Source: a virus
Virus record (IMG/VR): IMGVR_UViG_3300027759_000305
Coordinates: 1-29,817 of that record
Reading direction: 5' to 3' (one strand)
Length of the DNA: 29,817 nt
In this document: positions 1 through 29,817 of the stretch, in pieces
Numbering within the stretch: the first letter of the stretch is position 1
How the letters are laid out: each line of letters starts with the position of its first letter
Translations under genes and position numbers: made by a program
The notes under the pieces: model-generated
Databases searched by the model: none
Told to the model about the DNA's origin: nothing
What the model saw: the letters and a program-made list of their open reading frames with translations, nothing else

Positions 1-73
1 TTACTTCTGGTGATTCGTGTAGATCTAAATACTTTGTCATTTCATCAATCAACTCTTGCATTGCTGTTTTCAT
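1..73 (-). CDS. hypothetical protein, N-terminal part only
   Basis: Partial gene that starts at the ATG ending at 73 and runs off the left edge after 24 codons with no stop. The visible residues (MKTAMQELIDEMTKYL, then DLHESPEV) look like an amphipathic helix. It begins 5 nt after the stop of the next upstream gene, so it belongs to the same operon-like string. No function can be given from so short a piece. Confidence 0.6.
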   Translation of the reverse strand, partial: MKTAMQELIDEMTKYLDLHESPEV

Positions 74-78
74 ATAGG

Positions 79-288
79 TTACTCTTTAAATGCTGGTATC
101 CGATCTATCTCTAGCAACACGTCTTCCCAATACTCCACTATTACGCTCATGACCTTGTTGTACTTTAGTTTTACTATTACCTCCTTTGCTAGTATCTTTG
201 CGCAGGCTTTGGCGTTCTCTCTTGAATTTGTATTGGTGTATTGGTAGAACTCGTCGACCAAACTTTCTGCTTTCTCTTTCTCTGTCAT
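79..288 (-). CDS. small helical hypothetical protein (69 aa)
   Basis: Predicted to be almost fully helical: acidic/basic N-terminus, Cys at residue 29, then a VIVKLKYNKVMSVIVEYWED stretch. It resembles the small unknown proteins common in T4-like and marine phage genomes, but I recognise no family. It lies 3 nt downstream of its upstream neighbour's stop and 5 nt upstream of the next start. A longer overlapping minus-strand frame (86-529) is a shadow rich in Arg and without domain character. Confidence 0.7.
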   Translation of the reverse strand: MTEKEKAESLVDEFYQYTNTNSRENAKACAKILAKEVIVKLKYNKVMSVIVEYWEDVLLEIDRIPAFKE

Positions 289-291
289 GAC

Positions 292-582
292 CTATTTCGT
301 TTGTTTTATTATTGCGTTGATCCGCTCTTGTACTTTTACTGCAATCGCCAACTCTGTGCCCTTGTCCTTGAAGTCGGTAGTGAAGTAGAACCTTGGCCAA
401 TCGAACTTTAATTTGATTTGGTGCAGCTCGAATCCCGGTATTAGAATCATGTCTTGCATTATTTGGTCCATGTACTCGGTCACCTCTAGTATATCGAAGT
501 CTAGTCCGCTCCACCCTTCTGGTATCCACTGCTTGTATTTAGCGTTGAACTCGTTCTGCGTCATAAGACTAGATTTCTGCAT
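292..582 (-). CDS. hypothetical protein (96 aa)
   Basis: Unknown small protein, rich in aromatic residues (WIPEGWSGLDF, FDWPRFYF) with a Lys-rich C-terminus, suggesting a compact soluble alpha/beta fold. The ATG at 582 overlaps the upstream gene by 14 bp. The internal Met at residue 7 (start 564) would leave a 4-nt gap instead and is an equally possible start. No function is assigned. Confidence 0.7.
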   Translation of the reverse strand: MQKSSLMTQNEFNAKYKQWIPEGWSGLDFDILEVTEYMDQIMQDMILIPGFELHQIKLKFDWPRFYFTTDFKDKGTELAIAVKVQERINAIIKQTK

Positions 583-841
583 CGTAAGATTTGTTGGACA
601 GTACTCCGTAATAATTGCCTCTACCGAATAGAGCTCTCCACTCTTTGGTAGTCGTTACAACTTCTTTCTCTAACTCTATACGATCGATGTCTCTCTCGCT
701 CTCGCTTATTACCTTTGCGGTGTACGCGCTGACGTCCTTTATGTTGTGGTAGATTCTTCTTACTCCGTTCTTGAATGTGATTCGTATTTTACTTCCGCCA
801 TCGATTAGACTCAATGGGCTTTTTTCGTACCTGTTTCTCAT
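569..841 (-). CDS. hypothetical protein (90 aa), first gene after a promoter
   Basis: Unknown basic protein whose N-terminal half reads like a small beta domain (KIRITFKNGVRRIYHNI) and whose C-terminal half is helical. The ATG at 841 is preceded by CTAAAGTT, a version of the start-associated motif seen across the window. A TATATTTG promoter box lies 22 nt upstream (864-871). It is therefore probably the first gene of the transcription unit running off the left edge. Confidence 0.75.
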   Translation of the reverse strand: MRNRYEKSPLSLIDGGSKIRITFKNGVRRIYHNIKDVSAYTAKVISESERDIDRIELEKEVVTTTKEWRALFGRGNYYGVLSNKSYDAEI

Positions 842-863
842 AACTTTAGTTGTTGTTTATAAT

Positions 864-890
864 CAAATATACTGCTATTTCCAACGTTGG
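864..890 (-). promoter_or_regulatory. predicted phage promoter, CCAAC-N14-TATATTTG
   Basis: On the minus strand CCAAC (890-886) is followed after exactly 14 nt by TATATTTG (871-864). TATATTTG fits the known Bacteroidetes -7 consensus TAnnTTTG. The same two blocks at the same spacing recur at 1567-1593, also in an intergenic gap just before a start. CCAAC is here part of the perfect palindrome CCAACGTTGG (881-890). Promoter function is inferred from position and recurrence. Confidence 0.6.
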
Positions 891-908
891 GGAAATATAA
901 GTTTGTGG

Positions 909-1199
909 TTACTTTCCGCTTTTTGAACGTATCCAATTGTACATGTAGTCTTGAGGATCTTTCTTGGCGGTGGTGGCGCGAATTGAAGCATCCAACGAAC
1001 CGTCAACTTGTTTGACTGTGAGTGAGGCTTCTTGCGGTAGTAACTTTTCTGCTAACTCGTCCAATATGGCTTGATGGTTGGTCGGGATTTGCATCGCTAG
1101 TTTATTGTATAGATCTATCAAGGCTAGTTCTATTTTTGTTTTGTCGCTTATCGGGTCGGGTTGCAAGTTGTCCCACTCCTGAATGTTAATCTCTTCCAT
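909..1199 (-). CDS. hypothetical protein (96 aa)
   Basis: Unknown protein with an acidic helical N-terminus and a C-terminal segment KKDPQDYMYNWIRSKSGK. It starts at the base where the upstream Tat-signal gene ends (1-bp overlap, translationally coupled) and is the last gene before the promoter-bearing gap at 842-908. No signal peptide or membrane segment is visible. No family is recognised. Confidence 0.7.
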   Translation of the reverse strand: MEEINIQEWDNLQPDPISDKTKIELALIDLYNKLAMQIPTNHQAILDELAEKLLPQEASLTVKQVDGSLDASIRATTAKKDPQDYMYNWIRSKSGK

Positions 1200-1414
1200 T
1201 ATATTATTACTTTTAGTTCGTATGGTGGCATAATGTTTCCTATTCCTACGTTACCGTAGCTGTATATCCTCATCCTCTCTACTCCGTTTGTATAGAACGC
1301 TCTATCGGGTGTGGCCTTTGTATTTATTAGGCTCTCGGGTTTGGCACTAATCGGGAGCGCGAGTGCGATGGCAGAGAACAAGCTTGACTTAAGGAAGTCT
1401 CTTCTATTTGTCAT
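1199..1414 (-). CDS. small Tat-signal protein with tail-fibre-like NVGIG motif (71 aa)
   Basis: The N-terminus is a textbook twin-arginine signal: N-R-R-D-F-L-K at residues 3-9, a hydrophobic core (LFSAIALALPI, 12-22) and a possible AxA-like cleavage site near SAK. The mature part carries GVERMRIYSYGNVGIG, which matches the ERMRI..xGNVGIG...Y.LKV unit typical of phage tail-fibre and S74-chaperone-associated shaft regions, but only once. Tat signals direct folded proteins across the bacterial inner membrane, so this product could be exported during infection. The combination is unusual for a phage. The gene overlaps 1404-1562 by 11 bp and the next gene by 1 bp. Function unknown; a decayed fibre fragment that gained a leader is an alternative. 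Confidence 0.65.
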   Translation of the reverse strand: MTNRRDFLKSSLFSAIALALPISAKPESLINTKATPDRAFYTNGVERMRIYSYGNVGIGNIMPPYELKVII

Positions 1415-1562
1415 TCTTCTTGCTTAATTTCTTATTGCGCTTCTCTAATTGCTCGGTCAGTTTCTGGATTCTTACTGACGCGTACCATTTGCCCATGTTT
1501 CCAGTGGGTACGAATACATCTTTCCAGTACTTGATCTGTTCTATGAGTTTACTCTTGGTCAT
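1404..1562 (-). CDS. small basic coiled-coil-like protein (52 aa)
   Basis: Short gene MTKSKLIEQIKYWKDVFVPT...; a Lys/Arg/Glu-rich second half (ending EKRNKKLSKKNDK) should form a charged helix. It overlaps the Tat-signal gene start by 11 bp. The TATATTTG promoter box ends only 4 nt before the ATG, so transcription would start at or inside the start codon, which suggests a leaderless message. No family is recognised. Confidence 0.6.
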   Translation of the reverse strand: MTKSKLIEQIKYWKDVFVPTGNMGKWYASVRIQKLTEQLEKRNKKLSKKNDK

Positions 1563-1566
1563 ACAT

Positions 1567-1593
1567 CAAATATACCGATTCCTGCTGTGTTGG
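1567..1593 (-). promoter_or_regulatory. second copy of the CCAAC-N14-TATATTTG promoter
   Basis: Minus strand: TTTTACCAAC with CCAAC at 1593-1589, 14 nt, then TATATTTG at 1574-1567. Spacing and both blocks match 864-890. It fills the 36-bp gap between the gene ending at 1599 and the ATG at 1562. Confidence 0.6.
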
Positions 1594-1598
1594 TAAAA

Positions 1599-1847
1599 TT
1601 AAAGTCTAGAGTCTAAAAGTTGTAGATCTTTTTTTGAACGAGATGCAAAGAAATAAGTGCCTAACAATAGCACTGCAAATGGTATGATATTGCCATTTAA
1701 ATCCCAATTGGGCATTTGTTGGCCTTGACTATAATTATCTGGATTGGAGTGCCATACTTTTCTAGCTTCCCAAACTTTGGTACTATCTACTTGAGAATAA
1801 GAGTTAAGGCTTAATAGCAATAAAAATAAGGTTAAATACTTTTTCAT
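1599..1847 (-). CDS. exported single-pass membrane protein (82 aa)
   Basis: Residues 1-19 form a classical Sec signal peptide (MKKYLTLFLLLLSLNSYSQ) with the SYSQ ending often seen in flavobacterial secreted proteins. A short periplasmic segment follows, then a transmembrane helix (about 54-68, IIPFAVLLLGTYFFA) and a basic RSKK anchor with a short cytoplasmic tail. The layout (periplasmic loop, then one TM with a basic cytoplasmic end) would fit a lysis accessory or superinfection-type membrane protein, but nothing identifies it. It sits between the adhesin gene and the promoter at 1567-1593. Confidence 0.7.
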   Translation of the reverse strand: MKKYLTLFLLLLSLNSYSQVDSTKVWEARKVWHSNPDNYSQGQQMPNWDLNGNIIPFAVLLLGTYFFASRSKKDLQLLDSRL

Positions 1848-1861
1848 AGTGTTAAATTGTT

Positions 1862-2935
1862 TTATATTCCAAATCTTGTTTTGAGTGCATCGTAGTTTTG
1901 AGTGACTTCAGATTCTGACAATGGTTTATTGTATACCATAATCTTATACATACTTCCGTTACCATATTGACCATAATACGTCATTGCACCGATTTGGAAA
2001 CTAGCACCATATCCACCAGCCCATGTTGTATTTAACGATGAAACAGTTGCAGTAGTTTCAGTAGAAGCTGCTACAGATCCATTTATATACAATGTTGAAA
2101 CTTTAGTAGTTTGGTTCCAAGTCCAAGTCATTAAATAGGTAATATTATTAGATAGTACAATTGAAGTGCCTCTTCTATCTGTAGATGTATTAGAGGCAGC
2201 GTATGCTCTTAATGTTTTTACCCATAAATTTGAAGGTTGGGTTCCACACTCAAATGCATATCCTCCTCCACTTAATTGAGAAAATAATATAGAGGGTTGT
2301 GTTACGTCAGACATTTTAAATACTACAGAAATCGATATGCCAAGTGTACCATTAACAGGATTTGTTGCTGCTGTATTTAGCCCAGCATTTCCTGAAAGGT
2401 AGTTAGCTCCACCATTAAATGTAAAGTATGATAAATCTCCGGCTGATGTAAAAGGTAGTGTGCCTTGTTTTGTTGCACTAAATCCATTTCCGCTTAAATC
2501 ATTCCAAGTCCCAGTTCCGCTATAAGAATTAGCGTCCAAATGTAGTGCTAATCCAGAAGACACTATAGATGGACCGGGACTGGCACTAGGAGTAGCTGTA
2601 GGAAACGGTGTTGGTGTTGTCGTAGGTGTTACCGTTGGAGCCGGGGTTGAGCTTACTGCTGGAGTACCACTAACTGCAGGAGTCGTTGATACGCTTGGAG
2701 TTACAGATACACTTGTGCTTGGGGTAACTGAAATACTAGGCGTAGAGGAAACACTTATACTAGGCGTGATAGATACTGAAGGAGTAACTGATACTGTGAT
2801 AGACGGAGTAACAGATACACTTGGAGTTGGTGATACACTTGGCTCTGCTGTTAACATTGAAAAACCACCACTATTAGATTTGTTTACTAACGTAAATGTT
2901 CCTGTATTGTTTCTATTTAGTAATTGTATTGGCAT
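1862..2935 (-). CDS. virion adhesin: Pro/Thr/Ser stalk plus LamG-like lectin domain
   Basis: Three parts are visible. Residues 1-30 (MPIQLLNRNNTGTFTLVNK...) are a short Asn-rich head that may dock on the virion. Residues about 31-122 are low-complexity TPSVSVTPS-type repeats, which should form an extended stalk. Residues about 123-357 form a concanavalin/LamG-3-like jelly-roll domain, shown by SGLALHLDANSYSGTGTWND, a central TLYINGS strand and the closing YNKPLSESEVTQNYDALKTR signature. Such domains bind sugars and are common on phage tail fibres and capsid-decorating proteins, so host-surface attachment is the likely role. A longer frame uses TTG at 2956; the ATG at 2935 is preferred. Confidence 0.8.
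   Translation of the reverse strand: MPIQLLNRNNTGTFTLVNKSNSGGFSMLTAEPSVSPTPSVSVTPSITVSVTPSVSITPSISVSSTPSISVTPSTSVSVTPSVSTTPAVSGTPAVSSTPAPTVTPTTTPTPFPTATPSASPGPSIVSSGLALHLDANSYSGTGTWNDLSGNGFSATKQGTLPFTSAGDLSYFTFNGGANYLSGNAGLNTAATNPVNGTLGISISVVFKMSDVTQPSILFSQLSGGGYAFECGTQPSNLWVKTLRAYAASNTSTDRRGTSIVLSNNITYLMTWTWNQTTKVSTLYINGSVAASTETTATVSSLNTTWAGGYGASFQIGAMTYYGQYGNGSMYKIMVYNKPLSESEVTQNYDALKTRFGI
2569..2845 (-). repeat. degenerate tandem repeat coding for the Thr/Pro/Ser stalk
   Basis: The DNA coding for adhesin residues about 31-122 is built from short degenerate units (plus-strand forms such as GGAGTAACTGATAC and GGAGTTACAGATAC) that translate as TPSVSV/TPSISV. Unit length varies between 12 and 24 nt. 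Such arrays can grow or shrink by slippage or recombination and change stalk length. Confidence 0.7.
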
Positions 2936-2957
2936 GCGTAAGAATAAATATGCCAAG

Positions 2958-3188
2958 TTAAGCCTTCTCCTCAGATGGGTTTTCCTCTTCGAACACTTGC
3001 CTCATCTTCTCTAGTGCCACCTCTGGGTCTGTGTCTTCGTCTATATCGTCCATGAACTTAAGCTTCTCTGATATGTTTTTCATATCGTCTAACATGCTCG
3101 TCATGCCGTCAAGATCTTTAAGAGTATTCTGTAATGTCTTAAGTGTCTCTTCTAATTCTTTCTGTTGTTTCTTAGATTTATTTTCCAT
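2958..3188 (-). CDS. acidic coiled-coil protein (76 aa)
   Basis: Entirely charged and helical: heptad-like KKQQKELEETLKTLQNTLKD at the N-terminus, then MTSMLDDMKNISEKLKFMDD and an acidic tail. No cysteine, signal or membrane segment. It is immediately upstream of the adhesin (22 nt gap), so an assembly or chaperone role for that protein is possible, but this rests on position alone. Confidence 0.7.
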   Translation of the reverse strand: MENKSKKQQKELEETLKTLQNTLKDLDGMTSMLDDMKNISEKLKFMDDIDEDTDPEVALEKMRQVFEEENPSEEKA

Positions 3189-3189
3189 A

Positions 3190-4077
3190 TTATAAAAAGG
3201 GTAGTATTGCTAACTCTTTGGCTTTTGCTTCAACCATAATGTCCACATCCAACTCGTATGTATTGGGGATGGCATTAATATACAGCGAGTGAGCTTGCGG
3301 TTTTTCTTTAATGTTGTTTTCATGTAATGCTTTTGATTCTGAGTAGTGCACAATTGGTTTTATGTCTTTAGGCCAAGTTGTTGATGCCAACTGTAAGGCT
3401 TCTTGCTCAGTCATATCTCCGGTACAAAATTGGTGGTGATGGTAATCGAATACAATTGGGATGCCTATCTTGTTATGTATGTACATTAGATCTTTAACTG
3501 AGTACATAGACGCTTTATCGTCGTTCTCTACAGTTAGTCTCTTACGTACCGAAGAGGACAGTCTCTTAAAGTTTTCGCAGAATCTGTCCATCGCTACTGT
3601 CTTGTTTCCGTACACTCCATTGCAATGTATGTTGATCTTGTTGTACGGAGTTTTAGAAAGCCCCATCATATCGAATAGTTTACCGTGCATTTCTAAATCC
3701 GATATGGCGTTATCGACTACACTGTCCTTTGGTGAAGTAAGCACTACGAATGGACCGGGATGACAAGTGATTCTCATATCCCAAAGTTTTGCAAAGTCTC
3801 CTGCCTTTTTTAATTCAGACTTGATCTCTTCGTAATCTTTTAGTTGAGTTATGTCTATGTTGTTTCCCCATGGAATTATGCTAGAAGATAATCTAAATAG
3901 CTTTATTCCGTGCTGTCTGTTCCATTCAAGTACCTTAATGATATCTCTAGAATTTAGGAGCGCCAAATCAGAAACGTAGTCCATTCCTTTGGCTTCGAAG
4001 GTTCGTTTCATCATTGTTCTGTTCATACTAACCTGTTTCTGCAAAGTCATATTGATGCACGCGTAACCTAAATTCAT
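3190..4077 (-). CDS. uvsE: UV damage endonuclease (UVDE)
   Basis: Cuts the DNA backbone 5' of UV photoproducts to start light-independent repair. The N-terminus NLGYACINMTL is the family signature. The TIM-barrel metal site is complete: H106 (ITCHPGP), H151 (INIHCNG), E184 (LTVENDD), D211 and H214 (FDYHHH), H244 (IVHYSES), H263 (QAHS) and E283 (MVEAK). Length (295 aa) is normal for the family. The ATG at 4077 follows a perfect AAATAAAAGTT start motif. Being phage-encoded, it would protect or repair viral DNA in sunlit water, like T4 DenV but from an unrelated family. Confidence 0.93.
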   Translation of the reverse strand: MNLGYACINMTLQKQVSMNRTMMKRTFEAKGMDYVSDLALLNSRDIIKVLEWNRQHGIKLFRLSSSIIPWGNNIDITQLKDYEEIKSELKKAGDFAKLWDMRITCHPGPFVVLTSPKDSVVDNAISDLEMHGKLFDMMGLSKTPYNKINIHCNGVYGNKTVAMDRFCENFKRLSSSVRKRLTVENDDKASMYSVKDLMYIHNKIGIPIVFDYHHHQFCTGDMTEQEALQLASTTWPKDIKPIVHYSESKALHENNIKEKPQAHSLYINAIPNTYELDVDIMVEAKAKELAILPFL

Positions 4078-4088
4078 AACTTTTATTT
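4075..4088 (-). promoter_or_regulatory. start-associated motif AAATAAAAGTTATG (recurrent)
   Basis: Minus-strand AAATAAAAGTT directly followed by the start codon. The exact 14-mer recurs at the starts at 6224, 9057 and 10447. Near copies occur at 841, 4199, 7012, 7391, 9269, 10891, 13457, 16478, 16909 and 18577. No purine-rich Shine-Dalgarno is present at these genes. It probably promotes translation initiation; a role as a phage late-promoter element is an alternative. Confidence 0.55.
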
Positions 4089-4199
4089 TTTTCTTTTTTT
4101 ATAGAATGTGTTGGTATCTTCGTCGTACCAAGGAGCAGTATAAATCTCGTAGGCAATCCAAAGTCCTGTACCAATCAATCCTATTGCAATATACATCAT
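4083..4199 (-). CDS. tiny single-pass membrane protein (38 aa)
   Basis: Begins MMYIAIGLIGTGLWIAYEIY, one transmembrane helix at residues about 3-17. A short acidic/aromatic segment (APWYDEDTNTF) and a basic tail YKKRKK follow. The first of two adjacent ATGs (4199) follows a variant start motif (ATAGAAGTT). The gene fills the gap between the 72-aa gene (5 nt) and the UVDE gene (5 nt). Such mini membrane proteins are common in phages; no function is known. Confidence 0.65.
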   Translation of the reverse strand: MMYIAIGLIGTGLWIAYEIYTAPWYDEDTNTFYKKRKK

Positions 4200-4204
4200 A
4201 ACTT

Positions 4205-4423
4205 CTATATTTTGTTTATTATCTTTTGCGCCTCTTTACATAATTCACTACCATCTATTTGATTTCCGTGTGGTAATGACATATCTTTTTGGTGGCCTGA
4301 AGAGCATTGATACCACAGAGAGGGATCAACGAACTTCTTTTGGTATTCTATGTGTAACTTTGTCCATGTTATAGAGTTACTCTCGCACATCTTATTAATG
4401 AATTCAGCCTCTTCTTTAGTCAT
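4205..4423 (-). CDS. hypothetical protein (72 aa)
   Basis: Soluble small protein with three Cys (residues 13, 40, 62) and the phrase LWYQCSSGHQKDMSLPHGN, which could hold a metal but lacks a clear CxxC pair. Starts one base into the upstream gene's stop (4423), so probably translationally coupled. No family recognised. Confidence 0.65.
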   Translation of the reverse strand: MTKEEAEFINKMCESNSITWTKLHIEYQKKFVDPSLWYQCSSGHQKDMSLPHGNQIDGSELCKEAQKIINKI

Positions 4424-4659
4424 TACTGAACTATTTTAATGTACTTATCGAAGCAGAACTTCTTTAAGGTCTCATAGGCTGGTGCATTATCGTAACAACC
4501 CAATCCCATGTTTTCTAAGATAACTTTAACGTCTTCTATAGTCTTTACCTTTTCCCAATCAATGGGATACCAGATAGGATCTTTAGTTTGACCTAAGTTA
4601 ACAATGTTTGCTTCAATCGGTTCTGCTTTTTTAGTTGGTTTCTTTTTTGTCGTTGCCAT
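4423..4659 (-). CDS. hypothetical protein (78 aa)
   Basis: Begins with a basic Lys/Thr stretch (MATTKKKPTKKAE), typical of flexible nucleic-acid-contacting tails. It continues with a small alpha/beta part (IWYPIDWEKVKTIEDVKVIL, then two Cys in GLGCYDN and KKFCFDKY). Overlaps the upstream gene by 29 bp in another frame. No function assigned. Confidence 0.65.
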   Translation of the reverse strand: MATTKKKPTKKAEPIEANIVNLGQTKDPIWYPIDWEKVKTIEDVKVILENMGLGCYDNAPAYETLKKFCFDKYIKIVQ

Positions 4660-4960
4660 TTTCTTTTTCTTTTTGTTGAATGTTTTTTAATGCTTCGTAT
4701 AAAGCGTCTTGAATTACTGGACTTCTTTTCTCGTATTCATCCACTAATTCTTTAATGCTTTTCTTTTTTGGTTCTTTATAAGTAAGAATTTCTTGTATAG
4801 TCCTTGGTTTTATAGGAAGGTTTTTCCACAAGGTGTCTTTTCTTTTTACTAGCTCAGCTAATACTTGCAGTCTCTCTCTTTCCATTCTTTCTCCATAGAA
4901 TGTAAGCAAGAACCATCTCTCGATGATTTCATGCCATATTTGTTTAAGCTTCTTTAACAT
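4631..4960 (-). CDS. hypothetical helical protein (109 aa)
   Basis: Basic, helix-rich protein starting LKKLKQIWHEIIERWFLLTF, an amphipathic helix that could lie on a membrane. Charged helices and a Lys/Glu tail follow. It overlaps the 78-aa gene by 29 bp downstream and the 55-aa gene by 17 bp upstream. No recognised domain. Confidence 0.65.
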   Translation of the reverse strand: MLKKLKQIWHEIIERWFLLTFYGERMERERLQVLAELVKRKDTLWKNLPIKPRTIQEILTYKEPKKKSIKELVDEYEKRSPVIQDALYEALKNIQQKEKENGNDKKETN

Positions 4961-5111
4961 CTGTAGTTTCTTTTTTAGGGTTACTCTGATTCTTCCACTC
5001 TGATTTAGGAGCGTAAGACCATTGGCTTCCTGCCATTTGATAAGCCTGTAGATCGGATACTCTAATAATGTTACCTGTTTTTTTGTTCTTTAAACACTTC
5101 ATGTTGTCCAT
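4944..5111 (-). CDS. hypothetical protein (55 aa)
   Basis: MDNMKCLKNKKTGNIIRVSD, then LQAYQMAGSQWSYAPKSEWK. The arrangement (short N-terminal strand pair, helix, then W-x-Y-x-P-K-S-x-W-K) is a pattern I have seen in short phage proteins of unknown role. Starts 16 nt after the glycosyltransferase stop at 5128 and overlaps the following gene by 17 bp. Confidence 0.65.
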   Translation of the reverse strand: MDNMKCLKNKKTGNIIRVSDLQAYQMAGSQWSYAPKSEWKNQSNPKKETTDVKEA

Positions 5112-5127
5112 GTTTTATTGTTACTAA

Positions 5128-5790
5128 TTATAATACCATCATCTTCTCGTGTCCTACTACAACCGTTGGATCTATCCATATATCGTAGCCTTTCTCTTTG
5201 ATCATATGACAGAACGCTACATCTTCCATTGTAAAGTCTCTTATGATCTTACCGTCTATCTCGTATTCTTTCCATATTGGTTGGAACCATGGATACTGTA
5301 ACGATTCAAACACGCCTTTCTTCATTAGTATCCATCCGAATCCAGTATAATCTACTACGAATGGCGTCTTCTTTGTACTTAATATCTCTCTATCTACAAA
5401 TTGGAAGTGACCGTTCTTTTTAAAGAAGTCGTTGTCCCACGTTTCTACAGTTGCGTAGTTAGTATTATCTTGCATCATGTACAATCCACTTGCTATATCT
5501 TTGTCGTTATCTATTAACTTAAAGAATTGGTCTGGACTAAATACTATATCTGAATCTATCCACATTATATAGTCGTAATCTACTTCGCCTTGAAATGGTT
5601 TCTGATCCACGCCTGATATATTGTTACCGCCTAAACACATGTTACGTACGTAGTACAACAGAGGCGAGTAGTGTTGCGACATGATGGGTTGTATACCATT
5701 CTGTAAGCAAGCATATACTAATTCGGTCCAACACTGAAGGAACCTACCGCTGAACTCTCTACCTGGCAAACAGAATATTATTTTCTTCAT
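5128..5790 (-). CDS. GT-A type glycosyltransferase
   Basis: Probable nucleotide-sugar-dependent glycosyltransferase. The N-terminus KKIIFCLPGREFSG gives the first Rossmann strand. YIMWIDSDIVF (about 75-85) carries the D79-x-D81 metal site, and the acceptor half has DYTGFGWILMKKGVFE followed by the closing FTMEDVAFCHMIKEKGYDIW and VVVGHEK. Length (220 aa) suits the compact phage and cyanophage enzymes of this kind. It stands alone among small genes, more than 13 kb from the glycan cluster at 18942-29817, and overlaps its upstream neighbour by 4 bp (ATGA). Target could be virion protein, host glycan or modified DNA; the sequence does not say which. Confidence 0.8.
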   Translation of the reverse strand: MKKIIFCLPGREFSGRFLQCWTELVYACLQNGIQPIMSQHYSPLLYYVRNMCLGGNNISGVDQKPFQGEVDYDYIMWIDSDIVFSPDQFFKLIDNDKDIASGLYMMQDNTNYATVETWDNDFFKKNGHFQFVDREILSTKKTPFVVDYTGFGWILMKKGVFESLQYPWFQPIWKEYEIDGKIIRDFTMEDVAFCHMIKEKGYDIWIDPTVVVGHEKMMVL

Positions 5791-5954
5791 TTCTTTATTA
5801 TGTCGTACATTTTAAATTTACACAATTTATTGCAATCTTGTATAACTTTGTTTATGGTGTCTCTCCATTCTGCGTACTCGATCTTCTTTCTCTTGTCGGG
5901 TATCTTAATGAATAGATCTTCTATCTTTTCTGTCAATTCTATTACAGTGGCCAT
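5787..5954 (-). CDS. small helical protein (55 aa)
   Basis: MATVIELTEKIEDLFIKIPD, then a Lys-rich helix and two Cys close together (DCNKLCKFK). Ends in the ATGA overlap with the glycosyltransferase start, so the two are likely co-translated. Starts 3 nt after the next upstream gene. No known family. Confidence 0.65.
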   Translation of the reverse strand: MATVIELTEKIEDLFIKIPDKRKKIEYAEWRDTINKVIQDCNKLCKFKMYDIIKK

Positions 5955-5957
5955 AAA

Positions 5958-6224
5958 TTAAAACCTTTTGGCTAAGTTTAAAATCATAGTCTCTTCTTCT
6001 TTGGATAGAGCATTCCATTTTGTACATAACTTATCTAATGCTTCTATAAATTCTAATTCAGTAGCACATACTTGTCTATCTATGTGTGTATCTTTTATAT
6101 GTCCGTTCTCTTTTAACCAATCTATGACTTCGTCAATTTCTGAAGTATCACAATCGTCTAAAAAATCTTTAACTTCTACGTCAACGTCAACTTCCGTGTC
6201 TACGGGTACTAAAATGTTTGGCAT
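5958..6224 (-). CDS. acidic hypothetical protein (88 aa)
   Basis: Strongly acidic N-terminal half (VDTEVDVDVEVKDFLDDCDT), then EVIDWLKENGHIK and a helical C-terminus. The charge could suggest DNA mimicry, but composition is the only support. Preceded by a perfect AAATAAAAGTT start motif and located 5 nt after the phosphoesterase stop. Confidence 0.7.
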   Translation of the reverse strand: MPNILVPVDTEVDVDVEVKDFLDDCDTSEIDEVIDWLKENGHIKDTHIDRQVCATELEFIEALDKLCTKWNALSKEEETMILNLAKRF

Positions 6225-6229
6225 AACTT

Positions 6230-7012
6230 TTATTTTTTTATTTTATTGAATGATATTTGTCCGTCGGTAATAATCATATACTCTTGACTTGTCTCTTGTA
6301 CGTCAACGAAGTAGTATCTACCGCCTGTAGTTTTACCTTTCTTATCTATCTCGTTTTGATATGTGTGACCAACCACTTGAATAATCTTCTTACGTAGTGT
6401 TTTCTTATTGGCTTCCATTAAAGCTTTAGGTCTTATCCACATCGGTCCTTGATATGTCTCGTTACCGTAACCACTTGCTCCAGCCCATTCTGTCGCGCTG
6501 AACATTTTAAAAGATCTATAGTCTAACGATAACGGAGTGTACTTAAACAACTCGTTGATCTTATCGACCATGTTATCTTCTGTCCAATCTATAACGGTGT
6601 CGTCTAACCATTCGCTACTAATTCCTGCGTGGCTGAATACAAATTCTCCCATCCTATGCGCAACTTGTAAGTGATCTCTATTTTCTCCTATCAATTGCTT
6701 AATCACCATAGCCATTCTTGTTTGGTAACCTGATGTGGAACTATCAGTTATTTCTGGAAAATAATGGTAGTCGTGATTGCCTATTAACATGATAACTCTA
6801 GTCTTGTGTTGATCGTCAGTGCCTGCGTTGGTGAATGAGGTCTCTTTAAACTCTACGATCTCCTTAAAGTTGTGCATCTGTTCTACTGCAGAAATATTAA
6901 AAGAATCGAAGTAGTCGCCTAAGAATACCACAGTGTCCGCGTCCTTCTCTTGTGCTACTATTTGTTTCCATTGATCTCTACCATGGACATCTCCTATGAT
7001 AATCGTTTTCAT
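6230..7012 (-). CDS. calcineurin-like metallophosphoesterase
   Basis: All metal-site blocks of the PPP/lambda-phosphatase superfamily are present in order: GDVHG (D8, H10), GDYFDS (D33), GNHD (N79, H80), SHAG (H128) and VGHT (H216). It is 260 aa, slightly longer than lambda phosphatase. Family members dephosphorylate Ser/Thr/Tyr-phosphate, diadenosine polyphosphates or nucleic-acid ends; which applies here cannot be told from sequence. No signal peptide, so it acts in the cytoplasm. It is followed within 5 nt by the acidic 88-aa gene. Confidence 0.9.
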   Translation of the reverse strand: MKTIIIGDVHGRDQWKQIVAQEKDADTVVFLGDYFDSFNISAVEQMHNFKEIVEFKETSFTNAGTDDQHKTRVIMLIGNHDYHYFPEITDSSTSGYQTRMAMVIKQLIGENRDHLQVAHRMGEFVFSHAGISSEWLDDTVIDWTEDNMVDKINELFKYTPLSLDYRSFKMFSATEWAGASGYGNETYQGPMWIRPKALMEANKKTLRKKIIQVVGHTYQNEIDKKGKTTGGRYYFVDVQETSQEYMIITDGQISFNKIKK

Positions 7013-7049
7013 AACCTAAATTTAATCTAATTAATAATGCTGATAAAAT

Positions 7050-7391
7050 CTATCTCCAAAGTACCTGAATTGCTACGATAGAAAAGCCGAGTAGCAAGCA
7101 CACGATGGTTTTAATAGATAGTGGCTCTTTAAAAATGTAGTGACTCATTAAAGTAAACACGATAATGCCAATAGAAAAGCCTATCAATCTGCTCGGCCAT
7201 ATTTCTCCGTCAAAAGCATCTATGAAGTATCTAACGGACTTAAGGTACATCCACGTTAGAGGTAGTGATAAAGCGTAAAGTAAAAATTGATATTTTGGGT
7301 ACCATTCCCATTTTATTCCGCCTTGCAATTGCAAGAACGCAACGATCTGCGCTACTAATCCGTATAGGATACCGAAAACTAAATTTTGCAT
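7050..7391 (-). CDS. four-TM inner-membrane protein (113 aa)
   Basis: Four hydrophobic helices: about 3-22, 34-53, 67-84 (SRLIGFSIGIIVFTLMS) and 91-112. EP and GR/SR turns lie between them, a size and spacing like small multidrug-resistance/EamA-half proteins. The segment LQLQGGIKWEW and the closing CLLLGFSIVAIQ look like a conserved flavobacterial/phage family rather than a random holin. Could act as a transporter or holin-like pore; function not established. Starts 18 nt after the 94-aa gene. Confidence 0.7.
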   Translation of the reverse strand: MQNLVFGILYGLVAQIVAFLQLQGGIKWEWYPKYQFLLYALSLPLTWMYLKSVRYFIDAFDGEIWPSRLIGFSIGIIVFTLMSHYIFKEPLSIKTIVCLLLGFSIVAIQVLWR

Positions 7392-7409
7392 AACTATTTT
7401 TTGTTTGTA

Positions 7410-7694
7410 TTATTCCTCTGTTGGCATCGTCAAATTCATCATGTCTCCGCCAGTTTCGTCTACTTTCTTTCCTTTTTTACCCTTAGCAATCAACTTATCC
7501 ATTTCCATTTTGATCTCCTTTAAAGACGCAGCATATTGTTCTAACTGCTCTCTATCGTCTGTGGTAAGGTTCTTAATTGCTTCTTTAACGGTAACAATCG
7601 TAGGTTCTGTAACCATTCCAGTTACTGTATCTAAGCCTTCTGATAATAGGCTTGCTATTTGTTTTGAATAGTCTTGTGGGTTTACGTAGCTCAT
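7410..7694 (-). CDS. hypothetical helical protein (94 aa)
   Basis: Helical throughout: SYVNPQDYSKQIASLLSEGL, then an EAIKNLTTDDREQLEQYAAS coiled-coil stretch and a Lys-rich linker before an acidic tail. No cysteine, signal or membrane segment. Could be a minor structural or chaperone protein, inferred only from composition. Confidence 0.65.
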   Translation of the reverse strand: MSYVNPQDYSKQIASLLSEGLDTVTGMVTEPTIVTVKEAIKNLTTDDREQLEQYAASLKEIKMEMDKLIAKGKKGKKVDETGGDMMNLTMPTEE

Positions 7695-7718
7695 GTTTCT
7701 TGTTTGTGTTAATAAATA

Positions 7719-7934
7719 TTAGCCTATTGAAGCCTGAGCCAATTGTTTGAGCTTCTTGCCTACCTCAGGGTCTTTGATTATCTGTATTGAATAATCTGTC
7801 TTACCATCTACAACGAGGTGTCCTGTGAATCTCTCTGCTGTGCTGTGGTTAACACAAGTGGTAGAGTAACCAAGAGCCACCCTTTTTGGGTGGATCTCTG
7901 CGCTACATACTTTACAATACTTTTTATTTGTCAT
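7719..7934 (-). CDS. DksA/TraR-like zinc-finger protein (71 aa)
   Basis: KYCKVCSAEIHPKRVALG followed by TTCVNHS gives C7-x2-C10-x16-C27-x2-H30. This closely follows the DksA/TraR zinc finger (C-x2-C-x17-C-x2-C, with the EEIP-x-R and CV-x-C phrases) but has His as the last ligand. DksA-type proteins bind the RNA polymerase secondary channel, and short phage versions lack the long coiled coil. Here the finger is at the N-terminus and a small beta domain with VVDGKTDYSI follows. Overlaps the upstream membrane-protein gene by 11 bp. RNA-polymerase binding is an inference. Confidence 0.7.
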   Translation of the reverse strand: MTNKKYCKVCSAEIHPKRVALGYSTTCVNHSTAERFTGHLVVDGKTDYSIQIIKDPEVGKKLKQLAQASIG

Positions 7935-8136
7935 TCTTAATGCTGTTATCTTTAAATAATATAGATGCCATGATATTAAGTCCCATCGCCTGCCAAAATG
8001 TTATGGTCGGCAGATTGAATATGGTTGGCATTAACCAGTTCCATAGTAACTGCAACGGTAATCCTAATAAGATACCTAATAGTGCTATCACTCCTAATGC
8101 TAGTAATACTCGTGATAGTGTTTCTTCTGTTTTCAT
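7924..8136 (-). CDS. two-TM membrane protein (70 aa)
   Basis: Two hydrophobic segments, about 8-30 (LLALGVIALLGILLGLPLQL) and 43-60 (PTITFWQAMGLNIMASILF), joined by a short NWLMPTIFNL turn. Charged tails sit at both ends, placing them on the same side. The size suits a holin or a small membrane regulator; no conserved holin signature is seen. Starts 1 nt after the upstream stop. Confidence 0.65.
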   Translation of the reverse strand: MKTEETLSRVLLALGVIALLGILLGLPLQLLWNWLMPTIFNLPTITFWQAMGLNIMASILFKDNSIKNDK

Positions 8137-8137
8137 A

Positions 8138-8308
8138 TTAGAAGTGTACTTTTTTAATGTCCTTAATTTGCTGCTGAATCAATTTAGCGGCTGTCTTGTT
8201 TCCTTGTGAAAGGTAGAACTTAACTTCCTTCTCGAGTTCTTCTATTGTTTCTAGTAACTCGTCTTCGTTCTCGTTGTATACATCACCAATTTCAATTTCT
8301 TCAAACAT
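8138..8308 (-). CDS. acidic helical protein (56 aa)
   Basis: Short gene with a highly acidic first half (MFEEIEIGDVYNENEDELLE) and a helical second half containing QGNKTAAKLIQQQIKDI. Flanked by gaps of 1 and 3 nt, in keeping with the tight packing of the region. No family known. Confidence 0.6.
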   Translation of the reverse strand: MFEEIEIGDVYNENEDELLETIEELEKEVKFYLSQGNKTAAKLIQQQIKDIKKVHF

Positions 8309-8311
8309 AGA

Positions 8312-8572
8312 TTATAAATTTTGTATTTGTTCTAATAATTTTGTTACCGCTTCTTCTGTCAAATAACCTTCTACGTCGTTGGTTACTGGTGTACTATACG
8401 TTAGATCATCGTTACTGTCTGTTACCGCTAACTCGTATAGTCCTTCGTTTCCACCGTATGTGTGTGGTCCTTTGACTACTGATGCGCCGTATCCGTTATC
8501 GAACTTGATACGACTAATGATACCTGAACCCATTGGATGGGTTTTGAATTCTAAATCATTGAATGTTTTCAT
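8312..8572 (-). CDS. hypothetical protein (86 aa)
   Basis: Small beta-rich protein with the phrase FDNGYGASVVKGPHTYGGNE followed by LYELAVTDS and an acidic helical end. This phrase is a pattern I associate with short phage proteins of unknown role. The ATG at 8572 is chosen over a TTG at 8599, because it lies 20 nt after the upstream stop and has an A-rich leader (AAACAAATAAACAC). Confidence 0.7.
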   Translation of the reverse strand: MKTFNDLEFKTHPMGSGIISRIKFDNGYGASVVKGPHTYGGNEGLYELAVTDSNDDLTYSTPVTNDVEGYLTEEAVTKLLEQIQNL

Positions 8573-8592
8573 GTGTTTATTTGTTTTATATG

Positions 8593-9057
8593 TTACCAAC
8601 TTGATTGATATGTGTACTCTGCTGTATCTGCATCTCCTGCTGACACGATACTCATTAAGATATCGTACGTGTTCTGTACTTTTTCAAAATAGTAGTCGTC
8701 GTACTCTGTATTACCGAAGAAAAAGCCTGAGCTTGATGGTAATAACTGCTCTGCTTTACTATGATCGTCTAATACGTCTTCGCAAGCATTCAACAGATCT
8801 CGTAATTGTTCGTAGTCTACACGATACTCTCTGCAATCGTCTTCGCCTTTCTGTACGTTCTTTACGAACCACTGATGAATCTGATTTGCTTTGCGCCAAT
8901 ATCCGACCTCTTCTACTACGTATTCAATCTTTTTTGGATTGATGGTAGGATGAGGCTCACCTCCTTGTGTAACTACTACGTCGCATCTTTCTTCTTCGCG
9001 TACCCATTCTCCTGTGTATAAGAATGTTTTTTTGTACAAATACATGTCTAATCCCAT
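8593..9057 (-). CDS. conserved phage/bacterial protein starting MGLDMYLYKK (154 aa)
   Basis: The opening GLDMYLYKKTF, the EVGYWRKANQIHQWFV core and the SGFFFGNTEYDDYYFE block are the hallmarks of a hypothetical family spread through phages and mobile elements. Its members are sometimes mis-annotated as enzymes. It is acidic, has a single domain and no membrane segment. The ATG at 9057 has a perfect AAATAAAAGTT start motif. Function unknown. Confidence 0.75.
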   Translation of the reverse strand: MGLDMYLYKKTFLYTGEWVREEERCDVVVTQGGEPHPTINPKKIEYVVEEVGYWRKANQIHQWFVKNVQKGEDDCREYRVDYEQLRDLLNACEDVLDDHSKAEQLLPSSSGFFFGNTEYDDYYFEKVQNTYDILMSIVSAGDADTAEYTYQSSW

Positions 9058-9062
9058 AACTT

Positions 9063-9269
9063 TTATTTTATTTTATTTTTATTTAATAACCATTCTAAAC
9101 ATTTTTCGCACACATTTTTTGGATCTTCTTTGTGTAGTTCAACAAAGTATGTAGTCTTTGTGACAAATGTGCCTCGACTATTCCTTTGTATGTGTCTACC
9201 GCATTGCGTTCTAGACGGGTGCAGCTTACCATTGCCTAAGCTTTGAAAGACGTGTGCTTTATAATCCAT
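9063..9269 (-). CDS. small possible zinc-binding protein (68 aa)
   Basis: Contains C23-x-x-H (CGRHIQR) and, 30 residues on, C54-x2-C57 (NVCEKCLEW), a C/H...CxxC arrangement that could bind zinc. Basic overall, which would suit nucleic-acid binding. The start is ATG at 9269 with a TAAAAGTTA-type motif. The upstream gene ends 6 nt before. Family not recognised. Confidence 0.65.
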   Translation of the reverse strand: MDYKAHVFQSLGNGKLHPSRTQCGRHIQRNSRGTFVTKTTYFVELHKEDPKNVCEKCLEWLLNKNKIK

Positions 9270-9275
9270 TAACTT

Positions 9276-9500
9276 TTATTTTTGTTTGATAATACTTCCA
9301 CCGTGAAATTCGCCTCTTGCTCCGAAACCAAATTCCTTACCTAATCCATAGAGTTCTGCTACTACTGCAAATGTGTTATCATAATCGTCAACAACATTGT
9401 AGTCGATACAATCGAAACTATCTACAGCTTCTTTTTCGTTGTCAAATATCACCGTGTTTATATAGTCCTCTGTCGTGAGGATAACTGCATACAATTTCAT
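9276..9500 (-). CDS. hypothetical protein (74 aa)
   Basis: Alpha/beta-looking protein: first strand MKLYAVILTTEDY, acidic middle (CIDYNVVDDYDN), then a Gly-rich end LGKEFGFGARGEFHGGS. No known domain. Separated by 23 nt from the 307-aa gene upstream. Confidence 0.65.
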   Translation of the reverse strand: MKLYAVILTTEDYINTVIFDNEKEAVDSFDCIDYNVVDDYDNTFAVVAELYGLGKEFGFGARGEFHGGSIIKQK

Positions 9501-9523
9501 ATACTTTATTTTTATGTTATTAA

Positions 9524-10447
9524 TTAAGCTACTTCTACTACTGTAGTAAATTTACTCATGTGATCAAGATACCTTTGAGTTTGCTTTTCATTGTATTTAG
9601 CTCTATCAAAGTTCTCCCAATTGTATACAGTTGCAATGAAGTCGTCGAATCTTGCTTTAGTAACAACTATAGGACTGAATGATCCGTCTTCTACAGCAGT
9701 AGTCTTTATGTTCATCTCGACTTTACCATTTTTGATATGACCTACAACTTCGAATGCGTACACACGTACATGATCGTATCGACCTCTACCTGTTTGTAGA
9801 TCAAAATACTGAGGTTTTGTCTCTAATGTATATGCGCCTTCTTGATCATAAGGAATGTTATACTGTCTTTCGCATACAGTACTAGAAGATATGGTATGTG
9901 TAAATCCAGCTTGCTTGTAAGAAGCTAGACCTTCTTCTAATATCTCAGCCTCTGTTTTACGTATAGCAAATTCAGTGTGAGATATTGGTTGCTCGAATGT
10001 AGCGTAACGTTTTTGTGCGTACTGTTGATACTCAGCTTTCCACGTAGGCATCATGAAATTGATTTGAGGCATTAATACCGAAACCATACCTAAAGTTTTT
10101 AAGTAGGCAATAGTCTTAGTATCGTCGTACTCTACTTCTTTAGAATAGAAACTTAATTTTGCTTTAGCAGCTTCGTTGTATCGAGAGTAATAGTATATGG
10201 TAATAGCATTGTGATGCCACATATCTTTTACGTCTTCTTCAGATGAAAATATCTGCAACTGTTCACCGCCACTTTGTATCTTAATTGTGTAAGTTTCACC
10301 AGTAAATTTGTAAAACCATTCAACGATACTTGCTTCTAACGTAGCAATTTCTTTAGCGAAGACATTGTCGTAGTAATACTTAGACGCTTCTTTTTGAGAT
10401 TCCAATTGTGACTGTAACGCGGTCAACGTAGTTTGTAGTGTATTCAT
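9524..10447 (-). CDS. hypothetical protein (307 aa)
   Basis: One of the larger unknown genes here. Residues 1-45 are a coiled-coil-like helix (TLTALQSQLESQKEASKYYY). The middle has several aromatic-rich strands and the C-terminal half (TKPQYFDLQTGRGRYDHVRV onward) reads as beta-rich, ending in a helical YNEKQTQRYLDHMSK segment. No signal, membrane segment or catalytic motif is visible. The start at 10447 has a perfect AAATAAAAGTT motif and lies 15 nt after a possible 47-aa gene. A role in virion or DNA metabolism cannot be told from this. Confidence 0.75.
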   Translation of the reverse strand: MNTLQTTLTALQSQLESQKEASKYYYDNVFAKEIATLEASIVEWFYKFTGETYTIKIQSGGEQLQIFSSEEDVKDMWHHNAITIYYYSRYNEAAKAKLSFYSKEVEYDDTKTIAYLKTLGMVSVLMPQINFMMPTWKAEYQQYAQKRYATFEQPISHTEFAIRKTEAEILEEGLASYKQAGFTHTISSSTVCERQYNIPYDQEGAYTLETKPQYFDLQTGRGRYDHVRVYAFEVVGHIKNGKVEMNIKTTAVEDGSFSPIVVTKARFDDFIATVYNWENFDRAKYNEKQTQRYLDHMSKFTTVVEVA

Positions 10448-10462
10448 AACTTTTATTTAATA

Positions 10463-10606
10463 TTAAAAAATTTGTATATATGATGCCTTATTTGGCAGCA
10501 ACAGGGTAAAAGTACTGCTATCCTCCGAAACAAAAAAATTATTTATCAAGTATCTTAAAAGTTCTTCATAGAGAACCAACGCGTTATGGATATTCTTTTT
10601 TAACAT
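10463..10606 (-). CDS. possible small protein (47 aa) in the spacer
   Basis: An ATG at 10606 opens a 47-codon frame (MLKKNIHNALVLYEELLRYL, then INNFFVSEDSS and TLLLPNKASY) that stops 15 nt before the ATG at 10447, the spacing seen between real genes here. Its start lies inside the two-part element shared with the spacer at 16910-17137. Leu codons CTG/TTG are commoner than in neighbours. It could be a real membrane-active or leader peptide, or chance. Confidence 0.4.
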   Translation of the reverse strand: MLKKNIHNALVLYEELLRYLINNFFVSEDSSTFTLLLPNKASYIQIF

Positions 10607-10622
10607 GTGTAACTGATTGGTT
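10576..10622 (-). repeat. two-part intergenic element, copy 1
   Basis: Minus strand: AACCAATCAGTTACACAT (10622-10605), 17 nt, then ATAACGCGTTGG (10587-10576). The same two blocks, with one base change (A to G), recur with the identical 17-nt spacing on the plus strand at 17085-17131. ACGCGT at its core is palindromic. The 243-bp gap at 10448-10690 otherwise holds the possible 47-aa gene, and TTGCTG with TATACA 17 nt downstream (10499-10472) as a candidate sigma70-like promoter. Confidence 0.7.
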
Positions 10623-10640
10623 TCCAATACGCATGAAAGG

Positions 10641-10680
10641 GCCTATTTTGGGCTCTTTGGGCACGCTTTGTACCAAATGA
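10641..10680 (-). repeat. degenerate copy of the Cys-rich part of the 66-aa gene, with hairpin
   Basis: Minus strand GGTACAAAGCGTGCCCAAAG and the following AGCCCAAAATAGGCC resemble the neighbouring gene's GGTAAGGCGTGCCCATCG, then TGCCCATATCAGCC (about 10763-10787), apart from a one-base insertion. As plus-strand RNA the segment can fold as AAAGGGCC/GGCTCTTT around a 7-nt loop. A weak terminator or a decayed duplication is possible. Confidence 0.4.
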
Positions 10681-10690
10681 CTATAATATA

Positions 10691-10891
10691 CTAAGCTTTT
10701 TGTTTTTGGACCAATGGGGCAGACTTGGGAGCTCCGAAAGTAAAGAATTTGGTCTTATTAGATGGCTGATATGGGCACGATGGGCACGCCTTACCGAATA
10801 GATCTAAGTGATAGTCGCAACCGATTTGATCTGAGCTGCACGGTTTGATAGTGATCTTCTTACCAAACTTTTTTGTAAACAATTGTTTCAT
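10691..10891 (-). CDS. four-cysteine small protein (66 aa)
   Basis: Basic protein with C18, C25 and the pair C36-x2-C39 (GKACPSCPYQPS), plus H28. This is enough for one zinc site or an Fe-S cluster, but the spacing fits no family I know. It has a Lys-rich N-terminus and a Lys/Gln tail. ATG at 10891 with AACCTTTAG-type complement upstream. It is the last gene before the 243-bp spacer. Confidence 0.65.
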   Translation of the reverse strand: MKQLFTKKFGKKITIKPCSSDQIGCDYHLDLFGKACPSCPYQPSNKTKFFTFGAPKSAPLVQKQKA

Positions 10892-10907
10892 AACCTTTAG
10901 ATGGAGT

Positions 10908-11219
10908 TTATGTATATTTTGAGATGAGTGTGTCTATAATTTGTTTTTCGTCTTCGTTTAAAACCTTTTTGTTTTGTACTGTCTTTACAAATTGTATGTG
11001 CTTCTCTACCACTTGTCTCTTAGCTGCAAATAAACCTGATATTCTAGAACCTTCGATACACTGTTTGTATTCTGTTGATAGTGCTTCTTTCAATAATAAA
11101 AGCTTTTGATCGTAAGGTAACTCTTTGTTTTTCTGTCTGTTCTTAAAAGATTCTGCCAATTCAAATGCTTTGATTAGTGTATCTCCCATTTTCGTTAGCG
11201 CTGATCTTTTAGTTTCCAT
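10908..11219 (-). CDS. hypothetical helical protein (103 aa)
   Basis: All-helical charged protein (METKRSALTKMGDTLIKAFE, ... KHIQFVKTVQNKKVLNEDEK). Starts on the last base of the upstream holin-like gene's stop, so the two are translationally coupled; a lysis-accessory role is possible from context alone. One Cys, no signal. Confidence 0.65.
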   Translation of the reverse strand: METKRSALTKMGDTLIKAFELAESFKNRQKNKELPYDQKLLLLKEALSTEYKQCIEGSRISGLFAAKRQVVEKHIQFVKTVQNKKVLNEDEKQIIDTLISKYT

Positions 11220-11512
11220 TACTCTTTGCTTTTAACCATGTATTTGTATATAGTCTTCTGAAGTTCTTGTAGAGCGGCTGTGTTATCTCTTATCAAGGTA
11301 TCCAGTCTGTCTCTCTCTTCTACAAGTATCTTCAACATCTGCTCTTGTAGCTTGTCTATCTTTTCTTCTAGTTGGTCGTTCTTCTTAACAAGTCTTAAGT
11401 ACTGTTGCCATGCAAAGTAACCTAATAAGAATGCTAATACACCCAATATGCCGTATTGCATAAAGGCAGAACCTACACTAGCGCTATCAACCGTTGCTTG
11501 TAAAATCGTCAT
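11219..11512 (-). CDS. BhlA/UviB-like holin or single-TM coiled-coil protein (97 aa)
   Basis: One transmembrane helix (residues about 19-38, QYGILGVLAFLLGYFAWQQY) near the N-terminus. It is followed by a long heptad-type coiled coil (KKNDQLEEKIDKLQEQMLKI, ... ELQKTIYKY). This N-out TM plus cytoplasmic coiled coil is the architecture of BhlA/UviB bacteriocin-holin family proteins and of some phage membrane scaffolds. Coupled to its downstream neighbour by a 1-bp overlap. No endolysin is visible nearby, which weakens the holin reading. Confidence 0.65.
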   Translation of the reverse strand: MTILQATVDSASVGSAFMQYGILGVLAFLLGYFAWQQYLRLVKKNDQLEEKIDKLQEQMLKILVEERDRLDTLIRDNTAALQELQKTIYKYMVKSKE

Positions 11513-11516
11513 CGTT

Positions 11517-11732
11517 TTAGTTTAAATTTGAATACTTCCTACACAACAAATCTTCCCAATTGTCTGCTAAAACTTTAATTTGTCTTGCTGAAGCTTTGAT
11601 CTGACCAGTATCTATTAGTCCGACCATCGTCTCAACCCATACTTCTCTACTATTTACATGTAGATATTCATGTATCTCGGTTGGAATCTGTGTCTCTTCC
11701 GCTATTTTATCTAGTGTGTCATGAATCAGCAT
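11517..11732 (-). CDS. hypothetical protein (71 aa)
   Basis: Helical acidic protein (MLIHDTLDKIAEETQIPTEI, then a REVWVETMVGLIDTGQIKA segment). No motif recognised. Sits 4 nt upstream of the holin-like gene and 23 nt downstream of the first HExxH gene. Confidence 0.65.
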   Translation of the reverse strand: MLIHDTLDKIAEETQIPTEIHEYLHVNSREVWVETMVGLIDTGQIKASARQIKVLADNWEDLLCRKYSNLN

Positions 11733-11755
11733 ATCCTGAACATAAATATTTGAGG

Positions 11756-12151
11756 TTAACCAATGTTGTATTCTTTTTTAAGAAACCTAAGACATTTTTT
11801 ATAATCTCTTCTCTCTATCCTTATTGCATCCTTCTCCATTGGGTTCTTGTCAGAAGTCAACCACTTGGCTAATATCTGATACTCATGCATAGAGTGACTA
11901 ACGTAGTGCCAATACTCATGAATAATTGTCTTAACAAGCTCTTCTACTGTATGGTGAATTTCTTTGTTTACAAATATGGTCTGATCCACTTCGTCGTAAT
12001 AGCCGTAGTCGTCCCCAGTATAATAGTCAGGCTTTCTGAACTCGAGAGCAGGATACGGTCCATTTATTTTTGATCTGCCGTATGTGAAGTAGCACCAATC
12101 CAGTATCTTCTGTGCGGTGGCTCTAGTTACATAATTCCTTTCCTTTCTCAT
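11756..12151 (-). CDS. putative zinc metalloprotease, HEYWH type (131 aa)
   Basis: H78-E79-Y-W-H82 within VKTIIHEYWHYVSHS is a zincin active-site helix. The later E106 in DKNPMEKDA is a likely third zinc ligand, as in small phage proteins with HExxH...NPxE. An acidic, Tyr-rich stretch (PDYYTGDDYGYYDEVDQ) precedes it. No signal peptide, so cytoplasmic. Starts in an ATGA overlap with the 40-aa gene. It is one of three HExxH proteins within 2.6 kb. Substrate unknown; loss of activity cannot be excluded. Confidence 0.75.
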   Translation of the reverse strand: MRKERNYVTRATAQKILDWCYFTYGRSKINGPYPALEFRKPDYYTGDDYGYYDEVDQTIFVNKEIHHTVEELVKTIIHEYWHYVSHSMHEYQILAKWLTSDKNPMEKDAIRIERRDYKKCLRFLKKEYNIG

Positions 12152-12270
12152 AATCCTAATGCTTTTCTTTCTGTCTTTGTTAAATTGGCTATGGCTTCTT
12201 TCTTAGCCTTTTCATATTTTTTAATGCGTTGCTTCTCTTTATCTTTATTTTTGGTTGATATATTTTTCAT
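12148..12270 (-). CDS. tiny highly basic protein (40 aa)
   Basis: MKNISTKNKDKEKQRIKKYE and a KAKKEAIANLTKTERKALGL tail: nearly half Lys/Arg/Glu, so a charged helix. Joined to the HEYWH protease gene by an ATGA overlap and overlapping the previous gene's end by 26 bp, an arrangement that supports a genuine coupled gene. DNA or RNA binding is possible but unproven. Confidence 0.6.
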   Translation of the reverse strand: MKNISTKNKDKEKQRIKKYEKAKKEAIANLTKTERKALGL

Positions 12271-12910
12271 ATACGACTTTATACTTATTTGATAGTTTTT
12301 CTAATTTAGTTTCAGATATCTTGAAATTGAATTCAAAGTAATCTGAATCGATACATGTGTATGCCTGAATCTCGTCATTGAATACCTTTTTAGTATAGCC
12401 CATGTCTTCTAAGTTCTTACACATTCTCTTGTATATTTTAGGATCTATATCTTTAGTGATGGCATCCACCTCTTTCTTATACTTCTTATTGATATGGTAA
12501 TATGCGTGACACAGTTCGTGTTGAAATGTGCTAGACGTCAAATCGGCTACGCCAATGATATAGGCTTTACCAGAATCTTTGTTCATTTCATATATATTCC
12601 ATATAATGCCATACATGATCTCATCGTAAGGAGTGTATGCATCGTCCAAAGTATCATAACAGTTTAAGGCTACTTCTAAAGGGAAGTTAAAGCCTACCCA
12701 ATCTGATGCGTAATTAAATCTGTCTCCGTTATTTCTGCTATACCATTCTACGTAGTCCCATATTCCAAAAGACTTGCCTCTGAATTTAGGATTAGGAGAC
12801 TCATAGAACTCTTGTACTCTCATGAACAACATTGCTCTATGATATCTATCTGGTACCACAACTGCAAACACCTTTGGTTTAATCTCTTGTATCGTGTATT
12901 GTATTTTCAT
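12245..12910 (-). CDS. putative zinc metalloprotease, HELCH type (221 aa)
   Basis: H131-E132-L-C-H135 in STFQHELCHAYYHIN is a zincin motif. E180 in VFNDEIQAYTC is the expected downstream glutamate ligand, 45 residues on. The N-terminal third has the phrase FYESPNPKFRGKSF and the middle is aromatic-rich. The ATG at 12910 is taken rather than an in-frame TTG at 12955, still giving a 32-bp overlap with the upstream gene. No signal peptide. Second of three HExxH proteins in this stretch; natural substrate unknown. Confidence 0.75.
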   Translation of the reverse strand: MKIQYTIQEIKPKVFAVVVPDRYHRAMLFMRVQEFYESPNPKFRGKSFGIWDYVEWYSRNNGDRFNYASDWVGFNFPLEVALNCYDTLDDAYTPYDEIMYGIIWNIYEMNKDSGKAYIIGVADLTSSTFQHELCHAYYHINKKYKKEVDAITKDIDPKIYKRMCKNLEDMGYTKKVFNDEIQAYTCIDSDYFEFNFKISETKLEKLSNKYKVVYEKYINQK

Positions 12911-13457
12911 CTTGTTTTGGTTTATTCCATTTACTTTTAGATAATAAGTCTGCAAAATTCTTGTAGCCCTGTTCTACAGCGTATTCGTCGTTCAGCTTAT
13001 CTCGATATGCTTTAACATTCGCCTTGTCTCTCATTGCCTCTGCATTCTCGAAGCCTAAATCTATAGCGCAAGCTTCTTCGCACCAATCATGAGATCCTAT
13101 GTTTATGCTTATAGGTAGATCTGTCTCTATAGACTCTATGAAATCTTCGAACTGATTAGCGGATACGAACGGCATACAATAAGATCCTTCTGCTATTTGA
13201 TATCCACTCTCGTTTTGCTTGTCGAATATCTCTACTCTACCCATTCTATATCTTTCTCCCAATAAACTGAATATGCCGTAACCAACCGTAGAATAGTAGT
13301 AACGACCTGGGTGGGATACACCGTCTATGTCTATGCATTCAGGATTCGTTTCCATCCACGTGGCTAGCTTATCTATTAATTGCTCGTCGGTTAGTTCTTC
13401 GTTCTTAGCTCTGATATTCTGTAGATACCACGCTACACGTTTTCTATTTATCTTCAT
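12879..13457 (-). CDS. hypothetical protein (192 aa)
   Basis: Mixed alpha/beta protein, acidic, with the phrases CIDIDGVSHPGRYYYSTVGY and NIGSHDWCEEACAIDLGF. Four cysteines are spread without CxxC pairing. No known domain. Lies between two protease-like genes (32-bp overlap downstream, 4-nt gap upstream), so a shared process with them is possible. Confidence 0.7.
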   Translation of the reverse strand: MKINRKRVAWYLQNIRAKNEELTDEQLIDKLATWMETNPECIDIDGVSHPGRYYYSTVGYGIFSLLGERYRMGRVEIFDKQNESGYQIAEGSYCMPFVSANQFEDFIESIETDLPISINIGSHDWCEEACAIDLGFENAEAMRDKANVKAYRDKLNDEYAVEQGYKNFADLLSKSKWNKPKQDENTIHDTRD

Positions 13458-13461
13458 AACA

Positions 13462-13698
13462 CTAATTTAATAACTCGTCTAAATCAATTGAATTTTCGCT
13501 CATAATTTCCCTTAGTTTATCTCTGGTCTCTTCAAGTGTTTTATAAGTAGCATCATCGAGCTCTCCATATTTAATAAGTCCTCGTAAATACTGATCCATA
13601 TCCCATAGTGCTACTGCCATGTTTACTGCTTTAACGCATCGTAAATGAGCTGTCTTGTCTTGTCCTTCGTCTAAGTCAAATTCTAATGTTGCTTTCAT
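13462..13698 (-). CDS. conserved small phage protein (78 aa)
   Basis: MKATLEFDLDEGQDKTAHLR, then AVNMAVALWDMDQYLRGL and an acidic helical end. This opening strand and the W-D-M-D helix are a pattern I recognise from many phage genomes as an unnamed protein. The ATG at 13698 is chosen; a longer frame would need a TTG at 13785 and overlap the next gene by 86 bp. Confidence 0.75.
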   Translation of the reverse strand: MKATLEFDLDEGQDKTAHLRCVKAVNMAVALWDMDQYLRGLIKYGELDDATYKTLEETRDKLREIMSENSIDLDELLN

Positions 13699-13699
13699 A

Positions 13700-14305
13700 T
13701 TATATATTTTCTTGTTTAAATAGTTTTTCAAATCTCTTTGGTAACTTATCGTACTTGCCTCTGAATGTGTTTGGCATGGCGGCAATAATGTTCTTGTTCC
13801 TGTAAGGTAAGTTATTAGGACTGCTCCACTTTCTAGTCTTTCTCATCCAATGGTAAAAATACAAATAAGCATTCGCTTTCTTTATGTAGCTTTCTTTATC
13901 AATACTCAAGTTGTATTTACTTATCAACTTAACTGCTCTCTTCTCATTGTCTAATTCTAGATCTATTACGCCTTGTATTGCGGCATCTACCATAGAACTA
14001 GAGAACTTCTCACCTGATATCCAAGCATCTACAGCGAACAGATACTTATTTGCTTTCATATAAACTGGTATCTTATTTATCCATTGCGTAAGGTGACTGT
14101 ATTCGTGTACTAATATTTCAAACGAATCTTTCTGTTTCATTGCGACTTGCAACGTTTTACCTTCGTCATCAAAATATCCAGTGCATCTTACAGATGGAAT
14201 TGGTTTTAAGTACTTAACTTCTTTAAGCTTACACGATATCTTGTGTTTCTTACAACCATTTTTTACTATCTCAATAAATGTCTTATCGTTTTTGCTTAGT
14301 CTCAT
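13700..14305 (-). CDS. putative zinc metalloprotease, HEYSH type (201 aa)
   Basis: H67-E68-Y-S-H71 in FEILVHEYSHLTQWI is a zincin helix. About 45 residues later, DLELDNEKRAVKLI supplies E117 or E121 as the third ligand, matching the HE-x-SH ... ELD-x-E-K-R arrangement seen in small phage and plasmid proteins. The last 50 residues are basic (RKTRKWSSPNNL, KYDKLPKRFEKLF). No signal peptide. Third HExxH protein of the group. Function unknown, possibly processing of phage proteins or cutting of host ones. Confidence 0.75.
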   Translation of the reverse strand: MRLSKNDKTFIEIVKNGCKKHKISCKLKEVKYLKPIPSVRCTGYFDDEGKTLQVAMKQKDSFEILVHEYSHLTQWINKIPVYMKANKYLFAVDAWISGEKFSSSMVDAAIQGVIDLELDNEKRAVKLISKYNLSIDKESYIKKANAYLYFYHWMRKTRKWSSPNNLPYRNKNIIAAMPNTFRGKYDKLPKRFEKLFKQENI

Positions 14306-14308
14306 ATC

Positions 14309-14521
14309 TTATTTGTCAAAGTTTAGTTTAGAATACATTTTAGTGTTGTACTGCATCTGTAGATCGTATGCTTGTATCTTAGCCGTTCTGTCTTCAAACG
14401 ATTGCGATACATTTAATTCCCTCATCCACGCTTGGAATTCTGGATTGGCCATTGTTTCGTTTCTTTGTTTTTCTAACTCTTGTGCTTTAAGAAAGTATTT
14501 CATGTGTATTGTGTTTAACAT
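14309..14521 (-). CDS. hypothetical helical protein (70 aa)
   Basis: Helical, Gln/Met-rich (MKYFLKAQELEKQRNETMAN, MRELNVSQSFEDRTAKIQAY). The Met at residue 7 (14503) is a possible start with a more A-rich leader (AACACAATACAC). No motif found. Ends 3 nt before the HEYSH protease start. Confidence 0.65.
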   Translation of the reverse strand: MLNTIHMKYFLKAQELEKQRNETMANPEFQAWMRELNVSQSFEDRTAKIQAYDLQMQYNTKMYSKLNFDK

Positions 14522-14536
14522 ATTATTTGTTTTAAA

Positions 14537-14803
14537 TTATTCTGCGTATTCTTGTATATCATAATAGTGGTCAGCTTGATAAGGTAATACACTGATCACA
14601 TTATTTGCATTCATCATTCTCTTTATACAGTTCTCGAACTCTTCGAACGAGTGGTACGGCGCATCTATTCTAGATCCATCGTCGTAGCTGACTTCGATTC
14701 TAGCGATCTTATAATTCTCAATGTAACCACCGAAGCGGGCATTTTCGTATTGGCTTTCTGTGTAGAAAGTGAATTCAATTCCTGTTAAATTATCTATATA
14801 CAT
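14537..14803 (-). CDS. hypothetical protein (88 aa)
   Basis: Alpha/beta-type small acidic protein with a YKIARIEVSYDDGSRIDAPY strand pair and a helical FEEFENCIKRMMNAN segment. No signal, membrane segment or catalytic motif. 17 nt downstream of its neighbour. Confidence 0.65.
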   Translation of the reverse strand: MYIDNLTGIEFTFYTESQYENARFGGYIENYKIARIEVSYDDGSRIDAPYHSFEEFENCIKRMMNANNVISVLPYQADHYYDIQEYAE

Positions 14804-14820
14804 AAGTTGGTTTTTAATTA

Positions 14821-15096
14821 TTAATAGCAGTATGGTCCTATCATTGTTAAAGGTACATCGTATCTACCAAATCCATCTACTTCGTGTACAGTAGCTTTAG
14901 TCAATCTGATATCCTTTATGATGAATACTTTACCGCTTGTCTTCTTATGTTCTACTATTACCTTGTCACCGATACTGAATGCTTTACGCTTTTCTTTTGA
15001 ATCGGTTTTCTTCTTTGATTTAATGGTATCTACTACCATTCTATTTAACTTTGATAATTCTAATAAAGTCAATTTGTTTAATTGTGACTGAGTCAT
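14821..15096 (-). CDS. KOW/SH3-barrel-like small protein (91 aa)
   Basis: A helical, Lys-rich N-terminus (TQSQLNKLTLLELSKLNRMV, then KSKKK) leads into FSIGDKVIVEHKKTSGKVFI, a small barrel of the KOW/SH3-like type found in nucleic-acid-binding proteins, ending RYDVPLTMI. The ATG at 15096 is chosen over an ATG at 15153 that lies inside the previous gene. RNA or DNA binding is suggested by fold type only. Confidence 0.7.
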   Translation of the reverse strand: MTQSQLNKLTLLELSKLNRMVVDTIKSKKKTDSKEKRKAFSIGDKVIVEHKKTSGKVFIIKDIRLTKATVHEVDGFGRYDVPLTMIGPYCY

Positions 15097-15106
15097 GTTT
15101 ATATTT

Positions 15107-15310
15107 TTAATAATTAAAGTAATAAGACGCTTGTTCCCATCTGCCATTAACATTTGTTTCTACTACGTAGTCGCCATTGTATTGTCTATTCTCTCGTAGT
15201 ACTAACCAAATTTTATGAGTATCGGTTTCGATCTTTAATTCATCACCGTCCCATGCTTGTTCGATTGTTTCCATGCTGTTTAATTCAGCTTTAGTGTATT
15301 CGTGTAACAT
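15107..15310 (-). CDS. hypothetical protein (67 aa)
   Basis: MLHEYTKAELNSMETIEQAW, then short beta strands (ELKIETDTHKIWLVLRENRQ) and a closing NGRWEQASYYFNY. The ATG at 15310 replaces a TTG at 15349 that would overlap the upstream gene. No family recognised. Confidence 0.65.
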   Translation of the reverse strand: MLHEYTKAELNSMETIEQAWDGDELKIETDTHKIWLVLRENRQYNGDYVVETNVNGRWEQASYYFNY

Positions 15311-15317
15311 AATTAAA

Positions 15318-16478
15318 TTATTTATTGTTATAAAATTTAGAGTCGTCAATTTCGTTGTAAGAATAGTCTATGGTTATTCTCTCTTCTAAGAACTTTTCTT
15401 TAACCACACCTATCTTACGATCTTCTATAGTAACTGTACCAACTCCATCGTATGCTTCTAATTCTATTTCGTCGTACTGAGCACACGCATCTTTGTAACT
15501 ATAGAAAGGACCAAACATTACGCTATAGTCGGCTGCATCGAATCCATCTAATAAGAATGATTCTCCGTATCCATCTTTATACTTCATGTAGTATGGTGAT
15601 TGAGTAACGAACCATACGTTAGGAGATTTGCCATCACCGATAATTTCACTAGCCAAATCTTTAGCTAATTTTGCAGTTGCGATTTTATATTCAGCTAAAG
15701 CATCTTTCTCTTCTACTTTAGTAGCTTCTACTTTAGGAGTATTTAAGACGCCAAACAATAAAATGTATTCTCTGATCTTAGTTACAATTTCGTCTCTCGT
15801 CATACCTTTATAATCTAAGTGCTTAATAGACCATGCGCCTTGTGGATGAGAATAGCTAATTGTATTTTCATCGCGTCCAGCTGTGTACATATAACCTAAT
15901 GCGCTGTTAACATGACCGCTATCTAACCATGCTGGAATGTGACATATTACTTTCCACAATCCACGCTCAGGATTTTTAACGAATCCTAAATGTCTTAAGT
16001 AAGTACGGTAAGTATTGCTACGATAAAACAATTGCTTGTTGTATTTTTTCCACCAAGTTGGTTGTTCGATACCGTTCATTGCTGCGTGAAATTCTTTAGT
16101 AGTGAATGTGTCGCCTATGTTCTTAGAATTAATAAATGACTTAACTGATTGAAACAAGTTTGACTTTGGTGGAGCGTTCATAGTATCTAATGCTTCTACT
16201 AAAGTGTCTTGAGCTACGAATGTATCTTTTTGGTTCATACCACCGATATGCCACTCGATTGTTTCTTTATCAGTATAACGACGATACTCTTTCCAATCGT
16301 ACACGCTAAATATAGTACCGTCTTCTAATTCCAATTCCCACTCGTTTTGCACTTTATCGTGGTGATCGCTCGTATGATTTGGCGCACCTAAGATAATTTG
16401 TAGATCTGCTAACGTAGCACTAAATGTAGCACCGTGAAATGAAGTACCGTCCAACGATTTGTTTGTTTTCTTTATCAT
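15318..16478 (-). CDS. multidomain phage protein of unknown function (386 aa)
   Basis: Residues about 8-80 (SLDGTSFHGATFSATLADLQ, ILGAPNHTSDHH, ELEDGTIFSVYDWKEYR, TIEWHIGG) form a domain I recognise as recurring alone in many phages, unnamed. Residues about 110-190 (KSFINSKNIGDTFTTKEFHA, TYRTYLRHLGFVKNPERG) resemble a winged-helix-like module for DNA contact. The last third has FGPFYSYKDACAQYDEIELE. No catalytic residues are evident. The fusion of a common phage domain to further modules is unusual. Start motif at 16478 is ATAATAAGTT. Confidence 0.7.
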   Translation of the reverse strand: MIKKTNKSLDGTSFHGATFSATLADLQIILGAPNHTSDHHDKVQNEWELELEDGTIFSVYDWKEYRRYTDKETIEWHIGGMNQKDTFVAQDTLVEALDTMNAPPKSNLFQSVKSFINSKNIGDTFTTKEFHAAMNGIEQPTWWKKYNKQLFYRSNTYRTYLRHLGFVKNPERGLWKVICHIPAWLDSGHVNSALGYMYTAGRDENTISYSHPQGAWSIKHLDYKGMTRDEIVTKIREYILLFGVLNTPKVEATKVEEKDALAEYKIATAKLAKDLASEIIGDGKSPNVWFVTQSPYYMKYKDGYGESFLLDGFDAADYSVMFGPFYSYKDACAQYDEIELEAYDGVGTVTIEDRKIGVVKEKFLEERITIDYSYNEIDDSKFYNNK

Positions 16479-16484
16479 AACTTA

Positions 16485-16589
16485 TTATTTATTTTTATTT
16501 GTTTCGAAGATTGTTTTAAACATTACGTAACCTATTGTACAGACTACAAAAATTACTATTAATTCACCTACTGAAATATACTGATTCAT
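16485..16589 (-). CDS. tiny single-TM protein (34 aa)
   Basis: MNQYISVGELIVIFVVCTIG, then YVMFKTIFETNKNK: one membrane helix at about 8-27 with a short charged tail. Fits the gap between the 104-aa gene (5 nt) and the 386-aa gene (6 nt). Function unknown. Confidence 0.55.
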   Translation of the reverse strand: MNQYISVGELIVIFVVCTIGYVMFKTIFETNKNK

Positions 16590-16594
16590 ATTAA

Positions 16595-16909
16595 TTAATT
16601 TAATGAAGGCATTACTGAATATTCTATGTCTGTGTTGTGCCACTTTTTCATGTACCTTTGCCATGACATTTCACCTTTATCTATTTTAATTTGATCTAGT
16701 TCCATATTGTGAGGTACTCCTGCAATAAAGTCTTGGTTATCTAAGAATTCAAAATTAACGTGACAATCTGGAAAAGATTCGCTAAGTGCTTTATGATTTA
16801 ACTGCATATTTGTCCACATAAGTTCTTTGTCGTAATCTTCGACAGTGATAACGTGGTCAGTAACGATCTCTTTTGTAAGAGCATTTTTAATGTAAATTCT
16901 AACTTTCAT
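16595..16909 (-). CDS. hypothetical protein (104 aa), first gene after a terminator
   Basis: Alpha/beta protein starting KVRIYIKNALTKEIVTDHVI; Trp-rich C-terminal half (GEMSWQRYMKKWHNTDIEYS). Not recognised. It follows the 228-bp noncoding spacer and the terminator at 17039-17100, so it should be the first gene of a new transcript. Start motif AAATAAAAGCT at 16909. Confidence 0.7.
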   Translation of the reverse strand: MKVRIYIKNALTKEIVTDHVITVEDYDKELMWTNMQLNHKALSESFPDCHVNFEFLDNQDFIAGVPHNMELDQIKIDKGEMSWQRYMKKWHNTDIEYSVMPSLN

Positions 16910-16999
16910 AGCTTTTATTTATTGATTATAGGTAAAACTACACAATTCTGGCTATCTAGAGCTGTTTTATTGAACTATTTTCGAAACTTCTTGATAGAT

Positions 17000-17131
17000 A
17001 ACCAATCAGTTATGTATGTATCTTTTAAGTAATATCACAAAAAAGTGCAACTCATTGATAACCAACCAGTTGTATCCGGCTGAAAACCAATCAGTTGCAC
17101 ATTATGATTTTATTGATATATAACGCGTTGG
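17000..17131 (+). repeat. AACCAAYCAGTT repeat cluster and copy 2 of the two-part element
   Basis: Three direct copies of AACCAAYCAGTT at 17000-17011, 17060-17071 and 17085-17096, plus a partial inverted one at 17045-17056. Copy three continues as GCACAT, then 17 nt, then ATAACGCGTTGG (17120-17131). This repeats the element at 10576-10622 in the opposite orientation. The whole gap 16910-17137 has no protein-coding frame of note on either strand. It could bind a phage replication or control protein. Confidence 0.7.
17039..17100 (-). terminator. predicted intrinsic terminator after the HNH gene
   Basis: Minus strand: GTGCAACTGATTG (17100-17088), a 30-nt loop, then CAATGAGTTGCAC (17057-17045), followed at once by TTTTTT (17044-17039). 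The outer 8 bp are perfect, one mismatch, then 4 more pairs. It stands 38 nt after the HNH stop. The loop holds one copy of the AACCAAYCAGTT repeat, and the upstream arm is the complement of another. Confidence 0.6.
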
Positions 17132-17137
17132 AAACGG

Positions 17138-17818
17138 TTACTTGTAGTCTATAATATCGTCTACGTTTAGATTGCCTTTATCGTCGTAACCTATTCTTTC
17201 TAAGTGTTCCAAATAAAATGGATCCAAATCGTAGAACTTCGTATTGTTCTCTTCTAATACCTCTTCGTCGTGTATGTACTTAGACTCTATGTTTCTTGTT
17301 ATGCGATCGCTGAATGGATCCACTGCAAATAAGAAGCTACAGTTATAACACAACCATCTTAAGTTCTCTAATCTCCAATCTGATTTGTTACCATTAGAGA
17401 AGTTAATCAATAGTGGCACCTTCATATCTAATATGCGTTTCTCTTTGAATCCACACTCAGCGCAACAATAACCTAATCTACCATCTTTCATCAATAGATC
17501 TTTAAGCTTAGCCACTCTCTGAGGATTTGCTACTTGTTTTTCTACGAGCATCTCTTCCAAGTCTTTCTTAAAGTTACTGCCTTGAAAATTCTTTGGTATA
17601 CCTTTAGCAGATTGATTCATGTGAAAATCAAACAAGGTTTTGCCAGTATCCCTATCTATGTATTTCTTTGCGTATTTCTTATACGTAACGTATGTGATCT
17701 TCATCCATCTTGCAGCTTCGTGATTGCTACGCGTATTCTTCATTGCCTCCCATATCTGATCTTCTGTGATCTGAAGACCTTGATATATAAATTGAGGTTT
17801 ATCTTTATTCTCTTCCAC
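17138..17818 (-). CDS. HNH-fold zinc-finger protein lacking catalytic histidines (226 aa)
   Basis: The N-terminus has a helix-turn-helix-like part (ITEDQIWEAMKNTRSNHEAA, ARWMKITYVTYKKYAKKY). Residues about 115-170 carry the HNH/zinc ribbon scaffold: CCAECGF, then NGNKSDWRLENLRWLCYNCS. In active HNH nucleases of this layout, an LDHIxGD block and a CPNCH end supply catalytic and metal histidines; here they read LINFSNGN and CYNCS, so both histidines are gone while zinc cysteines and the LENLR...C..C core remain. Probably a DNA-binding protein derived from a homing-type nuclease. Start overlaps the upstream stop by one base. Confidence 0.75.
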   Translation of the reverse strand: MEENKDKPQFIYQGLQITEDQIWEAMKNTRSNHEAARWMKITYVTYKKYAKKYIDRDTGKTLFDFHMNQSAKGIPKNFQGSNFKKDLEEMLVEKQVANPQRVAKLKDLLMKDGRLGYCCAECGFKEKRILDMKVPLLINFSNGNKSDWRLENLRWLCYNCSFLFAVDPFSDRITRNIESKYIHDEEVLEENNTKFYDLDPFYLEHLERIGYDDKGNLNVDDIIDYK

Positions 17819-18225
17819 TAATCCTGAATTTTGGGATTAATCATTACTAATAAATTCCAAAGATCGTAAGGATTTTCTAGTATTATTTCGGTATCATTTT
17901 CGTCCAATATGGGATTTAGAGTTCCGTCTGGATTTTGTCTATCGTAAAGATAGAATGCTATTACGTCTGAACAAGCTTCACCGAAGTGAAAATATAACAT
18001 CACATCTATAACCGCTAAAAACTTCTCGTCGTACTTAAACATATCCATATCCATATCTGCGTACATCAAGCCTTGTCTCACAAATATCTCGTCCAAACTA
18101 TTTATCATTTGTACGAACATCTCTTTCTTCTTATCAGATTGAGTCTTCTTCTTTCTTCTTACATATGATTTAACATTCAGCATGTTATCCACCGCAGTTT
18201 GCACCTCTTTGAAATTGTCTGCCAT
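17818..18225 (-). CDS. conserved phage protein (135 aa)
   Basis: MADNFKEVQTAVDNMLNVKS, a basic RRKKKTQSDKKK patch, then YLYDRQNPDGTLNPILDEND and NPYDLWNLL. The C-terminal part is a pattern I recall from T4-like and Bacteroidetes phage genomes, without a named function. ATG at 18225 is taken over a TTG at 18255 that would overlap the previous gene. Part of the four-gene group 17138-18920. Confidence 0.7.
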   Translation of the reverse strand: MADNFKEVQTAVDNMLNVKSYVRRKKKTQSDKKKEMFVQMINSLDEIFVRQGLMYADMDMDMFKYDEKFLAVIDVMLYFHFGEACSDVIAFYLYDRQNPDGTLNPILDENDTEIILENPYDLWNLLVMINPKIQD

Positions 18226-18226
18226 A

Positions 18227-18577
18227 TTAATTTGTTTTATCTGTGTGAGTAACAATCTTATTAACCTTCTTAGATCTAATTGATTCTATAAGTTTTGTCA
18301 TTTTGTTACATGCCTCGTAATCCTCTTCTTCTACGTAAAATAATATGCACGTTTCAAGTGCGAATATCCACTGGTTCTTATGCAGTTCTATGTATGAATT
18401 TGAATCGTTTATCTCAAAAATAGAAGCAAAGGTCTTCTTATTTTCTATGGCGTACTCTATCGCCTTTGGTACTTCGACCTTAAGAAGACCTTTTAATATG
18501 TTGGATGCTTCTATATCTTGCGCCGTCAACGTACCGATGTTTTCAAATATGGCTCGAGGCGGTCTATTTTTTCCCAT
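18227..18577 (-). CDS. hypothetical protein (116 aa)
   Basis: Helical protein beginning MGKNRPPRAIFENIGTLTAQ, with FALETCILFYVEEEDYEACN in the second half and a basic tail. The opening PPR and compact helical make-up suggest a partner protein of the neighbouring genes; function not known. Gap of 1 nt to the next gene. Confidence 0.65.
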   Translation of the reverse strand: MGKNRPPRAIFENIGTLTAQDIEASNILKGLLKVEVPKAIEYAIENKKTFASIFEINDSNSYIELHKNQWIFALETCILFYVEEEDYEACNKMTKLIESIRSKKVNKIVTHTDKTN

Positions 18578-18593
18578 AACTAGTTTTAATATT

Positions 18594-18920
18594 TTATTCT
18601 CCGCCTTTGAATGTCTTCATTAGCATGTCGGAGATCGATGTCAATGGTATGGTGAATCCTATAACATTTTGATATGCATTTCTATCGTCGTAAGCAATGG
18701 TAATACCTGCATCTCCCATTCTTTTTTGTAAAGCAACAGATATCTTATTTGCCAATTCCTGCTTGGCTCTTGGATCTTGAATCTCTTGACTCAATATGAA
18801 TTGCATCTTGATACCCATCTTTGTGGTGTTATCGTTTACATCGAACTGTATTTGAAATGGCATCTTTTTGCCATCTATTGTCAAAGTTACAGGGTATTTA
18901 GGTTGTTGTGAAAGGGCCAT
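18594..18920 (-). CDS. probable structural phage protein (108 aa)
   Basis: Begins ALSQQPKYPVTLTIDGKKMP, a beta-rich start, and carries NDNTTKMGIKMQFILSQEIQ followed by helices with DAGITIAYDDRN. It resembles small proteins encoded beside structural genes in marine T4-like phages, but I cannot name a family. First of the four-gene group after the glycan block. Confidence 0.6.
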   Translation of the reverse strand: MALSQQPKYPVTLTIDGKKMPFQIQFDVNDNTTKMGIKMQFILSQEIQDPRAKQELANKISVALQKRMGDAGITIAYDDRNAYQNVIGFTIPLTSISDMLMKTFKGGE

Positions 18921-18941
18921 CGTCTTTTATCTTATAAATAT

Positions 18942-20117
18942 TTAGAATACGTTCTTGATGAATGTACCCATCATTTTGTCTGTGTGGTCTACCATTTGTA
19001 ACACATCGATCTTAAGTCCGTTGTATTCGTACGTACCTACTGCATCTACCGATTCTCTAATGATAACCTGTATATTTGGAACTATGTTTAGATCTACGTT
19101 ATCTTTTGCGTCAAAGTAGATAAGTATATCGTTCTGCTTTGGCTCTTCTATTGGACGCACCCTAGCTTCAAGGATTAGGTCTGTCTTAGGCTGTTCATAT
19201 TTTATATAGTCAGCAATTAAAGCCTGATCTACGTATATGTTATTGAACCATGGCTCTAACGAGAGTAGCAGGTTAGCATCGCAATTCTCCACGACTATTC
19301 CTATATCGTACCTCGGTTTTAATACTGGTCTTTGGTACTTGTCGTTCTCAATCCAACTACCCCATTTTCTAAGATAGTTTCTTGCTGCTTTTGCTGATGC
19401 GTTCTTAAAGTAGTCATCGTCCTTACCAATCTCTTCTGTCCATCTGTGTCCTCTACAAGTTAAGTGATATACGAATGCATCTCTTGACTGGATTAGTTCG
19501 TATCCGTGTAGTAACCATCTTTGAAATATATCTGAATCTTCGTAAGGGAATGGAGCAAACAATGCGTCGTGTCCTCCCATTGCAACGAAGTCTTCTTTGT
19601 ATATAATCCACGGTGCAAACATACCGTTAGTTGTTAAGTCTTTATACTCGTGTTGAGCTTCTAAAACGTATGCTTCAAATGCATTTAAGTTTAGGTTGTC
19701 GAAGTCAGTACCAAAATCTCTAATGATCTTCTCTTCTCCAGCTGGGTGCAATGGCGGTTCTACTCTTGTTGCGCACACTACAGTTTCTCTTTGTAAGTGC
19801 TTTAACATGTTCTCTAAGTAATAAGGACCTAATATCATATCTGCGTGCATGATACCTACCACTTCTGTTTCTGCTAATTGAATTCCTTTATCGTATAGTA
19901 TTGTATGACCAACCCTTTTATCTGATCTATATACTGCAGTGATATTATCGTCGTTAATTCCAGCCAACCATTCTGTGGTACCATCCGTAGAGCCATCGTC
20001 TAACATAATGATCTTACAATTAGGCGCGTGAGTCTTTACGCTTGTATATGCATTCTTTAAGTGTCTTAGATTATTACTAGATGGTATGACTAACGTAACT
20101 TGTTCTTGTGTTAACAT
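18942..20117 (-). CDS. glycosyltransferase family 2, copy A
   Basis: GT-A inverting glycosyltransferase. VTLVIPSSNNLRHLKNA opens the fold, IIMLDDGSTDGTTEW (about 37-50) binds the nucleotide and H91-A-D93 in GIMHADMILGP is the DxD-equivalent metal site. Residues beyond about 240 form a separate C-terminal part without a known domain. It shares the phrases HADMILGP, VCATR-x-EPPLHPAG and VYHLTCRG with the next gene (20111-21247), so the two arose by tandem duplication. They overlap by 7 bp. Sugar and acceptor are unknown. It ends the glycan block on this side. Confidence 0.88.
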   Translation of the reverse strand: MLTQEQVTLVIPSSNNLRHLKNAYTSVKTHAPNCKIIMLDDGSTDGTTEWLAGINDDNITAVYRSDKRVGHTILYDKGIQLAETEVVGIMHADMILGPYYLENMLKHLQRETVVCATRVEPPLHPAGEEKIIRDFGTDFDNLNLNAFEAYVLEAQHEYKDLTTNGMFAPWIIYKEDFVAMGGHDALFAPFPYEDSDIFQRWLLHGYELIQSRDAFVYHLTCRGHRWTEEIGKDDDYFKNASAKAARNYLRKWGSWIENDKYQRPVLKPRYDIGIVVENCDANLLLSLEPWFNNIYVDQALIADYIKYEQPKTDLILEARVRPIEEPKQNDILIYFDAKDNVDLNIVPNIQVIIRESVDAVGTYEYNGLKIDVLQMVDHTDKMMGTFIKNVF

Positions 20118-21247
20118 AATTTTAATTTAGGTTGACTTTCTTTTTTCTCTCTTACAATTAATTTGAATATTTGTAACTCGTATTGCCCAGGTTCCTCAAC
20201 TTCGTTAGTGATTAACTCTGGTAGGTTATGCAGAATATAATTAAAAAGTTCTTGATTATTAAGAATATCTTTGTAGTCTGCTTCTAAAATCATATCTGTA
20301 GTTAACTTGCTAACAAACTTAGCGGCTATATCGAAAGATGAAATGTCTTTATTCTTATTGATGTAGTTAGTAGGATCTGCTTCGCATTGTATCTGATCGA
20401 AGAATGGTTCTACTCCAAGTACACCGTCATTAAAACAATTTAATATTTTTAATCCTACATTGTATTTGATATTCGGTATAGGTTCTAATGTATCAGTTTG
20501 TTTTAAAAATCCGCCCCATTTTCTAATGTATTCATTAGCAGATATTTGATTGTTCTTCTGCCAACTTTCGTCCTTCTTACTAAAGTCTTCCATTTTTTCT
20601 GCGTGTGCAAACTGTCCGCCTCTACATGTTAAATGATACACCATTGCGGACCATGATTGAATCAAATCGTAACCATGTAGTTTGAATCTTCTAAATAAAT
20701 CCGCGTCTTCGAATACCGATAAGAATATAGGATCGTGTCCTAAGTGTTGGTCTTTTCTAATTAACCATGGAGCGAAGATGCTTTTAGTTATCTTATCGCT
20801 TTTGTTAGCTTCAACGAACTTGTTAAACTCTTCTATCTTCAAATCTTCTGGCCACATACCAAAATCCTGTACTATCTTCTCTATTCCTGCTGGATGTAGT
20901 GGTGGTTCTATACGAGTGGCGCACACGATGTTGTCCTTTGTTTTAATATCCATCATGTGTTTATCTGCATGAGGACCAAGAATCATATCAGCGTGAAATG
21001 CTATTACATATTCTCTATCAGCCCATTGAAACATGCTATCGTAAGCGAAACCAATTCCTCTTGGAGTATCTTCGTGGTTTTGAATAAACTTAATACCATT
21101 CTCTCTCAACCATTCTACAGTTCCATCTGTGTCTTGATCTACGTACACAATGATTTGATTCGGGTAATAAGAATTATCTTGAATAGATTTGATACATGGT
21201 TTTAAGTATCTTAAGTTATTTTTCGAAGGGATGCAAAATGAAATCAT
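20111..21247 (-). CDS. glycosyltransferase family 2, copy B
   Basis: Same family and layout as its neighbour: MISFCIPSKNNLRYLKPCIK, then VYVDQDTDGTVEWL for nucleotide binding, then FHADMILGPHADKHM and VCATRIEPPLHPAGIEK. In copy A the uridine loop reads DDGSTDGT, here DQDTDGT, so one acidic residue is replaced by Gln. Length 378 aa. The C-terminal third has diverged more than the catalytic part. Overlaps the GT17 gene end by 4 bp (21244-21247). Probably adds another sugar to the same glycan. Confidence 0.88.
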   Translation of the reverse strand: MISFCIPSKNNLRYLKPCIKSIQDNSYYPNQIIVYVDQDTDGTVEWLRENGIKFIQNHEDTPRGIGFAYDSMFQWADREYVIAFHADMILGPHADKHMMDIKTKDNIVCATRIEPPLHPAGIEKIVQDFGMWPEDLKIEEFNKFVEANKSDKITKSIFAPWLIRKDQHLGHDPIFLSVFEDADLFRRFKLHGYDLIQSWSAMVYHLTCRGGQFAHAEKMEDFSKKDESWQKNNQISANEYIRKWGGFLKQTDTLEPIPNIKYNVGLKILNCFNDGVLGVEPFFDQIQCEADPTNYINKNKDISSFDIAAKFVSKLTTDMILEADYKDILNNQELFNYILHNLPELITNEVEEPGQYELQIFKLIVREKKESQPKLKLC

Positions 21248-22107
21248 CTAAAAAATTGTTTATACTTTTGTTTGTTATCTAGTAAATACTTTGGTAATTG
21301 AGATTCGTCCAACCAAAATTTAAAATTGGTTCTGCCTAAAACGTCTTGACCGTTTGCTAGTAAATCTTTGACTTTATCCTTAACAGAATCGTTGTTATAC
21401 TCTTGGTGGCCGTAAGCTTCTAATTTCATCTTAACTTGTTTCTCTCCTCCCATAAATGTAAAGTGCCAACCTGCATTGTTAACGTACTCGTACTTAGTTT
21501 TTGATGGAGTTCTAAGATGGTTTAAACAAGCTCCATCTATATTTGTATATCTCGTTAATAATGTACCGGCCCAATCTTCTGAAGATCTTATGTTCATGTA
21601 ACCTGAGTATGCTAGTTGTTTTAACTTGTATATCTTATCTTTTTCTATTTGCGTATAGTCTAACTCTGGATTCCATATCTCGTCTAAATCTGTAACAAAT
21701 ATTAGATCGTCGTTCTCTGCTCCAGCATTTTCTATAGCAAATCTTATAGTTTCTTTTTGATAGAATTCTTTTAGCCAGTGTAATTCTCCTTTAGGCACAT
21801 TAGAACTAGTTAAAGCTTGTATACAAACTTGCTTAACATCTTTATCTATATTAGGATTCGTTATTCTTTGTTGTAAATCGTCGAATGATTTTGGTGGATC
21901 ATAAGTTACATGATGGTATATTTTATGTAAATACTTTGAGAACCTCTCTTTGTTATTCATGAAGTGCAATGGCTTCTGTTTACCTGAGAAAGTCTCTACG
22001 CATTCTATCAATACAAATTGATCTACGTAAGGATCTAACATCTCTAATCTTAGTTCTAATAAATCCAATTCATTAAAGAATGTAAACACATCAAATACTC
22101 TAGCCAT
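21244..22107 (-). CDS. glycosyltransferase family 17
   Basis: ARVFDVFTFFNELDLLELRL, then ECVETFSGKQKPLHF, is the diagnostic start of GT17 (the family of MGAT3, beta-1,4-N-acetylglucosaminyltransferase). The metal site is T138-D139-L-D141-E142 in IFVTDLDEIW. Also seen are NAGWHFTFMGG and the closing LPKYLL region usual for the family. 287 aa from ATG 22107; a TTG at 22137 would add 10 residues but overlap the upstream gene by 38 bp. Acts on glycan chains in the cytoplasm; acceptor not known. Confidence 0.88.
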   Translation of the reverse strand: MARVFDVFTFFNELDLLELRLEMLDPYVDQFVLIECVETFSGKQKPLHFMNNKERFSKYLHKIYHHVTYDPPKSFDDLQQRITNPNIDKDVKQVCIQALTSSNVPKGELHWLKEFYQKETIRFAIENAGAENDDLIFVTDLDEIWNPELDYTQIEKDKIYKLKQLAYSGYMNIRSSEDWAGTLLTRYTNIDGACLNHLRTPSKTKYEYVNNAGWHFTFMGGEKQVKMKLEAYGHQEYNNDSVKDKVKDLLANGQDVLGRTNFKFWLDESQLPKYLLDNKQKYKQFFR

Positions 22108-23005
22108 ATATCTTGCTTTCTTTTTTATATAATTCAAATTCTCTAGCTACATCTGTATAAGATTGTAATTGACCTTGTCTATCCATGTATGTAAACTTAC
22201 GAGATATATTATAACCGCAACTCCAATATCCATCAGATACGTTGTGTCTACACCAATACTTTGGTGCTATAATTAGATGAGCATCACTACAAAATGCTGG
22301 AAAATAAGCAAAGCTTGAATTTGATATAATTAACCATTTTGCATTCTTAACAATAGAATAGTCTTTAGCCAAATCAAAGTGGTATACGTTGTCTGCCAAC
22401 TCAGGTAATAATCTCTTTGCCATATCAGGGTTCTCCGTGATCACTAGGAATTGCATGTTCGGGTTTAAACTAAGCATGTGATAGATTGCTTTAACCCAAT
22501 AATCTCTTGATAAGAATAGAGTAGAATCTGCTTCGTAGTCTCTGATATTCAATACGCATATATCATCGTGACTATAATCTAAGCAATCAAATTCTGGTTT
22601 TACTTTCAACCAATCTTTAATCTCCTCTCTATAATCCCAAAAATAATTTTCGCCTTGCATAATACCCATAATTTTAGTATGGTTTTTAACATTCAATAAG
22701 TCTTGATCGATCAATCTTATATCACAACCCAATGTGGCGTCATGATCTGAATGGTTAAACTTTGCTCTTGTTTCTTTTTCTGTGTACACAGTGGGTGCAA
22801 TTGGAAAACCTGGCTCTTCCACTAAAGTTCCTAAATCGATATCCATGAAGTATACGCCTTTATCGTTGTATCTTCTGTCTCCAAAGTTTTCTAATCCAGT
22901 ATAACCAAACGCATAATCATTTCTCTTGGCAATAGCTCGAGTAGTTACATAGACTGCAAGTTGGTTACCAAAACCTTGACCATACATGAATTCTGTGTAT
23001 ATCAT
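22100..23005 (-). CDS. GT11-like (fucosyltransferase-fold) glycosyltransferase
   Basis: The N-terminal GQGFGNQLA (9-17) corresponds to the G-x-LGNQ motif of alpha-1,2-fucosyltransferases. The late LIISNSSFAYFPAFCSD corresponds to their SNSSFSWWGA motif. The central H-x-R-x-GDY motif is less clear: CVLNIRDYEAD may be a diverged version. 301 aa. It overlaps the GT17 gene by 8 bp and lies 1 nt after the epimerase. A GDP-sugar donor is suggested by family but not shown. Compare the clearer GT11 at 25923-26759. Confidence 0.75.
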   Translation of the reverse strand: MIYTEFMYGQGFGNQLAVYVTTRAIAKRNDYAFGYTGLENFGDRRYNDKGVYFMDIDLGTLVEEPGFPIAPTVYTEKETRAKFNHSDHDATLGCDIRLIDQDLLNVKNHTKIMGIMQGENYFWDYREEIKDWLKVKPEFDCLDYSHDDICVLNIRDYEADSTLFLSRDYWVKAIYHMLSLNPNMQFLVITENPDMAKRLLPELADNVYHFDLAKDYSIVKNAKWLIISNSSFAYFPAFCSDAHLIIAPKYWCRHNVSDGYWSCGYNISRKFTYMDRQGQLQSYTDVAREFELYKKESKIYG

Positions 23006-23006
23006 A

Positions 23007-24002
23007 TTATTTTTTCCAGAATGAATAAATGCCTTTGTCTAATTCGTATGAAGGCCAAACGAATCTCTCTCTATTTGGTTGACGTTGAGCCCATAACCAC
23101 ATATCATATAATCCCTCTTCTAATGTAGTCTTGTGTTTAAAACCAAGAATGTCTTCCGATTTCTGGTATGTAGGAATAGAATGCTTTACTTCGTGTCTTC
23201 CTTCTTTGTATTCATACTCAGCTCCGTATTTAATGATGTCTCTTAACACTTTATTAGCATCGTTGATACTCCACTCTTCTACTCCACCTAAATTGATAAT
23301 CTCTTTAGATGCTCTTGGTTCTATAGCAGAATTCCATAGCGGTTCAACTATATCGTCGATACAACTGAATGCTCTTGTTTGTGTACCATCTCCGAAGATT
23401 GTCATTGGTTCTGCATTCATCTGTTGATACATCCAAATACCCAACACATTACGATATTTGTCCCATATATTTTGCTTACGACCGTATACATTGTGAGGTC
23501 TAATGATACACCAATCTAAACCGTGTTGTTCGCCTGCAATTTGAATGTCCATCTCGCAAGCATACTTAGCCACACCGTATGGATCTATTGGCTTAGGCAC
23601 TTGTGTTTCATCGAATATGCCGCCGTAACCATGACCATATACAGCTAACGTAGAAGTAAATATCAATCTCTTCACATCGTACTTAATACAATTATTTACC
23701 ACTCTTGCTGTTGCTACTAAGTTGTTATCGTAGTTGTACCTTCTAATGAATGGGCTTAAACCTTCTGCTGCGTAAGCTGCGAAGTGGAATACGTAGTCAA
23801 ATTCGTTGGTAGCAAAACAATTCTCAATAGGATGTTCTACTAGATTCATCTGCCAGAATTTAACCTTTGGGTTTACATTCTCTAAATAGCCTCCTGATAA
23901 ATCGTCGATACCTACTACCTCTACTTCTGGTTTATTTTCTATTATCCAATCTGCAAGTCTTGAACCTAATAGACCTGCAACTCCTGTTATTAGTACCTTC
24001 AT
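23007..24002 (-). CDS. NAD-dependent sugar epimerase/dehydratase (SDR)
   Basis: Extended-SDR enzyme acting on nucleotide sugars. G7-x-x-G10-x-x-G13 (ITGVAGLLGSR) and D34 in GIDDLSGG define an NAD-type Rossmann fold. S117/T118 and the Y142-G-V-A-K146 pair form the catalytic triad. The Pro-rich DETQVPKPIDPYGVAK approach and C-terminal substrate part resemble UDP-glucose 4-epimerase-type enzymes. 331 aa, normal length. The substrate cannot be named with certainty. Followed 1 nt later by the GT11-like gene. Confidence 0.88.
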   Translation of the reverse strand: MKVLITGVAGLLGSRLADWIIENKPEVEVVGIDDLSGGYLENVNPKVKFWQMNLVEHPIENCFATNEFDYVFHFAAYAAEGLSPFIRRYNYDNNLVATARVVNNCIKYDVKRLIFTSTLAVYGHGYGGIFDETQVPKPIDPYGVAKYACEMDIQIAGEQHGLDWCIIRPHNVYGRKQNIWDKYRNVLGIWMYQQMNAEPMTIFGDGTQTRAFSCIDDIVEPLWNSAIEPRASKEIINLGGVEEWSINDANKVLRDIIKYGAEYEYKEGRHEVKHSIPTYQKSEDILGFKHKTTLEEGLYDMWLWAQRQPNRERFVWPSYELDKGIYSFWKK

Positions 24003-24003
24003 A

Positions 24004-24579
24004 TTATTTAATTATTACAGACCATGAACTGTCTGGATATGTATACAATTCGTTGATCAATCCTTCTTCGTGTAAAATAGTGTAGATGTGTGGTAGATAG
24101 AAATCATGTCCGCATAAAATACCGTTAACTTTAATCTTATTCTTCCACGCATTAATATCAGATCTAACACTAATTGGATCGTGTTCAGCATCTACATATA
24201 CTGCGTCTAATGTTCTGTCTTCAAATTCTTTTGCTGCGTCAACACTAGACTTTCTAACTTTGATAATGTTTTTAATATCTAATGTACGTTCTAAGAATAT
24301 CTTTTCTGCGTCTACAAACAATTGGTCATGAGAAGGAATTCTACCCGATTCAGGTACAACATAATCGTAACAATCAATACTGTATACTTTCTCAACATGC
24401 ATTGCGAATAACATTGTTGAAACTCCTTGAAATGATCCAATTTCTGCCATCACAAACTCGGGTTTAAAGTAGTGTTGTATTAATTCGTGTAAACCTCTTA
24501 CGCTATTGTGAGGTTCTAATGCAGCGTGACCCATTCTTGGGATGTTAAATAGCTCTTCTAATCTTTGTTCGTTGTTCAT
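24004..24579 (-). CDS. class I SAM-dependent methyltransferase
   Basis: E46-I-G48-S-F-x-G52 (VMAEIGSFQGVSTMLFA) is the SAM-binding motif I, SIDCYD (67-72) is motif II and DAVYVDAEHDP holds the motif IV acid. The order and spacing fit the methyltransferase 24 group, whose members methylate sugars or small acceptors. 191 aa, compact. Inside this gene block, O-methylation of a sugar on the growing glycan is the likely role, an inference from context. Confidence 0.85.
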   Translation of the reverse strand: MNNEQRLEELFNIPRMGHAALEPHNSVRGLHELIQHYFKPEFVMAEIGSFQGVSTMLFAMHVEKVYSIDCYDYVVPESGRIPSHDQLFVDAEKIFLERTLDIKNIIKVRKSSVDAAKEFEDRTLDAVYVDAEHDPISVRSDINAWKNKIKVNGILCGHDFYLPHIYTILHEEGLINELYTYPDSSWSVIIK

Positions 24580-25235
24580 TATAAACTTTTTTGTGTTACT
24601 TGATAATAATAATTGTTTCTACCATGAAATCCAAATGGTATGTTTCCGTAGTTCTCGGCTACCATAGTTTCATGACTGAACTCGGCTGCCACTTCTATTG
24701 GAGCAAACTTACATCCTTCTGATTCATAAGTTTTTCTATGGTGACAGCAAAAGAATCCATCTTCATGATAGAATCCATAATACTGTTTCCATTCCAAATC
24801 TAAATCATTTGCCACGCATAATAGCTTTTTACTTCTTAGTGTGAATCCTCCATTTCCCATTCTTTGTATGTTTCCATCTTGATCTCTAAAAGAGAAGTCA
24901 TCTTGAGGATACGGCCACAATGCGCCTATATAATCGTATTGCATCCAATCTTCTTGCCACATGTCTGGATTAACTACATATCCATCGTTCTGTACTAATA
25001 GACAGTGCGTGGTGTTAATATACTCGTGTAGTCTATAAACTATAAAGTGATTGTATTGTTCGTAGTTTAGTGGTTCGCACTTAATGATCTCTACTTGGTC
25101 GTCTTGTATATCTTCTGGAGTAATTAGGATCGCACGGTCAAACTCTAACTCTCTCATAGAGTACTTGATAGCCTTAAGAGTTTCAATAGCTTTAGTGCCT
25201 GCTACAGCAGCAATGGTAACGTTATTTAGTTTCAT
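24579..25235 (-). CDS. DUF5672 family protein, probable glycosyltransferase
   Basis: Recognised by the ordered phrases CLLVQNDGYVVNPDMW, YDYIGALWPYP, GNGGFTLRSKK, YGFYHEDGFFCC and the end PFGFHGRN, which define DUF5672. The ND-G and HEDGFF positions are acidic/aromatic sites like those of GT-A enzymes, so sugar transfer is likely, though not demonstrated for the family. 218 aa. Overlaps its upstream gene by 14 bp and the methyltransferase by one base. Confidence 0.85.
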   Translation of the reverse strand: MKLNNVTIAAVAGTKAIETLKAIKYSMRELEFDRAILITPEDIQDDQVEIIKCEPLNYEQYNHFIVYRLHEYINTTHCLLVQNDGYVVNPDMWQEDWMQYDYIGALWPYPQDDFSFRDQDGNIQRMGNGGFTLRSKKLLCVANDLDLEWKQYYGFYHEDGFFCCHHRKTYESEGCKFAPIEVAAEFSHETMVAENYGNIPFGFHGRNNYYYQVTQKSL

Positions 25236-25938
25236 ATCTTCTTATTACTCGTGATATCTCTTCTTGCTTTTGTTTTTCTGTTATTAAGTTAGTGGCTCTA
25301 ACCTCTGTATTTCTATTCACAGCACACACCATATCAATTACGACAGGATCTCCGTATAACATGTGTAATCTCTTATAGTATTCTACATCCACTAACCAAT
25401 TCAAAGTTTCATCAAATTTTGGTTTCGTATATTCGTTTCTAATTGTTAGTACAGACGGACAACTTATGGTATTAATTCCCGCATATATACGATCATGATA
25501 GTGCGGTGTCATTCTGTCGTACATAGTTACGCAATCATCAGTGTGTACGCATGCAGTGATAAACCAGTCTTTGTCTTGATTCTCAATTATACTATCATAT
25601 ATAATCTGAAGTGAATCTGTATCATATAAGAAATCGTCTTGAAATAACATCTTGATAAATAGACCGCTTGAATGTTCAATGGCGTTATTCATATTAGGGG
25701 CTATCTTGCCTCTACCATGAGAGTTTCTTATGTACTTAATATTCATCATTGAACTCCAAGAGTTACATAAGTTCTCTATGTCATTATCTTCGCTATGATC
25801 TGATATCACTACTTCGTAATCTGTAAAGCTCTGCTGCGCTATTATGTTAAATGAGTGTTCTAAGTATTCAGCTCCTTTGCCTTTAATTCCCCACGTGGGT
25901 ATGGCAATGCTAAAGAAAGGTATTACGCTTTTATCCAT
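25222..25938 (-). CDS. glycosyltransferase family 2, third member
   Basis: FFSIAIPTWGIKGKGAEYLE starts the GT-A fold. VVISDHSEDNDIE (about 44-56) is the nucleotide loop and MLFQDDFLYD (97-106) has the D101-D102 metal site. Sequence phrases differ clearly from the tandem pair at 18942-21247, so it is not part of that duplication. ATG at 25938 is chosen over GTG at 25995. Overlaps the fucosyltransferase gene by 16 bp. 238 aa. Confidence 0.85.
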   Translation of the reverse strand: MDKSVIPFFSIAIPTWGIKGKGAEYLEHSFNIIAQQSFTDYEVVISDHSEDNDIENLCNSWSSMMNIKYIRNSHGRGKIAPNMNNAIEHSSGLFIKMLFQDDFLYDTDSLQIIYDSIIENQDKDWFITACVHTDDCVTMYDRMTPHYHDRIYAGINTISCPSVLTIRNEYTKPKFDETLNWLVDVEYYKRLHMLYGDPVVIDMVCAVNRNTEVRATNLITEKQKQEEISRVIRRYETK

Positions 25939-26759
25939 GATTGAGGGTATAAATCTTTTGTATCGTGAACTCCATTGTATGCAGGTCCGAACCACTTCTT
26001 TGGAGCTACAACTCTTTTATCAGGGTTTTGATTTAACCATGCGCCCCACCAACTAAAACTACTATTGGCTATTACGTTATGGTGGCACATACTCATCATA
26101 CACATGTCTACATCAGGTTCATTTCCTTCCATATAAACAATGTTCTCTTGATCTCCAAATAATTCTTTGGCATATTCTATATCGTCAGAGAATACTAAGA
26201 AGCAATAGTTACCATCCATAAAATAGGTCATAGCATTGAAGTAATAGTCTGCGTCCATTACTGGATGGAATTGTTGAAGTCCTGCATAATCTCCCTTTCT
26301 TAAATGTACAGACACAAATTCTAATTGCATAGGAAAGGTTGGAAATGCAGACTCTGCTTTCTTTTTTGTTTCTGAATTAAACTCAAAGAATTCTCGTATT
26401 GTTTCGCTACAGTGTTCAAAGTACTTCTCTGTCTGAAAGTAACCCATTAAATTGGTTTGATCTGGTACTCTAAATAGATCTTGACAGAAATGAAAGTATG
26501 GTTCTTGCGCTACGTGTAATGTTTGTATTTCAGATTGTGGTTTCAGTGTTAACTTAACATTATCGAAGTACTTTGGTAAATCAAAATAAACCTCTCGCCT
26601 AACTCCGTCTTTGAAATGCTCTACGCTTGGCACATCTACATTCTCTTTTGGAAATGCTACATCATGTCCAGTTTTATTAGCTACACCTACAGTGGAAGCA
26701 AACTGAAACATTTGATTGCCTAACCTTCCAAAATGTCCTATCTTATTATAACTTATCAT
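25923..26759 (-). CDS. alpha-1,2-fucosyltransferase-like (GT11)
   Basis: All three GT11 signatures are intact: GRLGNQMFQFA (11-21), SVHLRKGDY (150-158, the H-x-R-x-G-D-Y motif that binds the GDP-sugar) and IANSSFSWWGAWL (230-242). 278 aa is the typical length. The enzyme should transfer a 6-deoxyhexose, normally L-fucose from GDP-fucose, to an acceptor sugar. The partial GDP-fucose-synthase-like gene at 29525-29817 in the same block would match that donor. Overlaps the SDR gene by 4 bp. Confidence 0.92.
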   Translation of the reverse strand: MISYNKIGHFGRLGNQMFQFASTVGVANKTGHDVAFPKENVDVPSVEHFKDGVRREVYFDLPKYFDNVKLTLKPQSEIQTLHVAQEPYFHFCQDLFRVPDQTNLMGYFQTEKYFEHCSETIREFFEFNSETKKKAESAFPTFPMQLEFVSVHLRKGDYAGLQQFHPVMDADYYFNAMTYFMDGNYCFLVFSDDIEYAKELFGDQENIVYMEGNEPDVDMCMMSMCHHNVIANSSFSWWGAWLNQNPDKRVVAPKKWFGPAYNGVHDTKDLYPQSWIKA

Positions 26760-27571
26760 ATCATTTGTTTAACTGCTTCGTAAACTCCTATAGAAGGGAA
26801 AAATCCTAATGATCCTAATTTGCTTGAGTCCAAATACATGGACTCTACTTGTACTATCTTATGAAAGTCTGACGCTTCCATAGTTCCTATATTACTGTTA
26901 GATCCTATTTCTTGTTTAGCGTAAGCGATAATATCTTTGAATAGCGTTGGCTTTCTTGCAGATCCTAAATTGTATATCTCCCCGCTTTCTCCACGATCCA
27001 TAACAAACTTAATACCATCAACTACATCGTCAACGTGTACGAAGTCTCTATAGAATTCTCCATTGTTATACAAGTTAATGTCTCTACCCGCCTTCAATTC
27101 GTCTATTAAAAATTGTAATGCGTTCTTTTTCTTTGAAACTTTGCCGTCTCCTTTGCCTATTACATTTCCAAGTCTTACGATCTTGTATTTAATATTAAAT
27201 GTCTTGCAGTAAGATTCTATTAATTGTTCTGCTGCTAATTTAGTTATAGAATAGAATCCCTTTGGTTTACATGGAGAAGTCTCTCTAGCTGGTAGGTGGG
27301 TATCACCGTAAACAAACCAAGAACTAACGAATGTAAACTCTATATCTTTTCCTTTACAGTTCTCCAATACTTTCATTAGATGCGTTAGATTTGTTTCTAT
27401 GTCTATGAAAGGATTCTCTAACACGTTGTAGTTATCTACTGTACTAATTAGGTATAGTACTCTATTAGATTTAGGTTGTAATTCATCTCTTGATATTAAG
27501 ACTGAATTTTCTTTATGTTTGTTATAGAATTTTGACCCTATAAATCCTGTTCCTCCGAATATCGATATCAT
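26756..27571 (-). CDS. NAD(P)-dependent sugar reductase/epimerase (SDR)
   Basis: G6-G7-x-G9-x-x-G12 (IFGGTGFIGSK) opens an extended SDR. S83/S84 precede the Y107-S-I-T-K111 catalytic pair. 271 aa is shorter than typical 4-epimerases. Directly downstream of the RfbH gene and joined to it by one base, it is a good candidate for the reductase that follows the 3-dehydration, as RfbJ/RfbS follow RfbH in dideoxyhexose pathways. That pairing is inference from position. The core is complete and no key residue is missing. Confidence 0.85.
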   Translation of the reverse strand: MISIFGGTGFIGSKFYNKHKENSVLISRDELQPKSNRVLYLISTVDNYNVLENPFIDIETNLTHLMKVLENCKGKDIEFTFVSSWFVYGDTHLPARETSPCKPKGFYSITKLAAEQLIESYCKTFNIKYKIVRLGNVIGKGDGKVSKKKNALQFLIDELKAGRDINLYNNGEFYRDFVHVDDVVDGIKFVMDRGESGEIYNLGSARKPTLFKDIIAYAKQEIGSNSNIGTMEASDFHKIVQVESMYLDSSKLGSLGFFPSIGVYEAVKQMI

Positions 27572-28857
27572 TATTTAAACTTTTTTACTACTTGTTCAAT
27601 GTATGCAAACACTTGTTCTGTGTAATGAGGTGCAGCGCCTATAAAAAATACTTTGTCTAATACTTTATTTGCTTCAGGATAATTTTTATAGTCATCCAAG
27701 AATGAATAGCCTGGATGCATTAAAATATTTCCAGCAAAATAGTTTCTTGTTTGTATTTTATTCTCTTCTAAGAATGCAACCAATCTGTGTTTCAATCCAT
27801 CTTCATCGCATATAAATGGAGTGCCAAACCAACAAGGATCTGCTAACTCTAATTTAGATGGTGATCTTAAATTTGGAATGTTATCTGTAAAGATCTTTGT
27901 CAATCTCGCTTTAGCCGATCTTCTCTTTGCTTCCATTTCGTCTAGCTTAATTAACTGTTCCAATCCAATTGCGCCTTGTAAATCCAACGGTTTTAAGTTG
28001 TAACCCATTTGAGAGAACACATACTTGTGATCGATAACTCCATCGTAGTTGTCTAACCACTTGTCAAATCTATTACCGCACGTACCGCAAGGCAATAAGT
28101 TAGCAGATCCTATGCAATAGCAATCTCTACCCCACCAACTAATACTTACGAATAGTTTCTTCAACTCATCGTCGTTAGTACAAATCATACCGCCTTCTCC
28201 AGTTGATATGTGATGCGCAGGATAAAATGAATTAGAGAACGCAACGTAATATTCACTTAAAAATTTACCATTCCATTTAGATCCTAAGCTATCGCAATTA
28301 TCTCCAATCAATTTTAAATTATACTTCTCAGCCATTGCAACCAATCTATCCATATCTGGAGGGTTACCCAATACTGGTGATATGAATATACCTCTTGTTT
28401 TATCTGTTATCTTGGCTTCTACTTGATCTAAGTCAAAGTTAAGTGTATCCCATTCTATATCAACGAATACAGGTTTCAATCTGTGTTGGTACAATACTGA
28501 TACTGTTGTAGCGAATCCAACTGGAGACACAATGATTTCGTCATCGTCTGCCCAATTGAATCTCTTCTTTAGTGCAGCGATCAATACCAAGTTAGCAGAG
28601 CTACCTGAATTTACCATGTGCGAGTGCTTAACGTTGAATCTCTTACTAAATTGGTTTTCAAACTTATAAACCTTTTCACCGGTAGTAATCCACTTACCAT
28701 TTAAGAAACTTTCTATTGCTGCTTCGGTCTCTTTATTATCCCAATAAGGACCAGAGTAGTAGATTGGTGTTTTGCCTGGCGTGAAGTTCTTTGCATTGTA
28801 AATGTAAGGAGCTACGTGGTTACCAACTAACTCTTGTATATTTTCTAGTTTAATCAT
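27571..28857 (-). CDS. rfbH: RfbH-type 3-dehydratase (PLP, [2Fe-2S])
   Basis: DegT/DnrJ/EryC1 superfamily with the traits of CDP-4-keto-6-deoxyglucose 3-dehydrase (E1, RfbH) rather than an aminotransferase. In SFYPAHHISTGEGG, H215 stands where aminotransferases have the PLP lysine. Iron-sulfur cysteines are C188 (GDNCDS), C246 and C248 (RDCYC) and C260 (GTCGNRF). C188-x57-C246-x-C248 matches the published E1 spacing as I recall it; the last gap is longer (x11). An extra C257 lies nearby. It removes the sugar 3-OH on the way to 3,6-dideoxyhexoses. 428 aa from ATG 28857 (a TTG at 28905 is rejected), with ATGA overlap to the upstream gene. Confidence 0.92.
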   Translation of the reverse strand: MIKLENIQELVGNHVAPYIYNAKNFTPGKTPIYYSGPYWDNKETEAAIESFLNGKWITTGEKVYKFENQFSKRFNVKHSHMVNSGSSANLVLIAALKKRFNWADDDEIIVSPVGFATTVSVLYQHRLKPVFVDIEWDTLNFDLDQVEAKITDKTRGIFISPVLGNPPDMDRLVAMAEKYNLKLIGDNCDSLGSKWNGKFLSEYYVAFSNSFYPAHHISTGEGGMICTNDDELKKLFVSISWWGRDCYCIGSANLLPCGTCGNRFDKWLDNYDGVIDHKYVFSQMGYNLKPLDLQGAIGLEQLIKLDEMEAKRRSAKARLTKIFTDNIPNLRSPSKLELADPCWFGTPFICDEDGLKHRLVAFLEENKIQTRNYFAGNILMHPGYSFLDDYKNYPEANKVLDKVFFIGAAPHYTEQVFAYIEQVVKKFK

Positions 28858-29525
28858 TTTATGTTTGGGTTGAATATGTAACATTCTAATCTTTCTATCA
28901 TCCAAGGAGAACTTTCATCTTCCACTAAAAAGTCGACTACTTTTTTATAGAATTCTTTAGATCTTAATTGAGCATGTTCTTTGGTAATTCCGAAATGTCC
29001 ACCAGGCATGAATTCATATTCAGCAGGTTTTTCATCAGTAAATAATAAATCCCAGTATTTGTCTACGTTTATATTTGGATTAGAATCTTGAGGATATCCG
29101 TTGCTTTGACAAACTAATACATTGCCGTCTCCGTGTTGTTTAGATGGACTCAATGCCCACATACAACCTCCTAATGGTGAAGGAACAGTTATTGTATTGA
29201 AATGAAATCCGTAATAGCCTCCTATTTTTAATTGATGCCTAAGATTTTCAGTGCCATTATTTACAACTTCTACAATATTTTCCCAATGATCGAAAGGCCA
29301 ATCTTGACCAAAGAAAGTAATGTCAGATAAATTGTCGTAGTTAGTGTATATGTGATTAAAGAAAGTGTGTACGCATCTGCCCTTATTAGGTTCTAATTTA
29401 ATCTCGTCTTCTCTTTGTTTTGCTTCTTCTCCTTTTCTATAAACAGTAACTTTAATATCTGAATTGAATTTGTCTAACCAATCCAAGTATTTGTCGTACG
29501 CTGCTATTACTATTTCTCTTGTCAT
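28854..29525 (-). CDS. DUF3431 family protein, glycan-related
   Basis: REIVIAAYDKYLDWLDKF, then VHTFFNHIYTNYDNLSDITF with FFGQDWPFDHW, is the DUF3431 signature. A second block has GGHFGITKEHAQLRSKEFY. The family is found beside glycosyltransferases in bacteria, fungi and viruses; a sugar-transfer role is presumed but not shown. 223 aa. ATGA overlap with the RfbH gene and 1-nt overlap with the following SDR fragment support one operon. Confidence 0.85.
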   Translation of the reverse strand: MTREIVIAAYDKYLDWLDKFNSDIKVTVYRKGEEAKQREDEIKLEPNKGRCVHTFFNHIYTNYDNLSDITFFGQDWPFDHWENIVEVVNNGTENLRHQLKIGGYYGFHFNTITVPSPLGGCMWALSPSKQHGDGNVLVCQSNGYPQDSNPNINVDKYWDLLFTDEKPAEYEFMPGGHFGITKEHAQLRSKEFYKKVVDFLVEDESSPWMIERLECYIFNPNIK

Positions 29526-29817
29526 TATTTTCTAACTTTTGGATAATTTAATATAAACCATTCTATTGATTCTTTTAAACCTTTCTCCAAAGTGGTGAAT
29601 TCATATTCTCCAATGATACTCAAAAGTTTGGCATTAGACGATGGTTTTCTATGTTGACCATTTGGCTTGTCTGTCAACCACTTTACTTTGCCCTTGAAGT
29701 CCATGTGCTCCACAATTAGGTCTACTACTTGCTTAATAGAATACTCAGTTGGATTTGATATGATCACTGGTTCAGTCCCTGTGTATTTCTGGATAAGTAG
29801 ATCCACTATGTTTGCTA
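29525..29817 (-). CDS. GDP-L-fucose-synthase-like SDR, C-terminal part only
   Basis: The frame runs off the right edge; the ORF has no ATG inside the window, and GTG at 29806 is internal to the phrase ANIVDLLIQKYTG. The visible 97 codons match the substrate-binding end of GDP-fucose synthase/WcaG-type reductases: VIISNPTEYSIKQVVDLI, then KPNGQHRKPSSNAKL and EFTTLEKGLKESIEWF. If complete, it would make GDP-L-fucose, the donor for the GT11 enzymes downstream. The other half and any Gmd partner would lie beyond the window. Confidence 0.8.
   Translation of the reverse strand, partial: ANIVDLLIQKYTGTEPVIISNPTEYSIKQVVDLIVEHMDFKGKVKWLTDKPNGQHRKPSSNAKLLSIIGEYEFTTLEKGLKESIEWFILNYPKVRK

Follow-up and report, generated by a model that had tools for sequence, protein, structure and literature searches.

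Phage glycan gene clusters are usually explained as modifiers of host LPS and are mostly known from cyanophages. The LPS-like clusters of P-SSM2-type phages and of S-SCSM1 are large, hold epimerases together with transferases of several families, and are polymorphic between relatives; the sections of the reports cited here infer a role in host LPS (PMC7824862, PMC9602691). The chlorovirus PBCV-1, a eukaryotic NCLDV, possesses its own GDP-fucose pathway as well as transferases, some of which are common to most relatives and others restricted. Its capsid-protein glycan is proven, in contrast to the one proposed here (PMC4691112). In the mycobacteriophages Che8, Corndog and Myrna phage-encoded transferases decorate virion proteins. 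The cited sections speak of one or a few transferases for this purpose and of no multi-gene cluster of the present kind that includes sugar-nucleotide genes (PMC12363180, PMC11256854).

We analysed a stretch of viral DNA of 29,817 nucleotides (the window), in which 13 ORFs, all on the minus strand, follow each other almost gap-free at positions 18942-29817. Counting Pfam matches only above the curated cut-off, 12 of these 13 genes match glycan enzymes by Pfam or phage family; the 13th is the truncated end of a GDP-fucose-synthase gene. GT2a (18942-20117, 391 aa; PF00535, E 1.2e-17), a conserved edge transferase of the locus, stands next to its 36% identical paralogue GT2b (20111-21247, 378 aa; PF00535, E 2.6e-13), which belongs to the type-A interior. 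They are followed by a GT17-family transferase (21244-22137; PF04724, E 1.5e-27), the GT11-type transferase GT11b (22100-23005; phrog_2644, E 8e-11, without a Pfam match), the nucleotide-sugar epimerase/dehydratase SDR331 (23007-24002; Epimerase family PF01370, E 8e-40; phrog_540) and a Methyltransf_24 methyltransferase (24004-24579; PF13578, E 4.5e-13). The ORF start of the GT17 gene overlaps the next gene, and its true start may be internal. SDR331 is GalE-like and scores under the equivalog cut-offs. The methyltransferase is exchanged among relatives, a different one being present in G004 and G005.

The remainder of the block comprises DUF5672 (24579-25235; PF18922, E 3.7e-22), the transferase GT2c (25222-25995; PF00535, E 1.4e-8), the fucosyltransferase-type GT11a (25923-26759; PF01531, E 2.9e-24; phrog_2644, E 5e-75), SDR271 of the Epimerase family (26756-27571; PF01370, E 4e-34), an RfbH/E1-type NDP-4-keto-6-deoxyhexose 3-dehydratase (DegT/RfbH; 27571-28905; PF01041, E 2e-71) and DUF3431 (28854-29525; PF11913, E 6e-14). 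Of the last gene, cut by the window end, the C-terminal part of a GDP-L-fucose synthase (Fcl) is left (29525-29815; NF047922, E 3e-8 for the fragment); the full Fcl gene of relatives reaches 211 bits with the same model. The DUF5672 protein is a predicted GT-A transferase (AF2 model with pLDDT 72; Foldseek to GT-A enzymes E 2e-5, TM 0.57). For DUF3431 this is weakly predicted, the model (pLDDT 84) giving a GT6-type Foldseek match with E 3e-4 yet a TM of only 0.34. Neither DUF5672 nor GT11a gave a credible relative when searched by sequence against the PDB, and the window gave no match in Rfam and tRNA scans. A sequence-only reading by a model had proposed a continuous, phage-encoded 13-gene glycan block beside ordinary small phage genes. 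Both the block and its gene families (three GT2, two GT11-type, GT17, two SDRs, RfbH, DUF5672, DUF3431, the methyltransferase and the GDP-fucose-synthase-like gene) are borne out by the Pfam, phrog and NF047922 matches, and the phage flank is shared with other viral contigs (see below).

The same reading considered the mix of GT17, RfbH and GT11 to be unknown in phages, which does not hold. The Synechococcus phages S-B43, S-B05, S-H68, RN05-S and RB11-B hold RfbH (58%) together with GT17. In S-B43 and S-H68 (Kyanoviridae) one cluster unites RfbH (58%), GT11a (39%), DUF5672 (37%), GT2c (31%), GT11b (29%) and GT17 (28%), with an SDR271 homologue (41%) in S-H68; the gene order is unlike that of the window, there is no match to the GT480 edge described below, and in S-B43 the cluster directly follows tail-fibre genes. 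The 642 kb uncultured phage LR756502 carries RfbH (65%), GT2c (50%), DUF5672 (40%), GT11b (33%) and GT17 (35%) in the order of the window. It is, however, not the same phage: further genes separate and surround these, and no GT480 edge match was found at E 1e-20. The joint presence of RfbH, GT17, GT11 and DUF5672 in phages is thus already known. The stronger finding, which reaches beyond the window, is a locus with conserved edges and an exchanged middle. S-SCSM1 has Gmd, Fcl and fucosyltransferases as in the window lineage, but the cited sections on S-SCSM1 and the P-SSM2-type clusters describe no conserved-edge slot with a replaced middle (PMC7824862, PMC9602691).

The glycan block forms one end of a larger locus of 9-19 kb, which in relatives runs about 6 kb past the window edge. 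At one end the locus is bounded by two GT4-like genes (GT480, GT430), a small gene (u148) and a GT2 gene (GT2_203), at the other by GT2a. The GT2a edge, flanked by u108, u135/145 and HNH genes, is present in the window; the opposite edge (nuclease, RHH, GT480, GT430, u148, GT2_203) lies past its end and is seen in the collinear relatives G004, G005, G007 and c28392_1365. In the relatives the full Fcl gene is followed by a GDP-mannose 4,6-dehydratase (Gmd). All 11 complete islands retain both edge sets and differ in the middle, and the GT480-GT430-u148-GT2_203 edge is present in all 46 usable loci. Being best matches, the loci of this survey are biased towards close relatives and include some near-duplicates. 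Interior and edge relationships disagree: the GT480 of c21091_412 is 76% identical to that of G007, yet none of the type-A genes of G007 is present, and c3375_020 has a GT480 of 64% and an HNH of 38% but RfbH, DUF5672 and GT11b of 83%, 83% and 84%. Two type-A islands (c11336_437, c35666_2029) hold no Gmd or Fcl between their edges and keep both GT11 genes.

The slot also exists in a cultured phage. Flavobacterium phage immuto (vB_FspM_immuto, NC_055915, gp169-gp181) has the same edge order: a PD-(D/E)XK nuclease, a small gene, GT480 (gp181, 62-63%), GT430 (gp180, 55-57%), u148 (40-43%) and GT2_203 (49-50%), and at the other edge GT2a (gp169, 40% to that of the window), small genes and HNH. Its middle differs and consists of two DegT-type proteins, a hexapeptide transferase, a methyltransferase and unknowns, without orthologues of the E1-type RfbH, GT17, GT11 or DUF5672. 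A literature search found no primary paper on the cluster of immuto or on that of Microcystis phage Mel-JY01. The only named matches of GT480 are immuto, Mel-JY01, a huge phage and Rhodothermus phage RM378, the same phages that lead the terminase match list, and a search of 297 Bacteroidota genomes at E 1e-30 gave no GT480 (0/297). By its matches GT480 is a phage-lineage gene.

On the phage side of the boundary an HNH-type gene (17138-17818), u145, u116 and u108 form a minus-strand flank (17138-18920) whose gene order is kept in relatives and, more distantly, in immuto. The 108-aa gene adjoining the glycan block (18594-18920) is shared by nine further viral contigs, and the contigs listed for RfbH include six of these. 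Several independent contigs are collinear with the window across the boundary. These relatives were found by protein searches; a DNA-level search with the flank in phage records gave no match. The window itself holds no T4-type terminase, capsid or sheath genes. These are known from the collinear, 174 kb long G005, in which they resemble those of immuto (terminase 55%, gp23-type capsid 53%, sheath 47%), and this sequence likeness places the window among the T4-like tailed phages. Immuto, Mel-JY01 and RM378 are the cultured relatives of the lineage, and the comparison with phage loci suggested by the sequence-only reading indeed led to a Flavobacterium phage as the cultured relative nearest to a collinear contig. 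The locus is best read as being kept vertically in a T4-like phage lineage.

The RfbH protein is homologous to E1 (3bcx) over its full length (phmmer E 1e-75, residues 22-443). Its motif FYPAHHI aligns to His220 of E1, the His that replaces the PLP-binding Lys, and is invariant in the phage alignment. DNCD, RDCYC and GTC align to C193, C251, C253 and C261 of E1, the ligands of its [2Fe-2S] cluster; all four Cys are invariant. Since the score against the NCBI equivalog NF011936 (362 bits) lies under the cut-off of 423, we call the enzyme RfbH-type, its substrate not being assured. The island gene maps show no CDP-glucose pathway genes and no E3 reductase, such that the host or Gmd would have to supply the substrate. 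SDR271 adjoins RfbH in every type-A island and is a candidate for the reductase of a dideoxy-sugar route. The RfbH of the window falls into a phage clade, whereas that of S-B43 groups with bacterial sequences.

From these data we propose, with about even confidence, that a T4-like lineage assembles a glycan in the cytoplasm with soluble enzymes, its core encoded by conserved genes and its outer sugars by exchangeable ones, and that this glycan most likely decorates virion proteins. The middle genes would make activated sugars in the infected cell: Gmd and Fcl would turn GDP-mannose into GDP-L-fucose, the RfbH-type enzyme would 3-deoxygenate an NDP-4-keto-6-deoxy sugar, and SDR271 would probably reduce the product to a 3,6-dideoxyhexose. 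From these, soluble transferases would build up a methylated oligosaccharide in the cytoplasm: the edge transferases (the two GT4-like enzymes, GT2_203 and GT2a) would make the core common to these phages, and the products of the exchanged genes would attach the outer sugars that are specific to each type. The acceptor would most likely be phage structural proteins prior to assembly, giving each phage its glycan type. In contrast to the architecture, which is observed, we infer this acceptor. The presence of the same edge genes across phages of different host phyla makes more sense with an acceptor that is part of the phage, and the cited sections on mycobacteriophages report glycosylated capsid and tail-tube proteins (PMC11256854, PMC12363180). 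Virion decoration is, however, opposed by several observations: many transferases of O-antigen pathways are likewise soluble and could deliver to the flippase of the host, the RfbH-type enzyme would depend on a substrate from the host or Gmd, the two type-A islands mentioned above keep both GT11 genes without Gmd and Fcl, and in G005 the locus lies apart from the virion genes. As O-glycan acceptor sites, Ser/Thr/Pro-rich repeats are no more than a lead.

The main rival, less probable but still a serious possibility, is that the phage enzymes add sugars to lipid-linked O-antigen or capsule units that the host flippase exports, thereby blocking superinfection or recognition by grazers and phages during a long infection. 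This is the reading given to comparable cyanophage clusters in the cited sections (PMC7824862, PMC9602691). Gmd, Fcl, RfbH, GT2 and GT4 are moreover O-antigen-type classes, RfbH has bacterial relatives, and interiors that vary would fit host glycans that vary, too. The phage records tested, however, hold no flippase, polymerase, exporter, initiating PGT or polytopic protein, such that this route would need the host to provide all of that machinery. Hydrophobic segments are absent from all island proteins (the only one seen was in the flanking u108 of G005), and proteins with at least six segments were found in none of 80 phage RfbH loci (1.3 Mb) compared to 10 of 16 bacterial RfbH loci. The Wzx family PF01943 and the initiating PGT PF02397 were absent from six phage records with positive controls, and no polytopic protein of WecA-type size was found in the phage records tested. 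A complete O-antigen operon is rejected on these grounds. The retention of the edge genes in phages of hosts from different phyla also speaks against host-surface modification. Between rebuilding of the O-antigen and a virion coat, both left open by the sequence-only reading, the missing membrane, flippase and initiating-transferase genes favour the virion but are not decisive.

It is improbable that some or all transferases sugar modified bases of the phage genome as protection against host nucleases. Phage transferases do glycosylate DNA in T4 and others, and virus-encoded enzymes that put diverse glycans on DNA are cited in the relevant section of PMC12619734. Immuto, G007 and G015 carry a thymidylate-synthase-like gene; G005, which may be incomplete, and Mel-JY01 do not. 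A Tet_JBP search gave no match in the phages and none in the controls either, and is thus uninformative. The number and variety of genes in the locus, including Gmd/Fcl and RfbH, far exceed those of known DNA sugar systems. Finally, an assembly artefact that fused an ordinary polysaccharide operon of a bacterium to phage DNA, or fresh cargo without a phage role, is extremely improbable despite the O-antigen-like gene classes and bacterial RfbH relatives at 54-64%: collinear independent contigs and the flank gene in nine others reject a chimeric join, the conserved slot, shared by an isolated phage, rejects fresh cargo, and the phage clade of RfbH and the conserved phage edges likewise speak against this reading.

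Virion decoration thus remains our preferred reading. With its constant edges and exchangeable middle, the locus suggests that these T4-like phages have a core glycan in common and vary in the outer sugars; the hosts of the cultured members of the lineage are Flavobacterium, Rhodothermus and Microcystis. Tentatively, and with somewhat less than even confidence, we see in it a phage "glycotype" system: a lineage spanning hosts of several phyla would keep ancestral genes for a virion core glycan and swap sugar cassettes in the manner of bacterial O-antigen genes, producing serotype-like coats, one of them with L-fucose and a 3,6-dideoxyhexose. Since a cultured carrier exists (immuto on Flavobacterium sp. 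LMO8), a virion coat and host remodelling can be directly told apart by experiment. Related phages probably carry different sugar coats, on themselves or, less likely, on the surface of their hosts.

The window corresponds to a 29,817-base virus record in IMG/VR. Its final 10.9 kb hold 13 ORFs, all on the minus strand, which overlap slightly and leave hardly any gaps between them. Pfam matches in this block, all above curated cut-offs, comprised GT2 (three), GT17, GT11, Epimerase-type SDR (two), Methyltransf_24, DUF5672, DegT and DUF3431. The ORF at 22100-23005 matched phrog_2644, a phage glycosyltransferase family, and the ORF running past the window end encodes the C-terminal portion of a GDP-L-fucose synthase. 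These matches confirmed the gene list of the sequence-only reading. A lone glycosyltransferase-like gene with weak GT2/Anp1-type matches lies distant from the block (5128-5790, minus strand).

Three small minus-strand proteins with HExxH-like motifs are encoded within 2.6 kb (11756-12151, HEYWH; 12245-12955, HELCH; 13700-14305, HEYSH) and are perhaps zinc metalloproteases. A 71-aa ORF (1199-1414, minus strand) combines a twin-arginine-like signal at its start (NRRDFLKSS) with a tail-fibre-like NVGIG stretch at its end, which is odd for a phage.

The block had also been taken to be phage-encoded, and this held when the window was compared with IMG/VR relatives by blastn, since collinearity crossed the phage/glycan boundary at 18.9 kb. 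A 65 kb contig (G007) aligned at 86% without interruption across 5806-29817, and contigs of 174 kb (G005) and 46 kb (G004) matched in long collinear pieces, mostly at 75-91%. The small phage gene adjoining the block was present in nine other contigs. Together with the collinearity this rules out a chimeric assembly join. Among the G005 genes are T4-like ones for terminase, gp23-type capsid, portal, sheath and tail tube, as well as GroEL; these matched Flavobacterium phage immuto best (55% for terminase, 53% for capsid and 47% for sheath). For the window phage, a Bacteroidota host is only suggested. Several further genes after the G005 tail genes (107411-112367; L099:7411-12367), some glycosyltransferase-looking, may be a second sugar gene set. 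G007 carries a short thymidylate-synthase-like gene (PF00303; L103:10390-11028), which could be a pyrimidine hydroxymethylase-type enzyme; another occurs in contig G015.

In the relatives the truncated window gene is a full Fcl of about 300 aa, followed by Gmd, a 203-aa GT2 (GT2_203), u148 (148 aa, with paired Cys motifs), the GT4-like transferases GT430 and GT480 (about 430 and 480 aa), a 72-aa RHH-like protein and a RecB-like nuclease. Their Gmd scored 389 bits against TIGR01472 (cut-off 415) and 328 bits against PDB Gmd. The u148 protein (L104:12750-13196) lay between the edge transferases in all surveyed loci and had no Pfam or PHROG match.

Eleven complete islands of 9.3-19.4 kb were readable from the fetched loci; all 11 had the edge genes, while the middle was of at least four types. 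We further scanned the best 80 of 397 stretches matching GT480, partly the same contigs, such that close relatives are over-represented. Among these, the order GT480-GT430-u148-GT2_203 was found in 46 of 46 loci with at least 4.5 kb downstream and the RHH gene upstream of GT480 in 79 of 80, while the genes that followed varied widely. Edge and middle disagree in relatedness. Contig c21091_412 is 76% identical to G007 in GT480, yet has none of its type-A (window-kind) interior genes; c3375_020 reaches only 64% in GT480 and 38% in HNH, but 83% in RfbH, 83% in DUF5672 and 84% in GT11b. At 75-80% GT480 identity, 23 of 74 pairs had no first interior genes in common; at 60-65%, 11 pairs shared all of them. 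Individual genes are also replaced between phages that are otherwise alike: in GT17 and GT11b, G005 was 47% and 64% identical to G007, against 100% and 97% for G004, and the methyltransferase gene was exchanged for a different one. By analogy, this resembles the cassette exchange of bacterial O-antigen loci. GIY-YIG-like ORFs at the edge of and within the G005 island (L101:2507-3172, L101:11331-11978), absent from the window, are homing-endonuclease-type insertions.

The complete 160 kb immuto genome has a glycan island at the same position, with its edge genes in the same order: nuclease, small gene, GT480 (62-63%), GT430 (55-57%), u148 (40-43%) and GT2_203 (49-50%). Its middle holds other sugar genes, and GT2a (40%) follows at the far end, with an HNH gene beyond some small genes. 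Microcystis phage Mel-JY01 shares the nuclease, GT480 (as two ORFs), GT430 (43%) and GT2_203 (41%) but differs in the middle and ends in a distant GT2. In Rhodothermus phage RM378, GT480 (25%) and GT2_203 (27%) are retained. The named phages carrying GT480 are those heading the terminase match list, as expected from vertical inheritance, and a search of 297 Bacteroidota genomes at E 1e-30 gave no GT480.

The window's RfbH aligned with E1 (3bcx) along its full length and keeps the active-site His and four cluster Cys, but scored below the NCBI equivalog cut-off; an E1 reaction type is thus likely, an assignment that extends to the reaction and not to the nucleotide carrier. In the tree it fell with that of an uncultured 642 kb phage in a supported phage clade, whose closest well-placed bacterial relatives were cyanobacterial. 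RfbH of Synechococcus phage S-B43 stood elsewhere, amid bacterial ones, a placement suggesting that phages acquired the gene more than once. The RfbH of a 3.7 kb contig from an Actinomycetes bin (L121) grouped beside the phage clade; this may be a phage contig inside a MAG. Gmd, Fcl and the two GT11-type genes form a coherent predicted fucose route; Gmd and Fcl are missing from two type-A islands. A GT-A fold is predicted for DUF5672 (Foldseek E 2e-5, TM 0.57, model pLDDT 72), and DUF3431 gave only weak GT-A matches (E 3e-4, TM 0.34, pLDDT 84).

The gene mix had been regarded as unknown in phages, a view that did not stand, since comparable clusters are known. Published work describes large polymorphic cyanophage clusters interpreted as O-antigen modification (PMC7824862), Gmd, Fcl and fucosyltransferases in S-SCSM1 (PMC9602691) and glycosylated mycobacteriophage virions (PMC11256854, PMC12363180). 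In a lineage of large phages whose predicted hosts are Bacteroidota, four transferase families belong to the core genes (PMC12619734). The literature searched, which did not extend to most subscription journals, yielded no description of the conserved-edge slot.

A simple hydropathy scan counted no hydrophobic segment in any island protein, and no protein with more than four in G005 (174 kb) or immuto (150 of 160 kb scanned). A six-segment protein occurred in none of 80 phage RfbH loci, compared to 10 of 16 bacterial ones. Wzx and the PGT family were not found in six phage records, with the controls detected. Within the limits of these records, the phage lacks its own means of exporting a lipid-linked glycan, which leaves glycosylation of a cytoplasmic target or use of a host route.

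The window also encodes a lectin-like Laminin_G_3 protein (1862-2956, minus strand) with an extended Ser/Thr/Pro repeat, in which S/T/P make up 75% of 40 residues. This protein is a distant relative of immuto gp051, whose annotation is structural protein, and is a possible O-glycan acceptor. Similar repeats occur in proteins of G004, G005 and G007.

We give even chances to the locus products decorating the virion on a putative acceptor. A change of the host surface, for which the host route would be borrowed, is conceivable at about one chance in three, and decoration of DNA is highly improbable. For decoration of the virion, the retention of the edge genes among phages of different host phyla points to a candidate acceptor that is phage-borne.

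Follow-up and report, generated by a model that had tools for sequence, protein, structure and literature searches.

The window analysed here, a stretch of 29,817 nt that comprises positions 1 to 29,817 of the IMG/VR virus record IMGVR_UViG_3300027759_000305, raises the question of whether a phage keeps a working gene for an RfbH-type sugar 3-dehydrase and, if so, which sugar the enzyme would help to make and where that sugar would go. The 3,6-dideoxyhexoses are uncommon sugars, best known from bacterial LPS, of which they form immunodominant parts. We consider it likely that the gene encodes an E1/SpnQ-type sugar 3-dehydrase within a phage glycan island; its cofactors, reaction, electron source, nucleotide carrier and acceptor are what we infer from the evidence below.

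An intact dehydrase gene and its predicted active-site residues

The gene and the codons of its predicted active site are located as follows.

27571-28857, minus strand: E1/RfbH-type PMP-dependent sugar 3-dehydrase with a predicted [2Fe-2S] site, 428 aa (family match, alignment, fold, tree)
28294-28296, minus strand: codon of C188, equivalent to Yersinia E1 C193 (alignment)
28213-28215, minus strand: codon of the predicted catalytic H215, equivalent to E1 H220, in place of the PLP lysine (alignment)
28114-28122, minus strand: codons of C246 and C248, equivalent to E1 C251 and C253 (alignment)
28078-28080, minus strand: codon of C260, equivalent to E1 C261 (alignment, viral conservation)

The reading frame runs from an ATG start at 28857 down to 27571 with no internal stops, while stops occur throughout the plus strand of this interval. 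Thus, the original prediction of an intact RfbH-type gene in a phage was correct, the gene being uninterrupted on the minus strand. Its start overlaps the stop of the upstream gene by 4 nt (28854-28857) and its stop overlaps the start of the downstream gene by 1 nt (27571), which constitutes an operon-like arrangement. Against relatives whose proteins are 84-92% identical, the pairwise dN/dS is about 0.04; such strong purifying selection indicates that the gene has been selected to stay functional.

The protein contains cysteines at positions 188, 226, 246, 248, 257, 260, 342 and 350, and H215-H216 lie within the motif SFYPAHHI. Alignment with PDB sequences places C188, H215, C246, C248 and C260 on C193, H220, C251, C253 and C261 of Yersinia pseudotuberculosis E1 (RfbH/DdhC/AscC, CDP-4-keto-6-deoxyglucose-3-dehydrase, 3bcx). 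In agreement with what had been proposed from the sequence, a histidine takes the place of the PLP lysine, and C188-x57-C246-x-C248 plus C260 align with the cysteines of the E1 site. A histidine for the lysine together with four cysteines holding a [2Fe-2S] cluster is the hallmark of the E1/SpnQ enzymes (PMC8987622, a review of E1/SpnQ/ColD chemistry). The exact E1 spacing, C-x57-C-x1-C-x7-C, is not kept, since the phage protein reads C188-x57-C246-x1-C248-x11-C260; the four extra residues already noted in this region are thus real. The fifth cysteine, C257, had also been singled out, but distant phage relatives have other residues in its place (SNGVC, LKGSC). We rejected it as an extra ligand, an unlikely role because the position is variable. 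Yersinia E1 has an extra cysteine of its own at its position 257, unrelated to that of the phage protein.

IMG/VR yielded 64 viral loci with relatives of the dehydrase, 62 of the copies being of the Cys type. All four cysteines and the histidine are kept in 61 of these 62, the remaining one being a truncated frame, and each aligned viral copy has histidine, never lysine. This conservation, together with the low dN/dS, indicates that the Cys/His set is not due to chance. The loop between the last two ligand-position cysteines has 11 residues in 59 viral Cys-type copies, a count made jointly with the Yersinia-type reference rows. In 65 cellular copies it has 7, although a few cellular RfbH copies also depart from x7. 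The four-residue insert in the C248-C260 loop is a hallmark of the clade.

Family placement and the proposed ketoreductase partner

RfbH is by far the top NCBIfam family of the dehydrase (5.6e-108), with a score of 361.4 bits against the equivalog NF011936 that lies under its curated cutoff of 423. The best PDB match by sequence is Yersinia E1 (1.1e-75; about 35% identity over the full length), ahead of ColD (GDP-4-keto-6-deoxymannose 3-dehydratase, 2gms). In the same way, the AF2 model (pLDDT 90.7) has E1 as its top PDB hit, with a TM of 0.85. Residues 249-251 of the cluster loop have a pLDDT below 50, so the geometry of the four cysteines cannot be read from the model.

We built a tree of 70 rows by a quick search, in which the program flagged the long ColD branches. 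The phage copies group together (SH-aLRT 100), well apart from Yersinia E1 and ColD, in a clade within which two sequences from bacterial MAGs are nested; the viral pair L057 and L059 is more distant and falls outside. The tree places the window protein among the His/Cys 3-dehydrases and not with ColD. Clustering with the lysine aminotransferases would have spoken against the original prediction; it is very improbable that the protein is a DegT-family aminotransferase making an amino sugar. Such an enzyme would share the fold family, and SpnQ can transaminate without a reductase (PMC8987622); however, the histidine and the four conserved cysteines argue against it, as do PDB scores that drop sharply from E1 and ColD towards the lysine aminotransferases. 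As a separate observation, a Cys-type RfbH and a ColD-like paralogue lie within 10 kb of each other in each of the viral loci L057, L059 and L067.

The gene downstream of the dehydrase encodes its proposed partner.

26756-27571, minus strand: NAD(P)-dependent SDR, 271 aa, with GGTGFIG and YxxxK motifs, proposed 4-ketoreductase (motifs, orthology)

A ketoreductase lies within two genes of RfbH in 57 of the 59 viral loci with a visible neighbour, a count that leaves out three further loci ending at a contig edge. The partner is the 271-aa SDR in loci of the window type and an RmlD-like protein (Pfam RmlD_sub_bind) in others; the two exceptions have an SDR elsewhere in the locus, a few kb off, which in cyanophage S-H68 is the orthologue itself. 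Cyanophages and two bacterial MAGs have an orthologue of the 271-aa SDR beside the same RfbH type. In both MAGs the SDR comes before RfbH: the Nitrosomonadaceae MAG has the pair in a chromosomal setting, and the Bacteriovoracales MAG has it next to rmlA/rmlB-like genes. The two bacterial loci with the SDR-RfbH pair (L080 5138-8023; L081 5138-6903) may have given the phages their cassette or acquired it from them.

A pathway to an NDP-3,6-dideoxyhexose is expected to pair a 3-dehydrase with a 4-ketoreductase (PMC8987622, PMC7851689), and their adjacency in nearly all viral loci suggests that this is the most likely product of the two phage enzymes. In the mechanism that we propose, PMP on the dehydrase would form a Schiff base with an NDP-4-keto-6-deoxyhexose, H215 would take a proton and the C3-OH would leave. 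Host ferredoxin- or flavodoxin-reductase systems of the general kind would then supply two electrons, which a [2Fe-2S] cluster on C188, C246, C248 and C260 would hand to the intermediate. Reduction of the 4-keto group by the adjacent SDR would give the NDP-3,6-dideoxyhexose, and glycosyltransferases of the island would move the dideoxyhexose, most likely onto a component of the phage particle.

Electron supply and nucleotide carrier

As the original prediction stated, the window contains no E3/RfbI partner, and the Fer2 domain of E3 was found neither there nor in the 120-175 kb relatives. It is absent from 38 of 39 records, which are fragments but include contigs of 174, 169, 162 and 122 kb. 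The sole exception is cyanophage S-H68, with a 2Fe-2S ferredoxin; a phage-encoded E3 or ferredoxin was thus rejected for the other records searched. An E3-like signature, sought as a simple motif within 6 kb of cellular RfbH genes, is rare there too (2/80). SpnQ works with ferredoxin or flavodoxin and their reductases where E1 uses E3 (PMC8987622), which makes host electron donors plausible here. The need for such donors, anticipated beforehand, is consistent with the lack of E3, and this lack makes the host the probable source of the electrons, in the manner of SpnQ.

The enzyme had also been expected to make 3,6-dideoxyhexose precursors for O-antigens. The E1-type enzyme stands, but its filing in a CDP-linked rfbF/G/H/I O-antigen pathway is not supported. 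A search of the window and the 120-175 kb relatives for rfbF-, rfbG- and rfbI-like genes returned no RfbF, no RfbG above cutoff and no Fer2. Across 50 records, which may be fragments, neither RfbG nor RfbF rises above cutoff (one weak 29-bit match for RfbF), and a classical CDP operon beyond the window was rejected on this ground. It is therefore doubtful that the phage completes a host CDP-linked pathway to paratose, abequose, tyvelose or ascarylose and in this way modifies the O-antigen or capsule of its host, for instance as a block to superinfection. The nearest homologue of known structure is indeed the CDP-linked Yersinia E1, and the Nitrosomonadaceae MAG with the phage-type pair has, on another contig, a classical rfbH/rfbG locus in which a true CDP-glucose 4,6-dehydratase lies beside a second RfbH. 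Against this stand the missing RfbF and RfbG, the score under the RfbH cutoff (361 vs 423 bits), a clade apart from Yersinia E1 and an island without membrane-like or flippase-like proteins.

Another carrier is suggested by the nearest relatives of the window, where the gene order is GMD-Fcl-DUF3431-RfbH, and by the GT11 gene near the dehydrase. The dehydrase could act with these upstream genes in a ColD-like route to GDP-colitose or a related GDP-sugar. We regard this as unlikely, since the Fe-S cysteine set kept here is missing in ColD, and several relatives of the same clade have RfbH and the SDR without adjoining GMD and Fcl, which may simply supply GDP-fucose for GT11. Also, the true ColD-like genes of other phages (L060-L065) form a separate clade. 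These genes, with the histidine and without the Fe-S cysteines, are flanked by Fcl and mostly also by GMD, and are a candidate phage set of the GDP-colitose type.

Returning to the phage 3-dehydrase of E1/SpnQ type, the clues to its carrier differ among loci: GMD/Fcl in relatives of the window, rmlA/rmlB in one MAG, and a cytidylyltransferase-like protein with an RmlC-like epimerase in cyanophages. A dTDP carrier would, if anything, be favoured by the RmlD-like partner and by rmlA/rmlB as neighbours. In S-H68 (L066 5546-8291), a PF01467 cytidylyltransferase-like protein, a 4,6-dehydratase-like SDR, an RmlC-like epimerase and the orthologue of the 271-aa SDR follow one another, an arrangement reminiscent of a self-contained dideoxysugar set.

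The glycan island, its probable host and comparison with known systems

The dehydrase and the SDR are surrounded by the following genes.

29525-29815, minus strand: C-terminal part of a GDP-fucose-synthase-like SDR that is truncated at the contig end
28854-29525, minus strand: DUF3431 protein, upstream neighbour in the clade of the window, glycosyltransferase-like by context only
25923-26759, minus strand: glycosyltransferase family 11
25222-25995, minus strand: glycosyltransferase family 2
24579-25235, minus strand: DUF5672 protein, glycosyltransferase-like by context
24004-24579, minus strand: Methyltransf_24 methyltransferase
23007-24002, minus strand: SDR nucleotide-sugar epimerase/dehydratase
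22100-23005, minus strand: protein sharing a BLAST cluster with the GT11 gene, without a Pfam match
21244-22137, minus strand: glycosyltransferase family 17
18942-21247, minus strand: two glycosyltransferase family 2 proteins (20111-21247 and 18942-20117)

In the relative L002 the GDP-fucose-synthase-like SDR is full length (299 aa) and preceded by a GDP-mannose 4,6-dehydratase. By hydropathy, no island protein has a strongly membrane-like stretch, and in L035 the cassette adjoins a tail fibre gene. Both points favour, without proving it, an acceptor in the cytoplasm, for instance a protein of the virion. From this circumstantial support, a glycan of the phage particle is likelier than the O-antigen as the candidate destination.

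One possible acceptor is encoded at 1862-2956 of the window (minus strand), where a Laminin_G_3 domain comes after a mucin-like Ser/Thr/Pro repeat (66 of 92 residues, positions 39-130). The relatives G006, G029 and G016 (TPT type) have similar VTPS-repeat proteins, and L032 has one encoded upstream of RfbH, a few genes away. The co-occurrence of repeat and cassette is weak evidence, because the repeats are missing in G024 and a DNA pattern for them has very many matches in the viral collection, at least those listed; the protein was set aside as an acceptor on these grounds.

The sugar could also be placed on phage DNA, by glycosylation of hydroxymethyl-pyrimidines, and not on a protein or host glycan. 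Several relatives encode proteins of dCMP-hydroxymethylase size that could serve such a role:

L177 272-916, minus strand: thymidylate-synthase-family protein, about 214 aa
L178 191-829, plus strand: thymidylate-synthase-family protein, about 214 aa

However, these genes are patchy among the relatives, none being present in the 174-kb G006, which has the full island, and the many diverse glycosyltransferases fit a branched glycan better. We rejected DNA modification, which is quite improbable as the role of the cassette.

As for the host, a Shine-Dalgarno motif was found in none of the 40 window genes checked, and many starts are preceded by AATAAAAGTT and A-rich leaders, as expected in Bacteroidota. 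A T4-type gp23 capsid gene is found in the large relatives, the G006 copy being nearest to that of Flavobacterium phage immuto (53%). The island sits in T4-like phages that probably infect Bacteroidota. Additionally, the window encodes at 3190-4077 (minus strand) an endonuclease matching phrog_8420 (3.4e-51), which we take to be UV-damage-endonuclease-like.

The phage dehydrase resembles Yersinia E1 in fold, catalytic histidine and four-cysteine positions, and differs from it in its longer loop, its clade, its reductase partner and in that E3, rfbF and rfbG were not found. By description and not by sequence, it can be likened to SpnQ (dTDP-4-keto-2,6-dideoxyglucose 3-dehydrase), a Cys/His 3-dehydrase without a dedicated E3 (PMC8987622) that acts on a different substrate in an antibiotic pathway, that of spinosyn. 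With ColD it shares the fold, the histidine and, in the clade of the window, GMD and Fcl nearby as in a GDP-sugar pathway, but not the clade or the lack of Fe-S cysteines. The Kyanoviridae cyanophages S-H68, S-B43 and S-B05 have homologues of the same clade (S-H68 in the tree) at 58% identity and share the orthologous SDR and a glycan island with GT11. Unlike the window, they carry a cytidylyltransferase-like (TagD) gene, and S-H68 also the RmlC-like epimerase and the ferredoxin.

Viral rfbH already figures in published lists of auxiliary metabolic genes (PMC10653327, PMC11295528). Our non-exhaustive literature search found no description of the phage clade, its loop insertion or the reductase pairing; the enzyme class is known, and the phage-centred branch and the two-gene pairing appear to be undescribed. 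We tentatively put forward, as one possibility, that this Fe-S 3-dehydrase branch, which few bacteria share, draws on a non-CDP 4-keto-6-deoxysugar (a host dTDP-rhamnose intermediate or a GDP-linked one) and host electron carriers and, with the ketoreductase, makes 3,6-dideoxysugars on phage particle proteins, possibly Ser/Thr/Pro-rich mucin-like ones.

Phages of the window type are likely to make their own rare sugars while borrowing electrons from the host. The recurrence of a two-gene cassette of Fe-S dehydrase and ketoreductase in T4-like phages of probable Bacteroidota and of Synechococcus hosts suggests that phages could carry their own route to 3,6-dideoxyhexoses. Indeed, the cassette constitutes a compact and testable enzyme set, through which the working of an E1-type enzyme that lacks a dedicated reductase can be studied.
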